DNA of 64,000 nucleotides from Allobosea sp. CS1GBMeth4 (GTDB lineage: Bacteria > Pseudomonadota > Alphaproteobacteria > Rhizobiales > Beijerinckiaceae), in NCBI RefSeq assembly GCF_900185715.1, contig NZ_FYAS01000002.1:62001-126000 (forward strand), given 5' to 3'. The notes beneath the pieces were generated by a model. It was not told the DNA's origin, made no database searches, and saw only the letters and a list, made by a program, of their open reading frames with translations. Shown here piece after piece: positions 1-64,000 of the stretch (position 1 is the first letter of the stretch; each line of letters starts with the position of its first letter). The position numbers and the translations under genes were made by a program.

Positions 1-31
1 GCAAGCGCGAGACAAGCACGGGAGCGCGACC

Positions 32-682
32 ATGACCGCCACCATCACCGCCTTCGAACGCTCGCCCGATCGCGGCAAGGGTCTGGCGCGCGACATGCGC
101 GTGCGCTGGGCGCTCGAGGAGGTCGGCCAGCCCTACGAGGTCAGGCTGCTGTCGTTCGCGGCGATGAAGCAGCCGGGGCATCGCGCGCTGCAGCCCTTCG
201 GACAGATTCCGACCTATGAGGAGGGCGATCTTTCCCTGTTCGAGTCGGGCGCGATCGTGCTCCATATCGCCGAGCGCCATGCCGGCCTGCTGCCGGGCGA
301 CGCCAATGCCCGGGCGCGCGCCATCTCCTGGATGTTCGCGGCGCTCACCACGCTGGAGCCGCCGATCTTCGAGCGCGACATGGTCAGGATCCTCGATCGC
401 GAGAAGCCCTGGTACGAGGAGCGCCTGAGCGCGCTCGACGAGACCATCCGCAAGCGGCTGAGTGATCTTGCCCGTCATCTCGGCGCTGCCGCCTGGCTCG
501 ACGGCGCCTTCAGCGCCGGCGACCTGCTGATGGTGACGGTGCTGCGCCGGCTGCAAGGCTCGGACCTGCTGGAGGAACGGCCGACCCTCGCCGCCTATGT
601 CGCCCGCGCCGAAGCGCGGCCGGCCTACCGGCGCGCCTTCGCGGCCCAGCTGGCGGACTTCACCGCGTCGTCGGCGGGGTGA
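32..682 (+). CDS. Glutathione S-transferase family protein
   Basis: This is a 216-residue cytosolic GST-type protein. An N-terminal thioredoxin-like half (about residues 5-80) ends in the FESGAIVLHIAER stretch, which matches the GST Glu-Ser glutathione-contact motif. An all-helical C-terminal half follows (about 90-205). GGGAG lies about 8 bases before the ATG and supports the start. The family conjugates or reduces electrophiles with glutathione, but no substrate can be read from the sequence. It runs towards the convergent hydrolase gene at 713, with only about 30 bases between them. Family call is firm; specific role unknown. Confidence 0.9.
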   Translation: MTATITAFERSPDRGKGLARDMRVRWALEEVGQPYEVRLLSFAAMKQPGHRALQPFGQIPTYEEGDLSLFESGAIVLHIAERHAGLLPGDANARARAISWMFAALTTLEPPIFERDMVRILDREKPWYEERLSALDETIRKRLSDLARHLGAAAWLDGAFSAGDLLMVTVLRRLQGSDLLEERPTLAAYVARAEARPAYRRAFAAQLADFTASSAG

Positions 683-712
683 TGCTGGCCGTCGCGCGCC
701 CGCCGGGGCCGC

Positions 713-1273
713 TCACACCGCCGTCAGGCTTTTCATGAACCCGGCGAAGCGCAACAGCCCGTCGGGCCACGGGCCGTGGCCGGATTCGGTGTTGAGATGG
801 CCGCTGTCGCCTGCCTCGACGAATTCTGAGCCCCAGGCCAGCGCGAGCTCCCTGGCCTCGTCCAGCGTGCAATAGGGGTCGGTCGCGCTGGCAATCAGCA
901 CGCTCCGGAAGGGCAGGGGCTCGCGCCGGTGCGTGACGAAATCGGCGGCCATGCCGGGAATGGCGCGCTTGGCCCGCTCGGAGGCCGGAGCGACCAGGAA
1001 CGCCCCGGTGACCTCGCGCGGTTTCAGATGCTCGGCCGCATGCGCGACCGCGCTGCAGCCGGCGGAATGGGCGACGATGACGACCGGCCTGGTCGCCTGG
1101 CGCACGGCCGTGACGATGCGCTCGGCCCAGACATGGCGCGAGGGCTTGTACCAGTCCTCCTGCTCGACGCGGCGGGCGGTGGGCAACTTGGCTTCCCAGC
1201 GGCTCTGCCAATGGTCGGGGCCGGAGCCAGACCAGCCGGGGACGATCAGGATATCGGTGTCGGAAGTTCTCAT
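713..1273 (-). CDS. RBBP9/YdeN-type alpha/beta hydrolase
   Basis: A 186-residue protein with the compact RBBP9/YdeN serine-hydrolase layout. The VPGWSGSGPDHW segment near residues 11-22 is typical of the family. The nucleophile is Ser70 in VAHSAG, and the probable acid and base lie in SATDPYC and SGHL. There is no signal peptide, so it should be cytoplasmic. Family members are small serine hydrolases with mostly unknown physiological substrates. The gene is followed upstream on the same strand by the toxin gene, but nothing ties it functionally to that pair. Confidence 0.85.
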   Translation of the reverse strand: MRTSDTDILIVPGWSGSGPDHWQSRWEAKLPTARRVEQEDWYKPSRHVWAERIVTAVRQATRPVVIVAHSAGCSAVAHAAEHLKPREVTGAFLVAPASERAKRAIPGMAADFVTHRREPLPFRSVLIASATDPYCTLDEARELALAWGSEFVEAGDSGHLNTESGHGPWPDGLLRFAGFMKSLTAV

Positions 1274-1277
1274 GAGA

Positions 1278-1685
1278 TCAAAGCACCGTCACGCTTTCCG
1301 CCGCCGCGGCGCGGATGAGAGCGTTGTCGATCGAGGCCAGAGGCGCAGCAAGACGCAAGGCGAGTTCCAGATAGGCCGCATCGTAGGCAGTCAACCCGTG
1401 CTTCCAGCATAGCGGAACCACATTGCGCGCCACTTCGGCCGGGGATAGCTGGTCGAAGGTCAGCGGAATGCGGTAGGCGCTCTGCAGGGCCTGCTCGGCG
1501 GCTGCGGAGGAGAGCAGGCCGCGGCGGACTTTCCAATAGAGCGGGTTCGCGACTTCGAACGGCCACAGCGCAGGGGCATGACCACCGCCCAACAAGAACG
1601 GTTCGATCGTGCGCATCGCAGACGGCGAGGCTTCGTCCGGAGCCAGCGCGGCGAGGACGATCGAAGCGTCGATGACGGCCTTCAT
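1278..1685 (-). CDS. vapC: VapC-type PIN-domain toxin
   Basis: A 135-residue PIN-domain protein, the expected length for a VapC ribonuclease toxin. The acidic metal-binding residues are visible as Asp6 (VIDAS), Glu44 (WPFEVAN), Asp102 (YDAAYLELA) and Asp120 (ASIDNAL). The ATG overlaps the stop of the upstream antitoxin gene by four bases (ATGA), the usual translational coupling of such pairs, and this decides the start. VapC toxins cleave tRNA or rRNA; the target here is unknown. All four acidic residues are intact, so the toxin looks functional. Confidence 0.9.
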   Translation of the reverse strand: MKAVIDASIVLAALAPDEASPSAMRTIEPFLLGGGHAPALWPFEVANPLYWKVRRGLLSSAAAEQALQSAYRIPLTFDQLSPAEVARNVVPLCWKHGLTAYDAAYLELALRLAAPLASIDNALIRAAAAESVTVL

Positions 1686-1960
1686 CGGCGGCCCAGATCT
1701 CTCAGCTCGATAATCTCGTCGCGCGTGAGGCTGACGCCTTCGCGACGCAGCATCTCCCTCGTCCGGGCAAATTCGGCCTTGATCTCTTCCGCCCTCGCCT
1801 CGCGTGCCTTCCGCTCCGCCTCGGCATCGAGCGGACCATCGGGCACGATCCGCGCCACGGTTTTTCCATGCCGCGTCACGACGATCTCCTCGCCCCGTTC
1901 CACGCGGTCGAGCAGCTCGGAAAACTTGGTCTTGGCCTCGAAGGCGCCGACGGTGATCAT
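1682..1960 (-). CDS. vapB: Phd/YefM-type antitoxin
   Basis: A 92-residue antitoxin of the Phd/YefM type. Residues 1-40 (ITVGAFEAKTKFSELLDRVE, then GEEIVVTRHGKTVARIVP) form the classical DNA-binding N-terminus. The charged helical tail (about 50-85) should wrap the toxin. It is the first gene of a two-gene operon and its stop overlaps the toxin start. Such antitoxins bind an operator in their own promoter, and a 16-base inverted repeat lies exactly in the promoter spacer just upstream. Confidence 0.9.
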   Translation of the reverse strand: MITVGAFEAKTKFSELLDRVERGEEIVVTRHGKTVARIVPDGPLDAEAERKAREARAEEIKAEFARTREMLRREGVSLTRDEIIELRDLGRR

Positions 1961-1966
1961 GGCCTG

Positions 1967-1991
1967 AAAATAAACTGGTCAACCAGTTGCT

Positions 1992-1995
<4 letters not shown>
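1967..1995 (-). promoter_or_regulatory. vapBC promoter with palindromic operator in its spacer
   Basis: Reading the minus strand, a -35-like TTGAAG (1990-1995) and a -10-like TATTTT (1967-1972) are separated by exactly 17 bases. Those 17 bases are almost entirely a perfect inverted repeat, AACTGGT-TG-ACCAGTT (1973-1988). The -10 ends seven bases before the antitoxin ATG, so the transcript would have a very short leader or be leaderless. The -35 overlaps the purB stop codon. This is the arrangement expected for toxin-antitoxin autorepression. Confidence 0.75.
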
Positions 1996-3299
<1,304 letters not shown>

Positions 3300-3416
3300 A
3301 GCGGGCTCGCGACGTGACGATGAAAGGCTCGCCGGCTCGCTAGCACGGACGGGCCGCCGACGGAATGCCGGAGGGCCGCTGCCGACAGCTTCGGACCCCG
3401 GCTTTGCCTAGAGCGC

Positions 3417-3579
3417 GCCGTCATTCCGGAGCGGGCCGCAAGGCCCGGGCCCGGAACCCATGACCACAGGCCAGGAATTTGAGGCGGGCCGGCGCGGCGG
3501 GCTGACCGGCCAGGCCGCGGTTATGGATTCCGGGCTCGCCGCTTGCGCGGCGCCCCGGAAAGACGGGCTCCTGACGCGA
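3417..3579. repeat. Dispersed intergenic palindromic repeat
   Basis: The 286-base space between purB and rpe contains no gene. It holds back-to-back GC-rich elements built around CATTCCGGAGCGGG, CCCGGAACCCATGA and ATGGATTCCGGGCT. These resemble the dispersed mosaic repeats common between genes in Hyphomicrobiales. A related inverted arrangement occurs at 14461-14620, which supports a dispersed element rather than a unique regulatory site. Confidence 0.6.
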
Positions 3580-3585
3580 CTGACC

Positions 3586-4266
3586 TCAGACCCAGCCGCC
3601 GCGCGCCGCTTCCGCCGCCTGGCGGATGGCGGCGATGTTGCCGGCATAGGCGTCCGATCCGCCCTTGAACACAGCCGAGCCGGCAACGAGCGTATCGGCG
3701 CCGGCCTTGATGCAGAGCGGGGCGGTCTGCGGCGTGACACCGCCGTCGATCTCGAGCGCGATCGGGCGCTCGCCGATCAGGGCGCGGATCTGGGCGATCT
3801 TGTCGACCACCGAATGGATGAAGCTCTGGCCGCCGAAACCGGGGTTCACGGTCATCAGCAGGACGAGGTCGACATCGCCGATCAGCGGCTCGGCCGCGCT
3901 CGCCGGCGTGCCGGGGTTGAGGACGATGCCGGCCTTCTTGCCCTGCGCCCTGATCGCCTGCAGCGTCCGGTGCGGGTGCGGGCCGGCCTCGACATGGAAG
4001 GAGATCAGGTCGGCGCCGGCGTTGGCAAAGGCTTCGACATAAGGGTCGACCGGCGCGATCATCAGGTGGACGTCGAAGAACTTCGTCGTATGCGGCCGGA
4101 TCGCCTTCAGCACATCGGGGCCGAAGGTGATGTTGGGCACGAAATGCCCGTCCATCACGTCGCAATGGATCCAGTCGGCGCCGGCCTCGTCGACGGCGCG
4201 AACCTCCTCGCCGAGCCTGGCGAAATCGGCGGAGAGGATGGAGGGGGCGATGCGGATCGTGCTCAT
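3586..4266 (-). CDS. rpe: Ribulose-phosphate 3-epimerase
   Basis: A 226-residue TIM-barrel enzyme interconverting D-ribulose 5-phosphate and D-xylulose 5-phosphate. Visible hallmarks are [10 protein letters not shown] near the N-terminus, [10 protein letters not shown] (metal and catalytic Asp), HLMI, the [13 protein letters not shown] phosphate/catalytic segment, and EIDGGV with the second catalytic Asp. I chose the ATG giving MSTIRIAPS because the barrel begins there; 12 more residues upstream are open but unlike the family. The gene stands alone here, with no other pentose-phosphate genes adjacent. Confidence 0.96.
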
Positions 4267-4318
4267 GCGGCGTGGTCTAACGCCGCGCTGCTGCTCTCGC
4301 AATCGCGAAAGGCGGCGA

Positions 4319-4996
4319 TCACGCCCGCTTCAACGGGAACGACAGGCGCCGGTCGGCCTCGGCGATCTCGGCGGCCGCCTGGGTGAAGGCGGGCCGCAGC
4401 TTCAGCCGCCCGAACCAGCGCGACAGGCCCTCGAACGGGGCGAGCGATGGGCCGCCGAGGCGCAGGCTGAACAGCACGCTCATGAACAGGGCGATGTCGG
4501 CGACGGAGACGGCGTCGCCGAAGAACTCGCGGCCCGCGAGCCGGTCCTCGAGCACGGCATAGTGCTTCTCCAGCGCATGCTCCGCGATCAGCGCGTCGGC
4601 CTCCTGGGCGAGGCGCCGGGTCTGATCGGTCGACGGCGGGCTCGTCCGGTGCATCAGCGGCTTCAGCGCCTGCAGCATGATCTCGTCGGCATAGAGCTCG
4701 TCGAGGCGGCAGCGGGCGCGGGCGCCGGGGCAGAGCGGAAAGAGCGGCGGCTCGGGATAGGCGTCCTCGAGATATTCGAGGATGACGGTCGAGTCGTAGA
4801 GCACCAGCCCGTCATCGTTGAGGACCGGGACCTGCTTCTTCGGATTGAGGGCGACGACTTCGGGATGCTTGGGATCGTAGCCGGTCGTCTGGTTGAACGG
4901 CACCATGATGCGCTCGAAGGCGAGGCCCTTCTCGCGCAACGCGATCTCGACCTTGCGCGAGAACAGGCTGAGCGGCCCCGAATAAAGCGTGATCAT
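4319..4996 (-). CDS. Glutathione S-transferase family protein
   Basis: A 225-residue GST-like protein. The thioredoxin-fold half has [20 protein letters not shown] at its start, NPKKQVPVL with the cis-proline, and [13 protein letters not shown] for glutathione contact. An all-alpha C-terminal half contains [12 protein letters not shown]. The start was placed at MITLYSG because the beta strand that opens the fold begins there. Substrate unknown. It is not closely similar to the GST at 32-682. Confidence 0.88.
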
Positions 4997-5043
4997 GGCA
5001 GGACCTCCGGCTTTGCTTGCCGGCACCGTGGCAAAGCTTGCGG

Positions 5044-6069
5044 TCAGCCCGCGTCAGCAGAGGTTTCCTTGCGCCTGATCCGCGCCGCGAGGCCGCGCAG
5101 CAGCCAGGGCAGCAGATAGATCGGGAACTGGGCCAGGGCGAAGTAGAGGAAGGTGGTCGGCGGCACGCCGGCGCCGAGCGCGGCGACGAGCAGGCCCATG
5201 TTCCGCTGGCCGGTGCCGTAGCCGATCATGAAGCGCTCGGAGGTTGGAAAGCGGCGCAGGACCAGCCAGGCGCTGGCGAGACCGACGGCCGAGACCAGGA
5301 AGGCGACGGCGATGAAGAACGCGACCTGGCCCGGCCGCTCCAGCGCCGCTCTGGTGACACCGTCCATCGCCGCGATGGCGAAGACGAAGTACATCAGCAC
5401 GCCGAAGCCGTCGAGATTGGGCTTGAGCTCGCGGATGCGGTCGGGCCCGAGCCAGCGCCGGATGACGAAGGCGACGACCATGCCGCCGCCGATGAACATG
5501 ACGAGCCGCAGGGTCAGCGCCAGCCGGTCGAGCGGGACGGCGGCTCCGGCGAGCCAGTCGACCAGGACCGGGGCGACGACCGGGCTCACGACCGTGGTCA
5601 CGATCACGCCGGCGATGATCAGCGAGGGCTCGAAGCCGTAGAGGATGGCGACGGCGGGCGAGGACATGATCGGCGGCGCGGCCCCCATGATCGCGATGCC
5701 GAGCAGCAGGCCAGGGTCGAGCGCGTCGCGGCCGAGCAGCAGCAGAGCGATCGCGATCAGCAATGCCGGGGCGAACAGCAGCCAGAGGCAGGTCAGGACG
5801 AGCTTGCCGGGCCGGCGGACCAGGCCGGCGATCACGCCGAGATCGGCGCGCATGAACACCACGGTGGTGAAGCAGAAGATCGTCACCGGCAGGAGCGGGC
5901 GCGCCGCCGCCGAGAATTGCGGCAGGGCGAGGCCGAGGAAGATCGAGAGCGCGAAGCCCTGCGTGCCGTAGCGGCCGAGCAGAGCGAGGGCGGAGGCGAG
6001 GGCGGCGAGCATCGAGACCGGGACAGCGAAGCGGGGCGCCACACTGGCCGATCCCGGCGTCGTCGTCAT
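5044..6069 (-). CDS. Bile acid:sodium symporter-family transporter
   Basis: A 341-residue integral membrane protein with about nine or ten hydrophobic segments, including residues 18-38, 95-113, 148-172 and 185-210. It resembles the BASS/SBF family of sodium-coupled organic anion carriers. Supporting segments are GAAPPIMSSPAVAILYG and the C-terminal GYGTGQRNMGLLVAAL, which is like the conserved crossover motif of the family. The Arg/Lys-rich tail (RGLAARIRRKE) is predicted cytoplasmic. The substrate cannot be inferred from the neighbours. Confidence 0.75.
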   Translation of the reverse strand: MTTTPGSASVAPRFAVPVSMLAALASALALLGRYGTQGFALSIFLGLALPQFSAAARPLLPVTIFCFTTVVFMRADLGVIAGLVRRPGKLVLTCLWLLFAPALLIAIALLLLGRDALDPGLLLGIAIMGAAPPIMSSPAVAILYGFEPSLIIAGVIVTTVVSPVVAPVLVDWLAGAAVPLDRLALTLRLVMFIGGGMVVAFVIRRWLGPDRIRELKPNLDGFGVLMYFVFAIAAMDGVTRAALERPGQVAFFIAVAFLVSAVGLASAWLVLRRFPTSERFMIGYGTGQRNMGLLVAALGAGVPPTTFLYFALAQFPIYLLPWLLRGLAARIRRKETSADAG

Positions 6070-6392
6070 CTGGTGCCGGCGCAGGGCGGCACGCTGCCAG
6101 TGCTACAGGTGTGGCCGAAGCAGCGGCGCAGGCCCGGCTCCTTCGCCGCACGCCGAAGTCCGGAGATGGATTCCACGCTCCGCTCCGCCGCGGCTGGAAT
6201 GATCTGGAAATTCGGGCAGCAGAAAATTGCGCAGTGCGGGCCACGGCGGCGGTGCTATCATAGGTAACCCCGGATTCACCTGCACAGGCTGCGAAACTTT
6301 GCCGGATATGCCGCAACATTCGACGGAATGGCTGACAGCGCCGGAGCCGGCGCTATTCTTGCTAGTGGGAAGGGCTGGCGGAGACGTATCGG
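6070..6392. other. Intergenic region, no gene seen
   Basis: This 323-base region separates the divergent transporter gene and FAD oxidoreductase gene and so must hold both promoters. Part of it (about 6150-6210) resembles the dispersed repeats elsewhere in the window (GGAGATGGATTCCACGC). I see no convincing -35/-10 pair, terminator, small ORF with coding character or RNA gene. A GGAG ribosome site precedes the ATG at 6393. Confidence 0.5.
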
Positions 6393-7640
6393 ATGCGCAC
6401 GGACGCGATCGTTCTAGGGGCGGGCATCGTCGGGATTTCGGTGGCGCTGCACCTGCAGAAGGCGGGCCGCTCGGTGCTGCTGGTCGACCGCGGCCAGCCC
6501 GGAGGCGAGACCAGCTACGGCAATGCCGGGCTGATCCAGCGCGAGGGTGTCTATCCTTACGGCTTCCCGCATGATTTCGGCGCGCTGATCCGCTACGCGC
6601 TGAACAACACCATCGACGCCCATTACCACTGGAACGCGATGCCCAGGCTCGCGCCTTTCCTGTGGTCGTACTGGATGCATTCGCGGGCGTCGCAGCATGA
6701 GGCGATCGCCCACAAATACGCGACCCTGATCGAGCATTGCGTCACCGAGCACGATGCGCTGGCGCAGGAGGCGGGCGCGGGTGATCTGCTCCGCCGCAAG
6801 GGCTGGATGAAGGTGTTCCGCACCGAGGCCGAGCGCGACACCCGCCTCGCCGAGGCGGCGCGCTGGCAGCGCGATTTCGGGCTGAACCACCGCGCGCTCG
6901 ACGCCGCTACTTTGCGGGCCGAGGAGCCGCATCTCGATCAGAGCCTGATCGGCGGCCTGCACTGGACCGATCCGGTGACGGTGATCGATCCGCTCGGCCT
7001 GTCCAAGGCCTATGTCGCGCTGTTCGAGACGCTCGGCGGGCGCGTCGCCCAGGGCGATGCCGGCACGCTCGCGCAGGACGGCGACCGCTGGAGCGTGACT
7101 CTCGCGGACGGGAGCAAGGCGCTCGGCATGGACGCGGTCGTCGCGCTCGGCCCCTGGGCCGACGTGCTGACCCGCCGGCTGGGCTATCATCTGCCGCTCG
7201 CGGTCAAGCGCGGCTACCACATGCATTACAAGCCGCTCGGCAACGCCGTGCTGAACCACCCGGTGCTCGACACCGAGCGCGGCTATTTCCTCGCGCCGAT
7301 GCGCCAGGGCGTCCGGCTGACCACCGGCGCCGAATTCGCCAATCGCGGCGCGCCGAAGACGCCGGTGCAGCTCGCCCGCGCCGAGCCGATCGCCAAGACC
7401 CTGTTCCCGCTCGGCGAGCGGCTCGATCCCGAGCCCTGGCTCGGCAACCGGCCGTGCACGCCGGACATGATGCCGATCATCGGCCCGGCGCCGAAGCACA
7501 GGAATCTGTGGTTCTCCTTCGGCCACGCCCATCATGGGCTGACGCTGGCGGCCGTGACCGGCCGCATGGTGGCCGAGATGGTGAGCGGCCAGAAGGTCTT
7601 CGTCGACCCGACGCCGTTCGCGCCGGCGCGGTTCGTCTGA
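6393..7640 (+). CDS. FAD-dependent D-amino-acid dehydrogenase-like oxidoreductase
   Basis: A 415-residue member of the DAO (DadA/ThiO/SoxB) family. The N-terminal Rossmann motif is GAGIVGISVALHLQ followed by the acidic end of strand 2 (LLVDRG). SYGNAGLIQ is the DadA-like FAD segment. The C-terminal GNRPCTPDMMPIIGPAPKH and FSFGHAHHGLTL are typical of DadA-type dehydrogenases. It probably oxidises an amino acid to an imino acid and passes electrons to the respiratory chain. It is monocistronic by position. It is one of four DAO-family genes in the window and is most like the one at 8135-9367. Confidence 0.85.
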   Translation: MRTDAIVLGAGIVGISVALHLQKAGRSVLLVDRGQPGGETSYGNAGLIQREGVYPYGFPHDFGALIRYALNNTIDAHYHWNAMPRLAPFLWSYWMHSRASQHEAIAHKYATLIEHCVTEHDALAQEAGAGDLLRRKGWMKVFRTEAERDTRLAEAARWQRDFGLNHRALDAATLRAEEPHLDQSLIGGLHWTDPVTVIDPLGLSKAYVALFETLGGRVAQGDAGTLAQDGDRWSVTLADGSKALGMDAVVALGPWADVLTRRLGYHLPLAVKRGYHMHYKPLGNAVLNHPVLDTERGYFLAPMRQGVRLTTGAEFANRGAPKTPVQLARAEPIAKTLFPLGERLDPEPWLGNRPCTPDMMPIIGPAPKHRNLWFSFGHAHHGLTLAAVTGRMVAEMVSGQKVFVDPTPFAPARFV

Positions 7641-7655
7641 GACGGGCCTCCTGCC

Positions 7656-8066
7656 TCAGAACGAGACGCAGGCCGGCTTCAGGATCAGGCCGACCGATTG
7701 CTGGCTGAAGCGGCGCTTGTAGGCGTCGATCACGGCGGCGAGCCTGTCGCGGCTCGCCGGCTCGTCGGGGGTCGCGATCAGCACGAGCTTGCTCGGCTCA
7801 CGGATCAACAGGTCCCTGTCCCGGTCGCGGTATTGCCCGCCGGCGTCGAGAACAGTGAGCCCGTCGGGGAAGCGCGGAGTCACCTCCTCGTCGACGAAAC
7901 GGCGGAAGGCGTACTCGCCGACGCCGACGCGATCGCCGATCTTGCGGCCGAAGAGCAGCTCGGCGGAGAGCATCGCCTGCTGGCCGGGTCCGCAGACGGG
8001 CCGGGCGAGTCCGGCGCAGCCGGCGAGCGAACTCGCCAGGGCCAGCGCAAAGCCGAATCGGATCAT
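7656..8066 (-). CDS. DUF3574 putative lipoprotein
   Basis: A 136-residue small secreted protein. The N-terminus MIRFGFALALASSLAGCAGL has a hydrophobic core ending in a lipobox (LAGC) with Cys17 as the probable lipid anchor. The remainder matches the DUF3574 pattern (E-LLFGRKIGDRVGVGEYAFRRF, then VTPRFPDGLTVLDAGGQY). Its function is not known for any member. It is convergent with the FAD oxidoreductase gene, so a link between the two is unlikely. Confidence 0.75.
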   Translation of the reverse strand: MIRFGFALALASSLAGCAGLARPVCGPGQQAMLSAELLFGRKIGDRVGVGEYAFRRFVDEEVTPRFPDGLTVLDAGGQYRDRDRDLLIREPSKLVLIATPDEPASRDRLAAVIDAYKRRFSQQSVGLILKPACVSF

Positions 8067-8134
8067 GGCGTTGCCTCCGTCGGCTGCGGGATCGATTCAG
8101 CCGAGCTGCGGGCTATACCGCCGAAGTCCGGGTT

Positions 8135-9367
8135 TCAGAAGCGCTGCGCGCTGAAATGGCCGAGCTCGATCGCGGGCGGGCGGCCGGCGATCAGCGCGGC
8201 GACGAGGTCGGCCGTCGCGGTCGACTGGGTCATGCCGTAATGGCCGTGGCCGAAGGCGTAGACGACATGCGGGTTGCGGCTCGCCTTGCCGATCACCGGC
8301 AGCGAATCCGGCAGCGAGGGGCGAAAGCCCATCCAGAGCGTGCCGCTGTCATAGGGCGGCAGGCCGTTCACCAGCGTCGTCGCCTTGTCGTAGAGCAGTT
8401 TCGTGCGGGCGTGGTTGGGCGGCGCCTCGAGCCCGCCGAACTCGACCGCGCCGCCGATGCGCAGGCCGCTGTCGAGCGGGGTCATGACGAAGCCGTGGCC
8501 CTCGAAGCCGACGGGACGCGAGGTCAGGCCGGTGACGCCCGGGAAGCTGACATTGTAGCCGCGCTCGGTGTCGAGCGGGACGGCATCGCCCATCGCCGCC
8601 GCGAGCGGCTTCGACCAGGCGCCGGCGGCGACGACGACACGGTCGACCAGGCGCTGCCAGCCGTCGCGGCCGACGAGCGCCGGGCGCTCGCCAGTCGAGA
8701 TGCCGGTGACCTCGGCCTTCTCGAAGACGGCGCCGCGGGCGAGCGCCGCCTCGAAGAGGGCGGTGGTCAGCGCGAGCGGGTCGCTGATATGGGCGGCGTC
8801 GGGATGGAAGGCGGCGCCGGCGAAGCGCTCGCTCAGCGCCGGCTCGAGCTGGCGCAGATCCTCGGGGCCGATCATCTCGACCTTGATGCCGAACTCGGCC
8901 TGCCTTTTCGCGATCCCGGCGGCGTGCCCGAGCATCGCCGCGTCGGTGAAGGCGTAGAGCCCGCCCTTGCGGTGCAGATGCTGCTTCAGCCCCGCCGCCT
9001 CGAGCCGCTTCAGCCAGGCGGGGAGGGCGAGGCCCTGCAGGGCGGCGAGCCCCTGGATCGAGCGCTCATAGGCGGCCGGGCGGGCGGCGAGCACGAAGCG
9101 GACCAGCCAAGGCAGCAGGCGCGGCAGATAGGCCGGGCGGATCGCCAGCGGCCCGAGCGGATCGGCCAGGAACTTGGGCACCTGGCGCATGATCTTCGGG
9201 CTGGCGATCGGCAGGATGTCGGTATGGGCGACCCAGCCGGCATTGCCGCGCGACGGGCCGAAGGCCGGGCCCTCCTTGTCCAGGATCAGGACCTCGTGGC
9301 CCTCGTCGAGCAGAGCATGGGCGGTGGCCGTGCCGACGATGCCGGCGCCGATGATCGCGACCTTCAT
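8135..9367 (-). CDS. DadA-like D-amino-acid dehydrogenase
   Basis: A 410-residue DAO-family flavoprotein of typical DadA length. GAGIVGTATAHALLDEGHEVLILDKEG forms the FAD site and SRGNAGWV follows. The C-terminal MGFRPSLPDSLPVIGKA and AFGHGHYGMTQS complete the DadA pattern. It oxidatively deaminates amino acids using a membrane acceptor in known homologues. Its ATG overlaps the stop of the upstream cupin gene by four bases (ATGA), so the two form an operon. Divergent promoters with a GntR-type operator precede the cupin gene. Confidence 0.88.
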   Translation of the reverse strand: MKVAIIGAGIVGTATAHALLDEGHEVLILDKEGPAFGPSRGNAGWVAHTDILPIASPKIMRQVPKFLADPLGPLAIRPAYLPRLLPWLVRFVLAARPAAYERSIQGLAALQGLALPAWLKRLEAAGLKQHLHRKGGLYAFTDAAMLGHAAGIAKRQAEFGIKVEMIGPEDLRQLEPALSERFAGAAFHPDAAHISDPLALTTALFEAALARGAVFEKAEVTGISTGERPALVGRDGWQRLVDRVVVAAGAWSKPLAAAMGDAVPLDTERGYNVSFPGVTGLTSRPVGFEGHGFVMTPLDSGLRIGGAVEFGGLEAPPNHARTKLLYDKATTLVNGLPPYDSGTLWMGFRPSLPDSLPVIGKASRNPHVVYAFGHGHYGMTQSTATADLVAALIAGRPPAIELGHFSAQRF

Positions 9368-9690
9368 GTCGTGGGCAGCAGCTTCAGCGCCGAGGGCTGC
9401 TTCACCTCGATCTCGACGAAGGCGATCGGATGGGCCGAGCCGTTCATGACGTCGTGCTCGATGCCGGCCTGGCGCATATAGGCCTGGCCCTGCGCCAGCG
9501 GGATGTCGGTCGCCTTGCTGCCGTCATGGATGCGCAGGGTGCCGGCGACCAGCATGACGACGAAATAGGGCCAGCCATGGCTGTGCCAGCCGGTCACGGC
9601 GCCCGGCTCGAAATCCCAGCGCGTGATGCGGACCGTGTCGTCGTCCTGCTGGACGGTCGGGACCGCGGGAATCGTGCAGGCGAACGCCAT
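9364..9690 (-). CDS. Small cupin-domain protein
   Basis: A 108-residue single-domain cupin. Motif 1 is visible as GAVTGWHSHGWPYFVV with metal-ligand-type histidines, and motif 2 is in the QAGIEHDVMNGS segment. The start was placed at MAFACT; the open frame upstream is Arg/Pro-rich and unlike a cupin. It is translationally coupled to the downstream dadA-like gene. Such cupins near amino-acid catabolic enzymes may act on or sequester intermediates, but there is no direct evidence here. Confidence 0.82.
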   Translation of the reverse strand: MAFACTIPAVPTVQQDDDTVRITRWDFEPGAVTGWHSHGWPYFVVMLVAGTLRIHDGSKATDIPLAQGQAYMRQAGIEHDVMNGSAHPIAFVEIEVKQPSALKLLPTT

Positions 9691-9776
9691 CTCGGTCTCC
9701 ACTCGCGGAACGGGCCGGCCCGGCATGGGCGGCCATCGGGCGGGACCGTTGCGGCCCATGGGCCTGCGGGCCTGCC

Positions 9777-9826
9777 TTGCAGTCGTCTCGAAACTTCTGA
9801 TATATCAATGCGATCGAATGCGTCAA
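9777..9826. promoter_or_regulatory. Divergent promoters sharing a GntR-type palindrome
   Basis: The perfect palindrome TGATATATCA (9798-9807) lies between the cupin-dadA operon and gntR. On the plus strand TTGCAG (9777-9782) and TATATC (9801-9806) are 18 bases apart. On the minus strand TTGACG (9821-9826) and TATATC (9799-9804) are 16 bases apart. Both -10 elements therefore lie inside the palindrome, so one bound regulator could shut off both directions. AT-rich palindromes are typical for FadR-type GntR proteins. Confidence 0.7.
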
Positions 9827-9847
9827 GCATCGCCCTCGGAGCCGTTC

Positions 9848-10534
9848 ATGAGCGAGGATGCCAGGGTGCCCGACGGAGCCGGAAGCGGCATGCGCGCCTC
9901 GGCCAGCCTGTCGGATCTCGCCTATGCCCGGCTCGAAGAGGCGATCGTGACCCTGTCGCTGCGGCCGGGCGCCGCGCTGACCGAGGCCCAGATGATCGAT
10001 CTCGTCGGCGTCGGGCGGACTCCGGTGCGCGAGGCGCTGATCCGGCTGGCGCAGCAGGGGCTGGTCGAGATCCTGCCGCGCAAGGGTGTCGTCGTCACCG
10101 CAATCGATGCGATCGACGTGATGGCGGCGCTGGACGCGCGGGAGGTGCTGGAGCGCCTGATCGCGAGCGAGGCGGCCCGCCGCGCCGGGCCGGCCGAGCG
10201 CAGCGCCATCCTCGCCAAGGCCCGGGCGATGCGGGAGGCGGCGCAGGCGGACGACGTCAACGCCTATATGCGCCTCGACAAGGAGCTGGACGGCCTGATC
10301 GCGACCGGTGCGCGCAGCCCCTATGCGAGCCGCGCGGTCGAGCCGCTGCAGGCGCTGATCCGCCGGGCCTGGTATTATTTCGACCGGCAGATCGATCTCG
10401 TGCCGGCGGCCAATCATCACGTCGCGCTGGCGCAGGCGCTGGTGGCCGGGGAGCCGGCCGCCGCCGCGGAGGCCAGCGATGCGCTGATGCGCCATCTGCG
10501 CGCCGGCCTGATGGCGGCGCTGCGGCGCGACTGA
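9848..10534 (+). CDS. GntR family regulator, FadR/FCD type
   Basis: A 228-residue regulator. The winged helix-turn-helix spans about residues 18-80, with the GVGRTPVREALIRLAQQGLVEI recognition region. A helical FCD-like ligand domain follows (about 90-220). The FCD metal-site pattern looks partly degraded: the usual aromatic-His after the first acidic residue reads DKELD. The ATG at 9848 was chosen because CGGAG lies six bases before it; an upstream ATG at 9818 has no ribosome site. It probably controls the divergent cupin-dadA operon and itself. Confidence 0.85.
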   Translation: MSEDARVPDGAGSGMRASASLSDLAYARLEEAIVTLSLRPGAALTEAQMIDLVGVGRTPVREALIRLAQQGLVEILPRKGVVVTAIDAIDVMAALDAREVLERLIASEAARRAGPAERSAILAKARAMREAAQADDVNAYMRLDKELDGLIATGARSPYASRAVEPLQALIRRAWYYFDRQIDLVPAANHHVALAQALVAGEPAAAAEASDALMRHLRAGLMAALRRD

Positions 10535-10557
10535 GCGACGCTGCTGCGCCCGCAAGT

Positions 10558-10567
10558 GATATATCTT
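10558..10567. promoter_or_regulatory. Second copy of the TGATATATC operator
   Basis: TGATATATCT at 10558-10567 matches nine of ten bases of the palindrome in the gntR promoter region. It lies between the gntR stop (10534) and the flavin reductase start (10668). In a GC-rich genome a second copy of an AT-only core this close is unlikely by chance. It probably places the flavin reductase gene under the same GntR protein. Confidence 0.6.
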
Positions 10568-10667
10568 AACCTTGTGGCCGGAACGGGCGACATGTCGAGA
10601 ATTGATGCAACTGGCCTTTTACCCCTCCGCGCTTAGATAAGGCCTGTAGTTTCGCGCAGGGTGGGCG

Positions 10668-11183
10668 ATGAACAGCATGGTCGACGCCGGCTTACGCGCC
10701 GCGCTCCCCGAAGCGCAGGCCTTCCGCGAGGCGATGGCGCAGGTCGCGAGCGCGGCCCATATCGTGACGACGCTCGGGCCGCATGGCCGGGCCGGGCTGA
10801 CGGCGACCGCCGTGACCTCGGTCTCGGTCGCACCGCCGACCGTGCTGGTCTGCGTCGAGGCCGCGAGCCGCACGCTCGCCGCGATCGAGGCGAGCGGCAT
10901 CTTCTGCGTGAACACGCTGGCGGAGGCCGATCACGAGCTGGCGAGCGTGTTCTCGGGCCGGCGCGGCCTGACCGGGGAGGAGCGCTTCGCGGCGGGCGAC
11001 TGGGGCGAGCTCGCCACCGGCGCGCCGGCGCTGGCGAGCGCGCTCGCCAGCTTCGACTGCCGCCTCGCCACGGTTCATCGCGTCGCCACCCACCGCATCC
11101 TGATCGGCCAGGTGGTCGCGCTCGGCGGCGGCGGCTCGGGACCGGCGCTGGTCTATCGCCACCGCCGCTTCGGCGGGTTCTGA
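10668..11183 (+). CDS. Flavin reductase-like FMN-binding protein
   Basis: A 171-residue protein of the flavin reductase-like domain family (HpaC/RutF type). The hallmark is the FREAMAQVASAAHIVTT start of the split barrel, then GLTATAVTSVSVAPPTVLVCV (FMN phosphate contact) and FCVNTLAEADHELASVFSG. Such enzymes supply reduced flavin to two-component monooxygenases or act as flavoprotein oxidoreductases. No partner oxygenase is next to it. A putative GntR site lies upstream and it converges on pcaC. Confidence 0.85.
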   Translation: MNSMVDAGLRAALPEAQAFREAMAQVASAAHIVTTLGPHGRAGLTATAVTSVSVAPPTVLVCVEAASRTLAAIEASGIFCVNTLAEADHELASVFSGRRGLTGEERFAAGDWGELATGAPALASALASFDCRLATVHRVATHRILIGQVVALGGGGSGPALVYRHRRFGGF

Positions 11184-11184
11184 G

Positions 11185-11580
11185 TCAGCCCTCGCCGGCC
11201 TCGGCGTCGATCTCGGCGAAGACCGCCGAGGCCTCCTTGAAGGCGTGGTTGGCGGCAGGCACGCCGGCATAGATCGCCGCCTGCATCAGCACTTCCTTGA
11301 TGTCGTCGCGCGAGAGGCCGTTGTTGAGCGCGCCGCGGACATGGATGCGGAACTCGCCCCAGGCGCCGAGCGCGGTGGCGATCGAGAGCACGATGATCGA
11401 GCGTTCGCGCCGGGGCAGGCCTTCCCGGTTCCAGATGTCGTTCCAGGCGGTGCGGGTGATGAATTCCTGCCAGTCGCGGGTGAAGTCGGTGATTCCGGCG
11501 CCGGCCCTGTCGACATAGGCCTCGCCGAGCACGGACCGGCGGGTCTTCATGCCGGCATCGTAGCGGCTCTTCTCGTCCAT
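11185..11580 (-). CDS. pcaC: 4-carboxymuconolactone decarboxylase
   Basis: A 131-residue AhpD-like helical enzyme that decarboxylates 4-carboxymuconolactone to the enol-lactone in protocatechuate breakdown. The segments RRSVLGEAYVDRA, WNDIWNREGLPRRERSIIVLS and GEFRIHVRGALNNG are characteristic of PcaC. The start MDEKSRYDAGM was chosen because the family motif begins right after it; the frame is open further upstream inside pcaD without family similarity. It is the last gene of pcaB-pcaD-pcaC, four bases after pcaD. Confidence 0.93.
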   Translation of the reverse strand: MDEKSRYDAGMKTRRSVLGEAYVDRAGAGITDFTRDWQEFITRTAWNDIWNREGLPRRERSIIVLSIATALGAWGEFRIHVRGALNNGLSRDDIKEVLMQAAIYAGVPAANHAFKEASAVFAEIDAEAGEG

Positions 11581-11584
11581 CGGG

Positions 11585-12370
11585 TCAGCCCTGGTTCGTG
11601 AGGAAGTCGAGCACGGCCCTGGTGAAGGCGGCCGGCTGCTCGAGATTGGAGAGATGGGCGGCGTCGAGCTCGACGCGCCGCGCGCCGGGGATCGCATCGG
11701 CGATGAAGTGCCCGGCTTCCGGCGGCGTCGCCGGATCGTGCTTGCCGATGACGACGAGGACGGAATTGGCGATCGTCCGGATCGTCTCGCGCTGGTCCAT
11801 GTCGCGGATCGCGGCGCAGCAATTGACGTAGCCGAGCGGCGGAGTGGTGGCGAGCATCTCGCTCACCCTTGCGATCGTCGCCGGGTCGCGTTCGCGGAAG
11901 CCCGGGGTGAACCAGCGCTCCAGCGTCGGCTGCACCATCACCGCCATGCCGTTGCGGCGGACAGTGTCGATCCGGGCGTCCCAGCTCTCGGGCGGCCCCA
12001 TGCGTGCGCCGGTATTGGCGAGCACGATCCGGTCGAAACGCTCGCCGTGATGGCTCCCGAGCCATTGCCCGACCATGCCGCCCTTGGAGAGCCCGCACCA
12101 ATGCGCCTTCGCGATGCCGAGCGCGTCGAGGATGGCGAGCGCGTCCTCGGCCAGCATCGCCATCGAATACGGCCTGTCCGGCGCGGTCGAGAGGCCGTGG
12201 CCGCGGCTGTCGTAGCGCACCACGCGGAAGTGCTTCGCCCATTCGGCGACCTGCGGGTCCCACATCGAGAGGTTGGTGCCGAGCGAATTCGAGAGGAGCA
12301 GCGCGGGGGCGCCGGTCTCGCCGTCGACCCGGACATGGAACGGCTCGCCCCGGATCGTCATCATCGCCAT
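11585..12370 (-). CDS. pcaD: 3-oxoadipate enol-lactonase
   Basis: A 261-residue alpha/beta hydrolase, the usual PcaD length. It hydrolyses 3-oxoadipate enol-lactone to 3-oxoadipate. LSNSLGTNLSMWDPQ is the typical PcaD oxyanion/N-terminal motif, Ser95 lies in the nucleophile elbow CGLSKGG, and the probable His is in AAHLSN near the C-terminus. It lies between pcaB and pcaC in one operon, 84 bases after pcaB. Confidence 0.92.
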   Translation of the reverse strand: MAMMTIRGEPFHVRVDGETGAPALLLSNSLGTNLSMWDPQVAEWAKHFRVVRYDSRGHGLSTAPDRPYSMAMLAEDALAILDALGIAKAHWCGLSKGGMVGQWLGSHHGERFDRIVLANTGARMGPPESWDARIDTVRRNGMAVMVQPTLERWFTPGFRERDPATIARVSEMLATTPPLGYVNCCAAIRDMDQRETIRTIANSVLVVIGKHDPATPPEAGHFIADAIPGARRVELDAAHLSNLEQPAAFTRAVLDFLTNQG

Positions 12371-12454
12371 GGCATCTCTCCCCCCGGCGGCGTCCCGCCG
12401 CCTCCGGTCATCGAAGCGCGCTGGCCCAAAGGCCGCGGCAGTGCGGCGGACGGC

Positions 12455-13825
<1,371 letters not shown>

Positions 13826-13989
13826 GTCGGGACGTGCCGTCGTGCGGAGCGGTCGGTGCAACCCACATCCCAGCCTCGTCCTCTTGTGCAGGCCGGTGCT
13901 TTCCGGCCATGGATAGGCGACTTGGATAGACCCGGGGCGGGGCGGGCTGCAACAGGCGCCGCGGATCTCGGAGTATGAGGAGCAGACCC

Positions 13990-14442
13990 ATGGCGATGAC
14001 GATGACCGGCGAGGCGACGTTGCCCGCAGCCAAGCAGGTTGTCTGGGAGAAGCTCAACGATCCGGAGGTGCTGAAGGCCTGCATTCCCGGTTGCGAGCAA
14101 CTCGCCAAGGACGACGATACGCATTTCTCGGCGGTGGTGAAGGTCAAGCTCGGCCCCGTGAAGGCGACCTTCAAGGGCAAGGTCGAGCTGCAGGATCTCG
14201 ACCCGCCGAACGGCTACCGCATCGTCGGCGAGGGCGAGGGGGGGATCGCCGGCTTCGCCAAGGGCGGTGCCAGGGTCGCGCTGGAGGATGCCGAGGGCGG
14301 GCAGACCCTGCTGCGCTACGAGGTCGAGGCGCAGGTCGGCGGCAAGCTGATGCAGCTCGGCTCGCGCCTGATCGATTCGGTCTCGAAGAAGCTGGCCGAC
14401 GAGTTCTTCGCCAATTTCGCCAAGGCGGTCGGCGAAGGCTGA
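13990..14442 (+). CDS. coxG: CoxG-like SRPBCC protein
   Basis: A 150-residue SRPBCC/CoxG-family protein. The motif MTGEATLPAAKQVVWEKLNDPEVLKACIPGC is characteristic, and KLGPVKATFKGKVEL and GKLMQLGSRLIDS complete the fold. AGGAG precedes the ATG at 13990. In CO-dehydrogenase clusters CoxG is linked to membrane association of the enzyme. It lies upstream of the coxSLM genes, separated by the oppositely oriented chemoreceptor gene. It lacks a long C-terminal membrane-anchor tail, so direct anchoring is doubtful. Confidence 0.88.
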   Translation: MAMTMTGEATLPAAKQVVWEKLNDPEVLKACIPGCEQLAKDDDTHFSAVVKVKLGPVKATFKGKVELQDLDPPNGYRIVGEGEGGIAGFAKGGARVALEDAEGGQTLLRYEVEAQVGGKLMQLGSRLIDSVSKKLADEFFANFAKAVGEG

Positions 14443-14460
14443 GGGGGGCGGTCCGCTCGA

Positions 14461-14620
14461 ACTTTTCCGTCTTTCCGGGGAGGCGCGCCGCGAAGAGCCC
14501 GGAGCCCATGAATACGGAATTCGCCGGAGCGGGGCCCCGGCCGTCACGCTGCATCCTCTGCCGGCAATGTTCATGGGTTCCGGGCTCGGGCTGCCGGCCT
14601 GACCCGGAATGACCGAGGGA
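14461..14620. repeat. Dispersed intergenic palindromic repeat
   Basis: The gap between coxG and the convergent chemoreceptor gene is filled by two facing copies of a GC-rich element. One reads CCCGGAGCCCATGAA and the other TTCATGGGTTCCGGGCT, followed by CCCGGAATGACC. The pair would fold into a long hairpin and may act as a bidirectional terminator. It resembles the element at 3417-3579. Confidence 0.6.
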
Positions 14621-14645
14621 GCGGACCGGCCGGCGAGCGGAGGAC

Positions 14646-15998
14646 TCACGAGGCCTTGCGCAAGGCGGCCAGCGCCTCGCCGACGGTGACCTCCGCCGCG
14701 CCGACCTGGAGCGCGATGCCGGCGGCGGCGGCATTGGCGCGCTCCAGCGCCTTCTCGGTCTTGCCGAGGCTGTCGTTGACGCGGGTCGCGCTGTCGATCG
14801 CCTCGTCCGACCCCAGGGCCACCTCGGCGGCGTGCCGCGCGATGCCGCCGGTGACGCTGCTCTGCTGGGCGACCGCGTCCGAGATCGCTTCCGAATCCGT
14901 CTTGATCTCGGCGATTGTCGCGCCGATCGAGGCGGCGCGCTGGCTGCAGGCTTCGGCGCTGACAGACAATTGGGCGATCTGCGCGGCGATCTCCTGGGTC
15001 GCGGAGGCCGTCTGGGTGGCGAGCGACTTCACCTCGGCGGCGACCACCGCGAAGCCGCGGCCGGCCTCGCCGGCGCGGGCCGCCTCGATCGTGGCGTTGA
15101 GGGCGAGCAGATTGGTCTGCGCGGCGATGTCGGCGATCATGCCGACGACGGTTCCGATGCTGCCGGTGACCTGGCGCAGCCGCGTGATCGCCGCGTCCAT
15201 CGCCTCGGCGTCGGCCACGGCCCGGTTGGCGATCGCGAGGCTCTGGCGGGCACGCTGACCGATCTCGGCGATGTTGGCCGACATCTCCTCGGTCGCCGCC
15301 GCGGTCTGGGTCGACTTCTCGCGCACCTGCATCGAGGTCTGGGCGACGGAGCCGACCTGCTCCTTGATGAAGGCGCTGGCGGCGGAGGTCTCGCCAGCGG
15401 TCGCGACGAAGAGCTCGACCGCCTCGCTGATCACGGTGTCGAGCCGGCCGATGCGCGAAGTCAGGGTCGCGGCGACCTTGTCGAGCGCCTCGCCGCGGCG
15501 GCGGGCGTCCGCCGCCTCGCTGTCGCGGTCGAGCGACATCGCCGTGTTGACGTCGTAGGTCAGCACCCGCTCGATGACGTAGAGGTCGCGCGGGCCGTTG
15601 CGCCGCGAGAAGGAAAGCCATGTCCGTCTCAGCTCGAGAAGGATCCGGAACAGGGTGAAGGCGATCGAGGCGCGGGCGCGGGCGCCGACCTGGCCGTGCC
15701 GCTCCAGCCGCGTGAGCCGCTCCAGCGAATCGCAGTAGCGCTGGTCGAAATCGCCTTCGAAGAGCAGGCGGAAATGATCGGCTTCCGCGGCGAAGAGCTC
15801 GGCCGCGACCGGCGCGACGGCAGCCTCCAGCGATGGGTGGATGGCGAAGGCGCGGGCGAAGTCCCGTGCGACCACGTCGACGACGACGCGGTCGACGGCG
15901 GCACGGTAGCGGCGCAGGCGCCGCCGCTCGGCCTCGCCATAGCCGATCACCTCGAGGCGGCGCCGAACCTGTTCCAGAATCGTAGCCAAGCGCGCCAT
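14646..15998 (-). CDS. Globin-coupled methyl-accepting chemotaxis protein
   Basis: A 450-residue soluble chemoreceptor with no membrane segment. The N-terminal half (about 20-165) looks like a globin-coupled sensor. [21 protein letters not shown] and [17 protein letters not shown] align by eye with the protoglobin pattern, placing His101 where the heme-proximal histidine is expected. The C-terminal half is a signalling coiled coil with the hairpin tip [33 protein letters not shown]. It should sense oxygen or another diatomic gas and signal to CheA. It sits inside the CO-dehydrogenase-like cluster, which is suggestive. Confidence 0.85.
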
Positions 15999-16329
15999 CC
16001 GTCAGGGACGATCGGCGATCGTCATGTCGATCGCGAAGGCTGCACGGCCGCAGTTAAGATTCTCCGAAAGCACGCGCCCGGCAGTCGCCGGGCAGGGCAG
16101 GCAGGCGCCGGAAGCCGGGTTGCCCAAAACCACGCCAAAACGCCGCCAAACGGCCCCGCCTCGGAAGGGGACGCCCGCTTGACCGCGGAAAATCCCGGGT
16201 CCACAGTAGTTTTGAAGTTGTTCCAAGGAAATTCTCCGCCGGCCCGGGAAGGGCCGGCGAGCGGATCGTGCGCCCTGTCGAGATGTCGTGGGGCTCATCG
16301 GAAAAAACAGGCTTTCGGAGGAGTGCCCC
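15999..16329. other. Intergenic region upstream of coxS and the chemoreceptor gene
   Basis: This 331-base divergent region must carry the promoters of the chemoreceptor gene (leftward) and of coxSLM (rightward). I found no convincing operator palindrome or -35/-10 pair. The only clear signal is GGAGG at 16317-16321, the ribosome site of coxS. A short open frame extending coxS upstream has no family similarity. Confidence 0.5.
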
Positions 16330-16842
<513 letters not shown>

Positions 16843-16945
16843 GCGAGCCGTCCGGGCCTGCGCCGACGGCGCGGGCCCGCCTGATGCGATCCCCGCCAGA
16901 GATGCCGCCAACGCCCGCCAAGAGGCGTCACGCCAGGAGGAATCC

Positions 16946-19309
16946 ATGTCCGTCACCGGAATCGGCGCGTCAGTCCGCCGCAAGGAAGATCACCGCTTCA
17001 TCACCGGCCAGGGCCGCTATACCGACGACATCAACCGGCCGGGGCAGGCCCACGCCTATTTCCTGCGCTCGCCGCACGCCCATGCCACGCTGAACAGGAT
17101 CGACACCCGGGCCGCCGCGGCGATGCCGGGCGTGCTCGGCATCTTCACCGGCGAGGACCTCGCCGCCGACAAGGTCGGCGGGCTGATCTGCGGCTGGATG
17201 ATCCATTCCAAGGACGGCTCGCCGATGAAGGCCGGCCCGCATCCGGCGCTCGCCCAGGGCAAGGTCCGCTATGTCGGCGATCATGTCGCGGTCGTCGTGG
17301 CGGAGACGCTGGCGCAGGCGCGCGACGCGGCGGAGGCGATCGTGGTCGATTACGGCGTGCTGCCGGCGGTGACCGAGACCGCGAGCGCCGCCAAGGCGAA
17401 GACGCAGGTCCATGCCGAGGCGCCGGACAACACCGTGTTCAACTGGCATCTCGGCGACAAGGGCGCGACGGATGCCGCGTTCAAGGCGGCCAGGCACGTC
17501 ACCAGGCTCGACATCGTCAACAACCGGCTGGTGCCGAACCCGATGGAGCCGCGCGCCGCGGTCGGCGACTATGACGCCGGCGAGGGCGCCTTCACGCTCT
17601 ACACCACCAGCCAGAACCCGCATGTGGCGCGGCTCGTGCTCTCGGCCTTCATCGGCATCGCGCCGGAGAACAAGCTCAGGGTGATCGCGCCGGACGTCGG
17701 CGGCGGCTTCGGCTCGAAGATCTTCATCTATGCCGAGGAGACCGTCTGCGTCTGGGCGGCGAAGAAGGTCGGCCGGCCGGTGAAATGGACCTCGGACCGG
17801 ACCGAGGCCTTCCTCTCCGACGCGCATGGCCGCGACCACGTCACCCATGCCGAACTCGCCATGGATGCGGACGGCAAGATGCTGGCGATGCGGGTCAAGA
17901 CCACCGCCAATCTCGGCGCCTATCTCTCGACCTTCTCCTCCTCGGTGCCGACCTATCTCTACGCGCCGCTGCTGTCGGGCCAGTACGACATCCCGGCGAT
18001 CTATTGCGAGGTCGACGCGGTCTATACCAACACCGCCCCGGTCGACGCCTACAGGGGCGCCGGCCGGCCGGAGGCGACCTTCGTGGTCGAGCGCCTGGTC
18101 GAGGTCGCGGCGCGCCAGCTCGGCAAGGATCCGGCCAAGTTCCGGACGCAGAACTTCATCCGGAAGTTCCCGCACCAGACGCCGGTGATCATGATGTACG
18201 ACACCGGCAATTACGCCGCCGCGCTGAAGAAGGCGCTGGAGATCATCGACTACAAGGGCTTCCCGAAGCGCCGGCGCGATTCGGCCCGCAACGGCAAGCT
18301 GCGCGGCATCGGCTTCTCGGCCTATATCGAGGCCTGCGGCATCGCCCCGTCGGCGGCGGTCGGCTCGCTCGGCGCCGGCGTCGGCCTGTGGGAATCGGCC
18401 GAGGTTCGGGTCAACCCGATCGGCACGGTCGAGATCCTGACCGGCTCGCACAGCCATGGCCAGGGCCATGAGACCACCTTCGCCCAGCTGGTCTCGGACC
18501 GGCTCGGCGTGCCGCTGGAGAACGTCTCGATCATCCATGGCGACACCGACAAGGTGCAGATGGGCATGGGCACCTATGGCTCGCGTTCGGGCGCGGTCGG
18601 CATGTCCGCCATCGTCAAGGCGCTCGACAAGGTGATCGCCAAGGGCAAGAAGGTCGCCGCCTATGTGCTGGAGGCCGACGAAGCCGATATCGACTTCAAG
18701 GACGGCAATTTCACCGTCAAGGGCACCGACCGGAAGCTGGATTTCGGTTCCTGCGCGCTGCAGGCCTATGTCGCCCACAAGTTCAACGGCCAGGATCTCG
18801 AGCCGGGGCTGAAGGAGGGGGCGTTCTACGACCCGACGAACTTCACCTTCCCGGCGGGCGTCCATATCTGCGAGCTCGAGATCGATCCCGACACCGGCGT
18901 CACCAGGATCCAGCGCTGGGCGGCGGTCGACGATTTCGGCAACGTCATCAACCCGATGATCGTCGAGGGCCAGGTCCATGGCGGCATCGCCCAGGGCGTC
19001 GGCCAGGCGCTGCTCGAAGGCGCCCGCTACAATGCCGACGGCCAGCTGGTGACCGCGAGCTTCATGGATTACTGCATGCCGCGCGCCGACGACCTGCCGT
19101 CCTTCGAGGTCGGCATGACGGTGACGCCGTGCCCCTCGAACCCGCTCGGGATCAAGGGCTGCGGCGAGGCCGGCGCCATCGCCGCGCCGCCCGCGGTCAT
19201 CAACGCCATCACCGACGCGCTCGGCCATGAGGACATCGCCATGCCGGCGACGCCGCAGGCCGTCTGGCGCGCCGCGCAGAAAACGCTCAGCCGGATGGCT
19301 GCCGAGTGA
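16946..19309 (+). CDS. coxL: Form II CO-dehydrogenase-like molybdenum subunit
   Basis: A 787-residue molybdopterin-cytosine-dinucleotide hydroxylase large subunit. The active-site loop reads AYRGAGR at 368-374, the form II signature; form I CO dehydrogenases carry a Cys in this loop (AYxCSFR). VGGGFGSK (251-258) and the catalytic Glu741 in KGCGEAG are present. Form II enzymes are often annotated as CO dehydrogenase but several act on other substrates, so the true substrate is open. It lies between coxS and coxM and is full length. Confidence 0.93.
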
Positions 19310-19326
19310 TCTGAAAGGACGAGACG

Positions 19327-20133
19327 ATGTACGCCTTCACCTATCACCGCCCGGCGACCGCGCGTCAGGCCGCCAGCCTCCTCGCCAGGAAGGAGGACGC
19401 CAAGCTGCTCGCCGGCGGCCACACGCTGCTGCCGACGATGAAGCAGCGCCTGGCCTCGCCCGGCGCGCTGGTCGATCTCGGCTCCTGCGCCGATCTCAGG
19501 GGCATCGCCCGCAAGGGGCGCAACCTCGTGATCGGCGCGATGGCGACGCATGCCGAGGTCGCCGCCTCGCCCGAGGTGCGGGAAGCGATCCCGGCGCTGG
19601 CCTATCTCGCCGGCCATATCGGCGATCCGCATGTGCGCAATCGCGGCACGATCGGCGGCTCGGTCGCCAACAACGACCCGGCGGCCGATTACCCCGCGGC
19701 GCTGCTGGCGCTCGGCGCGACGGTGGTCACCAACAAGCGCAAGCTCCCGGCGGGCGAGTTCTTCACCGGCCTCTACGAGACGGCGCTGGAGGAGGGGGAG
19801 ATCATCGTCAAGGTCTCGTTCCCGGTGGCTTCCCGGGCGGGCTATGCCAAGTTCCGCAATCCGGCCTCGCGCTACGCGCTGGTTGGCGTCTTCGTCGCCA
19901 AGCGCGGCGGCGAGATCGCGGTCGCGGTGACCGGAGCGGGCGAGGGCGGCGTCTTCCGCTGGCCGGAAGCCGAGGCGGCGCTGAGAGCGCGCTTCGCGCC
20001 GAAATCGCTCGACGGCCTGGCGCATACCGCCAAGGGCATCAACAGCGACATCCATGCCGATGCCGAGTACCGCGCCCATCTGATCGGCGTGATGGCGAAG
20101 CAGGCGGTGGCGCAGGCGACGGGGAAGGCTTGA
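19327..20133 (+). CDS. coxM: Molybdenum hydroxylase FAD subunit
   Basis: A 268-residue FAD-binding medium subunit. The FAD pyrophosphate motifs are AGGHTLLP (29-36) and TIGGS (108-112) followed by VANNDPAADYP, and CO-dehydrogenase flavoprotein C-terminal features follow. It passes electrons from the CoxS clusters to the acceptor. It starts 17 bases after coxL with AGGAC as the ribosome site. It is the third gene of the S-L-M core. Confidence 0.93.
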   Translation: MYAFTYHRPATARQAASLLARKEDAKLLAGGHTLLPTMKQRLASPGALVDLGSCADLRGIARKGRNLVIGAMATHAEVAASPEVREAIPALAYLAGHIGDPHVRNRGTIGGSVANNDPAADYPAALLALGATVVTNKRKLPAGEFFTGLYETALEEGEIIVKVSFPVASRAGYAKFRNPASRYALVGVFVAKRGGEIAVAVTGAGEGGVFRWPEAEAALRARFAPKSLDGLAHTAKGINSDIHADAEYRAHLIGVMAKQAVAQATGKA

Positions 20134-20148
20134 GGGCCGTTGCGCGTC

Positions 20149-20242
20149 ATGCTCGGGCTTGACCCGAGCATCTCAAGCCGGAGCCGGCCAGCGCCTGCTC
20201 GTCATGAGATTCCCGGGTCTGCGCTTCGCTCCGCCCGGGAAT
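20149..20242. repeat. Two dispersed hairpin repeats after coxM
   Basis: ATGCTCGGG (20149-20157) pairs with CCCGAGCAT (20163-20171). ATTCCCGGG (20209-20217) pairs with CCCGGGAAT (20234-20242). Both elements recur after coxD (21319-21352 and 21380-21402). They are dispersed intergenic hairpins that may end or attenuate transcription of the upstream genes while allowing some read-through. Confidence 0.7.
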
Positions 20243-20385
20243 GACGGAAGCGGTTCAACAAAAGAACCGCTCCTCGGCGATTCTGCCGTTCTTCACGGTG
20301 GAGAGCCCGATCCCGTGCATCTTGCGGCGCTCGCCTTGCGCCAGCGCGGCTTCCGTCCCCTCCCTCGCCGCGTTAGACCTTGTCC

Positions 20386-21306
20386 ATGCTGACCTCATCG
20401 CGCCTGCCGACCTCGATCGACGCCACGCTCTCCCTGCTGCAATCGCAGGGCTATGTCGCCGACCGGGCGCTGGCGACCGTGCTCTTCCTGGCGCTCAGGA
20501 TGAAGCGACCGCTGCTGCTCGAGGGCGAGGCCGGCACCGGCAAGACGGAGATCGCCAAGGTGCTCTCCGCCGCGCTCGGGCGCCGGCTGATCCGGCTGCA
20601 ATGCTATGAGGGGCTCGACCTCGCCTCGGCCGTCTACGAGTGGAACTATGCCGGCCAGATGATGGCGATCCGCCTGGCGGAAGCCGGCGGCGTCGCGGGG
20701 GATCGCGAGCGGCTGGAGAGCGACCTGTTCTCCGAGCGCTATCTGGTGAAACGCCCGCTGCTGCAGGCGCTGGAGCCGCAGGAGGGCGGTGCGCCGATCC
20801 TGCTGATCGACGAGCTCGACCGCACCGACGAGGCTTTCGAGGCCTTCCTGCTCGAAGTGCTGGCCGATGCGCAGGTGACGATCCCCGAGCTCGGCACGGT
20901 CAAGGCGGCCGAGCCGCCGATCGTGATCCTGACCTCGAACCGCACCCGCGAGATCCATGACGCGCTGAAGCGCCGCTGCCTCTACCACTGGGTCGGCTAT
21001 CCCGACGCCGCCCGCGAGCTCGCCATCCTCAAGGCGAAGGCGCCCGGCGCGCCGGCCAAGCTGGCCAAGCAGGTCGTCGCCTTCGTGCAGGCGATCCGCA
21101 AGGAGGAATTGTTCAAGGCGCCGGGTGTCGCCGAGACGCTCGACTGGGCGAGCGCGCTGGTCGAGCTCGACGCGGTGGCGCTCGACCCGGGAATCGTCTC
21201 CGACACGCTCGGCGCGCTGCTGAAGTACCAGGACGACATCCAGGCGATGCAGGGCTCGAAGGTCGGCGAACTGCTCGACCAGGCCAAGCAGGCGGCGCGG
21301 GGATGA
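20386..21306 (+). CDS. coxD: MoxR-type AAA+ ATPase
   Basis: A 306-residue AAA+ ATPase of the MoxR/CoxD group. Walker A is GEAGTGKT (47-54), Walker B is LLIDELD (139-145), and sensor 1 is ILTSNRTREIHDALKRRC. CoxD is needed to mature the copper-sulfur or molybdenum site in the studied form I enzyme and works with a VWA partner, here CoxE. I took the ATG at 20386; a TTG six bases upstream is also possible. It belongs to the maturation half of the cluster. Confidence 0.9.
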   Translation: MLTSSRLPTSIDATLSLLQSQGYVADRALATVLFLALRMKRPLLLEGEAGTGKTEIAKVLSAALGRRLIRLQCYEGLDLASAVYEWNYAGQMMAIRLAEAGGVAGDRERLESDLFSERYLVKRPLLQALEPQEGGAPILLIDELDRTDEAFEAFLLEVLADAQVTIPELGTVKAAEPPIVILTSNRTREIHDALKRRCLYHWVGYPDAARELAILKAKAPGAPAKLAKQVVAFVQAIRKEELFKAPGVAETLDWASALVELDAVALDPGIVSDTLGALLKYQDDIQAMQGSKVGELLDQAKQAARG

Positions 21307-21318
21307 GCTTTCGCCGTC

Positions 21319-21402
21319 ATTCTCGGGCGAAGCGAAGCGCAGACCCGAGAATCGTGACGAGAAATGACTGGTTTCCGAGATGCTCGGGTCAAGCCCGAGC
21401 AT
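21319..21402. repeat. Two dispersed hairpin repeats after coxD
   Basis: ATTCTCGGG (21319-21327) pairs with CCCGAGAAT (21344-21352). ATGCTCGGG (21380-21388) pairs with CCCGAGCAT (21394-21402). They are the same element types as those after coxM, in the gap between coxD and the NTF2-like gene. Confidence 0.7.
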
Positions 21403-21426
21403 GACGCGCCACGACGGGAGCAAGCG

Positions 21427-21801
21427 ATGAACGACGACATCAAGGCGCTCGAGGCGGCGACGCAGCTCTATCTCGACGGTCTCTACGAGGGCGATGTCGA
21501 GAAGCTCGCCTCGGTCTTCCATCCGACGAGCGCGCTGACCCAGTCGCAGGGCGGCGAGCTCAAGGTCGTGCCACGCGAGCAATGGTTCGAGGCGGTGCGG
21601 AACCGCACATCGCCGAAGGAGAGCGGGCTGGAGCGCGGCGACCATGTGCTGGCGATCGACCTGGTCGGGCCGTCCATGGCCCTGGTCAAGGTCAAGTGCC
21701 AGATGCCGCCGCGCTATTTCACCGACCTGCTCTCCTTCCTGAAGGTCGACGGCAAATGGGTCGTGGCGCAGAAGGTGTTCATGACCGAGACGGGGAAGTG
21801 A
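21427..21801 (+). CDS. NTF2-like (lumazine-binding/DUF4440 type) protein
   Basis: A 124-residue single-domain protein with the NTF2 cone fold pattern: DIKALEAATQLYLDGLYEGDVEKLASVFHP at the N-terminus and a C-terminal FTDLLSFLKVDGKWVVAQKVF strand pair. No catalytic residues can be assigned. The start MNDDIK follows a purine-rich CGGGAGCAAGCG leader. It lies between coxD and coxE, an unusual place, and may be an accessory factor of the molybdenum enzyme or a passenger. Confidence 0.75.
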   Translation: MNDDIKALEAATQLYLDGLYEGDVEKLASVFHPTSALTQSQGGELKVVPREQWFEAVRNRTSPKESGLERGDHVLAIDLVGPSMALVKVKCQMPPRYFTDLLSFLKVDGKWVVAQKVFMTETGK

Positions 21802-21818
21802 GGAGGCACTGTCCCATC

Positions 21819-21908
21819 ATGGTCGGGCTTGTCCCGACCATCCACGTCTTCTTTCAGACAAGGCGGTGTTCAAGACGTGGATGCTTGCCACAAGGGCGAG
21901 CATGACGG
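21819..21908. repeat. Composite dispersed repeat before coxE
   Basis: ATGGTCGGG (21819-21827) pairs with CCCGACCAT (21833-21841). A further stretch, ACGTGGATGCTTGCCACAAG through GGGCGAGCATGACGG (21875-21908), is nearly repeated at 51134-51167. A degenerate copy of the first hairpin lies at 59181-59206. These are dispersed intergenic elements, not part of coxE. Confidence 0.7.
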
Positions 21909-21915
21909 TGGAGAG

Positions 21916-23115
21916 ATGACCGGCAAGCTGCCTGAGAACGTCGCCTATTTCGCCCGCGCCCTGCGCGGCGCCGGCCTGCGCGTCGGGCCGGGCGCCGTGG
22001 TCGAGGCGGTCGAGGCGCTGGCGGATGGGGCGCTCGGCGGGCGCGACGACGTCTATTGGACCCTGCATGCGATCTTCGTGAAGAAGCACGAGGACACGGC
22101 GGTCTACGATCAGGCTTTCCGGCTGTTCTGGCGCCGGCGCAGGCTGATCGAGAAATTGATGGCGCAGATGTCGCCGGTGACGCCGCGGGTCGACGGCGAG
22201 CCGCAGAAGCCGGAAGCCGGCGCGCTGCGCGTCGCCGAGGCGTTCACCCCGCCGCCGCGCGAGGAGGAGCCGCCGGTCGAGTTGACCGAGCTTTCGGCCA
22301 GGCTCACCGTCTCCGAGCGCGAGACGCTGAAATCGCGCGACTTCGCCCAGATGAGCGCGGCCGAGATCGCCAAAGCGCGCCAGCTCATCGCCGAGCTCAG
22401 GCTGCCTGACGACGCCGTGTCGACGCGGCGCTTCCAGCCGGCCCATGCCGGAGCGCGGATCGATCCGCGCCGCACCTTCCGCCGCTCGCTGCGGGGCGGC
22501 GGCGCCTCGATCGACGTCGCCTTCCGCGAGCGGGCCGAGGTGCATCCGCCTATCGTCGCGCTGGTCGACATCTCCGGCTCGATGGCGGAGTATTCGCGCA
22601 TCTTCCTGCATTTCCTGCACGCCATCACCGAGCAGCGCCGGCGCGTGCATTCCTTCGTCTTCGGCACGCGGCTGACCAATGTCACGCGCATGCTCCGCGC
22701 CCGCGATCCCGACGAGGCGCTGGCGCTCGCCGGCAAGGCGGCGCCCGATTGGGAGGGCGGCACGCGCATCGCCTCGGCCCTGCATGCCTTCAACCGGATC
22801 TGGTCGCGCCGCGTGCTCGCGGGCGGAGCGGTGGTGCTGCTCTTCACCGACGGGCTGGAGCGGCATCTCGGCCCCGATCTTTCCTTCGAGATGGACCGCC
22901 TGCAGCGCTCCTGCCGGCAATTGACCTGGCTCAACCCGCTCCTGCGCTACGACGCCTTCGAGGCGCGGGCGAGCGGCATCCGGGCGATGCTGCCGCATGT
23001 CGACCAGTTCCGGCCGATCCACAACCTCGCGGCGATGGCCGATCTCTGCGCCGCGCTGTCCTCCGACGCACGGCAGATCACCGATCCGCGCCAGTGGTTG
23101 AAGAAGGCGGGTTGA
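21916..23115 (+). CDS. coxE: VWA-domain protein, CoxE family
   Basis: A 399-residue CoxE-type protein. An N-terminal helical region (to about 200) is followed by a von Willebrand A domain with an intact MIDAS start, DISGSM (218-223), and a conserved FTDGLERH. CoxE proteins pair with MoxR ATPases such as CoxD to mature metalloenzymes. The start MTGKLPENVA was chosen because the repeat element just upstream supplies the extra open frame. The gene follows the NTF2-like gene in the same direction. Confidence 0.9.
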   Translation: MTGKLPENVAYFARALRGAGLRVGPGAVVEAVEALADGALGGRDDVYWTLHAIFVKKHEDTAVYDQAFRLFWRRRRLIEKLMAQMSPVTPRVDGEPQKPEAGALRVAEAFTPPPREEEPPVELTELSARLTVSERETLKSRDFAQMSAAEIAKARQLIAELRLPDDAVSTRRFQPAHAGARIDPRRTFRRSLRGGGASIDVAFRERAEVHPPIVALVDISGSMAEYSRIFLHFLHAITEQRRRVHSFVFGTRLTNVTRMLRARDPDEALALAGKAAPDWEGGTRIASALHAFNRIWSRRVLAGGAVVLLFTDGLERHLGPDLSFEMDRLQRSCRQLTWLNPLLRYDAFEARASGIRAMLPHVDQFRPIHNLAAMADLCAALSSDARQITDPRQWLKKAG

Positions 23116-23138
23116 GGCATGATCTGTTCAGCGCGGGC

Positions 23139-23288
23139 TTCCCTTCTCCCCTTGCGGGAGAAGGTGGCTCGGCGAAGCCGAGACGGATGAGGGGTCTCGC
23201 GACATGTCCCGCCCTTTCTGAAAAGGGATTTATGGACAGGGCGGTGCGACCCCTCACCCCAACCCTCTCCCGCAAGGGGAGAGGGGCA
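23139..23288. repeat. Long inverted dispersed repeat between coxE and coxI
   Basis: CCCTTCTCCCCTTGCGGGAG (23140-23160) with GACGGATGAGGGGTC faces GACCCCTCACCCC with CTCTCCCGCAAGGGGAGAGG near 23250-23287. The two arms would form a long stem. Related arms recur at 51187-51265. Such elements are common between genes in this order and may be transcribed hairpins. Confidence 0.7.
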
Positions 23289-23335
23289 GGTCGGCGCTCT
23301 GCAAGACGGTTTCAGATGAGCGGTAGGCGATAGCC

Positions 23336-23662
23336 ATGATCAGCACCGACACCGACATTCTCGCCACCGCCGAGGCCTGGGCCAAGGCGGGCCGCGGCGT
23401 CGCGCTGGCCACCGTGGTCGAGACCTGGGGCTCGGCCCCGCGCCCGGTCGGCTCGCATCTCGTCATCGACGGCGAGGGCAATTTCCTCGGCTCGGTCTCG
23501 GGCGGTTGCGTCGAGGGCGCGGTCGTGGCCGAGGCCGGCGACGTCATCGCCGAGGGCAAGCCGCGCACGCTGGAATTCGGCGTCGCCGACGAGACCGCCT
23601 GGCAGGTCGGCCTCTCCTGCGGCGGCCGCATCAAGGTCTATGTCGAGCCGGTCCGGGCTTAG
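23336..23662 (+). CDS. XdhC/CoxI N-terminal-domain protein
   Basis: A 108-residue protein corresponding to the N-terminal XdhC/CoxI domain only. ALATVVETWGSAPRPVGSHLVI and GSVSGGCVEGAVVAEA are its hallmarks, with the conserved Cys in GGCVEG. In two-domain XdhC proteins a C-terminal Rossmann domain follows; here that part is a separate gene (24315). XdhC-type proteins insert the sulfurated molybdenum cofactor into hydroxylases such as CoxL. Confidence 0.88.
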   Translation: MISTDTDILATAEAWAKAGRGVALATVVETWGSAPRPVGSHLVIDGEGNFLGSVSGGCVEGAVVAEAGDVIAEGKPRTLEFGVADETAWQVGLSCGGRIKVYVEPVRA

Positions 23663-23674
23663 AGGAACGCGATC

Positions 23675-24310
23675 ATGGCCTCCTGGGAAACCCTTCTCGC
23701 CTTCGCGACGCTGACGCTGCTCGTCGCCTATTTCCCCGGCCCGGCGCTGCTTTACACGGCGGCGCAGACCATCGCCCATGGCCGCAGCGCCGGGCTGATG
23801 GCGATGCTCGGCATCCATCTCGGCTGCTATGTCCATGTGCTCGCCGCGGCCTTCGGCCTGTCGGCGGTGTTCAAGCACGTGCCCGAGCTCTATCTCGCCG
23901 TGAAGATCGCCGGGGCGCTGTATCTGGTCTGGCTCGGCATCGGCATGATCCGCTCGCGGCTCGGGGCCGCCGACGCGCAGCAGCCGGTGGCGCCGCGCAA
24001 GACGGTGAAGCGCGCGCTGATCGATTCCTTCGTCGTCGAGATCCTGAACCCGAAGGTCGCGCTGTTCTTCATCGCGCTCTTGCCGCAGTTCGTCGATCCG
24101 GCCGGCTCGCTGCCGGTCTGGGCGCAGTTCCTCATCCTCGGCACCATCGTCAATTTCGCTTTCTCCTCGGCCGATCTCGTCACGGTCTTCGGCGCGAGCC
24201 TGGTGATGAAGACGATGAAGGCGAGCCGCGCCGGCTTCGCGCTCGGGCGCTGGCTCGGCGGCTCGCTGATGATCGGGCTCGGCCTCAAGCTCGCGACCGA
24301 CAAGGGCTGA
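23675..24310 (+). CDS. LysE/RhtB-family exporter
   Basis: A 211-residue membrane protein with about six hydrophobic segments. The YFPGPALLYTAAQTIAHGRSAGLMAMLGIHLG start matches the LysE/RhtB amino-acid exporter pattern, with DSFVVEILNPKVALFFIALLPQFVDP mid-way. The substrate cannot be told. It sits between the two XdhC-related genes, 12 bases after the first and 4 bases before the second, so it is co-transcribed with molybdenum-enzyme maturation genes. Confidence 0.88.
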   Translation: MASWETLLAFATLTLLVAYFPGPALLYTAAQTIAHGRSAGLMAMLGIHLGCYVHVLAAAFGLSAVFKHVPELYLAVKIAGALYLVWLGIGMIRSRLGAADAQQPVAPRKTVKRALIDSFVVEILNPKVALFFIALLPQFVDPAGSLPVWAQFLILGTIVNFAFSSADLVTVFGASLVMKTMKASRAGFALGRWLGGSLMIGLGLKLATDKG

Positions 24311-24314
24311 CGCC

Positions 24315-25007
24315 GTGGACCTTCCGCTCCTCTCCGCGCTCAATGCCGAACGCGCCGCCAGGCGCGCCTGCGTGCTGGTGACCGAGCTCGGCTCGGGCGA
24401 GCAGCGCCTGGTCAGAGAGGCCGACCTCGGCGGCGACCCGCTGGCCGAGCTGCTCGAGAAGCAGCTGCGCAGCGGCAAGAGCGGCACCGTCGAAACCGAC
24501 GGCACGGCCTATTTCCTGACCGTTCAGGCGCCGCCGCCGCGCCTCGTCGTCACGGGAGCCGTCCATATCTCGCAGGCGCTGGCGCCGATGGCGAAGCTGC
24601 TCGACCTCGACGTCGCGATCATCGATCCGCGCACCGCCTTCGCCACGCAGGAGCGCTTCCCGGAGGTGACCCTGCTGGCGCAATGGCCGGAGGAGGCGTT
24701 GCGGCAGCTGCCGTTCGACGCCTACACCGCCTTCGTCGCGCTGACGCATGATCCGAAGATCGACGATCCGGCCCTGCAGGCGGCGCTGCGCTCGGACTGC
24801 TTCTATATCGGCGCGCTCGGCAGCCGGAAGACGCATGGCAAGCGGCTGGAGCGGCTCGCCGCGGCCGGCTTCGGCGAGGCCGACGCGAAACGCATCCATG
24901 CGCCGATCGGGCTCGACATCGGCGCGGTCTCGCCGGCGGAGATCGCGCTCGCCATCCTCGGCGAGATCGTGCAGGCGCTGCGCGGCCCGCGCCGCAAGCC
25001 GGCATGA
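24315..25007 (+). CDS. XdhC-family protein with C-terminal Rossmann domain
   Basis: A 230-residue XdhC-related protein starting at GTG. It has a reduced N-terminal region and a clear C-terminal Rossmann part: GAVHISQALAPMAKLLDLDVAIIDPR, ALTHDPKIDDPAL, and the signature YIGALGSRKTHGKRLERL. It probably works with the separate N-terminal-domain protein at 23336 to handle molybdenum cofactor for CoxL, like CoxF/CoxI. The close spacing to the LysE gene supports an operon. Confidence 0.88.
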   Translation: MDLPLLSALNAERAARRACVLVTELGSGEQRLVREADLGGDPLAELLEKQLRSGKSGTVETDGTAYFLTVQAPPPRLVVTGAVHISQALAPMAKLLDLDVAIIDPRTAFATQERFPEVTLLAQWPEEALRQLPFDAYTAFVALTHDPKIDDPALQAALRSDCFYIGALGSRKTHGKRLERLAAAGFGEADAKRIHAPIGLDIGAVSPAEIALAILGEIVQALRGPRRKPA

Positions 25008-25020
25008 GGGGCCGCCCGCG

Positions 25021-26637
25021 ATGAAGTTCGGTCCCGTCCCGGTCGCCGACGCCGTCGGTTCCGTCGCGGCCCATACCGTGCGTGCCGGCGAGGCGATCGT
25101 GCGCAAGGGCGCGACGGTCAGCGAAGAGGATGCGCGCAGGCTGGCCGCCGCCGGTCTCGCCGAGATCGTCGCCGTGCAGCTCGAAGCCGGCGACATCGAC
25201 GAGAACGCCGCGGCCGAGCAACTGGCGCGGGCGCTGGCCGGGCGGGCCGTGGTGACCGAGGCGCCGTTCACCGGCCGGGTCAACCTGTTCGCCGCCGCGC
25301 CCGGCATCCTGCAGGTCGAGGCGGGCGTGATCGACGCGCTGAACGCCGTCGACGAGGCGATCACGGTCGCGACCCTGCCGGCGCTGAAGGCCGTCGTCGC
25401 CGGCGAGATGGTGGGCACGGTCAAGATCATCCCCTATGCCGTGCCGGAGGCGCGCATCGCCGAGGCGCTGGAGCGGCTCGGGGCGGACAAGCCGGTGGCG
25501 ATCGCCGAATACAGGCTGAGATCGGTCGCGGTCGTCTCGACCCTGCTGCCGGGCCTGAAGACCAGCGTGGTCGACAAGACCTTGCGCACCTTCGCCGAGC
25601 GGCTGCGGCCGGCCGGGGCGGCGATCGAGCGCGATGTCCGGGTGGCGCATGAGGACGCGCCGCTGGCGCAGGCGATCCGCGAGGCGGCGGCCGGGCCGGC
25701 CGAGCTCGTCGTCGTGTTCGGCGCCTCCGCCATCACCGACCGGCGCGATGTCGTGCCGCAGGCGCTGGTCGAGGCCGGCGGCACGGTCGAGCATCTCGGC
25801 ATGCCCGTCGATCCGGGCAATCTGCTCATGCTCGGCAGCCTCGGCGGCAAGCCGGTGATCGGCGCGCCGGGCTGCGCGCGCTCCCCCAAGGAGAACGGCT
25901 TCGACTGGGTGCTGCAGCGCAGCCTCGCCGGCGTACCGGTGCGGCGCGCCGACATCCAGAAGATGGGGGTGGGCGGGCTCCTGATGGAGATCGTCTCGCG
26001 GCCGCAGCCGCGCGCGCCGGGCCATGGCGAGGCGGCGCCTGTCGCCGGCCTGGTGCTGGCGGCCGGGCGCTCGACCCGGATGGGCGCCGGCAACAAGCTG
26101 CTGCAGCAGGTGCGCGGCAAGCCGCTGGTCCGGTACGCCGTCGAGGCGCAGCTCGCCTCGCGCGCCGCGCCGGTCGTCGTCGTCACGGGTCACCAGCGGG
26201 ACGAGATCCGTGCCGCGCTCGCCGGGCTCGATGTGGTCTTCGCGGATAATCCCGCCTTCGCGGAGGGGTTGTCCGGCTCGCTCAAGGCCGGTCTCGCGGC
26301 GTTGCCCGGCGAGGTGCCGGGCGTCGTGGTCTCGCTGGGAGACATGCCGAACGTCACGGCCGGCGTGATCGACAGGCTGGCGCAGGCCTTCGCCGATCGC
26401 CCGGACGCCTTCGCCGTGGCGCCGACCCTGCTCGGACAGCGCGGCAATCCGGTGCTGCTGTCGCGGGCGCTTTTCGCGGAGGTGGCGACGCTGGAAGGCG
26501 ACCAGGGCGCGCGGCGGTTGCTCGACGCTGCCGGCGATGCGGTCGAGGAGGTCGCGTTGGACGATCCCGCCATCGCGCTCGACATCGACACGCCGGAAGC
26601 GCTCAAGGCGCTGACGGGGCAGGAACCGCGCGGCTGA
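25021..26637 (+). CDS. MoeA-like molybdopterin-binding / MobA-like fusion
   Basis: A 538-residue two-domain protein. Residues 1 to about 330 resemble molybdopterin-binding proteins: GAPGCARSPKENGFDWVLQR, VVFGASAITDRRDVVPQALV. From residue 341 a nucleotidyltransferase domain begins, with the MobA/MocA motif LVLAAGRSTRMG and VVSLGDMPNV for metal binding. The C-terminal part probably adds CMP to molybdopterin to make the MCD cofactor that CoxL-type enzymes use. It closes the cox cluster, 13 bases after the XdhC gene. Confidence 0.88.
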   Translation: MKFGPVPVADAVGSVAAHTVRAGEAIVRKGATVSEEDARRLAAAGLAEIVAVQLEAGDIDENAAAEQLARALAGRAVVTEAPFTGRVNLFAAAPGILQVEAGVIDALNAVDEAITVATLPALKAVVAGEMVGTVKIIPYAVPEARIAEALERLGADKPVAIAEYRLRSVAVVSTLLPGLKTSVVDKTLRTFAERLRPAGAAIERDVRVAHEDAPLAQAIREAAAGPAELVVVFGASAITDRRDVVPQALVEAGGTVEHLGMPVDPGNLLMLGSLGGKPVIGAPGCARSPKENGFDWVLQRSLAGVPVRRADIQKMGVGGLLMEIVSRPQPRAPGHGEAAPVAGLVLAAGRSTRMGAGNKLLQQVRGKPLVRYAVEAQLASRAAPVVVVTGHQRDEIRAALAGLDVVFADNPAFAEGLSGSLKAGLAALPGEVPGVVVSLGDMPNVTAGVIDRLAQAFADRPDAFAVAPTLLGQRGNPVLLSRALFAEVATLEGDQGARRLLDAAGDAVEEVALDDPAIALDIDTPEALKALTGQEPRG

Positions 26638-26640
26638 GGA

Positions 26641-28272
26641 TCAGGCGGGCGTCAGCAGGCCGGCACACCACAGCCGCAGTAATTGCGCGAGCACGGCGAC
26701 GCAATCCTCGGGTTGGTCGGGGTCGAGCTCGCGGACCTTGACGGCTCCAGGCTTCTCCGGGTCCGGCGATGCTTCCGGGAGGTGCCGCACGACCCGCACC
26801 TGATGGATGCCGCTGTCGGGAGCGGCGGCTTCGGCGTGCAGCCTCGCCGCCAGGCGGCGCATCTCGTCGAGTGCGTCCTGCTGCGAGCCGACCAGTTGAT
26901 CGTCCTTCCGGGCATAGGTCATCAGGATGTTGGGCAGCACCGCGACCAGGTTGGGCGGAGCGTAGACCAGAGCCTGCGCCCGGACGGCCGGCGATTCCGC
27001 GGCCTCGACCGTCCGCCCGAGCCGGACAAGGGCGCTCCAGTGCACCATCTCGCTGATCGGCTCCTGGAACGGCTTGAAGGCGTTGACCGCGAAGCGGCGG
27101 CGGATCGCGGCCCGGTCACCGCGCGGCCAGGTCTGGCCGATCAGCCGCAGCAGCGGCCAGGGGTAGAGCAGGCGATAGAACATGCTGCGCGATTCGTTCT
27201 GCGGCGCGAGATTGTCGTCGGGCGCGCCCGGCGCCTGCACCTCGTCGTCCGGCTCGATCGGCCCCAGCCTGCGGTGCGGAGGCTCCGAAGGCGATGCCGT
27301 CGCCGCCCGGACCCGGCTGCGACTGGAGCCGGGCGGCGTCCCGCCTTGGGGCCTGCCGTGGAGATAGACGTGCGGGTCGGACCCGGTGCCGGGGCCGCGC
27401 GTCAGCCGCTCGATCATCCAGGTCAGCGCGATGTCGCCGAGGCGGTGCTCCGAATAGCCGCCGCCAATGTCGCTGTGCACGCCGGGAAACCAGACCTGCT
27501 CGATCCGCTTGAACTCCTCGTGGCGCGGGCGCTGCCAGACCGCCGCCTGGAAGGGCTCGCGCTTCTCGTCGATGGCGAGCGCATGGAAGGCGTAGTCGAC
27601 GATACGGCTGACCTCGGTGTCATGGAATTGCAGGAAGAGGCGGTTGATCGTCCGCGCCCAGGTCGAGGGGATGCCGAGCGCGCCGACCGTGTCGAAGATG
27701 CCCATGGCACGGACGCGGACATTCTCGTGCACCAGCCCGTCGCGGGCGGCGTTGCTGCCGGGATAGCGCTGCTTGGGCGGAATGCGGTAATAGGCCCAGG
27801 CGGCGGCTTCGGCCGCCGGCGTGCAATATCTGCGCTTGAGCAGGCCGGCGGCCGCGATGTAGCCGACGAGGCTGCGTGCCGAATAGGCGCCGCGCGAGAA
27901 GCCGAAGACGCAGATCTCGTCGCCTGCTCGATAGACCGCGCTGAGATAGCGATAGGCTTGTCGGATATTGGTGGACAGGCCCGCGCCGAGAGCCCCGCCG
28001 ACGAAGCGGTCGAGCCGGGAGAGCCCGGTGCCGACGCCGGAATCGTAATAGATCGACTGGAGGCAGAGCACCTTGCCGGAGGTGCCATCCGGGCCGGGCG
28101 CGCGGATTTTCGGCATTGCGAGATTGCGCAGGCGCACGATATGGGTCTGCTCCCCCTCGCGATCGTCGCTGTTCCATGTCCCGTCGAGGAAGATCAGATG
28201 CCGGCGCAGCGGCTTCTCGCCGTCGGAGGGCGGTGCGGAAGCCCGCGGCTGTGGAGGCGCATTGTCCTGCAT
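26641..28272 (-). CDS. DUF2235 alpha/beta hydrolase
   Basis: A 543-residue protein with the DUF2235 (Tle1-like phospholipase) catalytic domain in its first 290 residues. It begins LIFLDGTWNS, has nucleophile Ser126 in GFSRGAYSARSL, an Asp in GIFDTVGALG and the His/Asp segment FPGVHSDIGGGY. The C-terminal 240 residues are poorly conserved and include a proline- and arginine-rich linker near 300-345. Relatives include type VI lipase effectors, but no secretion or immunity gene is adjacent, so an effector role is unsupported. Confidence 0.85.
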   Translation of the reverse strand: MQDNAPPQPRASAPPSDGEKPLRRHLIFLDGTWNSDDREGEQTHIVRLRNLAMPKIRAPGPDGTSGKVLCLQSIYYDSGVGTGLSRLDRFVGGALGAGLSTNIRQAYRYLSAVYRAGDEICVFGFSRGAYSARSLVGYIAAAGLLKRRYCTPAAEAAAWAYYRIPPKQRYPGSNAARDGLVHENVRVRAMGIFDTVGALGIPSTWARTINRLFLQFHDTEVSRIVDYAFHALAIDEKREPFQAAVWQRPRHEEFKRIEQVWFPGVHSDIGGGYSEHRLGDIALTWMIERLTRGPGTGSDPHVYLHGRPQGGTPPGSSRSRVRAATASPSEPPHRRLGPIEPDDEVQAPGAPDDNLAPQNESRSMFYRLLYPWPLLRLIGQTWPRGDRAAIRRRFAVNAFKPFQEPISEMVHWSALVRLGRTVEAAESPAVRAQALVYAPPNLVAVLPNILMTYARKDDQLVGSQQDALDEMRRLAARLHAEAAAPDSGIHQVRVVRHLPEASPDPEKPGAVKVRELDPDQPEDCVAVLAQLLRLWCAGLLTPA

Positions 28273-28294
28273 CGCCCGTCTCCTCGTGTTCGCG

Positions 28295-29077
28295 TCAACG
28301 CTTCCAGACGAGCCCCAGCGCGAGATAGGCGCCGGCCTTCTCGTCGCTGGTCTTCTGGACGCCGCCGGAGAGGCGCCAGTCGAGGCCGAGCAGAGGCAAG
28401 CCGGTCAGATGCAGGCCGAGGCGCAACTTGTGATAGTCCTGCTCACGATAGCCCTCGATCTCGGGGCCGAGATAGAATTCTTCGATCAGGCGCCAGCCCG
28501 CCGCCAGGCGCCCGCCATAGCGGCCATGGTCGATCGCGACCGCATAGGCTCCCGCCTGGACGAGCCAGTTCTCGGCCGGCCTCGCCCACAGATCGGCCTG
28601 CAGGCGCAGCCCCGCGCGCTGCTGGAAGCTGCGGAGCTGGCGCGTCTCGCGATAGCGCGCCTCGACCTCGGGGCCGGCCGAGAGCGCGAGGAAGGTGTCG
28701 CCGAGACGCCACTCATAGCCGAGCCCGGCATGCAGTTCGCTCTTGTAGAGGCGGCCCTGCGTCGGCTTGCGCTGCGCCGGTTCGACGCTCTCGCCCCATT
28801 TCAGCCCGAGCCGGAAACCGCTGACCTCGAGATCGCCGCCGCCGAAGGCCCATTTCAGGCCGACGGACCCATAGGTCTTGCTCGCATCGGCATCGAGCGA
28901 GCCGAAGATCGCCAGCGAGGGCGGCCTGCGCTCGAGCAGGGCGGGATCGGCCCGCAGTGCCGTGGGAGCGAGCGCGAGCGCCGCGCCGACCCCGCGCGCG
29001 AGCACGCCAGACCGTCCCCCAGACCGCCACGCCACGCCAACGCCCCTCCCGCCCTGCAACCCCGGCGGCGTCACCAC
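28295..29077 (-). CDS. bcsS: BcsS-like cellulose biosynthesis protein
   Basis: A 260-residue predicted outer-membrane or periplasmic beta-rich protein. An N-terminal hydrophobic stretch ending near ALAPTALRA looks like a signal peptide. The body begins IFGSLDADASKTYGSVGLKWAF, the pattern of the BcsS family, and shows alternating amphipathic strands. It starts at GTG. No cellulose synthase genes are nearby, so it is an orphan member and its role in polysaccharide export is assumed from the family only. Confidence 0.7.
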   Translation of the reverse strand: MVTPPGLQGGRGVGVAWRSGGRSGVLARGVGAALALAPTALRADPALLERRPPSLAIFGSLDADASKTYGSVGLKWAFGGGDLEVSGFRLGLKWGESVEPAQRKPTQGRLYKSELHAGLGYEWRLGDTFLALSAGPEVEARYRETRQLRSFQQRAGLRLQADLWARPAENWLVQAGAYAVAIDHGRYGGRLAAGWRLIEEFYLGPEIEGYREQDYHKLRLGLHLTGLPLLGLDWRLSGGVQKTSDEKAGAYLALGLVWKR

Positions 29078-29185
29078 ACGTCATGAGTGTGGCAGCTGGC
29101 GGAATTCCTGCAAGCTTTTGTTAACCATGAGGGCGCAGCCTGATTGCAGCCGGCTCATCGTCTTCTCGACAGGAGGACATCGGTC

Positions 29186-29455
29186 ATGGTCTCGCAGGAT
29201 TTCATCAGGCAGCTCGCGGGCTACGGGCTGACGACGGCCACCATCCTCTACCGCATGCCGGATCATCCCGATTTCTTGCAGAGCTATGTCTGGCAGGAGT
29301 ACGATCTGGCGCCGCGCTTCCCCGAGCTGCACCGATTCCTCGACTTCTGGCGGCGCGAGCTCGACGGGCCGCTGCACTCGATCACGGTGGCGCATTCGCG
29401 GCTGATCCGCCCGGCAGAGATCGTGAATGTGAACGGCGTGCTCACCTTGCATTGA
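29186..29455 (+). CDS. usg: Usg family protein
   Basis: An 89-residue protein matching the alphaproteobacterial Usg family: MVSQDFIRQLAGYGLTTATILYRMPDHP, then QEYDLAPRFPELHRFLDFW. AGGAGG at 29171-29176 fixes the ATG at 29186. Named for a gene upstream of trp genes in some species; its function is not known. No trp genes are adjacent here. Confidence 0.88.
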   Translation: MVSQDFIRQLAGYGLTTATILYRMPDHPDFLQSYVWQEYDLAPRFPELHRFLDFWRRELDGPLHSITVAHSRLIRPAEIVNVNGVLTLH

Positions 29456-29535
29456 CGGGCATGCGCCCGCCGGGGTTGTTGCGCCGCTGGGGGCCGTGCT
29501 AGGCCGCAGGCCCTGCTCATCGCCCGGCGAGCCTC

Positions 29536-30132
29536 TTGTCATCCCCCCTGCGCACCTCCGGATTGCTGATTGCGCTCGCCCATCTGCCGGGCCCGCGCAT
29601 CGCCGTGAGCGACATCGTCGCGGCGCTGCGGGACCGGGCCTACGCCCTGCTCGTGGTGCTGCTCGGCCTGCCGAACTGCCTGCCGATGCCGCCGCCGATC
29701 CCGCTGGTCTGCGGCCTCGTCCTCGCCTTCATCGCGGCGCAGATGCTGATGGCGCGCGCCACGCCCTGGCTGCCGCAGCGCCTGCTTCGGCGCAGCATCG
29801 CCCAGGCGGACCTCGCGCGTGCCGTGCAGCGCGCGCTGCCGCCGCTGGTCCGGCTCGAACGTTTCTCGCAGCCGCGCCTGACCATGCTCGGCGGTGCCCT
29901 GGCGCTTCCGGTCCTGGGCGCGCTCCTGCTCGTCCTGGCGCTCGGGCTGATCGTGGCGGCGCCGTTCATCGGCCAGATTCCGCTCGGGCTCGCGGTCTGC
30001 CTGGTCGGGCTCGGCCTGGTCGAGCGCGACGGCGTCCTGATCATCGCCGGCGCCGTTGTCGGCGCGGTGGGCCTCGCCCTGTCGGCGGGCTTCGCCTACG
30101 CGCTGGTGAGCTGGATCGCGAGCTTCTTCTGA
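29536..30132 (+). CDS. exoD: ExoD-family membrane protein
   Basis: A 198-residue ExoD-like protein. The N-terminal soluble stretch is followed by GLPNCLPMPPPIPLVCGLVLAF, a hallmark, and by further hydrophobic segments at about 110-135, 145-160 and 165-195. ExoD was described in exopolysaccharide production and alkaline tolerance of rhizobia. The start codon appears to be TTG. It lies next to the usg gene and is convergent with the GGDEF-EAL gene. Confidence 0.85.
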   Translation: MSSPLRTSGLLIALAHLPGPRIAVSDIVAALRDRAYALLVVLLGLPNCLPMPPPIPLVCGLVLAFIAAQMLMARATPWLPQRLLRRSIAQADLARAVQRALPPLVRLERFSQPRLTMLGGALALPVLGALLLVLALGLIVAAPFIGQIPLGLAVCLVGLGLVERDGVLIIAGAVVGAVGLALSAGFAYALVSWIASFF

Positions 30133-30166
30133 GCTTGCCGCCCGCGGGCTCCTGCCGGACCGTCCT

Positions 30167-32353
30167 TCAGGCGGCGAGGGCTTGCTCGAACGGCCGGTCG
30201 AGCGCCAGCAGCCGGTCGATCTCCTCGGGCGGCACGCCCTTCGAGAACAGGAAGCCCTGGAGCTCGTGGCAGCCGATCGCCTGGAGGAAGCGGTGCTGCT
30301 CGGTGGTCTCGACGCCCTCGGCGCAGACGCGCAAGCCGAGCGCCCGGCCGAGATGGACGACCGAATGCACGAGGATGGCGGATTCACCCGTCGCTTCCAT
30401 GTATTCGAGGAAGGACCGGTCGATCTTGATCTTGTCGAAGGCGAAGCGGCGCAGATAGATCAGGCTCGAATAGCCGGTGCCGAAGTCGTCGAGCGCCAGG
30501 CTGACGCCATGGGCGCGCAGGTCCATCATCGCGGCTTCGGCGGCGTCGGCATCCTCGACCACGACGCCTTCGGTCAGCTCGAGCTCGAGCCGGTCGGGCG
30601 CGAATCCGGTCTCGTCGAGGATGCGGATCACGCTGGCGACGAAATCCTTGTGGCGGAACTGGATCGGGGAGACGTTGACCGCGAGCTTGAGACCCGGCCA
30701 GCGCCGGGCCTGCTCGCAGGCGCGGCGCAGCACCCATTCGCTGAGCGGAACCATCAGGCCGCGTTCCTCGGCGATGCCGATGAACTCCGCGGGCGGAATC
30801 AGGCCGTGCTCGGGGTGCGGCCAGCGCACCAGCGCCTCGACGCCGACGATGCTGGCCCCGTCGATCGAGACCTGCGGCTGGTAGTGCAGCAGCAGCTGGT
30901 CTTTGGCGATGGCGTTGCGCAGGTCCTCCTCGACCATGCGCTTGAGCTGCAGCGCCCGGTTCATCTGGGGCTCGAAGAAGGAATAGCGGTTCCGGCCCTC
31001 GTTCTTGGCCTGATAGAGCGCCGTGTCGGCGAGGCGCAGCAGCGTGCTGCGATCGGCGCCGTCCTGCGGGGCGAGCGCGATGCCGATCGAGCAGCCGATC
31101 GTGACCGCGACGCCGGCGATCTCGAACGGCTCGGTCAGCGCGTCGAGGATGCGCTGGCCGAGCGCGGCGCTGGCGCTCGGCGCGGCGATATTGGCCTGGA
31201 TGATGCCGAATTCGTCGCCGCCGAGCCTGGCGACGGTGTCGCCGACGCGCAGGATCATGGTGAGCCGCTGGGCGACCTGGCGGATCAGCTCGTCGCCGGC
31301 ATTGTGGCCATAGGTGTCGTTCACCGCCTTGAAGCGATCGAGGTCGAGCATCAGCACGGCGAGCGTGCTCTTGGTGCGGCCGAGCTGCGCGAGTTCCTGG
31401 TCGAGCCTGAGATCGAAGCTCCGGCGATTGAGCAGGCCGGAGAGTTCGTCCTGGCCGGCGAGGCGCTGGATCTGGCTCTCGCGCGAGGCGATCTGCTGGG
31501 CGGCGTTGCGCAGGCGATGGAGCACATAGGCGAACAATGCGACGAAGAGCGCGATCACCGCTCCGAGCGCCCAGGCGAACTGGCTGATCATCGCGTCGCC
31601 GGGCCGCTCCGGCACCCAGCTCAGCCAGGCGCGCACCGACCCGTCCGGCGAGGGGATGTCGCGCCGCCGCAGCGGATCGTCCGGCCGTTCGGCGACGATC
31701 TCGAGATTCGGAAGATGGTAGCGCAGGCCCAGCTCCGCGAGCCTCGCCGGAACCGTCTTGCGGTAGCCGACGATGAAGGCGGCCGCCGAACCGGGCGTCG
31801 GGCGGGCGGCCTGCTCCGGCGTGCGCAGATCGGCCGTGAGGATGCCGACGGTGTCGTCTCCGTCACGGATCAGCGCCGCCTTGATCGGGCCGTTGACGAT
31901 GCCCTGCCACTCGCCCGTGGAGGTGCCGCCGGGCAGCGCCGGCAGGAGCCGCAGCAGGGCGTCGTAGCCGGCCTGCGTTCCGGTCTCGCCGTGCTCGACC
32001 CCGGCCAGCACCTTGCCGTCAGCGGTCACCAGATAGGTACCGTCGAAATCGAGGAAGCGCTTGGTCAGCTGGGCGAAGGCCCATTGCCGGGCGCCATCGG
32101 GCAGGGCGGTGATGAGCGCCGGCTGGAGCACCCCGGACAGCTGCAGATTCTCGAAGCGCAGGCGGCGCAGACGGATCTGGGTCGCGAGCGCGGTCTCGAC
32201 GCGATCGCGCTGGCGGACAGCCTCGAGCCGGTTGGCGTTGTTCACCATCGCGGCCATCACGCCGAGGATCGCGATCAGCACGAGCGCGAATGCGCAGGCG
32301 AGGGTTGCCAGCGTGCGGGTCAGCATGCGCGCAGACGATTCGACGTTCGTCAT
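30167..32353 (-). CDS. Membrane GGDEF-EAL protein with CHASE4-like sensor
   Basis: A 728-residue c-di-GMP protein. A membrane helix (about 10-35) and a second (about 255-277) flank a periplasmic CHASE4-like domain. The GGDEF domain keeps RLGGDEFG, so diguanylate cyclase activity is possible. The EAL domain keeps EALVRW, the Asp-Asp metal motif DDFGTGYSSL and KIDRSF, so phosphodiesterase activity is likely. I used the ATG at 32353; a TTG six codons upstream is also open. Monocistronic. Confidence 0.9.
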   Translation of the reverse strand: MTNVESSARMLTRTLATLACAFALVLIAILGVMAAMVNNANRLEAVRQRDRVETALATQIRLRRLRFENLQLSGVLQPALITALPDGARQWAFAQLTKRFLDFDGTYLVTADGKVLAGVEHGETGTQAGYDALLRLLPALPGGTSTGEWQGIVNGPIKAALIRDGDDTVGILTADLRTPEQAARPTPGSAAAFIVGYRKTVPARLAELGLRYHLPNLEIVAERPDDPLRRRDIPSPDGSVRAWLSWVPERPGDAMISQFAWALGAVIALFVALFAYVLHRLRNAAQQIASRESQIQRLAGQDELSGLLNRRSFDLRLDQELAQLGRTKSTLAVLMLDLDRFKAVNDTYGHNAGDELIRQVAQRLTMILRVGDTVARLGGDEFGIIQANIAAPSASAALGQRILDALTEPFEIAGVAVTIGCSIGIALAPQDGADRSTLLRLADTALYQAKNEGRNRYSFFEPQMNRALQLKRMVEEDLRNAIAKDQLLLHYQPQVSIDGASIVGVEALVRWPHPEHGLIPPAEFIGIAEERGLMVPLSEWVLRRACEQARRWPGLKLAVNVSPIQFRHKDFVASVIRILDETGFAPDRLELELTEGVVVEDADAAEAAMMDLRAHGVSLALDDFGTGYSSLIYLRRFAFDKIKIDRSFLEYMEATGESAILVHSVVHLGRALGLRVCAEGVETTEQHRFLQAIGCHELQGFLFSKGVPPEEIDRLLALDRPFEQALAA

Positions 32354-32588
32354 CTTGGCGTGAAACGGCAAAGCCCTGACCTGTTGCGGCGCGCTGACGG
32401 CGGACCTTTGCAGGGGAATCTTGCCATCCGGTTTCCGGAGCAGCGGAAAATCGGAAAAGTTGTGCTGACTTGCCCCTGCACGGCGCCGACAGCGAGTCCG
32501 GCGAACAGGGCTTTGCTTTCAACGCTCTGTCGCGATGTTTTCATGCGGTTCCGGGCGCGGAGGCGTCTCGCGCGCCCATCGGAAGGTC

Positions 32589-33338
32589 CTAGGCGCCGTC
32601 CGGCCCGTAGGGCGGGCGCGGAATCGCCATGTGAGCGGCGCGGAGCGCCGCCGACCAGCGCTCGCGCAGGTCGTGGAAATAGGGCTCGCCGGCCTCGATG
32701 CGGCGGTTGAGCTCGGGGCCGGCGGCGTCGCGCCGGAGCACGATCAGATCGATCGGCAGGCCGACGCCGAGATTGGACCGCATGGTCGAATCCATCGAGA
32801 TCAGCCCGACCTTGAGCGCGTCGTAGAGATGGGTCTTGAAGGTGACGGCGCGGTCGAGGATCGGCTTGCCGTATTTGTGCTCGCCGATCTGGAGGAAGGG
32901 CGCGTCCATGCCGCATTCGATGAAGTTCCCGGCCGAGTAGATCATGAACAGCCGCATCGGCTGGCCCTGGATCTGGCCGCCGAACAGCAGCGACATGTCG
33001 TATTTGACGCCGGCGTCGCGCAGCGCCTCGCCATCGGTCTCGCGCACGGTGCGGACGGCGCGGCCGACGAGCTGGGCGGCGCGGAACATCGAGGCGGCGT
33101 TCTGCAGGGTCTCGGGCTCGCCCGTCTCCGGGTTGGGGACGCCCTCGTGCAGCAGGCTGACGACCGACTGGGTGATCGAGAGATTGCCGGCGGTGGCGAG
33201 CGCCATGGTCCGCTCGCCGGGCCAGGAGAAGATGTGCAGCTTGCGGAAGGTCGAGATGTCGTCGAGCCCGGCATTGGTGCGGGTGTCGGCGATCATCACG
33301 AGACCGTCCTGGACGAGGATGCCGGCGCAATAGGTCAA
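32589..33338 (-). CDS. Anbu-type proteasome homologue
   Basis: A 249-residue Ntn-hydrolase of the Anbu (bacterial proteasome homologue) family: TYCAGILVQDGLVMIADTRTNAG at the N-terminus, then FGGQIQGQP and GLISMDSTMRSNLGVGLPID. I place the start at TTG 33338, not at ATG 33353, because TTG gives Met-Thr-Tyr-Cys with Thr2 exposed as N-terminal nucleophile, and GGAG lies seven bases before it. The ATG would bury the Thr behind five residues. It is the last gene of the Anbu cluster with transglutaminase-like, alpha-E and ATP-grasp proteins. Confidence 0.9.
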   Translation of the reverse strand: MTYCAGILVQDGLVMIADTRTNAGLDDISTFRKLHIFSWPGERTMALATAGNLSITQSVVSLLHEGVPNPETGEPETLQNAASMFRAAQLVGRAVRTVRETDGEALRDAGVKYDMSLLFGGQIQGQPMRLFMIYSAGNFIECGMDAPFLQIGEHKYGKPILDRAVTFKTHLYDALKVGLISMDSTMRSNLGVGLPIDLIVLRRDAAGPELNRRIEAGEPYFHDLRERWSAALRAAHMAIPRPPYGPDGA

Positions 33339-33457
33339 GGTCGATCTCCGCATGGGCGCCGTCGGAAGGCGCGATGCTGGTAACAGGCCGCCATGACAGC
33401 GGCAATGCGGCGGTGCCGGAGCGAGCGGTCGATCGCCTCTCGTCACTGCGCCTCGCG

Positions 33458-34285
33458 TCACTGCCCCTGGAAGCGCGGCTTCGCCGCCTGGGCGCTGACC
33501 TCGACCAGCAGGTTCTCGCCCTGGCCGCCGGTGCGGGCGCCGCGCACCGGAGCGGCGTCGGCATAGTCGAGCCCGACGGCGACCCTGACATGAGTGTCGA
33601 TCGGGCAGAGTCCATTGGCGCCGTCGAAGCCGATCCAACCGTAATCCGGCAGATAGGCCTCGGCCCAGGCATGGGCGCCGTTGGCGTGGGGCAGGGTGTC
33701 CGACGCCGCGACATAGCCCGAGACATAGCGTGCGGGCGTGCCGAGCAGGCGGGCGCCGGCGATGAAGACATGGGCGAGGTCCTGCGGGATGCCCTCGCCG
33801 CCCTCGGCGCAGGCGGCGGCGCCGATGCCCAGGCGATCGGCGGTCGGGACGCAGCGGATCCCGGCGTGGATCGTCTCCATCAGCGCGTGCAGCCGCGACA
33901 GGTCGCTGCCATCCTGGCTCGCCGCCCTGTCGGCCAGCGCCCGCAGCGCCTCGTTCGCCTGGGTCAGGCGGGTGTCGCGCATGAAGACGTCGGGCGGCAC
34001 CTTCTCGACCGCGCCGCGGACCACGCCGGCGAGGTCGACCGTCTCGACCAGGCCGTCGACGTCGATCGTATAGCTCTCGATCGGCCCTTCGGCCGAGAAG
34101 TCGTGGGTGATGTTGCCGAACGGGTCCTGCCCGGCATGCAGGCGTCCGTCGATCGTCGGCGCGATGCGCCAGGACACGACATGCTGGCCGTCATGGTCGC
34201 GCGGGGTGAGCCGCAGCACCTGCCGGAGCTGGCGCACCGGCTCGGCATAGGCATAGGCGATGCTGTGGGAGATCCGGATCCGCAT
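33458..34285 (-). CDS. Transglutaminase-like protein lacking the catalytic cysteine
   Basis: A 275-residue protein with the transglutaminase-like N-terminal beta domain (MRIRISHSIAYAYAEPVRQL) and core domain. The His (AHAWAEAYLP) and Asp (WIGFDGANG) of the triad are present. In the place of the usual GVCQDFAH segment the sequence reads GIPQDLAH: the catalytic Cys position is Pro167 (CCG at 33785-33787). The fold is otherwise intact, so it is probably a binding or scaffold protein rather than a protease. It lies in the Anbu operon. Confidence 0.85.
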   Translation of the reverse strand: MRIRISHSIAYAYAEPVRQLRQVLRLTPRDHDGQHVVSWRIAPTIDGRLHAGQDPFGNITHDFSAEGPIESYTIDVDGLVETVDLAGVVRGAVEKVPPDVFMRDTRLTQANEALRALADRAASQDGSDLSRLHALMETIHAGIRCVPTADRLGIGAAACAEGGEGIPQDLAHVFIAGARLLGTPARYVSGYVAASDTLPHANGAHAWAEAYLPDYGWIGFDGANGLCPIDTHVRVAVGLDYADAAPVRGARTGGQGENLLVEVSAQAAKPRFQGQ

Positions 34286-34324
34286 GCGGCGAGGACTCCA
34301 AATTCGGGAGCGGAGGGGAAGCCC

Positions 34325-35266
34325 CTACTGCAGATACTGCTCGACGATCACGTTTCCGAGCCGGTTGTTCTCGGAGATGAAGTCCTCGATGAACTCGTGC
34401 AGCCCGCGCTGAAGCACCATTTCGATCGGCGTGTTGTCGAAATTGGTCAGCGTCTTGCGGGCCTGGCGCTGGGCAGGGCCGTGGCGATTATAGGCGTCGC
34501 CGATGGCGTCGAGGAAACGCGAGATGTTCTCGTAGCAGCTCGCCAGCGAGCGCGGCATGCGCCGGTTGAGGATCAGGAGATCGGCGATCAGCACCGGCTT
34601 CACGGCCTGGCGATAGACCCAGTGATAGGCGGTCAGCGCCGAGACCTCGCGCAGCATCGTCGTCCACTGGAAATAGTCGAGCGAGCCGCCGACCTGCTCG
34701 GTCTCGGGCAGCAGGACATGGTATTTGACGTCGAGGATGCGGGCGGTGTTGTCGGCCCGCTCGATGTTCACGCCGAGCCGCGAGAACCAGTAGCCGTCGT
34801 CGCGCAGCATCGTCCGGTAGGCCGAGCCGTCGAAGGTGAGCGAGACGTGCTTCACCCAGTCGAGGAAGCGGGCGAACTCCTCGCGGTCCATGCGCTTGCG
34901 CTCGAAGCGCTGCAATTCGAGCCAGGCGCCGTTGAGCGCGTCCCACATCTCCGAGGTCAGCGCGGTGCGCACCGCGCGGGCGTTGGAGCGGGCGAGCGCC
35001 AAGCAGTTGCGGATCGAGGAGGGATTGTCCGGGTTGAAGCTGAGAAAGTCGCAGACATTGCGCTCGTTCGCCTCGCCATAGGCCCTGGCGAAGCTGTCCT
35101 CGCAGCCGGCGGTGGCGACGGCGCTCTGCCATTCGGTGCCGGCGCCGCCATAGGCGGAGGGGAGGTTGGTCAGGCGGGTCGTGGCGTCGAGGATGCGGGC
35201 GAGGTACTCGGCCCGCTCCACATAGCGCGAGACCCAGTAGAGGCTGTCGGCGGTGCGGGAAAGCAT
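34325..35266 (-). CDS. Alpha-E domain protein
   Basis: A 313-residue all-helical protein of the alpha-E family. MLSRTADSLYWVSRYVERAEYLARILD opens it, and RAERADNTARILDVKYH-like and HEFIEDFISENNRLGN segments are typical. Comparative genomics links alpha-E proteins to circularly permuted ATP-grasp enzymes, Anbu and transglutaminase-like proteins in a predicted peptide-tagging or modification system. The function has not been shown. The gene lies between the transglutaminase-like and ATP-grasp genes. Confidence 0.9.
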   Translation of the reverse strand: MLSRTADSLYWVSRYVERAEYLARILDATTRLTNLPSAYGGAGTEWQSAVATAGCEDSFARAYGEANERNVCDFLSFNPDNPSSIRNCLALARSNARAVRTALTSEMWDALNGAWLELQRFERKRMDREEFARFLDWVKHVSLTFDGSAYRTMLRDDGYWFSRLGVNIERADNTARILDVKYHVLLPETEQVGGSLDYFQWTTMLREVSALTAYHWVYRQAVKPVLIADLLILNRRMPRSLASCYENISRFLDAIGDAYNRHGPAQRQARKTLTNFDNTPIEMVLQRGLHEFIEDFISENNRLGNVIVEQYLQ

Positions 35267-35287
35267 GCTCAGGTCCGGGCTTCCGGG

Positions 35288-35332
35288 GCATGTTCCGCAA
35301 AAGTGGGAACCACTCTTGCGATAAGAACATGC
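35288..35332. repeat. Nested inverted repeat inside the Anbu operon
   Basis: Two nested arms lie between the alpha-E and ATP-grasp genes. GCATGTTC (35288-35295) pairs with GAACATGC (35325-35332). Inside them CGCAAAAGTGG (35296-35306) pairs with CCACTCTTGCG (35310-35320) with one mismatch. This matches a family of intergenic hairpins I recall as common in rhizobial genomes. Confidence 0.75.
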
Positions 35333-35348
35333 TCCAACATTTTAATTC

Positions 35349-35398
35349 GGCACGATTTCCTGTCGTTCGACCGTTTCCGGTCGAACGGAAAGCGTGCC
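35349..35398. repeat. Second strong hairpin inside the Anbu operon
   Basis: CGTTCGACCG (35364-35373) and CGGTCGAACG (35378-35387) form a perfect ten-base stem with a TTTC loop. The flanks GGCACGATTTCC and GGAAAGCGTGCC extend the pairing with two mismatches. With the hairpin at 35288 it fills the 166-base gap before the alpha-E gene. It could attenuate transcription or protect mRNA between the ATP-grasp gene and the downstream genes. Confidence 0.75.
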
Positions 35399-35432
35399 GG
35401 GGTGATGCGAACTTCGGTGAAGTCGGGTTTCG

Positions 35433-36848
35433 TCATGCGTCGAGCACCCAGGTGTCCTTGGTGCCGCCGCCCTGGCTGGAATTGACGACCAGCGAGCCTT
35501 CCTTGAGCGCGACCCGGGTCAGCCCGCCCGGCACGCAGGAGATGCCGCCGGCGCCGGAGAGCACATAGGGCCGCAGGTCGACATGGCGCGGCGCCACGCC
35601 GGAGGCGACGAAGGTCGGGCAGGTCGAGAGCGCCAGCGTCGGCTGGGCGATGAAGCCCTCCGGCTGCGCCTTCAGCTTCCTGCGGAAGGTCTCGATCTGC
35701 GCCTTGCTGGCATGCGGGCCGACCAGCATGCCGTAGCCGCCGGAGCCGTTGACCTCCTTGACGACGAGGTCCTCGAGGTTGTCGAGCACATAGGCGTTGG
35801 CCTCGCGCTCGCGGCAGCGCCAGGTCGGCACGTTCTTCAGGATCGGCTCCTCGCCGGTGAAGAACTTCACGATCTCCGGCATGTAGCTGTAGACCGCCTT
35901 GTCGTCGGCGACGCCGGTGCCGACGGCGTTGGCGAGGGTGACGTTGCCGGCCTTGTAGGCGCCGATGATGCCGGGCACGCCGAGCACGGAATCGCTGCGG
36001 AACACCAGCGGGTCGATGAAGTCATCGTCGATGCGGCGATAGATCACGTCGACGCGCTTCGGCCCCTGCGTGGTGCGCATGTAGACGATGTCGTCCTTGA
36101 CCAGCAGGTCCGAGCCCTCGACCAGCTCGATGCCGAGCTTGTCGGCGAGGAAGGAGTGCTCGTAGAAGGCCGAATTGTACTGGCCGGGGGTGAGCAGGCA
36201 GATCGTCGGGTCGGAGGAGGCCGTGCGCGGCGCGACCGAGCGCAGAGTCGCCAGCAACTGGTCGGGATAGTTGTCGACCGGCGCGACGCGATGGGTCGCG
36301 AAGAGCTCCGGGAAGAGCCGGAGCATCACCTCGCGGTTCTCCAGCATGTAGGAGACGCCGGAGGGCGTGCGGGCATTGTCCTCGAGCACGTAGAAGGTGT
36401 CGGCGTCGACCCGGACGATGTCGATGCCGGCGATATGGCAGTAGATGCCGTGCGGCACCTGGAAGTCGACCATCTGCAGCTGGTAGCAGGCGTTGCGGTA
36501 GACCAGCTCGGGCGGGATGATTCCGGCCTTGAGGCACTCCTTCTTCCCGTAGACGTCGGCCAGGAACATGTTGAGGGCGGTGACGCGCTGGCGCAGGCCC
36601 TGCTCCAGCTTCGTCCATTCCGGCTTGGTCAGGACCCGCGGGATGATGTCGAAGGGGATCAGGCGCTCGGTCGATTCCTCGTCGCCATAGACGGCGAAGG
36701 TGATGCCGATGCGGCGGAAGAACAGCTCGGCCTGCGAGCGCCGCAGCGCCAGCATCTCCGGCGGCGCCTCCTTCAGCCAGCGGTCGAGCTCCGAATAGGC
36801 CGGCCGCAGGCCGCCCTCTCCCCCCGTCATCTCGTCGAACGCGACCAT
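35433..36848 (-). CDS. Circularly permuted ATP-grasp protein
   Basis: A 471-residue circularly permuted ATP-grasp protein (former DUF404/DUF407). Visible features are GGEGGLRPAYSELDRWL near the start, RIGITFAVYGDEESTERLIPFDIIPR, VYRNACYQLQM, FYVLEDNARTPSGVSYMLENRE, and the C-terminal LVVKEVNGSGGYGMLVGP glycine-rich nucleotide loop. The family is predicted to form amide bonds on peptides or proteins. It is the first gene of the alpha-E/transglutaminase/Anbu group, which reads leftwards. Confidence 0.9.
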   Translation of the reverse strand: MVAFDEMTGGEGGLRPAYSELDRWLKEAPPEMLALRRSQAELFFRRIGITFAVYGDEESTERLIPFDIIPRVLTKPEWTKLEQGLRQRVTALNMFLADVYGKKECLKAGIIPPELVYRNACYQLQMVDFQVPHGIYCHIAGIDIVRVDADTFYVLEDNARTPSGVSYMLENREVMLRLFPELFATHRVAPVDNYPDQLLATLRSVAPRTASSDPTICLLTPGQYNSAFYEHSFLADKLGIELVEGSDLLVKDDIVYMRTTQGPKRVDVIYRRIDDDFIDPLVFRSDSVLGVPGIIGAYKAGNVTLANAVGTGVADDKAVYSYMPEIVKFFTGEEPILKNVPTWRCREREANAYVLDNLEDLVVKEVNGSGGYGMLVGPHASKAQIETFRRKLKAQPEGFIAQPTLALSTCPTFVASGVAPRHVDLRPYVLSGAGGISCVPGGLTRVALKEGSLVVNSSQGGGTKDTWVLDA

Positions 36849-36961
36849 GCAGGCTTGTTCCCCGTTTCGGGTAGCCTATGCGCATTCGCTCGCCTTCGGA
36901 AAGAGGTCCGTTGCCAAGCACTTTGGCGAGGATTGCCCGTTTCTTGGGCAGCGCGGCGCGG

Positions 36962-37582
36962 TCAGAGGGGCGCGGCGGAGGCGGGAGCGTCGACCACGGC
37001 CCTGACCAGGGCGGCCAGTGTCGCGGAGGCCCGCGGCTCGCCGACATGGCCGCGCAGCAATTCGAGCGAGATCGCCTCGGCCGCGCCGAGCAGGCCGATG
37101 CAGCGCAGGTTCAGCTCGTCCGGCGCAAGCCGGGCCGCGTGCGGGGCGAGGGCCTCGCGCCAGATCCCGGCATAGCGCGCGACGAGCTCGCGTTGCACCG
37201 CTTCCATCGCCTCGCTGCCCCGCAACGCGGCCGAGAGTGCGTACCATTCGGTTCCAACCGCGAGAGCGCAGCTCATATAGGCCTTGGCGATGGTCGCCGC
37301 GACCGCGTCGAGCCGGCCTTCGGTGCTCTTCAGCGCAGCGATGAGCAGGGCCGTCTGCCGGTCGTCGATGCGCCGGAAGAGCTCGACCATCAGCGCCTCG
37401 CGCGTGCCGAAATGATCGTAGGCGACAGGCTTGGTGACGCCGGCCCGCTCGGCGACGCGCGCCAGCGTCAGCGCCTCGGTCCCTTCCTCGCGGACCATCT
37501 CCTGCGCCCGGGCCAGCAACTGCTCGCGGCGTTCCGGCTTCGGCAGCTTGCGGGCTGAGGCGGGGGCTGTGGTCGGTGGCAT
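36962..37582 (-). CDS. TetR/AcrR family regulator
   Basis: A 206-residue TetR-type repressor. The helix-turn-helix lies at about residues 20-65: LTLARVAERAGVTKPVAYDHFGTREALMVELF. The remaining helices form the ligand/dimer domain. It is divergent from two tandem NAD(P)-binding oxidoreductase genes, and the intergenic gap contains two inverted repeats, so it probably represses those genes. Ligand unknown. Confidence 0.9.
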   Translation of the reverse strand: MPPTTAPASARKLPKPERREQLLARAQEMVREEGTEALTLARVAERAGVTKPVAYDHFGTREALMVELFRRIDDRQTALLIAALKSTEGRLDAVAATIAKAYMSCALAVGTEWYALSAALRGSEAMEAVQRELVARYAGIWREALAPHAARLAPDELNLRCIGLLGAAEAISLELLRGHVGEPRASATLAALVRAVVDAPASAAPL

Positions 37583-37612
37583 GGCGATTCAGGAATCCCG
37601 GCAAAGGCTCGC

Positions 37613-37665
37613 TTGACAAGAGGGAAACTACATTCCTACTTATAGTAAGTTACTATTAGTAGTAA
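37613..37665. promoter_or_regulatory. TetR-type operator pair and promoter
   Basis: ACTTA-TAG-TAAGT (37638-37650) and TTACTA-TTAG-TAGTAA (37650-37665) are two adjoining perfect inverted repeats in the gap between the divergent tetR and oxidoreductase genes. A perfect TTGACA lies at 37613-37618, with a -10-like TACTTA (37637-37642) 18 bases on, overlapping the first repeat. This suits control by the adjacent TetR protein. Confidence 0.7.
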
Positions 37666-37705
37666 TATGGCCGCAAACCGCCGGCCCCGTCAGGAGTGCT
37701 CCCAC

Positions 37706-38722
37706 ATGCCCAGCATCCCACACCCCGTCCTCGTCATCGGCGGCTCCGGCGTCGTCGGCAGCCAGGCCGCCGCGATGCTGCGCCGCCTGCATCCGGACCT
37801 GCCGGTGGCCATCGCCGGCCGCGACCTCGCCAGGGCGCAGGCCGTCGCCGGAAAGCTCGGCGTCGAGGCGCTCGCCGCCGACCTGTCGAAGCCCGATCTC
37901 GGCTTGCCGGGCGATGCGCGCTTCAGTGCCGTCATCGTCTTCGTCAAGGACGATTGGAGCCATGCGCTCGCCTATGCCCAGCGCCACGGCATCCCGCATC
38001 TCAGCGTCTCCAGCGGCGCCTTCGAGATCGGCATCGAGGCGGCCGGCTTCATCCATGCGCCGCAGGCGGCGCCGGTCGTGCTCGCCAGCCAATGGCTCGC
38101 CGGCGCAGCGCTGTTCCCGACGCTGGACTATGCCAGGGCCTTCCGCTCGGTCGACAGGATCCATGTCGGCGTGCTGCTCGACGAGCAGGACATGGGCGGG
38201 CAGGCCGCTTGGGCCGATTATGAGCGGATCACTGCGGCCGGCGCGGCGACATTGACGGTGAAGGATGGCCGCTTCGCCTGGATTGTCGGCGAGGACGCCG
38301 AGGCGCGCTATCGCAGCGTCGACGGCGTCGAACTGCCGGCCCAGGCCTATGGCCCGCTCGATGTCCTCAGCCTCGCGACCGCCACCGGCGCGAAGACGAT
38401 CCGCTTCGATCTCGCCTTCGACGTCTCGGCCAGCCGGCGGCGCGGAGAGCCGTTCTCGACCGAGAGCGTGATCGCGATCGAGGGCGTGCTGCAGTCCGGC
38501 GAGCCGGGCTCGCGGCGCTACGAGGTCGTGCATCCGCAGGGACAGGCGCCGCTGACGGCGCTCGGGGTGGCGCTCGCGACCGAGCGCGCGCTCGGCCTGT
38601 CTGGCGGCGAGGCGCTGGGGCCGGGCCTCTATTTCCCCGACGGCATCATCGATCCCGCCTATTACGTCGCCCGGATGAAGGAGTTCGGCGCGGTCTTCAC
38701 GGAGGCCGGAGCTCATGGCTGA
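37706..38722 (+). CDS. Saccharopine dehydrogenase-like NAD(P)-binding protein
   Basis: A 338-residue oxidoreductase-like protein. The Rossmann motif GGSGVVGSQAAAMLRRLHPDLPVAIAGRD is near the N-terminus. The pattern resembles the saccharopine dehydrogenase NADP-binding family. AGGAG at 37692-37696 supports the ATG at 37706. It is the first of two tandem paralogues and overlaps the second by eight bases. Substrate unknown; the TetR control suggests an inducible role. Confidence 0.78.
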   Translation: MPSIPHPVLVIGGSGVVGSQAAAMLRRLHPDLPVAIAGRDLARAQAVAGKLGVEALAADLSKPDLGLPGDARFSAVIVFVKDDWSHALAYAQRHGIPHLSVSSGAFEIGIEAAGFIHAPQAAPVVLASQWLAGAALFPTLDYARAFRSVDRIHVGVLLDEQDMGGQAAWADYERITAAGAATLTVKDGRFAWIVGEDAEARYRSVDGVELPAQAYGPLDVLSLATATGAKTIRFDLAFDVSASRRRGEPFSTESVIAIEGVLQSGEPGSRRYEVVHPQGQAPLTALGVALATERALGLSGGEALGPGLYFPDGIIDPAYYVARMKEFGAVFTEAGAHG

Positions 38723-39722
38723 CCCCCGGTTCGGCCAGGTCCTGATCCTGGGCGGCTATGGCAGCGTCGGCTCGCGCACGGCCCGCACCCTGCGCCGGCT
38801 CCATCCCGCGCTGCCGCTGGTGATCGCCGGCCGCGACGCGGCGAGGGCGGAGGCGCTCGCCGCCGCGCTCGGCGAAGCCGTCGCCGCGCCGCTCGATCTC
38901 GAGCGCGCCGATCTCGGCCTTCCGGCCGATCTGAAGCCGGCCGTGGTGCTGACGGCCCTGCGCGACCTGTCGCTGCGCACGCAGAGCTGGGCGGCGTCGC
39001 GGGGCGCGGCCTATGTCGCGCTCTCGGACGGCGTCTTCGAGGTCGGTCCGGCGCTCGCCGGCTTCATCCGCCGGCCGGACGCCGCGCCCGTCGTCCTGCT
39101 CGGCCACGGCATGGGCTCGGTGCCGGCGCTCGCGGCCCTGCATGCCGCCGCCGATTTCGAGCGCATCGAAGCGATCGAGATCGGTCTCGTCTTCGATCCG
39201 GCCGATCCGCTGGGGGCGGCCTCGCAGCAGGACATGGAGCGCATCGGCGCCATCGGCCCGGCGCCGCTGGTCAAGTCGGAGGGGCTCTGGCGCTGGATCG
39301 GGCCGCCGCGAACGCAGCGCCGCTTCATCGGCGTCGGCGGGCACGGACACGCGGGCGCGACGGTCGGCCTGGTCGACGTCTTCAGCCTGGCGGCGAGCCC
39401 GGCGGGAAGCCTGCGCGTCGACTTCGCCGAGGGGCTGACGGCGAGCTCCCGGCGCGGCGAAGGCCCTTCGCACGAGGTCGTCATCGAGATCGCCGGCAGG
39501 CGCCGCGACGGCCGCGAAGGCCGTTTCCGCTGGGAGCTGGTCGATCCGGACGGCTATGCCGCGCTCAGCGCCAAGGGCATCGCCGTGGTGATCGAGGGCC
39601 TGTTCGGCCTCGCCGGCAAGGAGCGGCCGACCTCGGGGCTGCACCTGCCGGAGACGCTGGTGGACACCGGCCATCTGATGCGGCGGCTGGCGGGGTTCGG
39701 CATCGCGATGCGCGAGGGGTGA
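38715..39722 (+). CDS. Saccharopine dehydrogenase-like protein, tandem paralogue
   Basis: A 335-residue paralogue of the preceding protein: GGYGSVGSRTARTLRRLHPALPLVIAGRD aligns directly with the same motif there, and the C-terminal ALSAKGIAVVIEGLFGLAG-like end is shared. GGAGG lies about 10 bases before the ATG, inside the preceding gene. The eight-base overlap implies translational coupling. The pair may form a heterodimer or act on related substrates. Confidence 0.78.
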   Translation: MADPRFGQVLILGGYGSVGSRTARTLRRLHPALPLVIAGRDAARAEALAAALGEAVAAPLDLERADLGLPADLKPAVVLTALRDLSLRTQSWAASRGAAYVALSDGVFEVGPALAGFIRRPDAAPVVLLGHGMGSVPALAALHAAADFERIEAIEIGLVFDPADPLGAASQQDMERIGAIGPAPLVKSEGLWRWIGPPRTQRRFIGVGGHGHAGATVGLVDVFSLAASPAGSLRVDFAEGLTASSRRGEGPSHEVVIEIAGRRRDGREGRFRWELVDPDGYAALSAKGIAVVIEGLFGLAGKERPTSGLHLPETLVDTGHLMRRLAGFGIAMREG

Positions 39723-39846
39723 CGGGCGCTCGCGCGGGCGGCGCCGGGGCGCGCGAGCGCGTCCCGCCTGCGACGTCGCAGTCGCTTGTCCGGAGGGCGG
39801 GATCGGCGCAAGGTCCGGCGCGGCGACAGATTGGAAGGATTCCAGG

Positions 39847-40764
39847 ATGGGACTGAAGCCCTGTCTGCTCCGCGTGCATCGCTGGATCACGCTCGTCTTC
39901 GCCCTGCCGCTGCTCGGCGTCATCCTGTCGGGACTCGTCCTCTCGGTCGAGCCGCTGGCCCAGCGCGTGGCGCCGGCCGCGCCGCTGACCGAAGCCCGGC
40001 TGCTCGGTTTCCTCGACCGTTTCGATCCAGCCGGCAAGGCGACCGGGCTGTCGGTCCGGACCTATGACCAGGTCGTCCGCCTGTCGGGCGTCGGCGAGGA
40101 CGAGGTGGTCGATGTCGGAATCGCAACCGGCGAGGAGGTCGAGGCCGACGGCTTCGCCGAATGGTTCGGCTTCGCGCGCGGCCTGCACGAACGGCTCCTG
40201 CTCGATCTCGGCTGGCTGGTCACGGCGAGCACCGCCGCGATGCTCGTCCTCGCTGGGCTCGGCGTCGCCATGGGCTTGCCGCGCCTGCGCAACTCGCTCG
40301 GAGGATGGCATGCCGGCGCGGCCTGGATCTGCCTGCCGCTGATCGTGCTCAGCCCGCTGACCGGTCTCTTCATCGCCATTGGCGTCGGCACGGGCGGTGT
40401 GACGGCTGGGCCGCGCGGCGAGCGCGTGCCGATCCGCGCGGCCGTCACGGCGATCGCGCGCGATCACGATCTCGCCGGGCTGACCTCGCTGCGGACGCGC
40501 GGTGGCCGGCTGCTGGCGCGGATCTATGACGGCAACCGGCTGACCAGCTATGTCGTGACGAAGGACGCCCTGCAGCCGGCCGCGGTGAACTGGTCCCGCG
40601 CCCTGCACGAGGGCAACTGGCACGCCGTGCTCGGCTCCGCGCTCAACGCGATCCTGTCGATCGTGCTGGTCGGCCTGTGGGGGAGCGGCCTGCTGCTCTG
40701 GGCGAAGCGGCGGTTCCGCAAGCGCCGGCCGCGGCTGCCCAACGGCGCCGCGGTGCCGGGCTGA
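39847..40764 (+). CDS. PepSY-associated membrane protein
   Basis: A 305-residue membrane protein with hydrophobic segments at about 13-35, 120-140, 155-180 and 265-285. The N-terminal LRVHRWITLVFALPLLGVILSGLVL is the typical PepSY-TM start and SRALHEGNWH is a typical later motif. Relatives are found with siderophore uptake genes and heme or iron reduction. No iron-uptake gene is adjacent here, so the role is open. Confidence 0.8.
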   Translation: MGLKPCLLRVHRWITLVFALPLLGVILSGLVLSVEPLAQRVAPAAPLTEARLLGFLDRFDPAGKATGLSVRTYDQVVRLSGVGEDEVVDVGIATGEEVEADGFAEWFGFARGLHERLLLDLGWLVTASTAAMLVLAGLGVAMGLPRLRNSLGGWHAGAAWICLPLIVLSPLTGLFIAIGVGTGGVTAGPRGERVPIRAAVTAIARDHDLAGLTSLRTRGGRLLARIYDGNRLTSYVVTKDALQPAAVNWSRALHEGNWHAVLGSALNAILSIVLVGLWGSGLLLWAKRRFRKRRPRLPNGAAVPG

Positions 40765-40991
40765 GCGCGCGATCGTCACGGCCGTCTCCTGCAACCGCAC
40801 CGGCTCGCTGCATCCACCGAGCGATCACAGGGGCGTGGAGCGAAGCCGTCGTTGCAGCCGATCTGCGGCAGAACGGGCTTGTGCGAATTCGGCGATTGCA
40901 AGTTCAAGATCCGGGCAGTCGCGGTGAAATTTCACACTTGGTCAGCACGACGCGGCGTGTTTACCTCGGCGCTTCCCGATCGGAGCCTTCG

Positions 40992-41105
40992 ATGTCCAGC
41001 CGCATCGCTTTCGGCGGTTTCCTGCATGAGACCAACACCTTCGCACCGAGCAGAGCGGGGATGGCCGCCTTCCAGCAAGCCGACTTCGCCACCGGCGAGG
41101 TCTGA
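40992..41105 (+). pseudogene. M81 (MlrC-like) peptidase N-terminal fragment
   Basis: The 37-residue frame starts SSRIAFGGFLHETNTFAP, the unmistakable beginning of M81/MlrC-type metallopeptidases (normally about 490-500 residues), and stops after about 37 residues. The histidine/glutamate of GFLHETNTF are present but the rest of the protein is missing. Intact M81 genes often sit beside dipeptide-type ABC importer operons such as the one that follows here. Confidence 0.65.
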
Positions 41106-41176
41106 AGCGGGCACTCGACGACGCGCTGGAGACGACGTCATGACCCTGGCGATGAGCTGGGAGGGAATGGACCTCC

Positions 41177-41438
41177 CATGACGCGGTCGGCCTCGCCGAG
41201 TGGGTGCGCAGCGGTGAGCCGCGGCGGCGCACCGGGCGAGTTCATGCCCTACTGGACCGCGCCCGAGCCCTATACGCAGCTCATCGAGCGCGATCCGGGC
41301 CGTCTGCGCATCGCCCTCTCGCATGAAGGGGGCGACTACCGCGCCACACCAGCGATCGTCGCCGAGCTGGAGAAGGCCGGGCGCTTCCTCGAAGGACTCG
41401 GCCACCATGTCGACTGGGTGCTGCCGCAGGCCGGATAA
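41177..41438 (+). pseudogene. Amidase-signature family remnant
   Basis: HDAVGLAEWVRSGE (41177-41218) matches the N-terminus of amidase-signature enzymes. A second piece in another frame, APGEFMPYW through RIALSHEGGDYRATPAIVAELEKAG and GLGHHVDW (about 41240-41425), matches their middle part. About 200 family residues, including the Ser-Ser-Lys catalytic core, are absent between the pieces and the frame changes. This is a deletion-bearing pseudogene. Confidence 0.6.
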
Positions 41439-41563
41439 TGCACGGCCCGCAGCCGGGGCTGCAGCGCAAGCCATGAGGCGAGCGCGCAGGCCGAATCTCG
41501 GACCGTCTTACCGATCCTGATGACGGACCGATCCGCTTGCATCGCCGGTTTCGGAGGGTGCCT

Positions 41564-43389
<1,826 letters not shown>

Positions 43390-43393
<4 letters not shown>

Positions 43394-44280
43394 CGTTCGC
43401 CCTTCAGCCTGGGGTCGATGGCGTCGCGCAGGCCGTCGCCGAGGATGTTGAGCGCGAAGACGATGATCAGGATGGCGATGCTCGGCGCCAGCACCAGCCA
43501 GTAGCTGTCGAGGATGTTTTCGAAGCCCTCGCGGATCATGCCGCCCCAGGTCGGGATCGGCGGCTTCACGCCGAGCCCGACAAAGGCGAGCGAGGCCTCG
43601 GTGCGGATCGCGTTGGCGAGCCAGAGCGAGCCCATCACCAGGATCTCGGGGAAGATGTTGGGCAGGATGTGGCCTGCCATGATCCGGACGTCGGAGAAGG
43701 CCAGCGCCCGACCGGCCTCGATATAGTCGCGCTCCTTGACCGAGATCGTCGGCGCCCGGGCGATGCGGGCAAAGGAGGGAATCGAGGTCAGCGCGATCGC
43801 GACGATGATGTTCTCCATCGAGGGGCCGAGCATCGCGACCAGGATCAGGCCGAGGATGAGCGAGGGGAAGGCGAGCAGGATGTCCATCGTCTGCATCACG
43901 ACGACATCGAACTTGCCGCCGTACCAGCCGGCGAGGATGCCGATCAGCGAGCCGAGCACCAGTGCGATCACCGTCGAGGCGACACCGATGACCAGCGAGA
44001 TGCGCGCCCCGTAGAGCAGGCGGGAGAGGATGTCGCGGCCGAAATAATCCGTGCCGAGATAGAAATCGTCATGCGGTGGCTGGAGGCGTGACAGGATGTC
44101 CTGCTCGAGCGGGTCATGCGGGGCGATGACCGGCGCGAACACCGCGGCCAGGACCACTGCGACGACGATGACGAGCCCGACCCAGGACGTCTTGTTGGCG
44201 TTGAAGGCGCCGATCGTGGCCGAAAGCCAGCGCAGGCGCGGCGGCGCAGCCTGGCCGGCATCATGGACCGAGGTGCTCAT
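43390..44280 (-). CDS. Dipeptide-type ABC permease (DppC-like)
   Basis: A 296-residue inner-membrane permease. The N-terminal [26 protein letters not shown] and the EAA-loop region [24 protein letters not shown] are characteristic of DppC/OppC. Several membrane helices are visible. Its start lies 14 bases after dppB and its end overlaps the ATPase gene by four bases. Confidence 0.93.
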
Positions 44281-44293
44281 GACAGCTTCGCCC

Positions 44294-45232
44294 TCATGAC
44301 AGCTTCACTCTTGGATCGACGAGGGCATAGGTCAGATCGGTGGCGATGTTCACCAGCACGACGATCAGCGTGTAGATCACCATCATGCCCTGCAGCATGG
44401 TGTAGTCGCGCTGGTTCAGCGCGCCGATGATCAGCTTGCCGAGACCGGGGCGGTTGAAGACGATCTCCGTCAGCACCGAATTGCCGATCAGGATGCCGAG
44501 ATACAGGCCCACGATGGTGATGACCGGGATCAGCGCGTTGCGCAGCGCGTGCTTCCAGACCACGACGCGCCAGGGCACGCCCTTGGCCCGTGCACTGCGG
44601 ACATAGTCCTCCTGCAGCACCTCGAGCATGGCCGAGCGGGCGACGCGGGTGATGTAGGCGGCCATGATCAGGCCGAGATTGAGCGCCGGCAGCGCCATCG
44701 CCTGGAACCAGGCCGAGAGAGAGCCGGAGCCGGCGCTGATCACCGGGAACCAGCGCAGCATGATCGCGAAGGCGATCAGCAGGATGATCGCCGAGACGAA
44801 GGGCGGAAAGGACAGGCCGAGCAGCGAGGCGATGCGCGTCACATAGTCCGGCATCCGGTTGCGATTGACCGCGGCCCAGACCCCGAGCGGCACGCCGATC
44901 GCGACGCCGATCGCCATCGAGATCAGCGTCAGCTCGATGGTCCAGGGCAGGACGGCGAGGATCTCCTGGATGACCGGCCGGCCGGTGACCAGCGACACGC
45001 CCCAGTCGCCCCGCAGGGCCCCGGAGAGGAAGGTCCAGTATTGCTCGATCACCGGGGCATCGAGCCCCAGCCTGGTGCGCATCGCAGCGATCGCGGTCGC
45101 ATCGGCCTGGTCGCCGAGAATGACCTGCGCCGGGTCGCCCGGCACGATCCGCACCACGACGAAGACGAGCGAGAGCACCGCCCAGAGCGTGACGACGGCG
45201 AAGCCGAGCCGTTTGACGAGGAAGGCGCCCAT
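44294..45232 (-). CDS. Dipeptide-type ABC permease (DppB-like)
   Basis: A 312-residue permease. MGAFLVKRLGFAVVTLWAVLSLVFVVVRIVPGDP is a typical DppB start, and YVRSARAKGVPWRVVVWKHALRNALIPVITIVG is the EAA loop contacting the ATPase. It follows the binding-protein gene by 55 bases and precedes the DppC gene. Confidence 0.93.
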   Translation of the reverse strand: MGAFLVKRLGFAVVTLWAVLSLVFVVVRIVPGDPAQVILGDQADATAIAAMRTRLGLDAPVIEQYWTFLSGALRGDWGVSLVTGRPVIQEILAVLPWTIELTLISMAIGVAIGVPLGVWAAVNRNRMPDYVTRIASLLGLSFPPFVSAIILLIAFAIMLRWFPVISAGSGSLSAWFQAMALPALNLGLIMAAYITRVARSAMLEVLQEDYVRSARAKGVPWRVVVWKHALRNALIPVITIVGLYLGILIGNSVLTEIVFNRPGLGKLIIGALNQRDYTMLQGMMVIYTLIVVLVNIATDLTYALVDPRVKLS

Positions 45233-45287
45233 GATGCCGCCGCAAGCGAGAGAAAGGGAGCGGCCGTCTCAGGGCCGCTCCCCGGGG

Positions 45288-46841
45288 TCACTTGGTGAAG
45301 CGCGTGGTCTCGAGCACCGGCGGGCCGAGATTCAGCGAGGCCTTGAGCTCGTAGCCGAGGTCGAGGCTGTCCTTGTAGGCCCAGAGCTGCATCATCTCGT
45401 TGACGGGGATCGCGCAGACTTCCCTGATGATCTTCTCCTGCGCCGTCTTCCAGAGCGCGAGTTGCCTGGCCTTGTCGGCCTCCGAACGGGCCGCGTCGAT
45501 CTCGGCATCGGCGACCTTGCAGTGCGAGAAGTTCGTCACCGCCGTCGGGGTTTTCACGATCGCGCGCGAGTGGAAGAACTGCGAGAGATAGACATCCGCG
45601 ACGGGGAAGCGCGCCGCCTGGAAATGCACGACCTGCGACAGGTCCTGCCGGATCTGCTGGTGGAAGGTGGCATGCTCCACCGGCTGGATCTCCAGCGTGA
45701 TGCCCGCCCGCTTCAGCAGCGCCTGCGTCGCCTCGGTGAAGCTGAGCATCGAGGGCAGCGTCGTGTTGATGGTCTTGATCGTGACCCCGTTGGGAAAGCC
45801 GGCTTCCGCCAGCAGCGCCTTCGACTTGGCGAGGTCGAAGGGCAGCAGAGCCGCCTTCTCGTCCGTGCCGAGATAGCCCGAAGGCACCACCGAGACGGCT
45901 GGGCGCGAGATGTTCTTGCCGCGGAACTGCCAGATCGCGTTGCGGTCGATCGCATGGGCGATCGCCTGGCGAACCTTGAGGTTGTCGAGCGGCGGCTGGC
46001 TCATATTGAGGTGCAGCACCGACATTTCGGCCGGGCCCATCGCCACCACCTTGACGCCGGGCAGGGCATTCATGCGGTCGACCCAGGCCTGCTCCTGCCG
46101 GCCGAGCATCATGTCGAGCTCGCCGGACTGGAAGGCGAGGTCGCGCGAGGAATCCGACGGGATGAAGCGGTAGAGGATCTCGGTCAGCTTCGGCTTGCCC
46201 CGGAAGTAGTCCGGGTTGGCGACGAGCTTGGCGTATTGCTGCGGCACATATTCGGAGAACATGAACGGGCCGGTGCCGACAGGCTTCTTGGCGAAGCCGT
46301 CCTTGCCCAGTTCCTCGGCGGCCTTCTTACAGACCATGTTGCCGCCATGGTAGTTCATGACGATGCCGAGCAGGCTCGGAACCGCCTGCTTCAGCGTGAT
46401 CTTGACGGTGTATTTGTCGGGGGCCTCGACCTTGTCGAAGGCGCCATAATCCGACGAGAAGGCCGAGCTTTCCTTGGTTGCGGCCCGGTTCAGCGAATAG
46501 ACCGCGTCTGCCGAGGTGAACTCGCCATAGCCGTGATGGCACTGCACGCCCTGGCGCAGCTTGAAGGTCCATTCCTTGCCGTCCGCCGAGGCGGTCCAGC
46601 TCTCGGCGAGATCAGGCTCGATGAATTCGGGCGAGAGTTCGCCGGGCTTGATCCGTACCAGCCCGTTGAACATCCAGTTCAGCAGCGCCTTGCCGGGCGT
46701 GCCGGAATTCAGATGGGGGTCGAGCACGCCGGCATCGGAGCTCTGCATGCCGACGGTCAGCACCGTCTTCTGCGCCAATGCGGGCGTCGCCAGCAGCGCG
46801 CCTGCCAGCATGGCGGCGACGGTCGATCCGGTTCGTTTCAT
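45288..46841 (-). CDS. Family-5 periplasmic binding protein
   Basis: A 517-residue solute-binding protein of the DppA/OppA class. The signal peptide MKRTGSTVAAMLAGALLATPALAQ ends in an AxA-type cleavage site. The mature protein has SPEFIEPDLAESWTASADGKEWTFKLRQGVQCH, the family hallmark. AGGGGA precedes the ATG. It delivers a peptide-like or opine-like solute to the permeases encoded downstream. Confidence 0.93.
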   Translation of the reverse strand: MKRTGSTVAAMLAGALLATPALAQKTVLTVGMQSSDAGVLDPHLNSGTPGKALLNWMFNGLVRIKPGELSPEFIEPDLAESWTASADGKEWTFKLRQGVQCHHGYGEFTSADAVYSLNRAATKESSAFSSDYGAFDKVEAPDKYTVKITLKQAVPSLLGIVMNYHGGNMVCKKAAEELGKDGFAKKPVGTGPFMFSEYVPQQYAKLVANPDYFRGKPKLTEILYRFIPSDSSRDLAFQSGELDMMLGRQEQAWVDRMNALPGVKVVAMGPAEMSVLHLNMSQPPLDNLKVRQAIAHAIDRNAIWQFRGKNISRPAVSVVPSGYLGTDEKAALLPFDLAKSKALLAEAGFPNGVTIKTINTTLPSMLSFTEATQALLKRAGITLEIQPVEHATFHQQIRQDLSQVVHFQAARFPVADVYLSQFFHSRAIVKTPTAVTNFSHCKVADAEIDAARSEADKARQLALWKTAQEKIIREVCAIPVNEMMQLWAYKDSLDLGYELKASLNLGPPVLETTRFTK

Positions 46842-46964
46842 TGCTGTTCCCCTGCGTTCTTGTTGGGTATCGGCGGTCCCGGCCTTGTGCCGGTGATGGC
46901 GAGCAGGACGACGATCCGTCCGGAGCGCGAAGCCTGTCCTGTCCTTGTCCCTCGGTCAGCGCGC

Positions 46965-47678
46965 CTAGAGCATGTCCTCCAGCCTGCAATTGACCAGCAA
47001 TTCCGCGACCGAGGCATTGTTGGGCAGCGCGAGGAGCGTGGCAACCAGCTGCGCCAGATCGGCCGGCTGGGTCATCGCTTCGGGCGTGAGCGCCGTGCTC
47101 GCTGCCGTCATGTCGGTCCGCACGAAGGAGGGGCAGAGCGCGGTCGCGCGGACGCCCTTGTCCCAGGCGACGCGCCGCGCCGCATGGTTCAGCGCGATCA
47201 TCGCGTGCTTCGCCATGTTGTAGGCGACGTGGTCGTTGCGCACGCGCTTGCCCGACATCGAGGCGACGTTGACGATGCGGCCCGTGCCGCTCGCCTCCAG
47301 ATGCGGCAGCGCGCAATGGATCAGGTTGAGCGGGCCCTTGCAGTTCACCGCCCAGATCGCATCGAGTTCGGCCTCGTCCGGCTTGTGCAAGGTCATGGCG
47401 CTGTGCATGCCGGCATTGTTGACGAGGCCGTCGATCCGGCCGAAGCGCGCGATCGCGGCATCGGTCCAGGCGCGGTGGCTCGTCCAGTCCTGTGCGTCGT
47501 AGCGCGCGATATGGACACGGCCTGGATCCCAGCCCGCGCTCATGGTCCGGAGCGAGCCGAGGTCGCGCCCGCCCAGGCTCAGGCTGTAGCCCTGCTCATG
47601 CAGCGCCTCGGCGACCGCGCGGCCGATGCCCCGATTGGCGCCCGAGATCAGAATGACGCGTCCAATGGGGGCAAGCAT
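46965..47678 (-). CDS. SDR-family oxidoreductase
   Basis: A 237-residue classical short-chain dehydrogenase. SGANRGIGRAV is the cofactor motif, NNAGMHS follows, and the active-site Tyr/Lys pair is in YNMAKHAMIALNH. Ser is probably in NVASMSG. It lies 12 bases after the FAD oxidoreductase gene in the RidA operon, 123 bases before the binding-protein gene. Its substrate may be a sugar- or amino-acid-derived intermediate of the same pathway. Confidence 0.88.
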   Translation of the reverse strand: MLAPIGRVILISGANRGIGRAVAEALHEQGYSLSLGGRDLGSLRTMSAGWDPGRVHIARYDAQDWTSHRAWTDAAIARFGRIDGLVNNAGMHSAMTLHKPDEAELDAIWAVNCKGPLNLIHCALPHLEASGTGRIVNVASMSGKRVRNDHVAYNMAKHAMIALNHAARRVAWDKGVRATALCPSFVRTDMTAASTALTPEAMTQPADLAQLVATLLALPNNASVAELLVNCRLEDML

Positions 47679-47690
47679 CTGCCATGTCCT

Positions 47691-48848
47691 CTAGCCGTGC
47701 AGCGTCAGCGCGGCGCCCGCCGCCGGTTCACGTGCGAAGCGGTCCAGCCTGAACGGGCTGAGATCGAAGCGCGGCTGCTTCGACAGCGCAAGATCGGCGA
47801 GGATTTCGCCGGTGACCGGACCGATGCCGAAGCCATGGCCCGAGAAGCCGGCCGCGACGATCAAGCCGTCGAGGCCGGTATGGGCGTCGATCGCCGGCAG
47901 CGCATCCGGCGTGAGGTCGATCAAGCCGCCCCAGAGGCGCGCGATCCCCGCATCGGCGGCAGCCGGAAGCACCTGCGTCACCCGCGCGATCAGAGCGGTG
48001 ATGTCCGCCGCGCGCGGCGCCAGCGCATCCAATGTCCAGGAGGCCGGCTCAAAGGGCCAGTCGCCGATGCCGGTGGTGACGCGCAGGCGCCCGTCGACCT
48101 CCTGCCGGCCGGCGCAATCGGCATTGGCGACGCCGAAGACCTGCTCGAACAGCGGCGGCAGTGGTACGCTCTGCAGGACACAGACGAGCTTGACCCGCAG
48201 CGGCAGATCGAGCCCCAGCGGCGTGAGCAGTTCGGGTGCATGGATGCCGGTCGCGACGATCACCTGGTCGGCCGAGACGATCTCGCCGCTGGCGGTTTCG
48301 ACGCCCGTGACCCTGTCGCCGGTTCGCTGCAGCGCCCTTACGCCGGTGCCGTCACGGATGGTCGCGCCATGACGTGCGGCAGCCGCTGCGAAAGCCCGCA
48401 CCACCGGAACCGGGTCGGCATGGCCGTCGCCCGGGCAGAACGAGGCGGCGAGGATCGACGAGCCGATGGCCGGTGCGATCGCCCTGATCGCCGCATTGTC
48501 CGGCAGATAGTCGATGGCGAGCCCGAGCTTGCGCTGCTCGACGACCAGTTCGCGGATCACCTCGATCTCGGCTTCCGTCCGCGCAAGCCGCAGATTGCCG
48601 CGCCGGCGGTAGCCGGTCGCCGCGTCGAGCTCCTCGTCGAGCCCACCCCAGCGTTCGACGGCGGCCTTCGCCAGCGGCAGCTCGGCCGGGTCGCGCCCGG
48701 ATTGCCTGACGCCTCCCAGGGTCCAGCCGGACGCCATGGCCGCGAGGCTGCGGGCCTCGAACAATGTCACCGAATGACCGGCGCGCGCGATCTCGTAGGC
48801 TGCGGCCGTGCCGCTGATCCCGCCTCCGACGATGACGACGTCCGGCAT
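47691..48848 (-). CDS. DAO-family FAD oxidoreductase
   Basis: A 385-residue flavoprotein of the DAO family. VVIVGGGISGTAAAYEIARAG is the FAD site, and SGWTLGGVRQSGRDPAELPLA is a motif shared in form with the paralogue at 51275. LWGGLIDLTPDALPAIDA and GFSGHGFGIGPVTGEIL close the FAD domain. Members include amino-acid, sarcosine and Amadori-compound oxidases; the actual substrate is unknown. The next gene upstream, RidA, would clear imine intermediates made by such an enzyme. Confidence 0.85.
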   Translation of the reverse strand: MPDVVIVGGGISGTAAAYEIARAGHSVTLFEARSLAAMASGWTLGGVRQSGRDPAELPLAKAAVERWGGLDEELDAATGYRRRGNLRLARTEAEIEVIRELVVEQRKLGLAIDYLPDNAAIRAIAPAIGSSILAASFCPGDGHADPVPVVRAFAAAAARHGATIRDGTGVRALQRTGDRVTGVETASGEIVSADQVIVATGIHAPELLTPLGLDLPLRVKLVCVLQSVPLPPLFEQVFGVANADCAGRQEVDGRLRVTTGIGDWPFEPASWTLDALAPRAADITALIARVTQVLPAAADAGIARLWGGLIDLTPDALPAIDAHTGLDGLIVAAGFSGHGFGIGPVTGEILADLALSKQPRFDLSPFRLDRFAREPAAGAALTLHG

Positions 48849-48858
48849 GTCGACAGCC

Positions 48859-49284
48859 TCAGGAGAGATCGACGCTGATGCGCTTTTCGGCTTCGTCCGA
48901 CCGGCGGCGATAGGCCGTCACCTCGAACTCGACCTTGAGCTCAGGCTGGCCGAGCGGCGTGCAGGTCGTGGTGTTGGCGGGGTCGATGCCCCGGAACTTG
49001 CGTCCGACGACCTCGCCGACCGCCTCCATGTCGGCGATGTCCGGCACGAAAACCCTGATCGCGACGACGTCCGCGAGCGAGGCGTCGACGGCGGCGAGCG
49101 CGCCCTCGATATTGCGGAAGGCCTGCTCGGCCTGGCCCCTGGCGTCGCTGGCGATGGCGCGGGTCTTATAGTTCCGCCCGGCCGTGTTGGAGACGAAGAT
49201 CATGTCGCCGGCGACCACCAGCCGCGAGTAGCTGTTCAGATCCTCGTACTTGCTCCCGGATTTGACTTTGATGATCTCGCTCAT
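48859..49284 (-). CDS. RidA-family imine/enamine deaminase
   Basis: A 141-residue RidA/YjgF-family protein. The pattern ARGQAEQAFRNIEGALAAVDASLADVVAIRVFV is characteristic; the usual catalytic Arg region near the C-terminus reads LKVEFEVTAY instead of the classical IEaiAv, so activity on standard 2-aminoacrylate is uncertain. GGAG six bases before the ATG at 49284 fixes the start. It is the first gene of the operon controlled by the 49370 operator. Confidence 0.85.
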   Translation of the reverse strand: MSEIIKVKSGSKYEDLNSYSRLVVAGDMIFVSNTAGRNYKTRAIASDARGQAEQAFRNIEGALAAVDASLADVVAIRVFVPDIADMEAVGEVVGRKFRGIDPANTTTCTPLGQPELKVEFEVTAYRRRSDEAEKRISVDLS

Positions 49285-49369
49285 GCGGATCTCCATTCAG
49301 GCATGGTCGGCGCGGCATGGCGGCTTCCACCATGCGTCGGCGATCGCTTGCCCGCGCGGTGCCGACATG

Positions 49370-49406
49370 ATTGGTGTATACCACTTAAGCCGTTCGACGC
49401 TGTCAA
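49370..49406 (-). promoter_or_regulatory. Promoter and GntR operator 1 (ridA operon)
   Basis: On the minus strand a perfect TTGACA (49401-49406) is followed after exactly 17 bases by TGGTAT (49378-49383). The -10 lies within ATTGGTGTATACCA (49370-49383), the operator form also found at 49508 and 53563. A bound repressor would cover the -10 of the ridA-FAD-SDR-dpp operon. Confidence 0.75.
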
Positions 49407-49501
49407 GGCACGTCGGCGACAAGGGTGCGTGGAAACCGTAGGGGACCCGATACGGCGCTCGCGCCGAAAATGACGCGCACCACCTCCGAGCGAGGACGCG
49501 A

Positions 49502-49530
49502 TTGACGTTTGGTATACACCAATCCATGCT
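49502..49530 (+). promoter_or_regulatory. Promoter and GntR operator 2 (binding-protein gene)
   Basis: TTGACG (49502-49507) and CATGCT (49525-49530) are 17 bases apart. The spacer is the operator TTTGGTATACACCAAT (49508-49523), the reverse complement of the 49370 form. It would control the binding-protein gene starting at 49561. The 276-base gap from 49285 to 49560 holds nothing else I can recognise. Confidence 0.72.
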
Positions 49531-49560
49531 GTTCCCTGGCCGCCAGCAAGGGGATCTCCG

Positions 49561-51087
49561 ATGACGATGATTTCGCGCCGTGCCCTTCTCGCCGCCGGAA
49601 CCAGCTTTCCCTTGGTTACGGCCTCCGCCTTCGCCCAGACGCCAGCGAGGAAGGTCCTGCGCTTCGGCCTGTCGAGCTTTCCGCCGAGCCTGCAGCCATG
49701 GGTCCATACGGGCACCGCCGCGCTGACCGTGAAGCTGCTGATCTTCCGCGGCCTGACCGGTTTCGACGAAAAGGGCGAGGTCCGGCCCGAGCTCGCGGAA
49801 TCCTGGACGCAGGACGGGCCGACCGGCTGGATCTTCAAGCTGAGGCAGGCGAGCTTCCATAACGGCAAGCCGGTGACGGCCGACGACGTCAAATGGACGC
49901 TGGAGCAGATCGCCGCGCCGAATTCCACCGCCTTCCTCAGGGCCGAGTTCGGCGGCATCGAGACGATCGAGACGCCCGATCCCCGCACCGTCCGTATCGT
50001 CATGAAGCAGCCGACGGTGACGCTGCCGATCTGGCTGGCCAGCCCGCACGCGCCGATCATCGCCAGGGACTCGATCGAGGGGCGCGGCCTCGGCGTCGGC
50101 GCGGGTCCGTTCGTGGTCAAGGACCAGGAGCGCGGCGTGTCGATCGAGGTCGCGGCCTTCGACAAATACTACAAGCCGGGCCTGCCCAGGCTCGCCGGCA
50201 TCAAGCTCACGGCCTATGCTGATGAGAACCTGCGCGTCGCCGCGCTCCAGGCCGGCGATGTCGATCTGATCGAATATGTGCCCTGGCAGCACATGGCGGC
50301 GATCGAGAAGGATCCGCGCCTTCATCTCGCTGCGGCCAACGGCCCCTTCATGGGTCTGAACTTCAACGGCACCAGCGGGCCGTTCAAGGATCCGCGCCTG
50401 CGCCAGGCGGTCGGTTTCGCCATCCGGCGCGAGGATATCGTCCAGGCTGCCTTCTTCGGACGCGGCACGCCGCTCCAGGGCATCCCGATCCCCGACACCA
50501 GCCCTTATCATGATGCCGGGCGGGCGAAATTCTGGAGCTATGATCCCGACAGGGCCAGGAAGCTGATGGCGGAGGCCGGCGTTCCGAAGGGCTTCTCCTG
50601 CACGCTGCTCTCGACGGCGCAATACGGCATGCACAAATCGACGGCCGAGGTGGTGCAGGCCCATCTCGGCGAGATCGGCATCGACGTGAAACTCAACCTG
50701 CCGGACTGGGCCTCGCGCGTCGATCTCGGCGGCAAGGGCCGCTACGAATTCTGCGTCCAGGGCACGACGGCCGACAACAACGATCCGGACGGGCTCGCAC
50801 CGCTGCTCGACGGCGAATTGCCGCCGAACATCTCGCGCAGCTTCGGTCTGCCGACGCCGGAGATCCACGCCCTTTTCGCCAAGGGACGCGCCGAGTTCGA
50901 TCTCGCCAGGCGAAAGGCCATCTATGCCGAGCTCGAGAAGCTCGCGCTGGAGCAGGCGCCCCTCGTCGGTCTCGCCTGGCGCTCCCAGGGTTATGGCATG
51001 GTCAAGGGCGTGACCGGCTTCAAGGCTCTGCCGGGCGGGACGAATTTCTTTTCGGCCTATTCGCTGGAAGAGACCTCGCTGGGCTGA
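49561..51087 (+). CDS. Family-5 binding protein with Tat-like signal
   Basis: A 508-residue DppA-class solute-binding protein. The signal MTMISRRALLAAGTSFPLVTASAFAQ has twin arginines, suggesting Tat export, and ends in an AxA site. The mature part has VRPELAESWTQDGPTGWIFKLRQASFHNGKPV. No permease gene follows, so it probably feeds the dpp-type permeases of the divergent operon as a second receptor, sharing their regulator. Confidence 0.9.
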   Translation: MTMISRRALLAAGTSFPLVTASAFAQTPARKVLRFGLSSFPPSLQPWVHTGTAALTVKLLIFRGLTGFDEKGEVRPELAESWTQDGPTGWIFKLRQASFHNGKPVTADDVKWTLEQIAAPNSTAFLRAEFGGIETIETPDPRTVRIVMKQPTVTLPIWLASPHAPIIARDSIEGRGLGVGAGPFVVKDQERGVSIEVAAFDKYYKPGLPRLAGIKLTAYADENLRVAALQAGDVDLIEYVPWQHMAAIEKDPRLHLAAANGPFMGLNFNGTSGPFKDPRLRQAVGFAIRREDIVQAAFFGRGTPLQGIPIPDTSPYHDAGRAKFWSYDPDRARKLMAEAGVPKGFSCTLLSTAQYGMHKSTAEVVQAHLGEIGIDVKLNLPDWASRVDLGGKGRYEFCVQGTTADNNDPDGLAPLLDGELPPNISRSFGLPTPEIHALFAKGRAEFDLARRKAIYAELEKLALEQAPLVGLAWRSQGYGMVKGVTGFKALPGGTNFFSAYSLEETSLG

Positions 51088-51130
51088 CCTGATCGCTCCG
51101 GCTTGGCTACGTGATGCGGGCGCGAGGCTT

Positions 51131-51265
51131 CCACGTGTGGACGCTCGCCACAAGGGCGAGCATGACGGAGATGTCGCGCGACCCGTCATTCGCCCCGGCT
51201 TCGCCGAGCCACCGTCTCCCGCAAGGGGAGGGCGCGGCTCCTCGCGATGAGGGCTGAAGGGAAGC
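51131..51265. repeat. Composite dispersed repeat
   Basis: Between the convergent binding-protein and FAD oxidoreductase genes lie CCACGTGTGGACGCTCGCCA with CAAGGGCGAGCATGACGG (51131-51167), a near copy of the element at 21875-21908. It is followed by an arm CGTCTCCCGCAAGGGGAGGG (51213-51232) related to the one at 23250-23287. It probably serves as a bidirectional terminator region. Confidence 0.7.
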
Positions 51266-51274
51266 CGGCCGCCC

Positions 51275-52597
51275 TCAGGCGACCCTGGTCGTGCGTTCCA
51301 GCCGGGCGAAGCGCTCGAGCCGGAAAGGCCTGGCGTCGATCAGCGGCGTGGCGCCCCTGACGAGATCGGCGATGAGCCGCCCGGCGCCCGGCCCGATGCC
51401 GAATCCATGGCCGGAGAAGCCGCTGGCGATGAAGAAGCCGGGCAGGCGCGGCACTTCGCCGATCACCGGCACGGCATCGGGCGTCGCATCGATGAAGCCG
51501 CCCCAGGCCTCCACGATCTTCAGGCCCGCGAAAGCCGGAAAGGCCTTGATCAGATTGGCCTGCCCTTCCTTCAGGATCTTGCCTACCGGCGCCGGATCGA
51601 GCACGCGCATGCACTCGAAAGGCGTCACCTCGTCGAGAGCCCAGCGCCGCCGAGTCCGCGCCTCTTCCAGGAAGCGCGCCCCGAGACGCAATCTGAGCTC
51701 ATGCCGCTGCTTCAGCAGCGAAGGCAGGAAATCACCGAACAGGCGGAACGAGTCCGGCACGATCTCGGCGGTGCTCGCGCCGCGATGGGCGATGGTGTAG
51801 CCGCCGTCCTGACGCTTGCGGAAGGCGAAGTCCGAGCCGCCGACGGCATGGGTCGGCGGGCCGTCGAGCGGTTCGGTGCGCAGGACCGAGCCGAGGACCT
51901 TGAGCTGCGGGAAGTCGATGCCGAGATTGCCGAGGAAGAGGCGCGACCAGGCCCCGCCCGCGAGCACGATCTGGGAGCAGGCGATCGGGCCGCGTTCCGT
52001 CACCACGGCGCTGACGCGGCCGGCCGTGGTCTCGATGCCGCGCACGGCGCAGCGCGTCAGCACAGTGCCGCCATGACGGCGCAGCGCGCGCGCCATGGCC
52101 GGCACGGCCTTTTGCGGCTCGGCCCGCGCATCGCTCGGTGTAAACAGCGCCCCGGCAAAGGCGCGCCTGCAGCCGGGCAGGGTGCTCTCGATCTCGCGCG
52201 AGCTCAGCAGCCGGGAGTCGAGCTGGTATTGCCTGGCATGGTCGAGCCAGGCCTCGTGCTCGGCTAGCTTGGCCGGCGTATCCGCCACATAGACGATGCC
52301 GGAGCGGGTGAAGCCGGTGTCGCCGCCGACGAGCCTGTCCATCTCGGTCCAGAGCCGCATGCTTTCGAGACCGAGCGGAATCTCGCCGGGATCGCGTCCC
52401 ATGATCCGGACCCAGCCCCAGTTGCGGCCCGACTGCTCATGGCCGACCTCGCCTTTCTCGCAGACCGTGACCGAGATTCCGTCTCTCGCCAGGAAGAGCG
52501 CGGTCATGATGCCGATGATGCCGCCGCCGATAACGACGACGTCGCTGCTCTTCGGCAGGGTCGCGTCGGCGTCGATCGTCTCGATCGTGATGCCCAT
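51275..52597 (-). CDS. DAO-family FAD oxidoreductase
   Basis: A 440-residue flavoprotein. VVVIGGGIIGIMTALFLARDG is the FAD motif, and SGRNWGWVRIMGRDPGEIPLGLES is a DAO-family segment paralogous to that of the 47691 protein. EAWGGFIDATPDAVPVIGEV and GFSGHGFGIGPGAGRLIADLV complete it. Some relatives oxidise Amadori compounds or opines, which would suit the operon, but no active-site residue proves this. GGGGAG eight bases before the ATG supports the start. It follows the gntR gene on the same strand. Confidence 0.85.
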   Translation of the reverse strand: MGITIETIDADATLPKSSDVVVIGGGIIGIMTALFLARDGISVTVCEKGEVGHEQSGRNWGWVRIMGRDPGEIPLGLESMRLWTEMDRLVGGDTGFTRSGIVYVADTPAKLAEHEAWLDHARQYQLDSRLLSSREIESTLPGCRRAFAGALFTPSDARAEPQKAVPAMARALRRHGGTVLTRCAVRGIETTAGRVSAVVTERGPIACSQIVLAGGAWSRLFLGNLGIDFPQLKVLGSVLRTEPLDGPPTHAVGGSDFAFRKRQDGGYTIAHRGASTAEIVPDSFRLFGDFLPSLLKQRHELRLRLGARFLEEARTRRRWALDEVTPFECMRVLDPAPVGKILKEGQANLIKAFPAFAGLKIVEAWGGFIDATPDAVPVIGEVPRLPGFFIASGFSGHGFGIGPGAGRLIADLVRGATPLIDARPFRLERFARLERTTRVA

Positions 52598-52667
52598 CAC
52601 ATGTGCTCCCCGGCCGGAGACGAAAGCCCGGCCCCAGGCCGGGAGCGAAAGGCAGGCAGCGGCATGA

Positions 52668-53414
52668 TCAGTCCTGTGGGGCCGGCGTGGAGTTGCGAAA
52701 GACGACGTGGTGGGGGTGGTTGACCGATTTCATGTATTCGATCGGCGTGCCGTCGCCGTCGCGCGCCACCAGCCTCAAGACCAGAGTGGGCGAACCGGGC
52801 TGGAGCAGAAGCAAGCGGGCCTCCAGCTCCGTCGCGATACCGACGCCGATCTCGCGGTCGCGCGCGCTGGCCTCGACGCCATAGCGGACCTTCAGCAGTT
52901 CGTAGAGCGACTGCCCGCCGACGAGGTCTTCCGCCACGAGGCCGGTGAAGCGCGCCGCCGGCAGGTAGCTGGTCTCGATGCAGAACGGTTCGTCATTCAC
53001 CGTGCGCAGCCGGCGGAACATGATCAGGTCGGAGCCGGCTGCGATGTCGAGCCGACGTGCGATGCTCTCGGTCGCCTTCTCCTCGCCGAAATGCAGCAGC
53101 TTGTTGCCGGGCTCGCCGCCGGCATTGCGGATGAGGCGGGTGATGCCGAGGGTCGAGTGCACCTCGATCGGGCGCGTCACCTGGACCAGCGGGACGCGGG
53201 TGCCGCTGGTGCCGTTGCGCTCCAGCACCTTGCGGTCGACGAGCTTGTCGATCGCCTTGCGCACGGTCATGCGGTTGATGCCGAGCGTATCGGCGAGCGC
53301 CCGTTCGGACGGGACGCGGTCGCCCGGGCCATAGTCCGGTCCGCTGATGAGATCGAGCAGATAATCCTGCACCTCGACGTAGATCGGCTTGGCCCGCTTC
53401 ACGGGTTCGCGCAT
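52668..53414 (-). CDS. GntR/HutC-family regulator with UTRA domain
   Basis: A 248-residue regulator. The GntR winged helix (about 15-75) shows YGPGDRVPSERALADTLGINRMTVRKAIDKLVDRKVLER. The rest is a UTRA ligand domain (ITRLIRNAGGEPGNKLLHF, then TSYLPAARFTGLVAEDL). E. coli FrlR and other sugar-amine regulators belong to this class. I chose MREPVKRAKP as the start. It is divergent from the deglycase operon, whose promoter carries operator 3, and is the likely regulator of all three ATTGGTGTATACCA sites. Confidence 0.9.
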   Translation of the reverse strand: MREPVKRAKPIYVEVQDYLLDLISGPDYGPGDRVPSERALADTLGINRMTVRKAIDKLVDRKVLERNGTSGTRVPLVQVTRPIEVHSTLGITRLIRNAGGEPGNKLLHFGEEKATESIARRLDIAAGSDLIMFRRLRTVNDEPFCIETSYLPAARFTGLVAEDLVGGQSLYELLKVRYGVEASARDREIGVGIATELEARLLLLQPGSPTLVLRLVARDGDGTPIEYMKSVNHPHHVVFRNSTPAPQD

Positions 53415-53540
53415 GGCTGGCGTCTCTCGGATGCTTCCCGCTTCCGCATATAGCGGAGATCGTGTCGGCTCCACCTGTCGGACGCATAAACCCGCAGATC
53501 CGTCGCGATCGCGCTGATCCACGGACCGGTTGGACTATGG

Positions 53541-53579
53541 TTGACAGGCATTGGTATAGGTGATTGGTGTATACCAATT
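53541..53579 (+). promoter_or_regulatory. Promoter and GntR operator 3 (deglycase operon)
   Basis: A perfect TTGACA (53541-53546) precedes, after 17-18 bases, the palindrome ATTGGTGTATACCAAT (53563-53578), which would cover the -10. A partial copy, TTGGTATAGGTG, lies directly upstream (53551-53562), so two dimers may bind. It drives the deglycase gene at 53607 and may also repress the divergent gntR gene. Confidence 0.75.
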
Positions 53580-53606
53580 CCTCGCCGCCTGGAAGTGACG
53601 TTCTCC

Positions 53607-54620
53607 ATGTCCATCGCCTACGATCGTGCCCGCGTGCAGGAGGGGCTCGCGCAGACCCGCGCCGCCGTGCCACGGGCCTTCGCGCTCGGCCGCCGCCTCG
53701 CTCCGGAGATCGACCGGATCTATCTCGTCGCCTGCGGCTCGGCGAACCGCGCCATGCTCGGCATCGCATACTGGCTCGAGCATTTTTCCCCGGGCATCGA
53801 GGTGCGCCGCTATTTCCCGGCGGAGTTCATGGCGATCGATCCGCCGCGCCTCGACGGCCGCACGCTGGTCCTGCTCGCTTCCAAATCCGGCACCACGCCG
53901 GAGACGGTCGCCGCCGCGGCGTTCCTGAAGGACAGGCCCTGCAAGGTCGTGGCGTTCAGCCAGCACGCCGACAAGCCGCTGGGCCAATCCGTTCCCGAAC
54001 GCTTCATCGTCGGCGAGACCAGCGAATCCTTCGTGGCGATGTTCATGCTGATGCAGGCGCTGGTCGGCGGGGTCATGGCGGAAAAGGAAGGCTGGCCGCT
54101 CGGCGACAAGCTCGTCTCCTCGCTCGACGCGCTGCCCGGCGCGATCTGCGATGCCGCGGAGCAGAACGAGGAGCGCGCCGCCGCCGATGCGCGCCTCTAT
54201 GCGCAGGACCGCAATTTCTATCACGTCGCCTCGGGGCCGGGCTTCACCACGGCCTATGTCTTCGGGGTCTGCATCCTGATGGAGATGCTCTGGCTGCACA
54301 GCTACCCGATCGAGGCGGCGGAGTTCTTCCACGGCCCGTTCGAGATCATCGACCGCAGCACGCCGCTCATCCTGATCAGCGGGGAAGATCCGAGCCGCCC
54401 GCTGATGGAGCGCGTCTCGGCGTTCTGCGACACCCATGCCGGGCGCGTGATGAAATACGATTCGCGCGATTTCGCGATGAAGGGCATCGCGCCGGAGATC
54501 CGCCCGATCGTCGCGCCCTACATTCTCCAATCGGCGCTGAAGCGCATGGCGGCGCATTTGTCGGTGCTCCACGATCAGCCGCTCTCGACCCGCCGCTACA
54601 TGTGGAAGGTCGCGTACTGA
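53607..54620 (+). CDS. FrlB/FraB-like SIS-domain deglycase
   Basis: A 337-residue double-SIS protein of the FrlB/FraB type, which cleaves phosphorylated Amadori compounds to glucose 6-phosphate and a free amino acid. The sugar-phosphate loop is SKSGTTPET (92-100). AAEFFHGPFEI (237-247) is the family active-site segment. Glu226 and His242 are 16 residues apart, the same spacing as the catalytic Glu214/His230 pair I recall for Salmonella FraB. It lies first in an operon with an FrlD-like kinase, which makes the substrate type convincing. Confidence 0.82.
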   Translation: MSIAYDRARVQEGLAQTRAAVPRAFALGRRLAPEIDRIYLVACGSANRAMLGIAYWLEHFSPGIEVRRYFPAEFMAIDPPRLDGRTLVLLASKSGTTPETVAAAAFLKDRPCKVVAFSQHADKPLGQSVPERFIVGETSESFVAMFMLMQALVGGVMAEKEGWPLGDKLVSSLDALPGAICDAAEQNEERAAADARLYAQDRNFYHVASGPGFTTAYVFGVCILMEMLWLHSYPIEAAEFFHGPFEIIDRSTPLILISGEDPSRPLMERVSAFCDTHAGRVMKYDSRDFAMKGIAPEIRPIVAPYILQSALKRMAAHLSVLHDQPLSTRRYMWKVAY

Positions 54621-54645
54621 ATCTCGGTATGGAGCGGAGGCGCTC

Positions 54646-55485
54646 ATGACCCGCAGGCTGCTCGGGCTCGGCGACAACACGGTCGACACCTATGTCGATC
54701 GCGGCCTGCAATTCCCCGGCGGCAATGCGGTCAATGTCGCGGTCCTGGCCCGCAGGCTCGGCGCCGAGACGGGTTATCTCGGCTGTCTCGGCTCCGACGA
54801 GGGCGGGATGCTGATCGTCGACGCCCTGCGCCGGGAGGGCGTGGATACCAGCCGCTGCCGCATCCTCGCCGGCGACAATGCCCGCGCCTTCATCGGTCAT
54901 GACGGCAATGACCGCCGCTTCCTGCGCTCGCAGCACGGGGTGCGTGGGCAATGGGGCCGGTTCTCGCCCGAGGATCTTGCCTATGTCGCGGCCTTCGATC
55001 TGGTGCATTCGAGCGTCTACAGCGAACTCGACGGCGAGCTTGCGACGCTCCGTCGTGCCGTGCGCCGTTTCTCCTATGACTTCTCCGAGCGTTGGACGGA
55101 GGCCAATCTGGCGGCGACGCTGCCCTCGCTCGACATCGCCTTCCTGTCCTTCCCCTCCGGTTCCGACGCCGAATGCCGCGATCTGGCTCGCTGCTGTGCC
55201 GATGCCGGGCCCGGCCTCGTGGTGGTGACGCGCGGCGCGCGCGGCGCATTGGCGATGGCGGGTGGGGTATTCCACCAGAGCGGGATCACCGAGGCCGACA
55301 TCGTCGATACGCTGGGCGCCGGCGACGGCTTCATCGCCGCGTTTCTTCTGGCCGTGCTGGAGGAGAAAAGCATTCCGGAGGCGCTGGCCGCGGGCGCGGC
55401 GAATGCCGCGACGGTCTGCGCCTATCAGGGCGGCTTCGGCCATGGCGTGCCGTGGTCGGCCGCCGCAGAGACGGCGTTCGGTTGA
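54646..55485 (+). CDS. FrlD-like PfkB-family sugar-amine kinase
   Basis: A 279-residue PfkB kinase of short length. GDNTVDTYVDRG and FPGGNAVNVAVLARRLGAETGYLGCLG at the N-terminus, FSYDFSERW (142-150), and DTLGAGDGF with catalytic Asp227 closely match fructoselysine-6-kinase FrlD. It should phosphorylate C6 of the sugar of an Amadori compound to make the substrate of the deglycase encoded 26 bases upstream. Sugar identity and amine are not shown. Confidence 0.82.
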   Translation: MTRRLLGLGDNTVDTYVDRGLQFPGGNAVNVAVLARRLGAETGYLGCLGSDEGGMLIVDALRREGVDTSRCRILAGDNARAFIGHDGNDRRFLRSQHGVRGQWGRFSPEDLAYVAAFDLVHSSVYSELDGELATLRRAVRRFSYDFSERWTEANLAATLPSLDIAFLSFPSGSDAECRDLARCCADAGPGLVVVTRGARGALAMAGGVFHQSGITEADIVDTLGAGDGFIAAFLLAVLEEKSIPEALAAGAANAATVCAYQGGFGHGVPWSAAAETAFG

Positions 55486-55503
55486 ACGGGAGGATTGGGG
55501 ATC

Positions 55504-57555
55504 ATGGCCTGGCGTATCGGGATCGATTCCGGGGGGACCTTCACCGATGTCTGCCTCTTCGACGATGCCAGCGGCCAGGTCGCGGTCTGGAAGGTGCCCT
55601 CGACGCCGGACGATCCGTCCCGCGCCATCGCGCTCGGCACGCAGGAGGGCTGCGAACGCGTCGGCGCCAGGCCGAGCGAGGTCGTCTATTTCGGCCATGG
55701 CACGACGGTCGGCACCAACGCCCTGATCCAGCATCGCGGCGTCAGGACGGGTCTCATCACGACCGACGGCTTCCGCGACCTGATCGAGATCGGCCGCCAG
55801 AAGCGCCCGGATCTCTACGACCTCCAGGCCGACAAGCCCGCGCCGCTCGTCACCCGCGACCTGCGCTTCGGCGTCGCCGAGCGCGTCCGCCATGACGGCT
55901 CGGTCGAAACCCCGCTCGACGAAGACGGCGTGCGCCAGGCGGCGCGCGCCCTCAAGGCGGCCGGCGTCAAGGCGGTCGCGATCGGTTTTCTCTACGGCTT
56001 CGTCCGCCCCGAGCATGAGGATATCGCGCGGCGCATCGTGGCCGAGGAATTCCCCGAGGCCTTCATCTGCACCTCGCATGAGGTCGCGCCGGAATTCCGC
56101 GAATATGAACGCATCTCGACGGCGGTGGTGAACGCCTATCTCGGCCCGGTCATGCAAGGCTACATCCAGCGCCTCGCCGGGCGGCTGGAGGACCTCGGCG
56201 TCACCGCGACGCCGCATCTGACGCAATCCAATGGCGGTGTCATCGGTTTCGACATGGCTGCGCGCCTGCCGGTGCGGACCGTGCTGTCGGGGCCTTCGAC
56301 CGGCGTCGTTGCGGCGCAGGCGATCGGCGCGATGACCGGGATCGCGAACCTGATCACCTTCGACATGGGCGGCACCTCGTCCGACGTCGCGCTGCTGCGC
56401 AAGGGCGAGGCCAAGCTCGCCAGCGACGCGATCGTCCACGGCTATCCGATCAAGGCGCCGATGCTCGACATCCACACGGTCGGCGCCGGCGGTGGCTCGA
56501 TCGCGGCGATCGATTCGGGCGGCCTGCTCAAGGTCGGGCCGCGCAGCGCCGGCGCCGACCCAGGCCCGGTCTGCTACGGCCGCGGCAGCACTGAACCGGC
56601 CGTCACCGACGCCAATGTCGTGCTTCAGACGCTGAACCCGACGCATCTGCTCGGCGGGCGCATGCCGATCGACCAGTCGCTCTCGCGGCAGGCGATCGGC
56701 CGCATCGCCGACAAGCTCGGCCTCGACCTGATGGCGACGGCGCAGGGCATCATCTCGGTCGTCACCGCCAACATGGCCAAGGCCATTCGCGTCATCAGCG
56801 TCCAGCGCGGCCATGATCCGCGGGATTACGCGCTGGTCGCCTTCGGCGGGGCGGGGCCGCTTCACGCCGCCCGTCTCGCGCGCGAGCTGGAGATGAAGCG
56901 CATCATCGTGCCGCGCAATCCCGGGATCGGCTGCGCGCTCGGCCTGCTGCTCACCGATCTGCGCGCCAATTTCGCGACGACGCGCCTGGCGACGCTCGGT
57001 GACGGGCTCGTCGGCGACATGGCCGAGGTCTTCGCCGGTCTCGAAGCCCAGGCCGAGCACTGGTTCGCCGAGGAGAAGGTTGCCCCCGCCGATCGCAGGG
57101 TCAGGCGCACCGCCGATCTGCGCTATCATGGTCAGAACTACGAACTCGCCATCGACCTGCCGGAAGGGGCGATCACGGCCGGGACGATCGCTGCTCTCGC
57201 TGAGGGCTTCGCCGAGGCGCACAGGCGGCTCTACGGCTTCATTGCCGAGGGCGAGGCGGTGCAACTCGTCACCTACCGCGTCGAGGCGATCGGCTTCGTG
57301 CCGAAGGCCGAGTTCCGGCCGCAGCCCGATGCCGGGCCGGATGCCTCCGCCGCCCTCGTCGGCCGGCGCGAGGTCTGGTTCCCGGAGGCGGGGGGCTTCG
57401 TCGATTGCCCGATCTATGACCGCGACGCGCTGAAATCGGGCAACCTGATCGAAGGGCCGGCGATCATCGAGCAGATGGACGCGACCACGGTGCTGCTGCC
57501 CGGCATGACCGCCCGTGTCGAGCCCTATCTCAACCTGATCCTGGAGACGCCGTGA
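55504..57555 (+). CDS. Hydantoinase/oxoprolinase A subunit
   Basis: A 683-residue HyuA-type protein, ATP-dependent. IGIDSGGTFTDVCLFD is the actin-like phosphate loop; HGTTVGTNALIQHRG and FDMGGTSSDVALLRKGE are typical. With HyuB it forms ATP-dependent hydantoinase, 5-oxoprolinase or related carboxylase complexes. Its stop overlaps the hyuB start by one base. It follows the kinase gene by 18 bases. In this operon it may open a lactam such as pyroglutamate formed from glutamine conjugates. Confidence 0.9.
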   Translation: MAWRIGIDSGGTFTDVCLFDDASGQVAVWKVPSTPDDPSRAIALGTQEGCERVGARPSEVVYFGHGTTVGTNALIQHRGVRTGLITTDGFRDLIEIGRQKRPDLYDLQADKPAPLVTRDLRFGVAERVRHDGSVETPLDEDGVRQAARALKAAGVKAVAIGFLYGFVRPEHEDIARRIVAEEFPEAFICTSHEVAPEFREYERISTAVVNAYLGPVMQGYIQRLAGRLEDLGVTATPHLTQSNGGVIGFDMAARLPVRTVLSGPSTGVVAAQAIGAMTGIANLITFDMGGTSSDVALLRKGEAKLASDAIVHGYPIKAPMLDIHTVGAGGGSIAAIDSGGLLKVGPRSAGADPGPVCYGRGSTEPAVTDANVVLQTLNPTHLLGGRMPIDQSLSRQAIGRIADKLGLDLMATAQGIISVVTANMAKAIRVISVQRGHDPRDYALVAFGGAGPLHAARLARELEMKRIIVPRNPGIGCALGLLLTDLRANFATTRLATLGDGLVGDMAEVFAGLEAQAEHWFAEEKVAPADRRVRRTADLRYHGQNYELAIDLPEGAITAGTIAALAEGFAEAHRRLYGFIAEGEAVQLVTYRVEAIGFVPKAEFRPQPDAGPDASAALVGRREVWFPEAGGFVDCPIYDRDALKSGNLIEGPAIIEQMDATTVLLPGMTARVEPYLNLILETP

Positions 57556-59159
57556 TGAACGCGACCGCATCCGTCGCCGTCGATCCGATCACCGTCGAGG
57601 TCATCGGCTCCGCCTTCGCCTCGATCACCGAGGAGATGGGCGAGGCGCTGGTCAGGGCGAGCTACTCCACCAACATCAAGGAGCGCCGCGACTGCTCGAC
57701 GGCGCTCTTCGACGTCGGGGGCGACACCCTCTGCCAGGCCGAGCATATTCCGATGCATCTCGGCTCGTTCATCGGCATCATCCCGCATATCCTGAAACGC
57801 CATGCCATCGCCGAGATGAAGCCCGGCGACGTCTTCATCGGCAACGACGCCTATGAGGGCGGCGGCACGCATCTGCCCGACATCGTCCTGGCCGAGCCGA
57901 TCTTCCATGACGGAGAGATGGTCGCCTGGGCCGTCAACACGGCCCATCATTCCGATTTCGCCGATCGCGGCCACGCCCATATCTATCAGGAGGGTCTCCG
58001 CATCCCGCCGATCCGGCTCTATGACGGCGGGGTGCTGATGAAGGACGTGCAGGAACTGATCCTGCTCAACTGCCAGGTCCCGCGCGAGCGTCTTTCGGAT
58101 CTGCGCGCCCAGATGGCGGCGAACCGGCTCGGCGTCGAGCGCGTTCGCGCGCTCTGCGACAAATACGGCCGCTCGACCGTCCTCGCCGCCGGCAGGGCGC
58201 TGCAGGATTATGCCGAGCGCAAGATGCGCGCCGGCATCGCCTCGATTCCCGACGGCGTCTATCGCTTCGAGGATTCCTTCGACAATCCGGAGATCGACGA
58301 GCCGCTGAAATTCTCGGTCGAGATCACCGTCGCAGGCGAGCAGATGACGCTCGCTTTCGACTCGCCGCCGCAGATGCGCACCGGCTTCAACATGGTCTAC
58401 ACCGCGCTGCTCTCGACGGTGTACTACGCCGTCAAGACGGTCGCCGACCCGACGATCCCGCCCAATGCAGGCCTGGCGCGGCCGCTCACCGTCGCCGCCA
58501 CGCAAGGGACGGTGCTCAACTGCGTCCATCCGGCGGCGGTGAACGGACGCATCGCGTCCTGCCAGCGTGTCGTCGACCTCATCCATGGCGCACTCGCCCA
58601 GGCCGTCCCCGAGCGCGTCATCGCGGCGTGCTCGGGCGCGGTCGCCGCGGCGACCTTCATGGGGGCGCAGCCCGGCAGCGGCGATCTCTGGGTCTATCTG
58701 GAGACGATCGGCGGCGGCAGCGGCGCGCGCGCGACCAAGGACGGTCTCGACGGCGTCCATGTCCATATGACCAACACCTCGAACCTGCCGGTCGAGGCGC
58801 TCGAGGTCGAGTATCCGCTCACGCTCCTGCGCTATGAGCTGGTCGACGGCTCGGGCGGGCTGGGCCGCCAGCGCGGAGGCATGGGCTTGCGCCGTGTCTA
58901 CAGAGCCGAAGCGCCTTGCCGACTCAACCTCGACAATTCACGGCTGACGTCGCAGCCCTGGGGCATTGCCGGTGGCGGGCCGGGGCAGGGCGGCTCCTTC
59001 GCCTTCAGCGAGGGCGTCGAGCCCTTCGTCAAGGGCGACGGCGCGCTGGAAGCCGGGCAGATCGTCGAGATCATCACGCCCGGCGCCGGCGGCTATGGCC
59101 CGGCCTCCGAACGCAGCCCGGAGGCGCGGGCGCGGGACCTTGCCGAGGGTCGGGTTTGA
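57555..59159 (+). CDS. Hydantoinase/oxoprolinase B subunit
   Basis: A 534-residue HyuB-type protein. ITEEMGEALVRASYSTNIKERRDCSTALFD, IGNDAYEGGGTHLPDIVL and the C-terminal GGSGARATKDGLDGVHVHMTNTSN are hallmarks. It is the partner of the HyuA protein and last gene of the four-gene operon. I chose the ATG overlapping the hyuA stop; a GTG three bases earlier is also open. Confidence 0.9.
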   Translation: MNATASVAVDPITVEVIGSAFASITEEMGEALVRASYSTNIKERRDCSTALFDVGGDTLCQAEHIPMHLGSFIGIIPHILKRHAIAEMKPGDVFIGNDAYEGGGTHLPDIVLAEPIFHDGEMVAWAVNTAHHSDFADRGHAHIYQEGLRIPPIRLYDGGVLMKDVQELILLNCQVPRERLSDLRAQMAANRLGVERVRALCDKYGRSTVLAAGRALQDYAERKMRAGIASIPDGVYRFEDSFDNPEIDEPLKFSVEITVAGEQMTLAFDSPPQMRTGFNMVYTALLSTVYYAVKTVADPTIPPNAGLARPLTVAATQGTVLNCVHPAAVNGRIASCQRVVDLIHGALAQAVPERVIAACSGAVAAATFMGAQPGSGDLWVYLETIGGGSGARATKDGLDGVHVHMTNTSNLPVEALEVEYPLTLLRYELVDGSGGLGRQRGGMGLRRVYRAEAPCRLNLDNSRLTSQPWGIAGGGPGQGGSFAFSEGVEPFVKGDGALEAGQIVEIITPGAGGYGPASERSPEARARDLAEGRV

Positions 59160-59180
59160 GCCGGCCGGCGGCGGATCGTC

Positions 59181-59206
59181 ATGGTCGGGCTTGTGTGCCG
59201 ACCACG
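59181..59206. repeat. Degenerate dispersed hairpin
   Basis: ATGGTCGGG (59181-59189) followed by a decayed partner GCCGACCAC resembles the intact hairpin at 21819-21841. It lies between the convergent hyuB and hydroxyacid dehydrogenase genes. Confidence 0.5.
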
Positions 59207-59241
59207 ACGAGGAACCAGGTGCCCACGGCAGGTGGCAAAGT

Positions 59242-60207
59242 TCACACTACGAGGTCGAGCGGCGGCACCGGCTCGCCGCGGGAGACGTGCTCGATATTGG
59301 CGAACATCCGCTTGACGGTGGGCGCGAAATTGTCGGCGGCCATGGCGGCGAGATGCGGCGTCACGACGAGGTTGTCGAGCGTGAGCAATTCGCTGTCGGC
59401 GGGCAGCGGCTCGACGGAGAAGACATCCATCGCCGCGCCTGCGATCTCCTTCGCGCGCAGGGCCACGACCAGGTCGGCCTCGTTGACGACGCCGCCGCGG
59501 GCGACATTCACCAGCACGGCCGTCTTCTTCATCGTCCGGAAGGCGGCGGCATCGATCAGATTGGTGGTCTCCGGCGTGAGCGGGCAATGCAGCGAGACGA
59601 CGTCGGACTGCGCCAGAAGCTCCGCCATCGAAGCGTGCCTGACGCCGAGCGCCGCCTCTTCCGCGGCGTCGAGCGGTTGGCGCTTCGCATAGAGGATGGT
59701 GCAGCCGAAGCCCTTGAGCAGCCTGGCGACGTTCTTGCCGATGGCGCCGAAGCCGACAATGCCGACCGTCTTGCCCGAAAGCGTGTAGGTGTCGCCCGGC
59801 ATGTGCCCGGTGCGCCAATGGCCCTTTTTCAGTTCGGCGTGGCCATAGCCGATGAAGCGCAACGCGGCGAGCGTCAGGCCGAGCGCGAACTCGGCGACCG
59901 GCACGGCGTTGCTGCCCGTGGTCCTGGCAACCTTGATGCCGAGCTCTTTCGCCGCCGCGACGTCGATATTGTCGACGCCGACGCCCCATTTATGCAGCAG
60001 CTTCAGCTTCCTGGCCGCGCGCAGCACATCGGCCGAAACGCCGACCTGGCCGGAAATCGCGTAGTCGGCCCCGGCAATGATCTCCTTCATGTGTGCGTCG
60101 CCGCGCGCCGTGCCGTGGGTCAGCACGAAGCCGGGCGGCAGCAGCGCGCGCAGCTTCTCGGCGCGCTCGGGGGCGGTCATGTCGAGGAGCACGATGGTTT
60201 CGGGCAT
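59242..60207 (-). CDS. D-2-hydroxyacid dehydrogenase
   Basis: A 321-residue NAD-dependent 2-hydroxyacid dehydrogenase. GFGAIGKNVARLLKGFG is the NAD motif; the catalytic Arg is in NVARGGVVNEADL, the Glu in DVFSVEPLP and the His in VTPHLAAM. Such enzymes interconvert 2-hydroxy and 2-keto acids, including glyoxylate or hydroxypyruvate. It is the last gene of a leftward operon, 24 bases after the glutamyltransferase-like gene, and convergent with hyuB. Confidence 0.9.
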   Translation of the reverse strand: MPETIVLLDMTAPERAEKLRALLPPGFVLTHGTARGDAHMKEIIAGADYAISGQVGVSADVLRAARKLKLLHKWGVGVDNIDVAAAKELGIKVARTTGSNAVPVAEFALGLTLAALRFIGYGHAELKKGHWRTGHMPGDTYTLSGKTVGIVGFGAIGKNVARLLKGFGCTILYAKRQPLDAAEEAALGVRHASMAELLAQSDVVSLHCPLTPETTNLIDAAAFRTMKKTAVLVNVARGGVVNEADLVVALRAKEIAGAAMDVFSVEPLPADSELLTLDNLVVTPHLAAMAADNFAPTVKRMFANIEHVSRGEPVPPLDLVV

Positions 60208-60231
60208 GATCAGGGATCCGGTGGCAAAGGG

Positions 60232-61908
60232 TCAGATGGTGAAGCGCACGCCTTCGCGCGCGAGCCCGCCGGATATCCCGACGGGGGTGCCGTCGGCGCG
60301 CCAGCAGGCCGCTCCTGTCAGCGTGCCGTCCGGGTTGACGGCGATGGCGTTCATGCCGCCAGCGATGCGCGGCATGCGCAGGATCCTGTGGCCGCGCGCC
60401 GTGAGTTCGTCCGCGACGCTGTCCGGGATCGCGGACTCGAGCTCGAGCACGCCGCCCTCGGTCCAGACACGCGGCGCCTCGACCGCTTCCTGAAGGCTCA
60501 TGCCATGGTCGATCAGGTTGACGATCGCCTGCAGGGCGGAGGGAAAGATGCGCAGAGCCCCGGGCAGTCCGAGGGCGAAGGCGAGCTTGCCGTCGCGCAG
60601 CACCATCATCGGCGCCATCGAGGTGAAGACGCGCTTGCCGGGCGCGATCGACAGGGCGCGGCCGGGATGCGGGTCGAAATTGAACATGTAGTTGTTGGTC
60701 AGCATCCCCGTGCCGGGGATCTGCGTGCAGGCGCCGAAGAGCCCGTTGATCGTCTGGGTCGCGGCGACGACATTGCCATGGGCATCGGCGACCGTGACAT
60801 GGGTCGTGTCGGCAGATTCGCCGCCGGAGAGCCCGGCGCTCCAGGCTTTGGCTCGGTCCATCGCGATCAGAGCGCGCCGCTCGGCCGCATAGGCCTTGTC
60901 GACGAGCCGCTCGACCGGAACCTTGATGAAGGCGGGGTCGGCGGTGGCGACGGCCCTGTCCGCGAAGGCGATCTTGAGCGCTTCCGCCAGAAGATGCACC
61001 GCATCCGCCGAGCCGAAGCCGAGGGAGCCGATGTCGTAGCCCTCGAGGATGTTGAGCATCTGGACGATGTGCACGCCCGAGGAGGAGGGCGGCGGCGGGC
61101 CGACGATCTCATGGCCGCGATAGCTGCCACGCACGGGCTCGCGCGTCGCGACCTTGTAGGCGGACAGGTCGGCCTGCGCGATCAAGCCCCCGCTCGCCGC
61201 CATGAAATCCGTCAGCGCCTTGCCGAGCGGGCCGTCATAGAGCGCGGCTGGACCCTGTCTGGCGATCAGGCGCAGACTTGCGGCATAGTCGGCCTGAACG
61301 AGCCGCGTGCCGGGTTCGATCGCCTTGCCTCCCGCCAGCAGCAGCGCCGAGAGCCCGGGATCGCGCCCGAGATCGGCGACATTGTCGGTGATGCAGTTGG
61401 AGAGATAGGGCGTGGTGACGAAGCCGCGTTCGGCCAAGGCGATCGCCGGTTGCAGCACCTCCTCCAGCGAGAGCGTGCCGAAGCGCGAAAGCGCCTCGCA
61501 CCAGCCGGCCAGTGCGCCGGGGACCGCGACCGCCTTCGGCCCGACGACGTTGAGCCGGTCGCGCACGTCCCGCTGCCGGCCGACCTCGTCGGAGAGGCAG
61601 TCATACATGTCGGGCGTCGCCTGGAGCGGCGCGGTCGAGAGCCCGTCGAGGACGACATGGCGGCCATCCGCCATGCGGACATGCGCGACGCCGCCGCCGA
61701 GGATGCCGACCATCATGGGCTCCACGACGGTCAGCGCAAAGAGCGAGGCGACGGCGGCATCGACTGCGTTGCCGCCCGCAAGCAGCATCTGCGAGCCCGC
61801 CGCCGAAGCGAGCGGGTGGTTGGTCACCACCATCCCGCGCGAGCCGGTGGCCGGCCGCTTCTCGCAGGTGAACGGGGCCAGCCGCGGCACAGGGGGGATC
61901 GCGTTCAC
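60232..61908 (-). CDS. Gamma-glutamyltransferase-family protein
   Basis: A 558-residue Ntn-hydrolase of the GGT family, starting at GTG. HPLASAAGSQMLLAGGNAVDAAVASLFAL is its N-terminal motif. The autoprocessing site TTHVTVAD has Thr368 as the probable catalytic residue, and FTSMAPMMVLRDGKL follows in the small subunit. No signal peptide is seen, so a cytoplasmic enzyme is likely. It may release glutamate or act on gamma-amide conjugates brought in by the ABC transporter in the same operon. Confidence 0.88.
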   Translation of the reverse strand: MNAIPPVPRLAPFTCEKRPATGSRGMVVTNHPLASAAGSQMLLAGGNAVDAAVASLFALTVVEPMMVGILGGGVAHVRMADGRHVVLDGLSTAPLQATPDMYDCLSDEVGRQRDVRDRLNVVGPKAVAVPGALAGWCEALSRFGTLSLEEVLQPAIALAERGFVTTPYLSNCITDNVADLGRDPGLSALLLAGGKAIEPGTRLVQADYAASLRLIARQGPAALYDGPLGKALTDFMAASGGLIAQADLSAYKVATREPVRGSYRGHEIVGPPPPSSSGVHIVQMLNILEGYDIGSLGFGSADAVHLLAEALKIAFADRAVATADPAFIKVPVERLVDKAYAAERRALIAMDRAKAWSAGLSGGESADTTHVTVADAHGNVVAATQTINGLFGACTQIPGTGMLTNNYMFNFDPHPGRALSIAPGKRVFTSMAPMMVLRDGKLAFALGLPGALRIFPSALQAIVNLIDHGMSLQEAVEAPRVWTEGGVLELESAIPDSVADELTARGHRILRMPRIAGGMNAIAVNPDGTLTGAACWRADGTPVGISGGLAREGVRFTI

Positions 61909-61919
61909 GGGCCTGTTCC

Positions 61920-62597
61920 TCAGCCGTTCTGCTTGAGCGCGTCGAGCACCATCCTGGTCGCGCCCGAGATGTCGCCGAGCTTCTCGCCGGCCTTCACCCG
62001 CTCCTGGTTGCGTTCGCCGCGCTCCTGCCGGGCGATGGCGGCGTCGGCGATCGCCTCCGCCTCGTCGCGCGGCAGCACCAGCACGCCGGACTCATCCGCC
62101 AGGATGACGTCGCCGGCTTTGACGGGAACATTGCCGCAGGAGATCGGCAGGTTGAGCGTTCCGCCGAGATTGTAGAGCCGGGTCGTGATCGGCGACATGC
62201 CGCGGCACCACATCGGGAAATCCGAGTCTTCGATCTCGGTCAGGTCGGTGCAGGGGCCGTCGACGATGCCGCCGATCGCGCCGGCCGCCTTCGCCGCGAC
62301 GGTGACGCCGCCGCCCCAGCAGGCATGCTTGTCGTCGCCGAGCCGGTCGACGACGAGGATGTCGCCCGGCCGCAGCAGGCCGAGCGCGTGGTGCAGCAGC
62401 GTGGAATCCTGGCCAGGAATGGCGAGCGTCACGGCCGCGGCCGCGATGCGCTTGCCGCGCAGCAAAGGCTGGATGCCACGATCCATGAAGCCCCAGTGCC
62501 GGGAATGGCCGATGGTCGCGGTCTCGACCTTCTGCAGTTTCTCGACAAGCGCGGCCGGCAGCTGTTCCGGCATCGGGGCGATGCGGTAATCGGGCAT
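61920..62597 (-). CDS. RraA-like protein
   Basis: A 225-residue RraA/HMG-aldolase-family protein. GQDSTLLHHALGLLRPGDILVVDRLGDDKHACWGG is characteristic. In known aldolases the active site has Asp-Gly-x-x-Arg-Asp; here it reads DGPCTD, with Thr117 where the catalytic Arg is expected (ACC codon). Lyase activity may therefore be lost or altered. It lies between the permease and GGT-like genes. Confidence 0.85.
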   Translation of the reverse strand: MPDYRIAPMPEQLPAALVEKLQKVETATIGHSRHWGFMDRGIQPLLRGKRIAAAAVTLAIPGQDSTLLHHALGLLRPGDILVVDRLGDDKHACWGGGVTVAAKAAGAIGGIVDGPCTDLTEIEDSDFPMWCRGMSPITTRLYNLGGTLNLPISCGNVPVKAGDVILADESGVLVLPRDEAEAIADAAIARQERGERNQERVKAGEKLGDISGATRMVLDALKQNG

Positions 62598-62606
62598 GGG
62601 AATCTC

Positions 62607-63395
62607 CTATTTTCCGACGGCGCGCGCGATGCCGACGAGACGTTCCACGATGATGACGACGATCAGCGTCGCGACGATCAGCACGACCGAGAGCGCCGCG
62701 ACGAGCGGGTCGGTGCGGCCTTCGACATAGCGCACCATCTCGACCGGCAGGGTCGCGGCGCGCGGGCCCGACAGGAAGAGCGAGATCACCGTCTCGTCGA
62801 AGGAGAGCAGGAAGCACAGGCAGGCGCAGGCGATCAGGCCGGGCGTCACCAGCGGCAACGTCACCCGCCGGACCACACGCCACGGCTCGGCACCCAGCGT
62901 CGCCGCAGCCGCCTCGATATCGTCGGGCAATGTCGAGAACGCCGTCGTCATCATCCGGATGACGAAGGGCACGGTGACCGTCATGTGCCCCAGCACGAGG
63001 CCGGGCAGCGTCGCGGTCAGCCGCAGCGGCGTGAAGAACAGCAGCAGGGCGAGACCCGTGATCAGCGTCGGCAGGAGGAGCGGCGCGAGAAAGAAGTTCG
63101 TCAGCGCGTCACGCCCCGAAAAGCGCCCCTTGGCCAGCGCCAGCGCGGCGGGCACGCCGATGACGAGCGAGAGCACCGTGACCACGCTGGCGATCTGGAC
63201 GCTGAGCCAGAGCGCCGAGAGCAGCGGCCCATGCGCGCCCAGCGCCCTGAACCAGCGCAGCGAATAGCCCGAGGGCGGGAACAGGATGAAATTGTCCGCC
63301 GAGAAGGCGAGCGCGACGACGATCGCGATCGGCGCCAGGATCAGCGCATAGACGAGGCCCGCGAGGCTGGAGAGGACGCGTCCGGCTCCGTTCAT
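62607..63395 (-). CDS. ABC permease (PotC-like)
   Basis: A 262-residue permease of the polyamine/opine type. ALVYALILAPIAIVVALAFSADNFILFPPSGYSLRWF is a typical start and DDIEAAAATLGAEPWRVVRRVTLPLV is the ATPase-contact EAA loop. It overlaps the upstream permease gene by four bases. The substrate is not visible; transporters of this class carry polyamines, opines and similar amines. Confidence 0.9.
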   Translation of the reverse strand: MNGAGRVLSSLAGLVYALILAPIAIVVALAFSADNFILFPPSGYSLRWFRALGAHGPLLSALWLSVQIASVVTVLSLVIGVPAALALAKGRFSGRDALTNFFLAPLLLPTLITGLALLLFFTPLRLTATLPGLVLGHMTVTVPFVIRMMTTAFSTLPDDIEAAAATLGAEPWRVVRRVTLPLVTPGLIACACLCFLLSFDETVISLFLSGPRAATLPVEMVRYVEGRTDPLVAALSVVLIVATLIVVIIVERLVGIARAVGK

Positions 63396-64000
63396 CGCTT
63401 CAGCCCCCGCGCCGCGAGGTTGGAGGCGGCGAGCAGCAGGAGCAGCAGGACGAGCGTGTAGATCGCCAGCACCGAGGCCACCGGCCAGTTGGTGTTGGTC
63501 GTCGCCTGCTCGAAGATCTCGGTCGCCAGCACGAAGACGCGGCCGCCGCCGAGCAGTTTCGGCGTGATATAGGCCGACATCGACAGCACGAAGCCGAGCC
63601 CAGCGGCGAGCGCCAATGCCGGCAGGCTCAGCGGCAGCGTCACCCGCAGGAAGGTCCGCATCGGGGTGGCGCCGAGCGAGCGCGAGGCTTCTTCGAGCGT
63701 CCGGTCGAGCTGACCGAAGCCGGCGAGCAGGGCCAGGATCATGTAGGGCATGATGCTCTCGGCCAGCCCGATGGTGACGCCGGTCCAGTTGAAGACGAGC
63801 TTCATCGGCGCGGTGATCAGGCCGAACGACTGCGCCAGCGAATTGACGAGGCCGCGATCGCCGAGGATGGCGAGCCAGCCGAAGACGCGTACCACGCCGG
63901 AGATCAGCATCGGCATGATCGCGACCACCGCGAGCAGGCCGCGAAAGCGTGAATTGGTACGGAACAGGAAGAGCGCGACCGGATAGGACAGCGCGAGTGC
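63392..64000 (-). CDS. ABC permease (PotB-like), partial at window edge
   Basis: The 202 codons inside the window are the C-terminal part of a PotB-like permease; the frame is open to the right edge (ALALSYPVALFLFRTNSRFRG before the nearest internal GTG). RTLEEASRSLGATPMRTFLRVTLPLSLPA is the EAA loop. The operon must continue beyond the window, probably with ATPase and binding-protein genes. The start is not in the window. Confidence 0.9.
   Translation of the reverse strand, partial: ALALSYPVALFLFRTNSRFRGLLAVVAIMPMLISGVVRVFGWLAILGDRGLVNSLAQSFGLITAPMKLVFNWTGVTIGLAESIMPYMILALLAGFGQLDRTLEEASRSLGATPMRTFLRVTLPLSLPALALAAGLGFVLSMSAYITPKLLGGGRVFVLATEIFEQATTNTNWPVASVLAIYTLVLLLLLLAASNLAARGLKR

Follow-up and report, generated by a model that had tools for sequence, protein, structure and literature searches.

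Candidate catabolic cluster for sugar-glutamate conjugates in Allobosea sp. CS1GBMeth4 joining an Amadori-type kinase and deglycase to a hydantoinase/oxoprolinase pair

The window analyzed here is a stretch of 64,000 nucleotides of Allobosea sp. CS1GBMeth4 (NZ_FYAS01000002.1, 62,001-126,000, forward strand; positions below are window positions). Its genes between 41564 and 59159 probably form one catabolic unit for sugar-glutamate conjugates, part of which would be lactams that are opened by the hydantoinase/oxoprolinase pair HyuAB and then passed to a PfkB kinase and an FrlB-type deglycase. The cluster would then pair a lactam-opening front end with the kinase/deglycase chemistry of Amadori breakdown, two halves that are each already known but whose mix looks new.

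Gene organization of the cluster

The deglycase, kinase, HyuA and HyuB genes (Table 1) were read as four intact ORFs on the plus strand, lying nearly end to end with gaps of 25 bases between FrlB and PfkB and 9 bases between PfkB and HyuA and a 4-base overlap of HyuA and HyuB. The initial annotation had described this joined set at 53607..59159, which holds for the core genes but covers only part of the unit. Regulator, transport and redox genes extend it as far as 41564, among them those for an ABC importer, two opine-type substrate-binding proteins (SBPs), an SDR, RidA and two FAD oxidoreductases.

Table 1. Positions of cluster genes and operator-like sites in the window, with supporting matches
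Feature	Position	Strand	Evidence
ABC transporter ATP-binding protein of peptide/opine type, both halves on a single chain	41564..43393	-	54% to Ti-plasmid L032 22774-24534, 77% to Terrarubrum L033
ABC permease	43390..44280	-	56% to Ti L032 21968-22762
ABC permease	44294..45232	-	65% to Ti L032 20964-21887
SBPa, MoaA-like substrate-binding protein	45288..46841	-	6tfq match; 48% to Ti L032 24677-26215
SDR (short-chain dehydrogenase/reductase)	46965..47678	-	55% to SDR adjoining HyuAB genes, pAoF64/95 (L034)
DAOa, FAD-dependent oxidoreductase	47691..48848	-	Pfam DAO; 72% in Terrarubrum cluster L033
RidA family protein (imine/enamine hydrolase type)	48859..49296	-	Pfam Ribonuc_L-PSP; 57% to Ti L032 20188-20568
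Operator-like TTGGTGTATACCA	49371..49383	.	75 bases before RidA-DAOa-SDR-ABC unit
Operator-like palindrome TTGGTATACACCAA	49509..49522	.	39 bases before SBPb
SBPb, AgaA-like substrate-binding protein	49561..51087	+	6hlx match; 41% to Ti protein
DAOb, FAD-dependent oxidoreductase (L-amino acid deaminase-like)	51275..52600	-	Pfam DAO; 5fjm match; 57% to Ti FAD gene
GntR/UTRA regulator with uncertain start codon, facing away from frl-hyu operon	52668..53522	-	Pfam GntR + UTRA
Operator-like palindrome TTGGTGTATACCAA, between GntR and FrlB	53564..53577	.	Site scan
FrlB/FraB-like SIS deglycase	53607..54620; alternative upstream TTG 53541	+	Pfam SIS, 3eua, E226/H242
FrlD-like PfkB kinase	54646..55485	+	Pfam PfkB; best NCBIfam NF007321
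HyuA, hydantoinase/oxoprolinase A, proposed lactam-opening subunit	55495..57555	+	Pfam; 66% to Ti aga-region HyuA-like gene
HyuB, hydantoinase/oxoprolinase B, proposed lactam-opening subunit	57552..59159	+	Pfam; 68% to Ti-plasmid gene

The genes for a gamma-glutamyltransferase (GGT), a D-2-hydroxyacid dehydrogenase and RraA at 59242-62597 were considered as further members and rejected, since they lie on the opposite strand beside other ABC genes. None of the three was detected by tblastn within about 3-5 kb after HyuB at 11 Bosea or Bosea-like loci, and the GGTs at the Luteimonas, Pseudoxanthomonas and Sphingomonas loci were just 27-28% to the window GGT.

Assignment of the individual proteins

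Both an FrlB/FraB-like deglycase and an FrlD-like kinase were present, in agreement with the initial annotation. The deglycase scored 44.5 bits against Pfam SIS (cut-off 25), and its closest solved structure was 3eua (183.5 bits), which is a putative fructose-amino-acid-6-phosphate deglycase. Residues 226 and 242, numbered from the start at 53607, are Glu and His, and the His 16 residues after the catalytic Glu is presumably the functional FraB-type residue; the pattern E-x15-HGP occurred in 27 of 28 deglycase rows (two repeated contigs included), the exception being L058. The Glu aligned with E214, the catalytic Glu of FraB according to an excerpt of PMC12755824. With 108.4 bits the deglycase stayed under the NCBIfam cut-off of 430 for fructoselysine-6-P deglycase (E. 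coli FrlB) and is therefore not filed as an equivalog of that enzyme. For the kinase, the FrlD fructoselysine 6-kinase family NF007321 ranked at the top of 22 NCBIfam families (211.6 bits, next 80.7), below its cut-off of 247.

All four Pfam domains of the pair (Hydant_A_N, Hydantoinase_A, Hydant_A_C and Hydantoinase_B) were above their cut-offs and both subunits are complete. HyuA and HyuB matched solved 5-oxoprolinase with 460 and 185 bits and solved N-methylhydantoinase with 543 and 276 bits, respectively, and missed the NCBIfam cut-off of 1000 for caprolactamase CapAB (631.5 and 251.6 bits). Since the FrlB, FrlD and caprolactamase cut-offs were all missed, the substrates may differ from those of these families.

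The best solved match of SBPa was 6tfq, MoaA with mannopinic acid (518 bits, next 156); its predicted model was poor (pLDDT 59.7) and served only for reading the titles of structure entries. SBPb best matched 6hlx, AgaA with agropinic acid, which is an N-mannityl-pyroglutamate. At 41-48%, the sequence likeness of the SBPs to AgaA and MoaA does not fix their ligand. DAOb best matched 5fjm (272 bits) and was 57% to the FAD gene directly before HyuA on the Ti plasmid. That the SDR of the window could be MocC, a protein of mannopine catabolism, was discarded, as it was only 30% to the SDR of the Ti-plasmid locus L032 that we took for mocC by gene order and gene names.

Linkage of HyuAB and deglycase across genomes

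A HyuAB pair was located close by in 21 of the 25 named genome loci retrieved by the deglycase alone, a neighbourhood more frequent than chance. Nineteen of the 25 carried an orthologous HyuA (71-92%) in the HyuAB pair after the kinase, while L017 and L018 had a different HyuAB (42%) beside it. The remaining four (L022, L023, L024 and L027) were without HyuAB and had a sugar-type ABC importer directly after the kinase. Loci with the orthologous kinase-HyuAB arrangement were found in Alphaproteobacteria as well as in Pseudoxanthomonas and Luteimonas, and a Priestia plasmid (L065, Bacillota) showed the order SIS-HyuA-HyuB-PfkB-GntR with a HyuA of 46%. The conservation of the neighbourhood, to which the initial annotation had pointed as a check, hence extends over two classes of Proteobacteria and to a plasmid of the Bacillota. 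No HyuAB was encountered at the three Deinococcus plasmid deglycase loci read. Among close relatives, where the initial annotation would have counted a lack of HyuAB against its proposal, the pair was present at all 11 Bosea or Bosea-like deglycase loci.

In the window and in relatives, the kinase and deglycase genes are adjacent and stand beside a GntR-family (GntR/UTRA) regulator gene. The Terrarubrum locus L033 contains GntR, SIS, PfkB, RidA, DAOa, SDR, both SBPs, ABC, HyuA and HyuB contiguously, with DAOb as the sole cluster gene not found there. Comparison of the locus stretches revealed several frl-hyu loci without DAOb, SDR, RidA and opine SBPs. Neither an SDR or DAO nor an opine SBP was matched in the frl-hyu stretches covered for Pseudoxanthomonas, Luteimonas, Sphingomonas and Novosphingobium, and some of these loci instead encode TonB receptors together with MFS or GGT proteins. 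In a draw of 199 genomes of the family, FrlB (E 1e-50) was detected in three and the HyuA clade (E 1e-220) in 11; all three FrlB genomes had FrlB and HyuA in one cluster (Fisher 1.3e-4, kinship ignored), while eight of the 11 HyuA-clade genomes were without FrlB.

The HyuA tree, from which 14 of 53 rows were omitted (partial rows, a long-overrun row, repeats, several close Bosea rows and L029), placed the Ti-plasmid HyuA in one clade (support 98/95, 29 rows) with every one of the 14 orthologous frl-linked rows. The two HyuA paralogues of the window's own genome included in the tree fell outside it. A further set of 32 HyuA rows was one basis for the count of three HyuAB lineages used below.

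Operator-like sites

The exact 13-mer TTGGTGTATACCA occurs three times in the 5,073,819-base genome, and all copies lie inside the cluster. Of 29 loci, 23 had an operator-like site no more than 165 bases before the deglycase. Three of the loci lacking one, namely L015, L019 and Priestia L065, have HyuAB, and the other three do not. Locus L017 exhibited a further site 96 bases before its non-orthologous HyuA. No such site was found in the 483,211 bases of 23 loci that carry other hyu genes or just a distant deglycase, nor in L066 and L067 (deglycase 35-37%), which are outside the 29-locus count. The count also omitted L030, L040-L044 and L057, which are the window's own copy or duplicates of contigs already included, L029, whose deglycase is truncated, and rows below 50% identity (L031, L041 and L058), while Priestia L065 (37%) was put in by hand. 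The cluster is probably GntR-controlled, in which case GntR would bind at the operator-like sites. The operator-like palindrome in common, together with homologues in the Ti aga/moa regions, supports the earlier proposal that regulator, transport and FAD genes belong to the same pathway.

Proposed pathway and alternative explanations

We infer the substrates, the order of steps and the lactam opening from sequence. Lactam and open-chain conjugates, whose sugar may be fructosyl or mannityl, would enter through the peptide-type ABC importer, served by the AgaA-like and MoaA-like SBPs. HyuAB would then open the pyroglutamate lactam with ATP to N-glycosyl-glutamate, the SDR would oxidise a reduced (mannityl) sugar to fructosyl, the PfkB kinase would phosphorylate N-fructosyl-glutamate to the 6-phosphate, and FrlB would cleave 6-phosphofructosyl-glutamate, releasing glucose-6-phosphate and glutamate. 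DAO and RidA could provide a second, oxidative route cutting the sugar-nitrogen bond. Lactam opening before deglycation makes chemical sense, since deglycation depends on a Schiff base and the amide nitrogen of a lactam is unable to form one. We lean, by a modest degree, toward HyuAB being an N-fructosyl-pyroglutamate lactamase that feeds the Amadori kinase and deglycase and was joined to them independently from three HyuAB lineages (agropinic-acid, Sphingobium and Bacillota types). Conserved neighbourhoods, the operator-like palindrome and Ti homology support the core idea of the initial annotation, namely an Amadori kinase and deglycase coupled to an ATP-dependent HyuAB that would open a pyroglutamate-type conjugate.

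The cluster could also be a mannityl-opine system outside the Ti plasmid, importing only mannityl forms, in which the SDR turns mannopinic acid into fructosyl-glutamate and the kinase and deglycase replace the last steps of the Ti route. AgaA and MoaA as the best solved matches of both SBPs and the Ti-type relatives of SDR, DAOb, RidA and ABC genes are in line with such a system. We consider it unlikely, since the frl-hyu stretches of the four genera named above are devoid of SDR, DAO and opine SBP matches, so that the core there must use an already-fructosyl substrate, and since mannityl opines are mainly confined to crown galls and hairy roots.

An ordinary 5-oxoprolinase/hydantoinase for free pyroglutamate or another lactam, adjacent merely via glutamate metabolism, would fit the matches of HyuA and HyuB to both solved enzymes. 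The clustering of HyuA with the aga-region HyuA apart from the two own-genome paralogues, the frl-type operator-like site before the non-orthologous HyuAB of L017 and the opine-type SBPs make this improbable. The missed FrlB and FrlD subfamily cut-offs would allow the kinase and deglycase to serve another conjugate (fructosyl-lysine, fructosyl-asparagine or a glycosylamine), with HyuAB and the opine genes forming a separate pathway that shares the regulator by chance; operator-like sites common to both gene sets and an adjacency repeated with three HyuAB lineages render such a coincidence very hard to credit.

If the proposed pathway is true, the HyuAB pair, often annotated without a substrate, would receive a specific, testable role, bacterial use of lactam-closed Amadori compounds would be explained, and crown-gall opine catabolism would be linked to Amadori catabolism outside Agrobacterium. 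The lactamase reading would furthermore imply that cyclised fructosyl-glutamine is a common soil or plant nutrient and that one ring-opening step is common to mannityl-opine and Amadori catabolism.

Comparison with known systems

The octopine-type Ti plasmid (L032, NC_002377) has relatives of HyuA (66%), HyuB (68%), DAOb and RidA (57% each), the ABC genes (54-65%), SBPa (48%) and SBPb (41%). The two SBPs of this plasmid are the proteins solved as AgaA with agropinic acid and MoaA with mannopinic acid. HyuAB, an FAD oxidoreductase, RidA, peptide-type ABC importers and AgaA/MoaA-type SBPs are thus common to the window cluster and the Ti aga/moa regions, and an SDR is shared with pAoF64/95, which carries one beside HyuAB. 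The Ti HyuAB (agaF/agaG) is assigned to opening the lactam of agropinic acid. In contrast to the window, the 26-30 kb of the Ti aga/moa regions read gave no SIS deglycase or PfkB kinase match and no frl-type operator site, and the regulators annotated there are DeoR/LacI rather than GntR. The initial annotation knew of no described pathway with this exact set; the combination does look new, but the pathway is less unprecedented than was thought, because the Ti region is a known relative without the kinase and deglycase.

Bacillus frlBONMD and the enteric frl/fra operons share the kinase and SIS deglycase with the window cluster. Their regulator FrlR/FraR is of the GntR type, and these operons are not known to contain HyuAB. 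Uptake differs, frl/fra using the sugar ABC FrlONM or FraA and the window a peptide-type ABC; FrlONM is the Bacillus frl importer according to PMC12632257. In Salmonella, the periplasmic asparaginase FraE makes fructosyl-aspartate before import (PMC12755824, excerpt). By analogy, the lactam opener of the window would take a comparable preparatory place. The Soc enzymes are of the FAD amadoriase type, and soc systems are not known to have a kinase/deglycase or HyuAB. The compound class and soil/plant setting of the window cluster match those of soc/dfg catabolism of fructosyl-glutamine (santhopine), described for Rhizobiaceae and Arthrobacter in excerpts of PMC4231840 and PMC8262997. Lactamase/hydantoinase genes of the rideopine region of pTiS4 and pTiAB2/73 are ascribed to spontaneous lactam formation in an excerpt of PMC8554961, which concerns a sugar-free putrescine opine and makes no mention of kinase or deglycase for it. 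Within open-licence PMC, no paper was found that joined a hydantoinase to fructoselysine or agropinic acid, or fructosyl compounds to pyroglutamate in a bacterial Amadori operon. The one paper in which Amadori, deglycase and oxoprolinase occurred together concerned eye disease, and hydantoinase was absent from the fructosamine/deglycase papers among the matches listed. The host of the window cluster is a soil-type bacterium, and the combination of kinase, deglycase and HyuAB repeats in unrelated bacteria.

Core operon and extent of the unit

The host genome comprises 5.07 Mb, and the nearest named loci in a deglycase scan of named genomes were Bosea or Bosea-like. The four-gene core proposed in the initial annotation was borne out, as all genes were complete, separated by 25 bases, 9 bases and then a 4-base overlap, and Pfam as well as solved-structure matches concurred on a SIS deglycase, a PfkB kinase and hydantoinase/oxoprolinase A and B (HyuA, HyuB). 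The predicted deglycase residues E226 and H242 were confirmed, and E-x15-HGP was conserved in 27 of 28 deglycase rows (exception, locus L058). E226 is the counterpart of FraB E214, and the E214A mutant is described as inactive in excerpts of PMC12755824. Scores fell short of the NCBIfam subfamily thresholds for FrlB, FrlD and caprolactamase, and the proteins are therefore filed as related to, rather than as equivalogs of, these families.

The unit extended to the left of the core as listed in the table. To its right, D-2-hydroxyacid dehydrogenase, gamma-glutamyltransferase (exceeding the TIGR00066 cut-off), RraA-like protein and ABC permeases are encoded. None of the first three genes was seen after HyuB in 11 Bosea or Bosea-like loci, and this stretch is probably a separate catabolic unit.

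Location of features in the window and in loci of other genomes
Feature	Position	Strand	Basis
Entire unit	41564-59159
RidA, DAOa (FAD oxidoreductase), SDR (short-chain dehydrogenase/reductase), SBPa (MoaA-like binding protein), two permeases, fused ATPase	down to 41564	-
Palindrome before RidA	49371
Palindrome before SBPb	49509
SBPb (AgaA-like binding protein)	left of core	+
DAOb (FAD oxidoreductase)	left of core	-	Pfam
GntR/UTRA regulator	left of FrlB	-	Pfam
Palindrome between GntR and FrlB	53564
Four-gene core	53607-59159	+	Pfam, solved structures
Right-hand genes	59242-63998	-
L065, Priestia filamentosa plasmid	6938-13896
L066, Rhizobium plasmid	5595-13641
L029, region of incomplete deglycase and kinase matches (Hyphomicrobiales MAG)	2322-3135

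Coupling to HyuAB and distribution

With the deglycase alone as query, 25 loci were obtained, 19 of which carried HyuA-HyuB directly downstream of the kinase (HyuA 71-92% to that of the window). These comprised 11 Bosea or Bosea-like loci, Pseudoxanthomonas, Luteimonas, Sphingomonas, Novosphingobium, Limobrevibacterium and the MAG contigs L021, L026 and L029; the HyuAB neighbourhood, whose conservation in close relatives the initial annotation had proposed to check, was thus present in 11/11 Bosea or Bosea-like loci. Sphingobium L017 and MAG L018 encoded a different HyuAB (42%) across GntR from the deglycase genes. No HyuAB match was obtained in the remaining four of the 25 loci (L022, L023, L024 and L027), where a sugar-type ABC importer immediately followed the kinase; its binding protein was Pfam SBP_bac_1 in L022, with counterparts 68-70% alike in the other three. 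In L029 the deglycase match stopped at residue 190 and the kinase match started at residue 200. Roughly 1 kb spanning both genes thus seems to be missing, through either deletion or assembly error, while HyuAB and the palindrome described below were retained.

In random draws that included the host genome, the deglycase (E 1e-50) was rare, being found in 3/385 class genomes, one match being only 35% alike, and in 3/199 family genomes. The HyuA clade (E 1e-220) was detected in 11/199 genomes of that family draw, and each of the three deglycase-bearing family genomes had both genes in one cluster (Fisher 1.3e-4, kinship uncorrected). The frl-hyu unit is accessory, because the nine same-genus genomes listed for the family draw had neither gene at these limits.

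The Priestia plasmid locus, from another phylum, encodes MFS, SIS, HyuA, HyuB, PfkB and GntR in series (SIS 37.5%, HyuA 46% and kinase 35% identity to the window proteins) and shows that Amadori and hydantoinase genes were brought together separately in Bacillota. Deinococcus plasmid loci L062-L064, three of four matches listed, contained GntR, SIS deglycase (52-56%) and PfkB, and HyuAB was not found in them; they also encode a small ABC binding protein, and a palindrome of the same type precedes the deglycase. The Rhizobium locus, with a distant SIS protein (35%), sugar ABC genes, PfkB kinase, FAD oxidoreductase and an adjoining LacI regulator, is another Amadori-like arrangement without HyuAB.

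A shared operator-like palindrome

The palindrome TTGGTGTATACCA was present at three places in the unit, and no match was obtained in 100 shuffled windows with one mismatch permitted. Genome-wide, the exact 13-mer had three copies, all inside the cluster (reversed control, 0), and a looser 14-base form with one mismatch returned the same three places (reversed control, 1 match per strand). With the palindrome confined to these places, the transcription units of the cluster look like one regulon, with GntR as putative binder.

Across genomes, 29 deglycase loci were examined, and 23 of them, including three Deinococcus loci, had TGGTNTANACCA in front of the deglycase at a distance of at most 165 bases. 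It was absent from 23 loci in which the hyu genes were of another kind or the only deglycase was a distant one (483,211 bases). The six loci with no palindrome before the deglycase were L015, L019, L022, L024, L027 and Priestia L065. Additional sites were observed 96 bases upstream of the non-orthologous HyuA of Sphingobium L017, 93 bases upstream of HyuA in L018 (11-base version), and upstream of DAOb (L026), SBPb (L025, L021) and RidA (L021). In L014 a site lay at the TonB receptor gene start, inside its opening codons when the longest reading is taken, and L016 had one at the matching place.

Proposed pathway and relation to known systems

Mannopinic acid is N-mannityl-glutamate, and its lactam is agropinic acid. 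Since an amide nitrogen cannot be deglycated via a Schiff base, we infer that a lactam must be opened first. In the simplest pathway, the conjugate would be imported, its pyroglutamate ring opened by ATP-driven HyuAB, the mannityl converted to a fructosyl moiety by SDR where required, and the product phosphorylated by PfkB, whereupon FrlB would release glucose-6-phosphate and glutamate. The combination of lactam opening with Amadori breakdown suggested initially is supported by the comparative evidence, the biochemical activities being predicted.

Both halves are already known: kinase/deglycase pairs from Amadori pathways, and HyuAB from opine regions. Excerpts of PMC4192606 report occurrence and uptake of the lactam opine pyronopaline, and those of PMC8554961 ascribe a lactamase/hydantoinase gene in the rideopine region to lactam formation. 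Their combination appears to be new, as it was not found in searches of open-licence PMC papers, for some of these among the matches listed.

The examined stretches of the leaner Xanthomonad and Sphingomonad loci yielded no matches to SDR, DAO or opine SBPs, but these loci have TonB receptors and in some cases MFS or gamma-glutamyltransferase genes; this argues that a fructosyl lactam itself can serve as substrate. At a guess, the gamma-glutamyltransferase-family proteins of these loci might deamidate fructosyl-glutamine by analogy with FraE, which acts on fructosyl-asparagine in Salmonella (excerpts of PMC12755824). One or two such genes lie near the frl-hyu operon in L014, L015 and L016, with a TonB receptor gene in L014 and L015, and palindromes of the same type occur nearby in L014 and L016.
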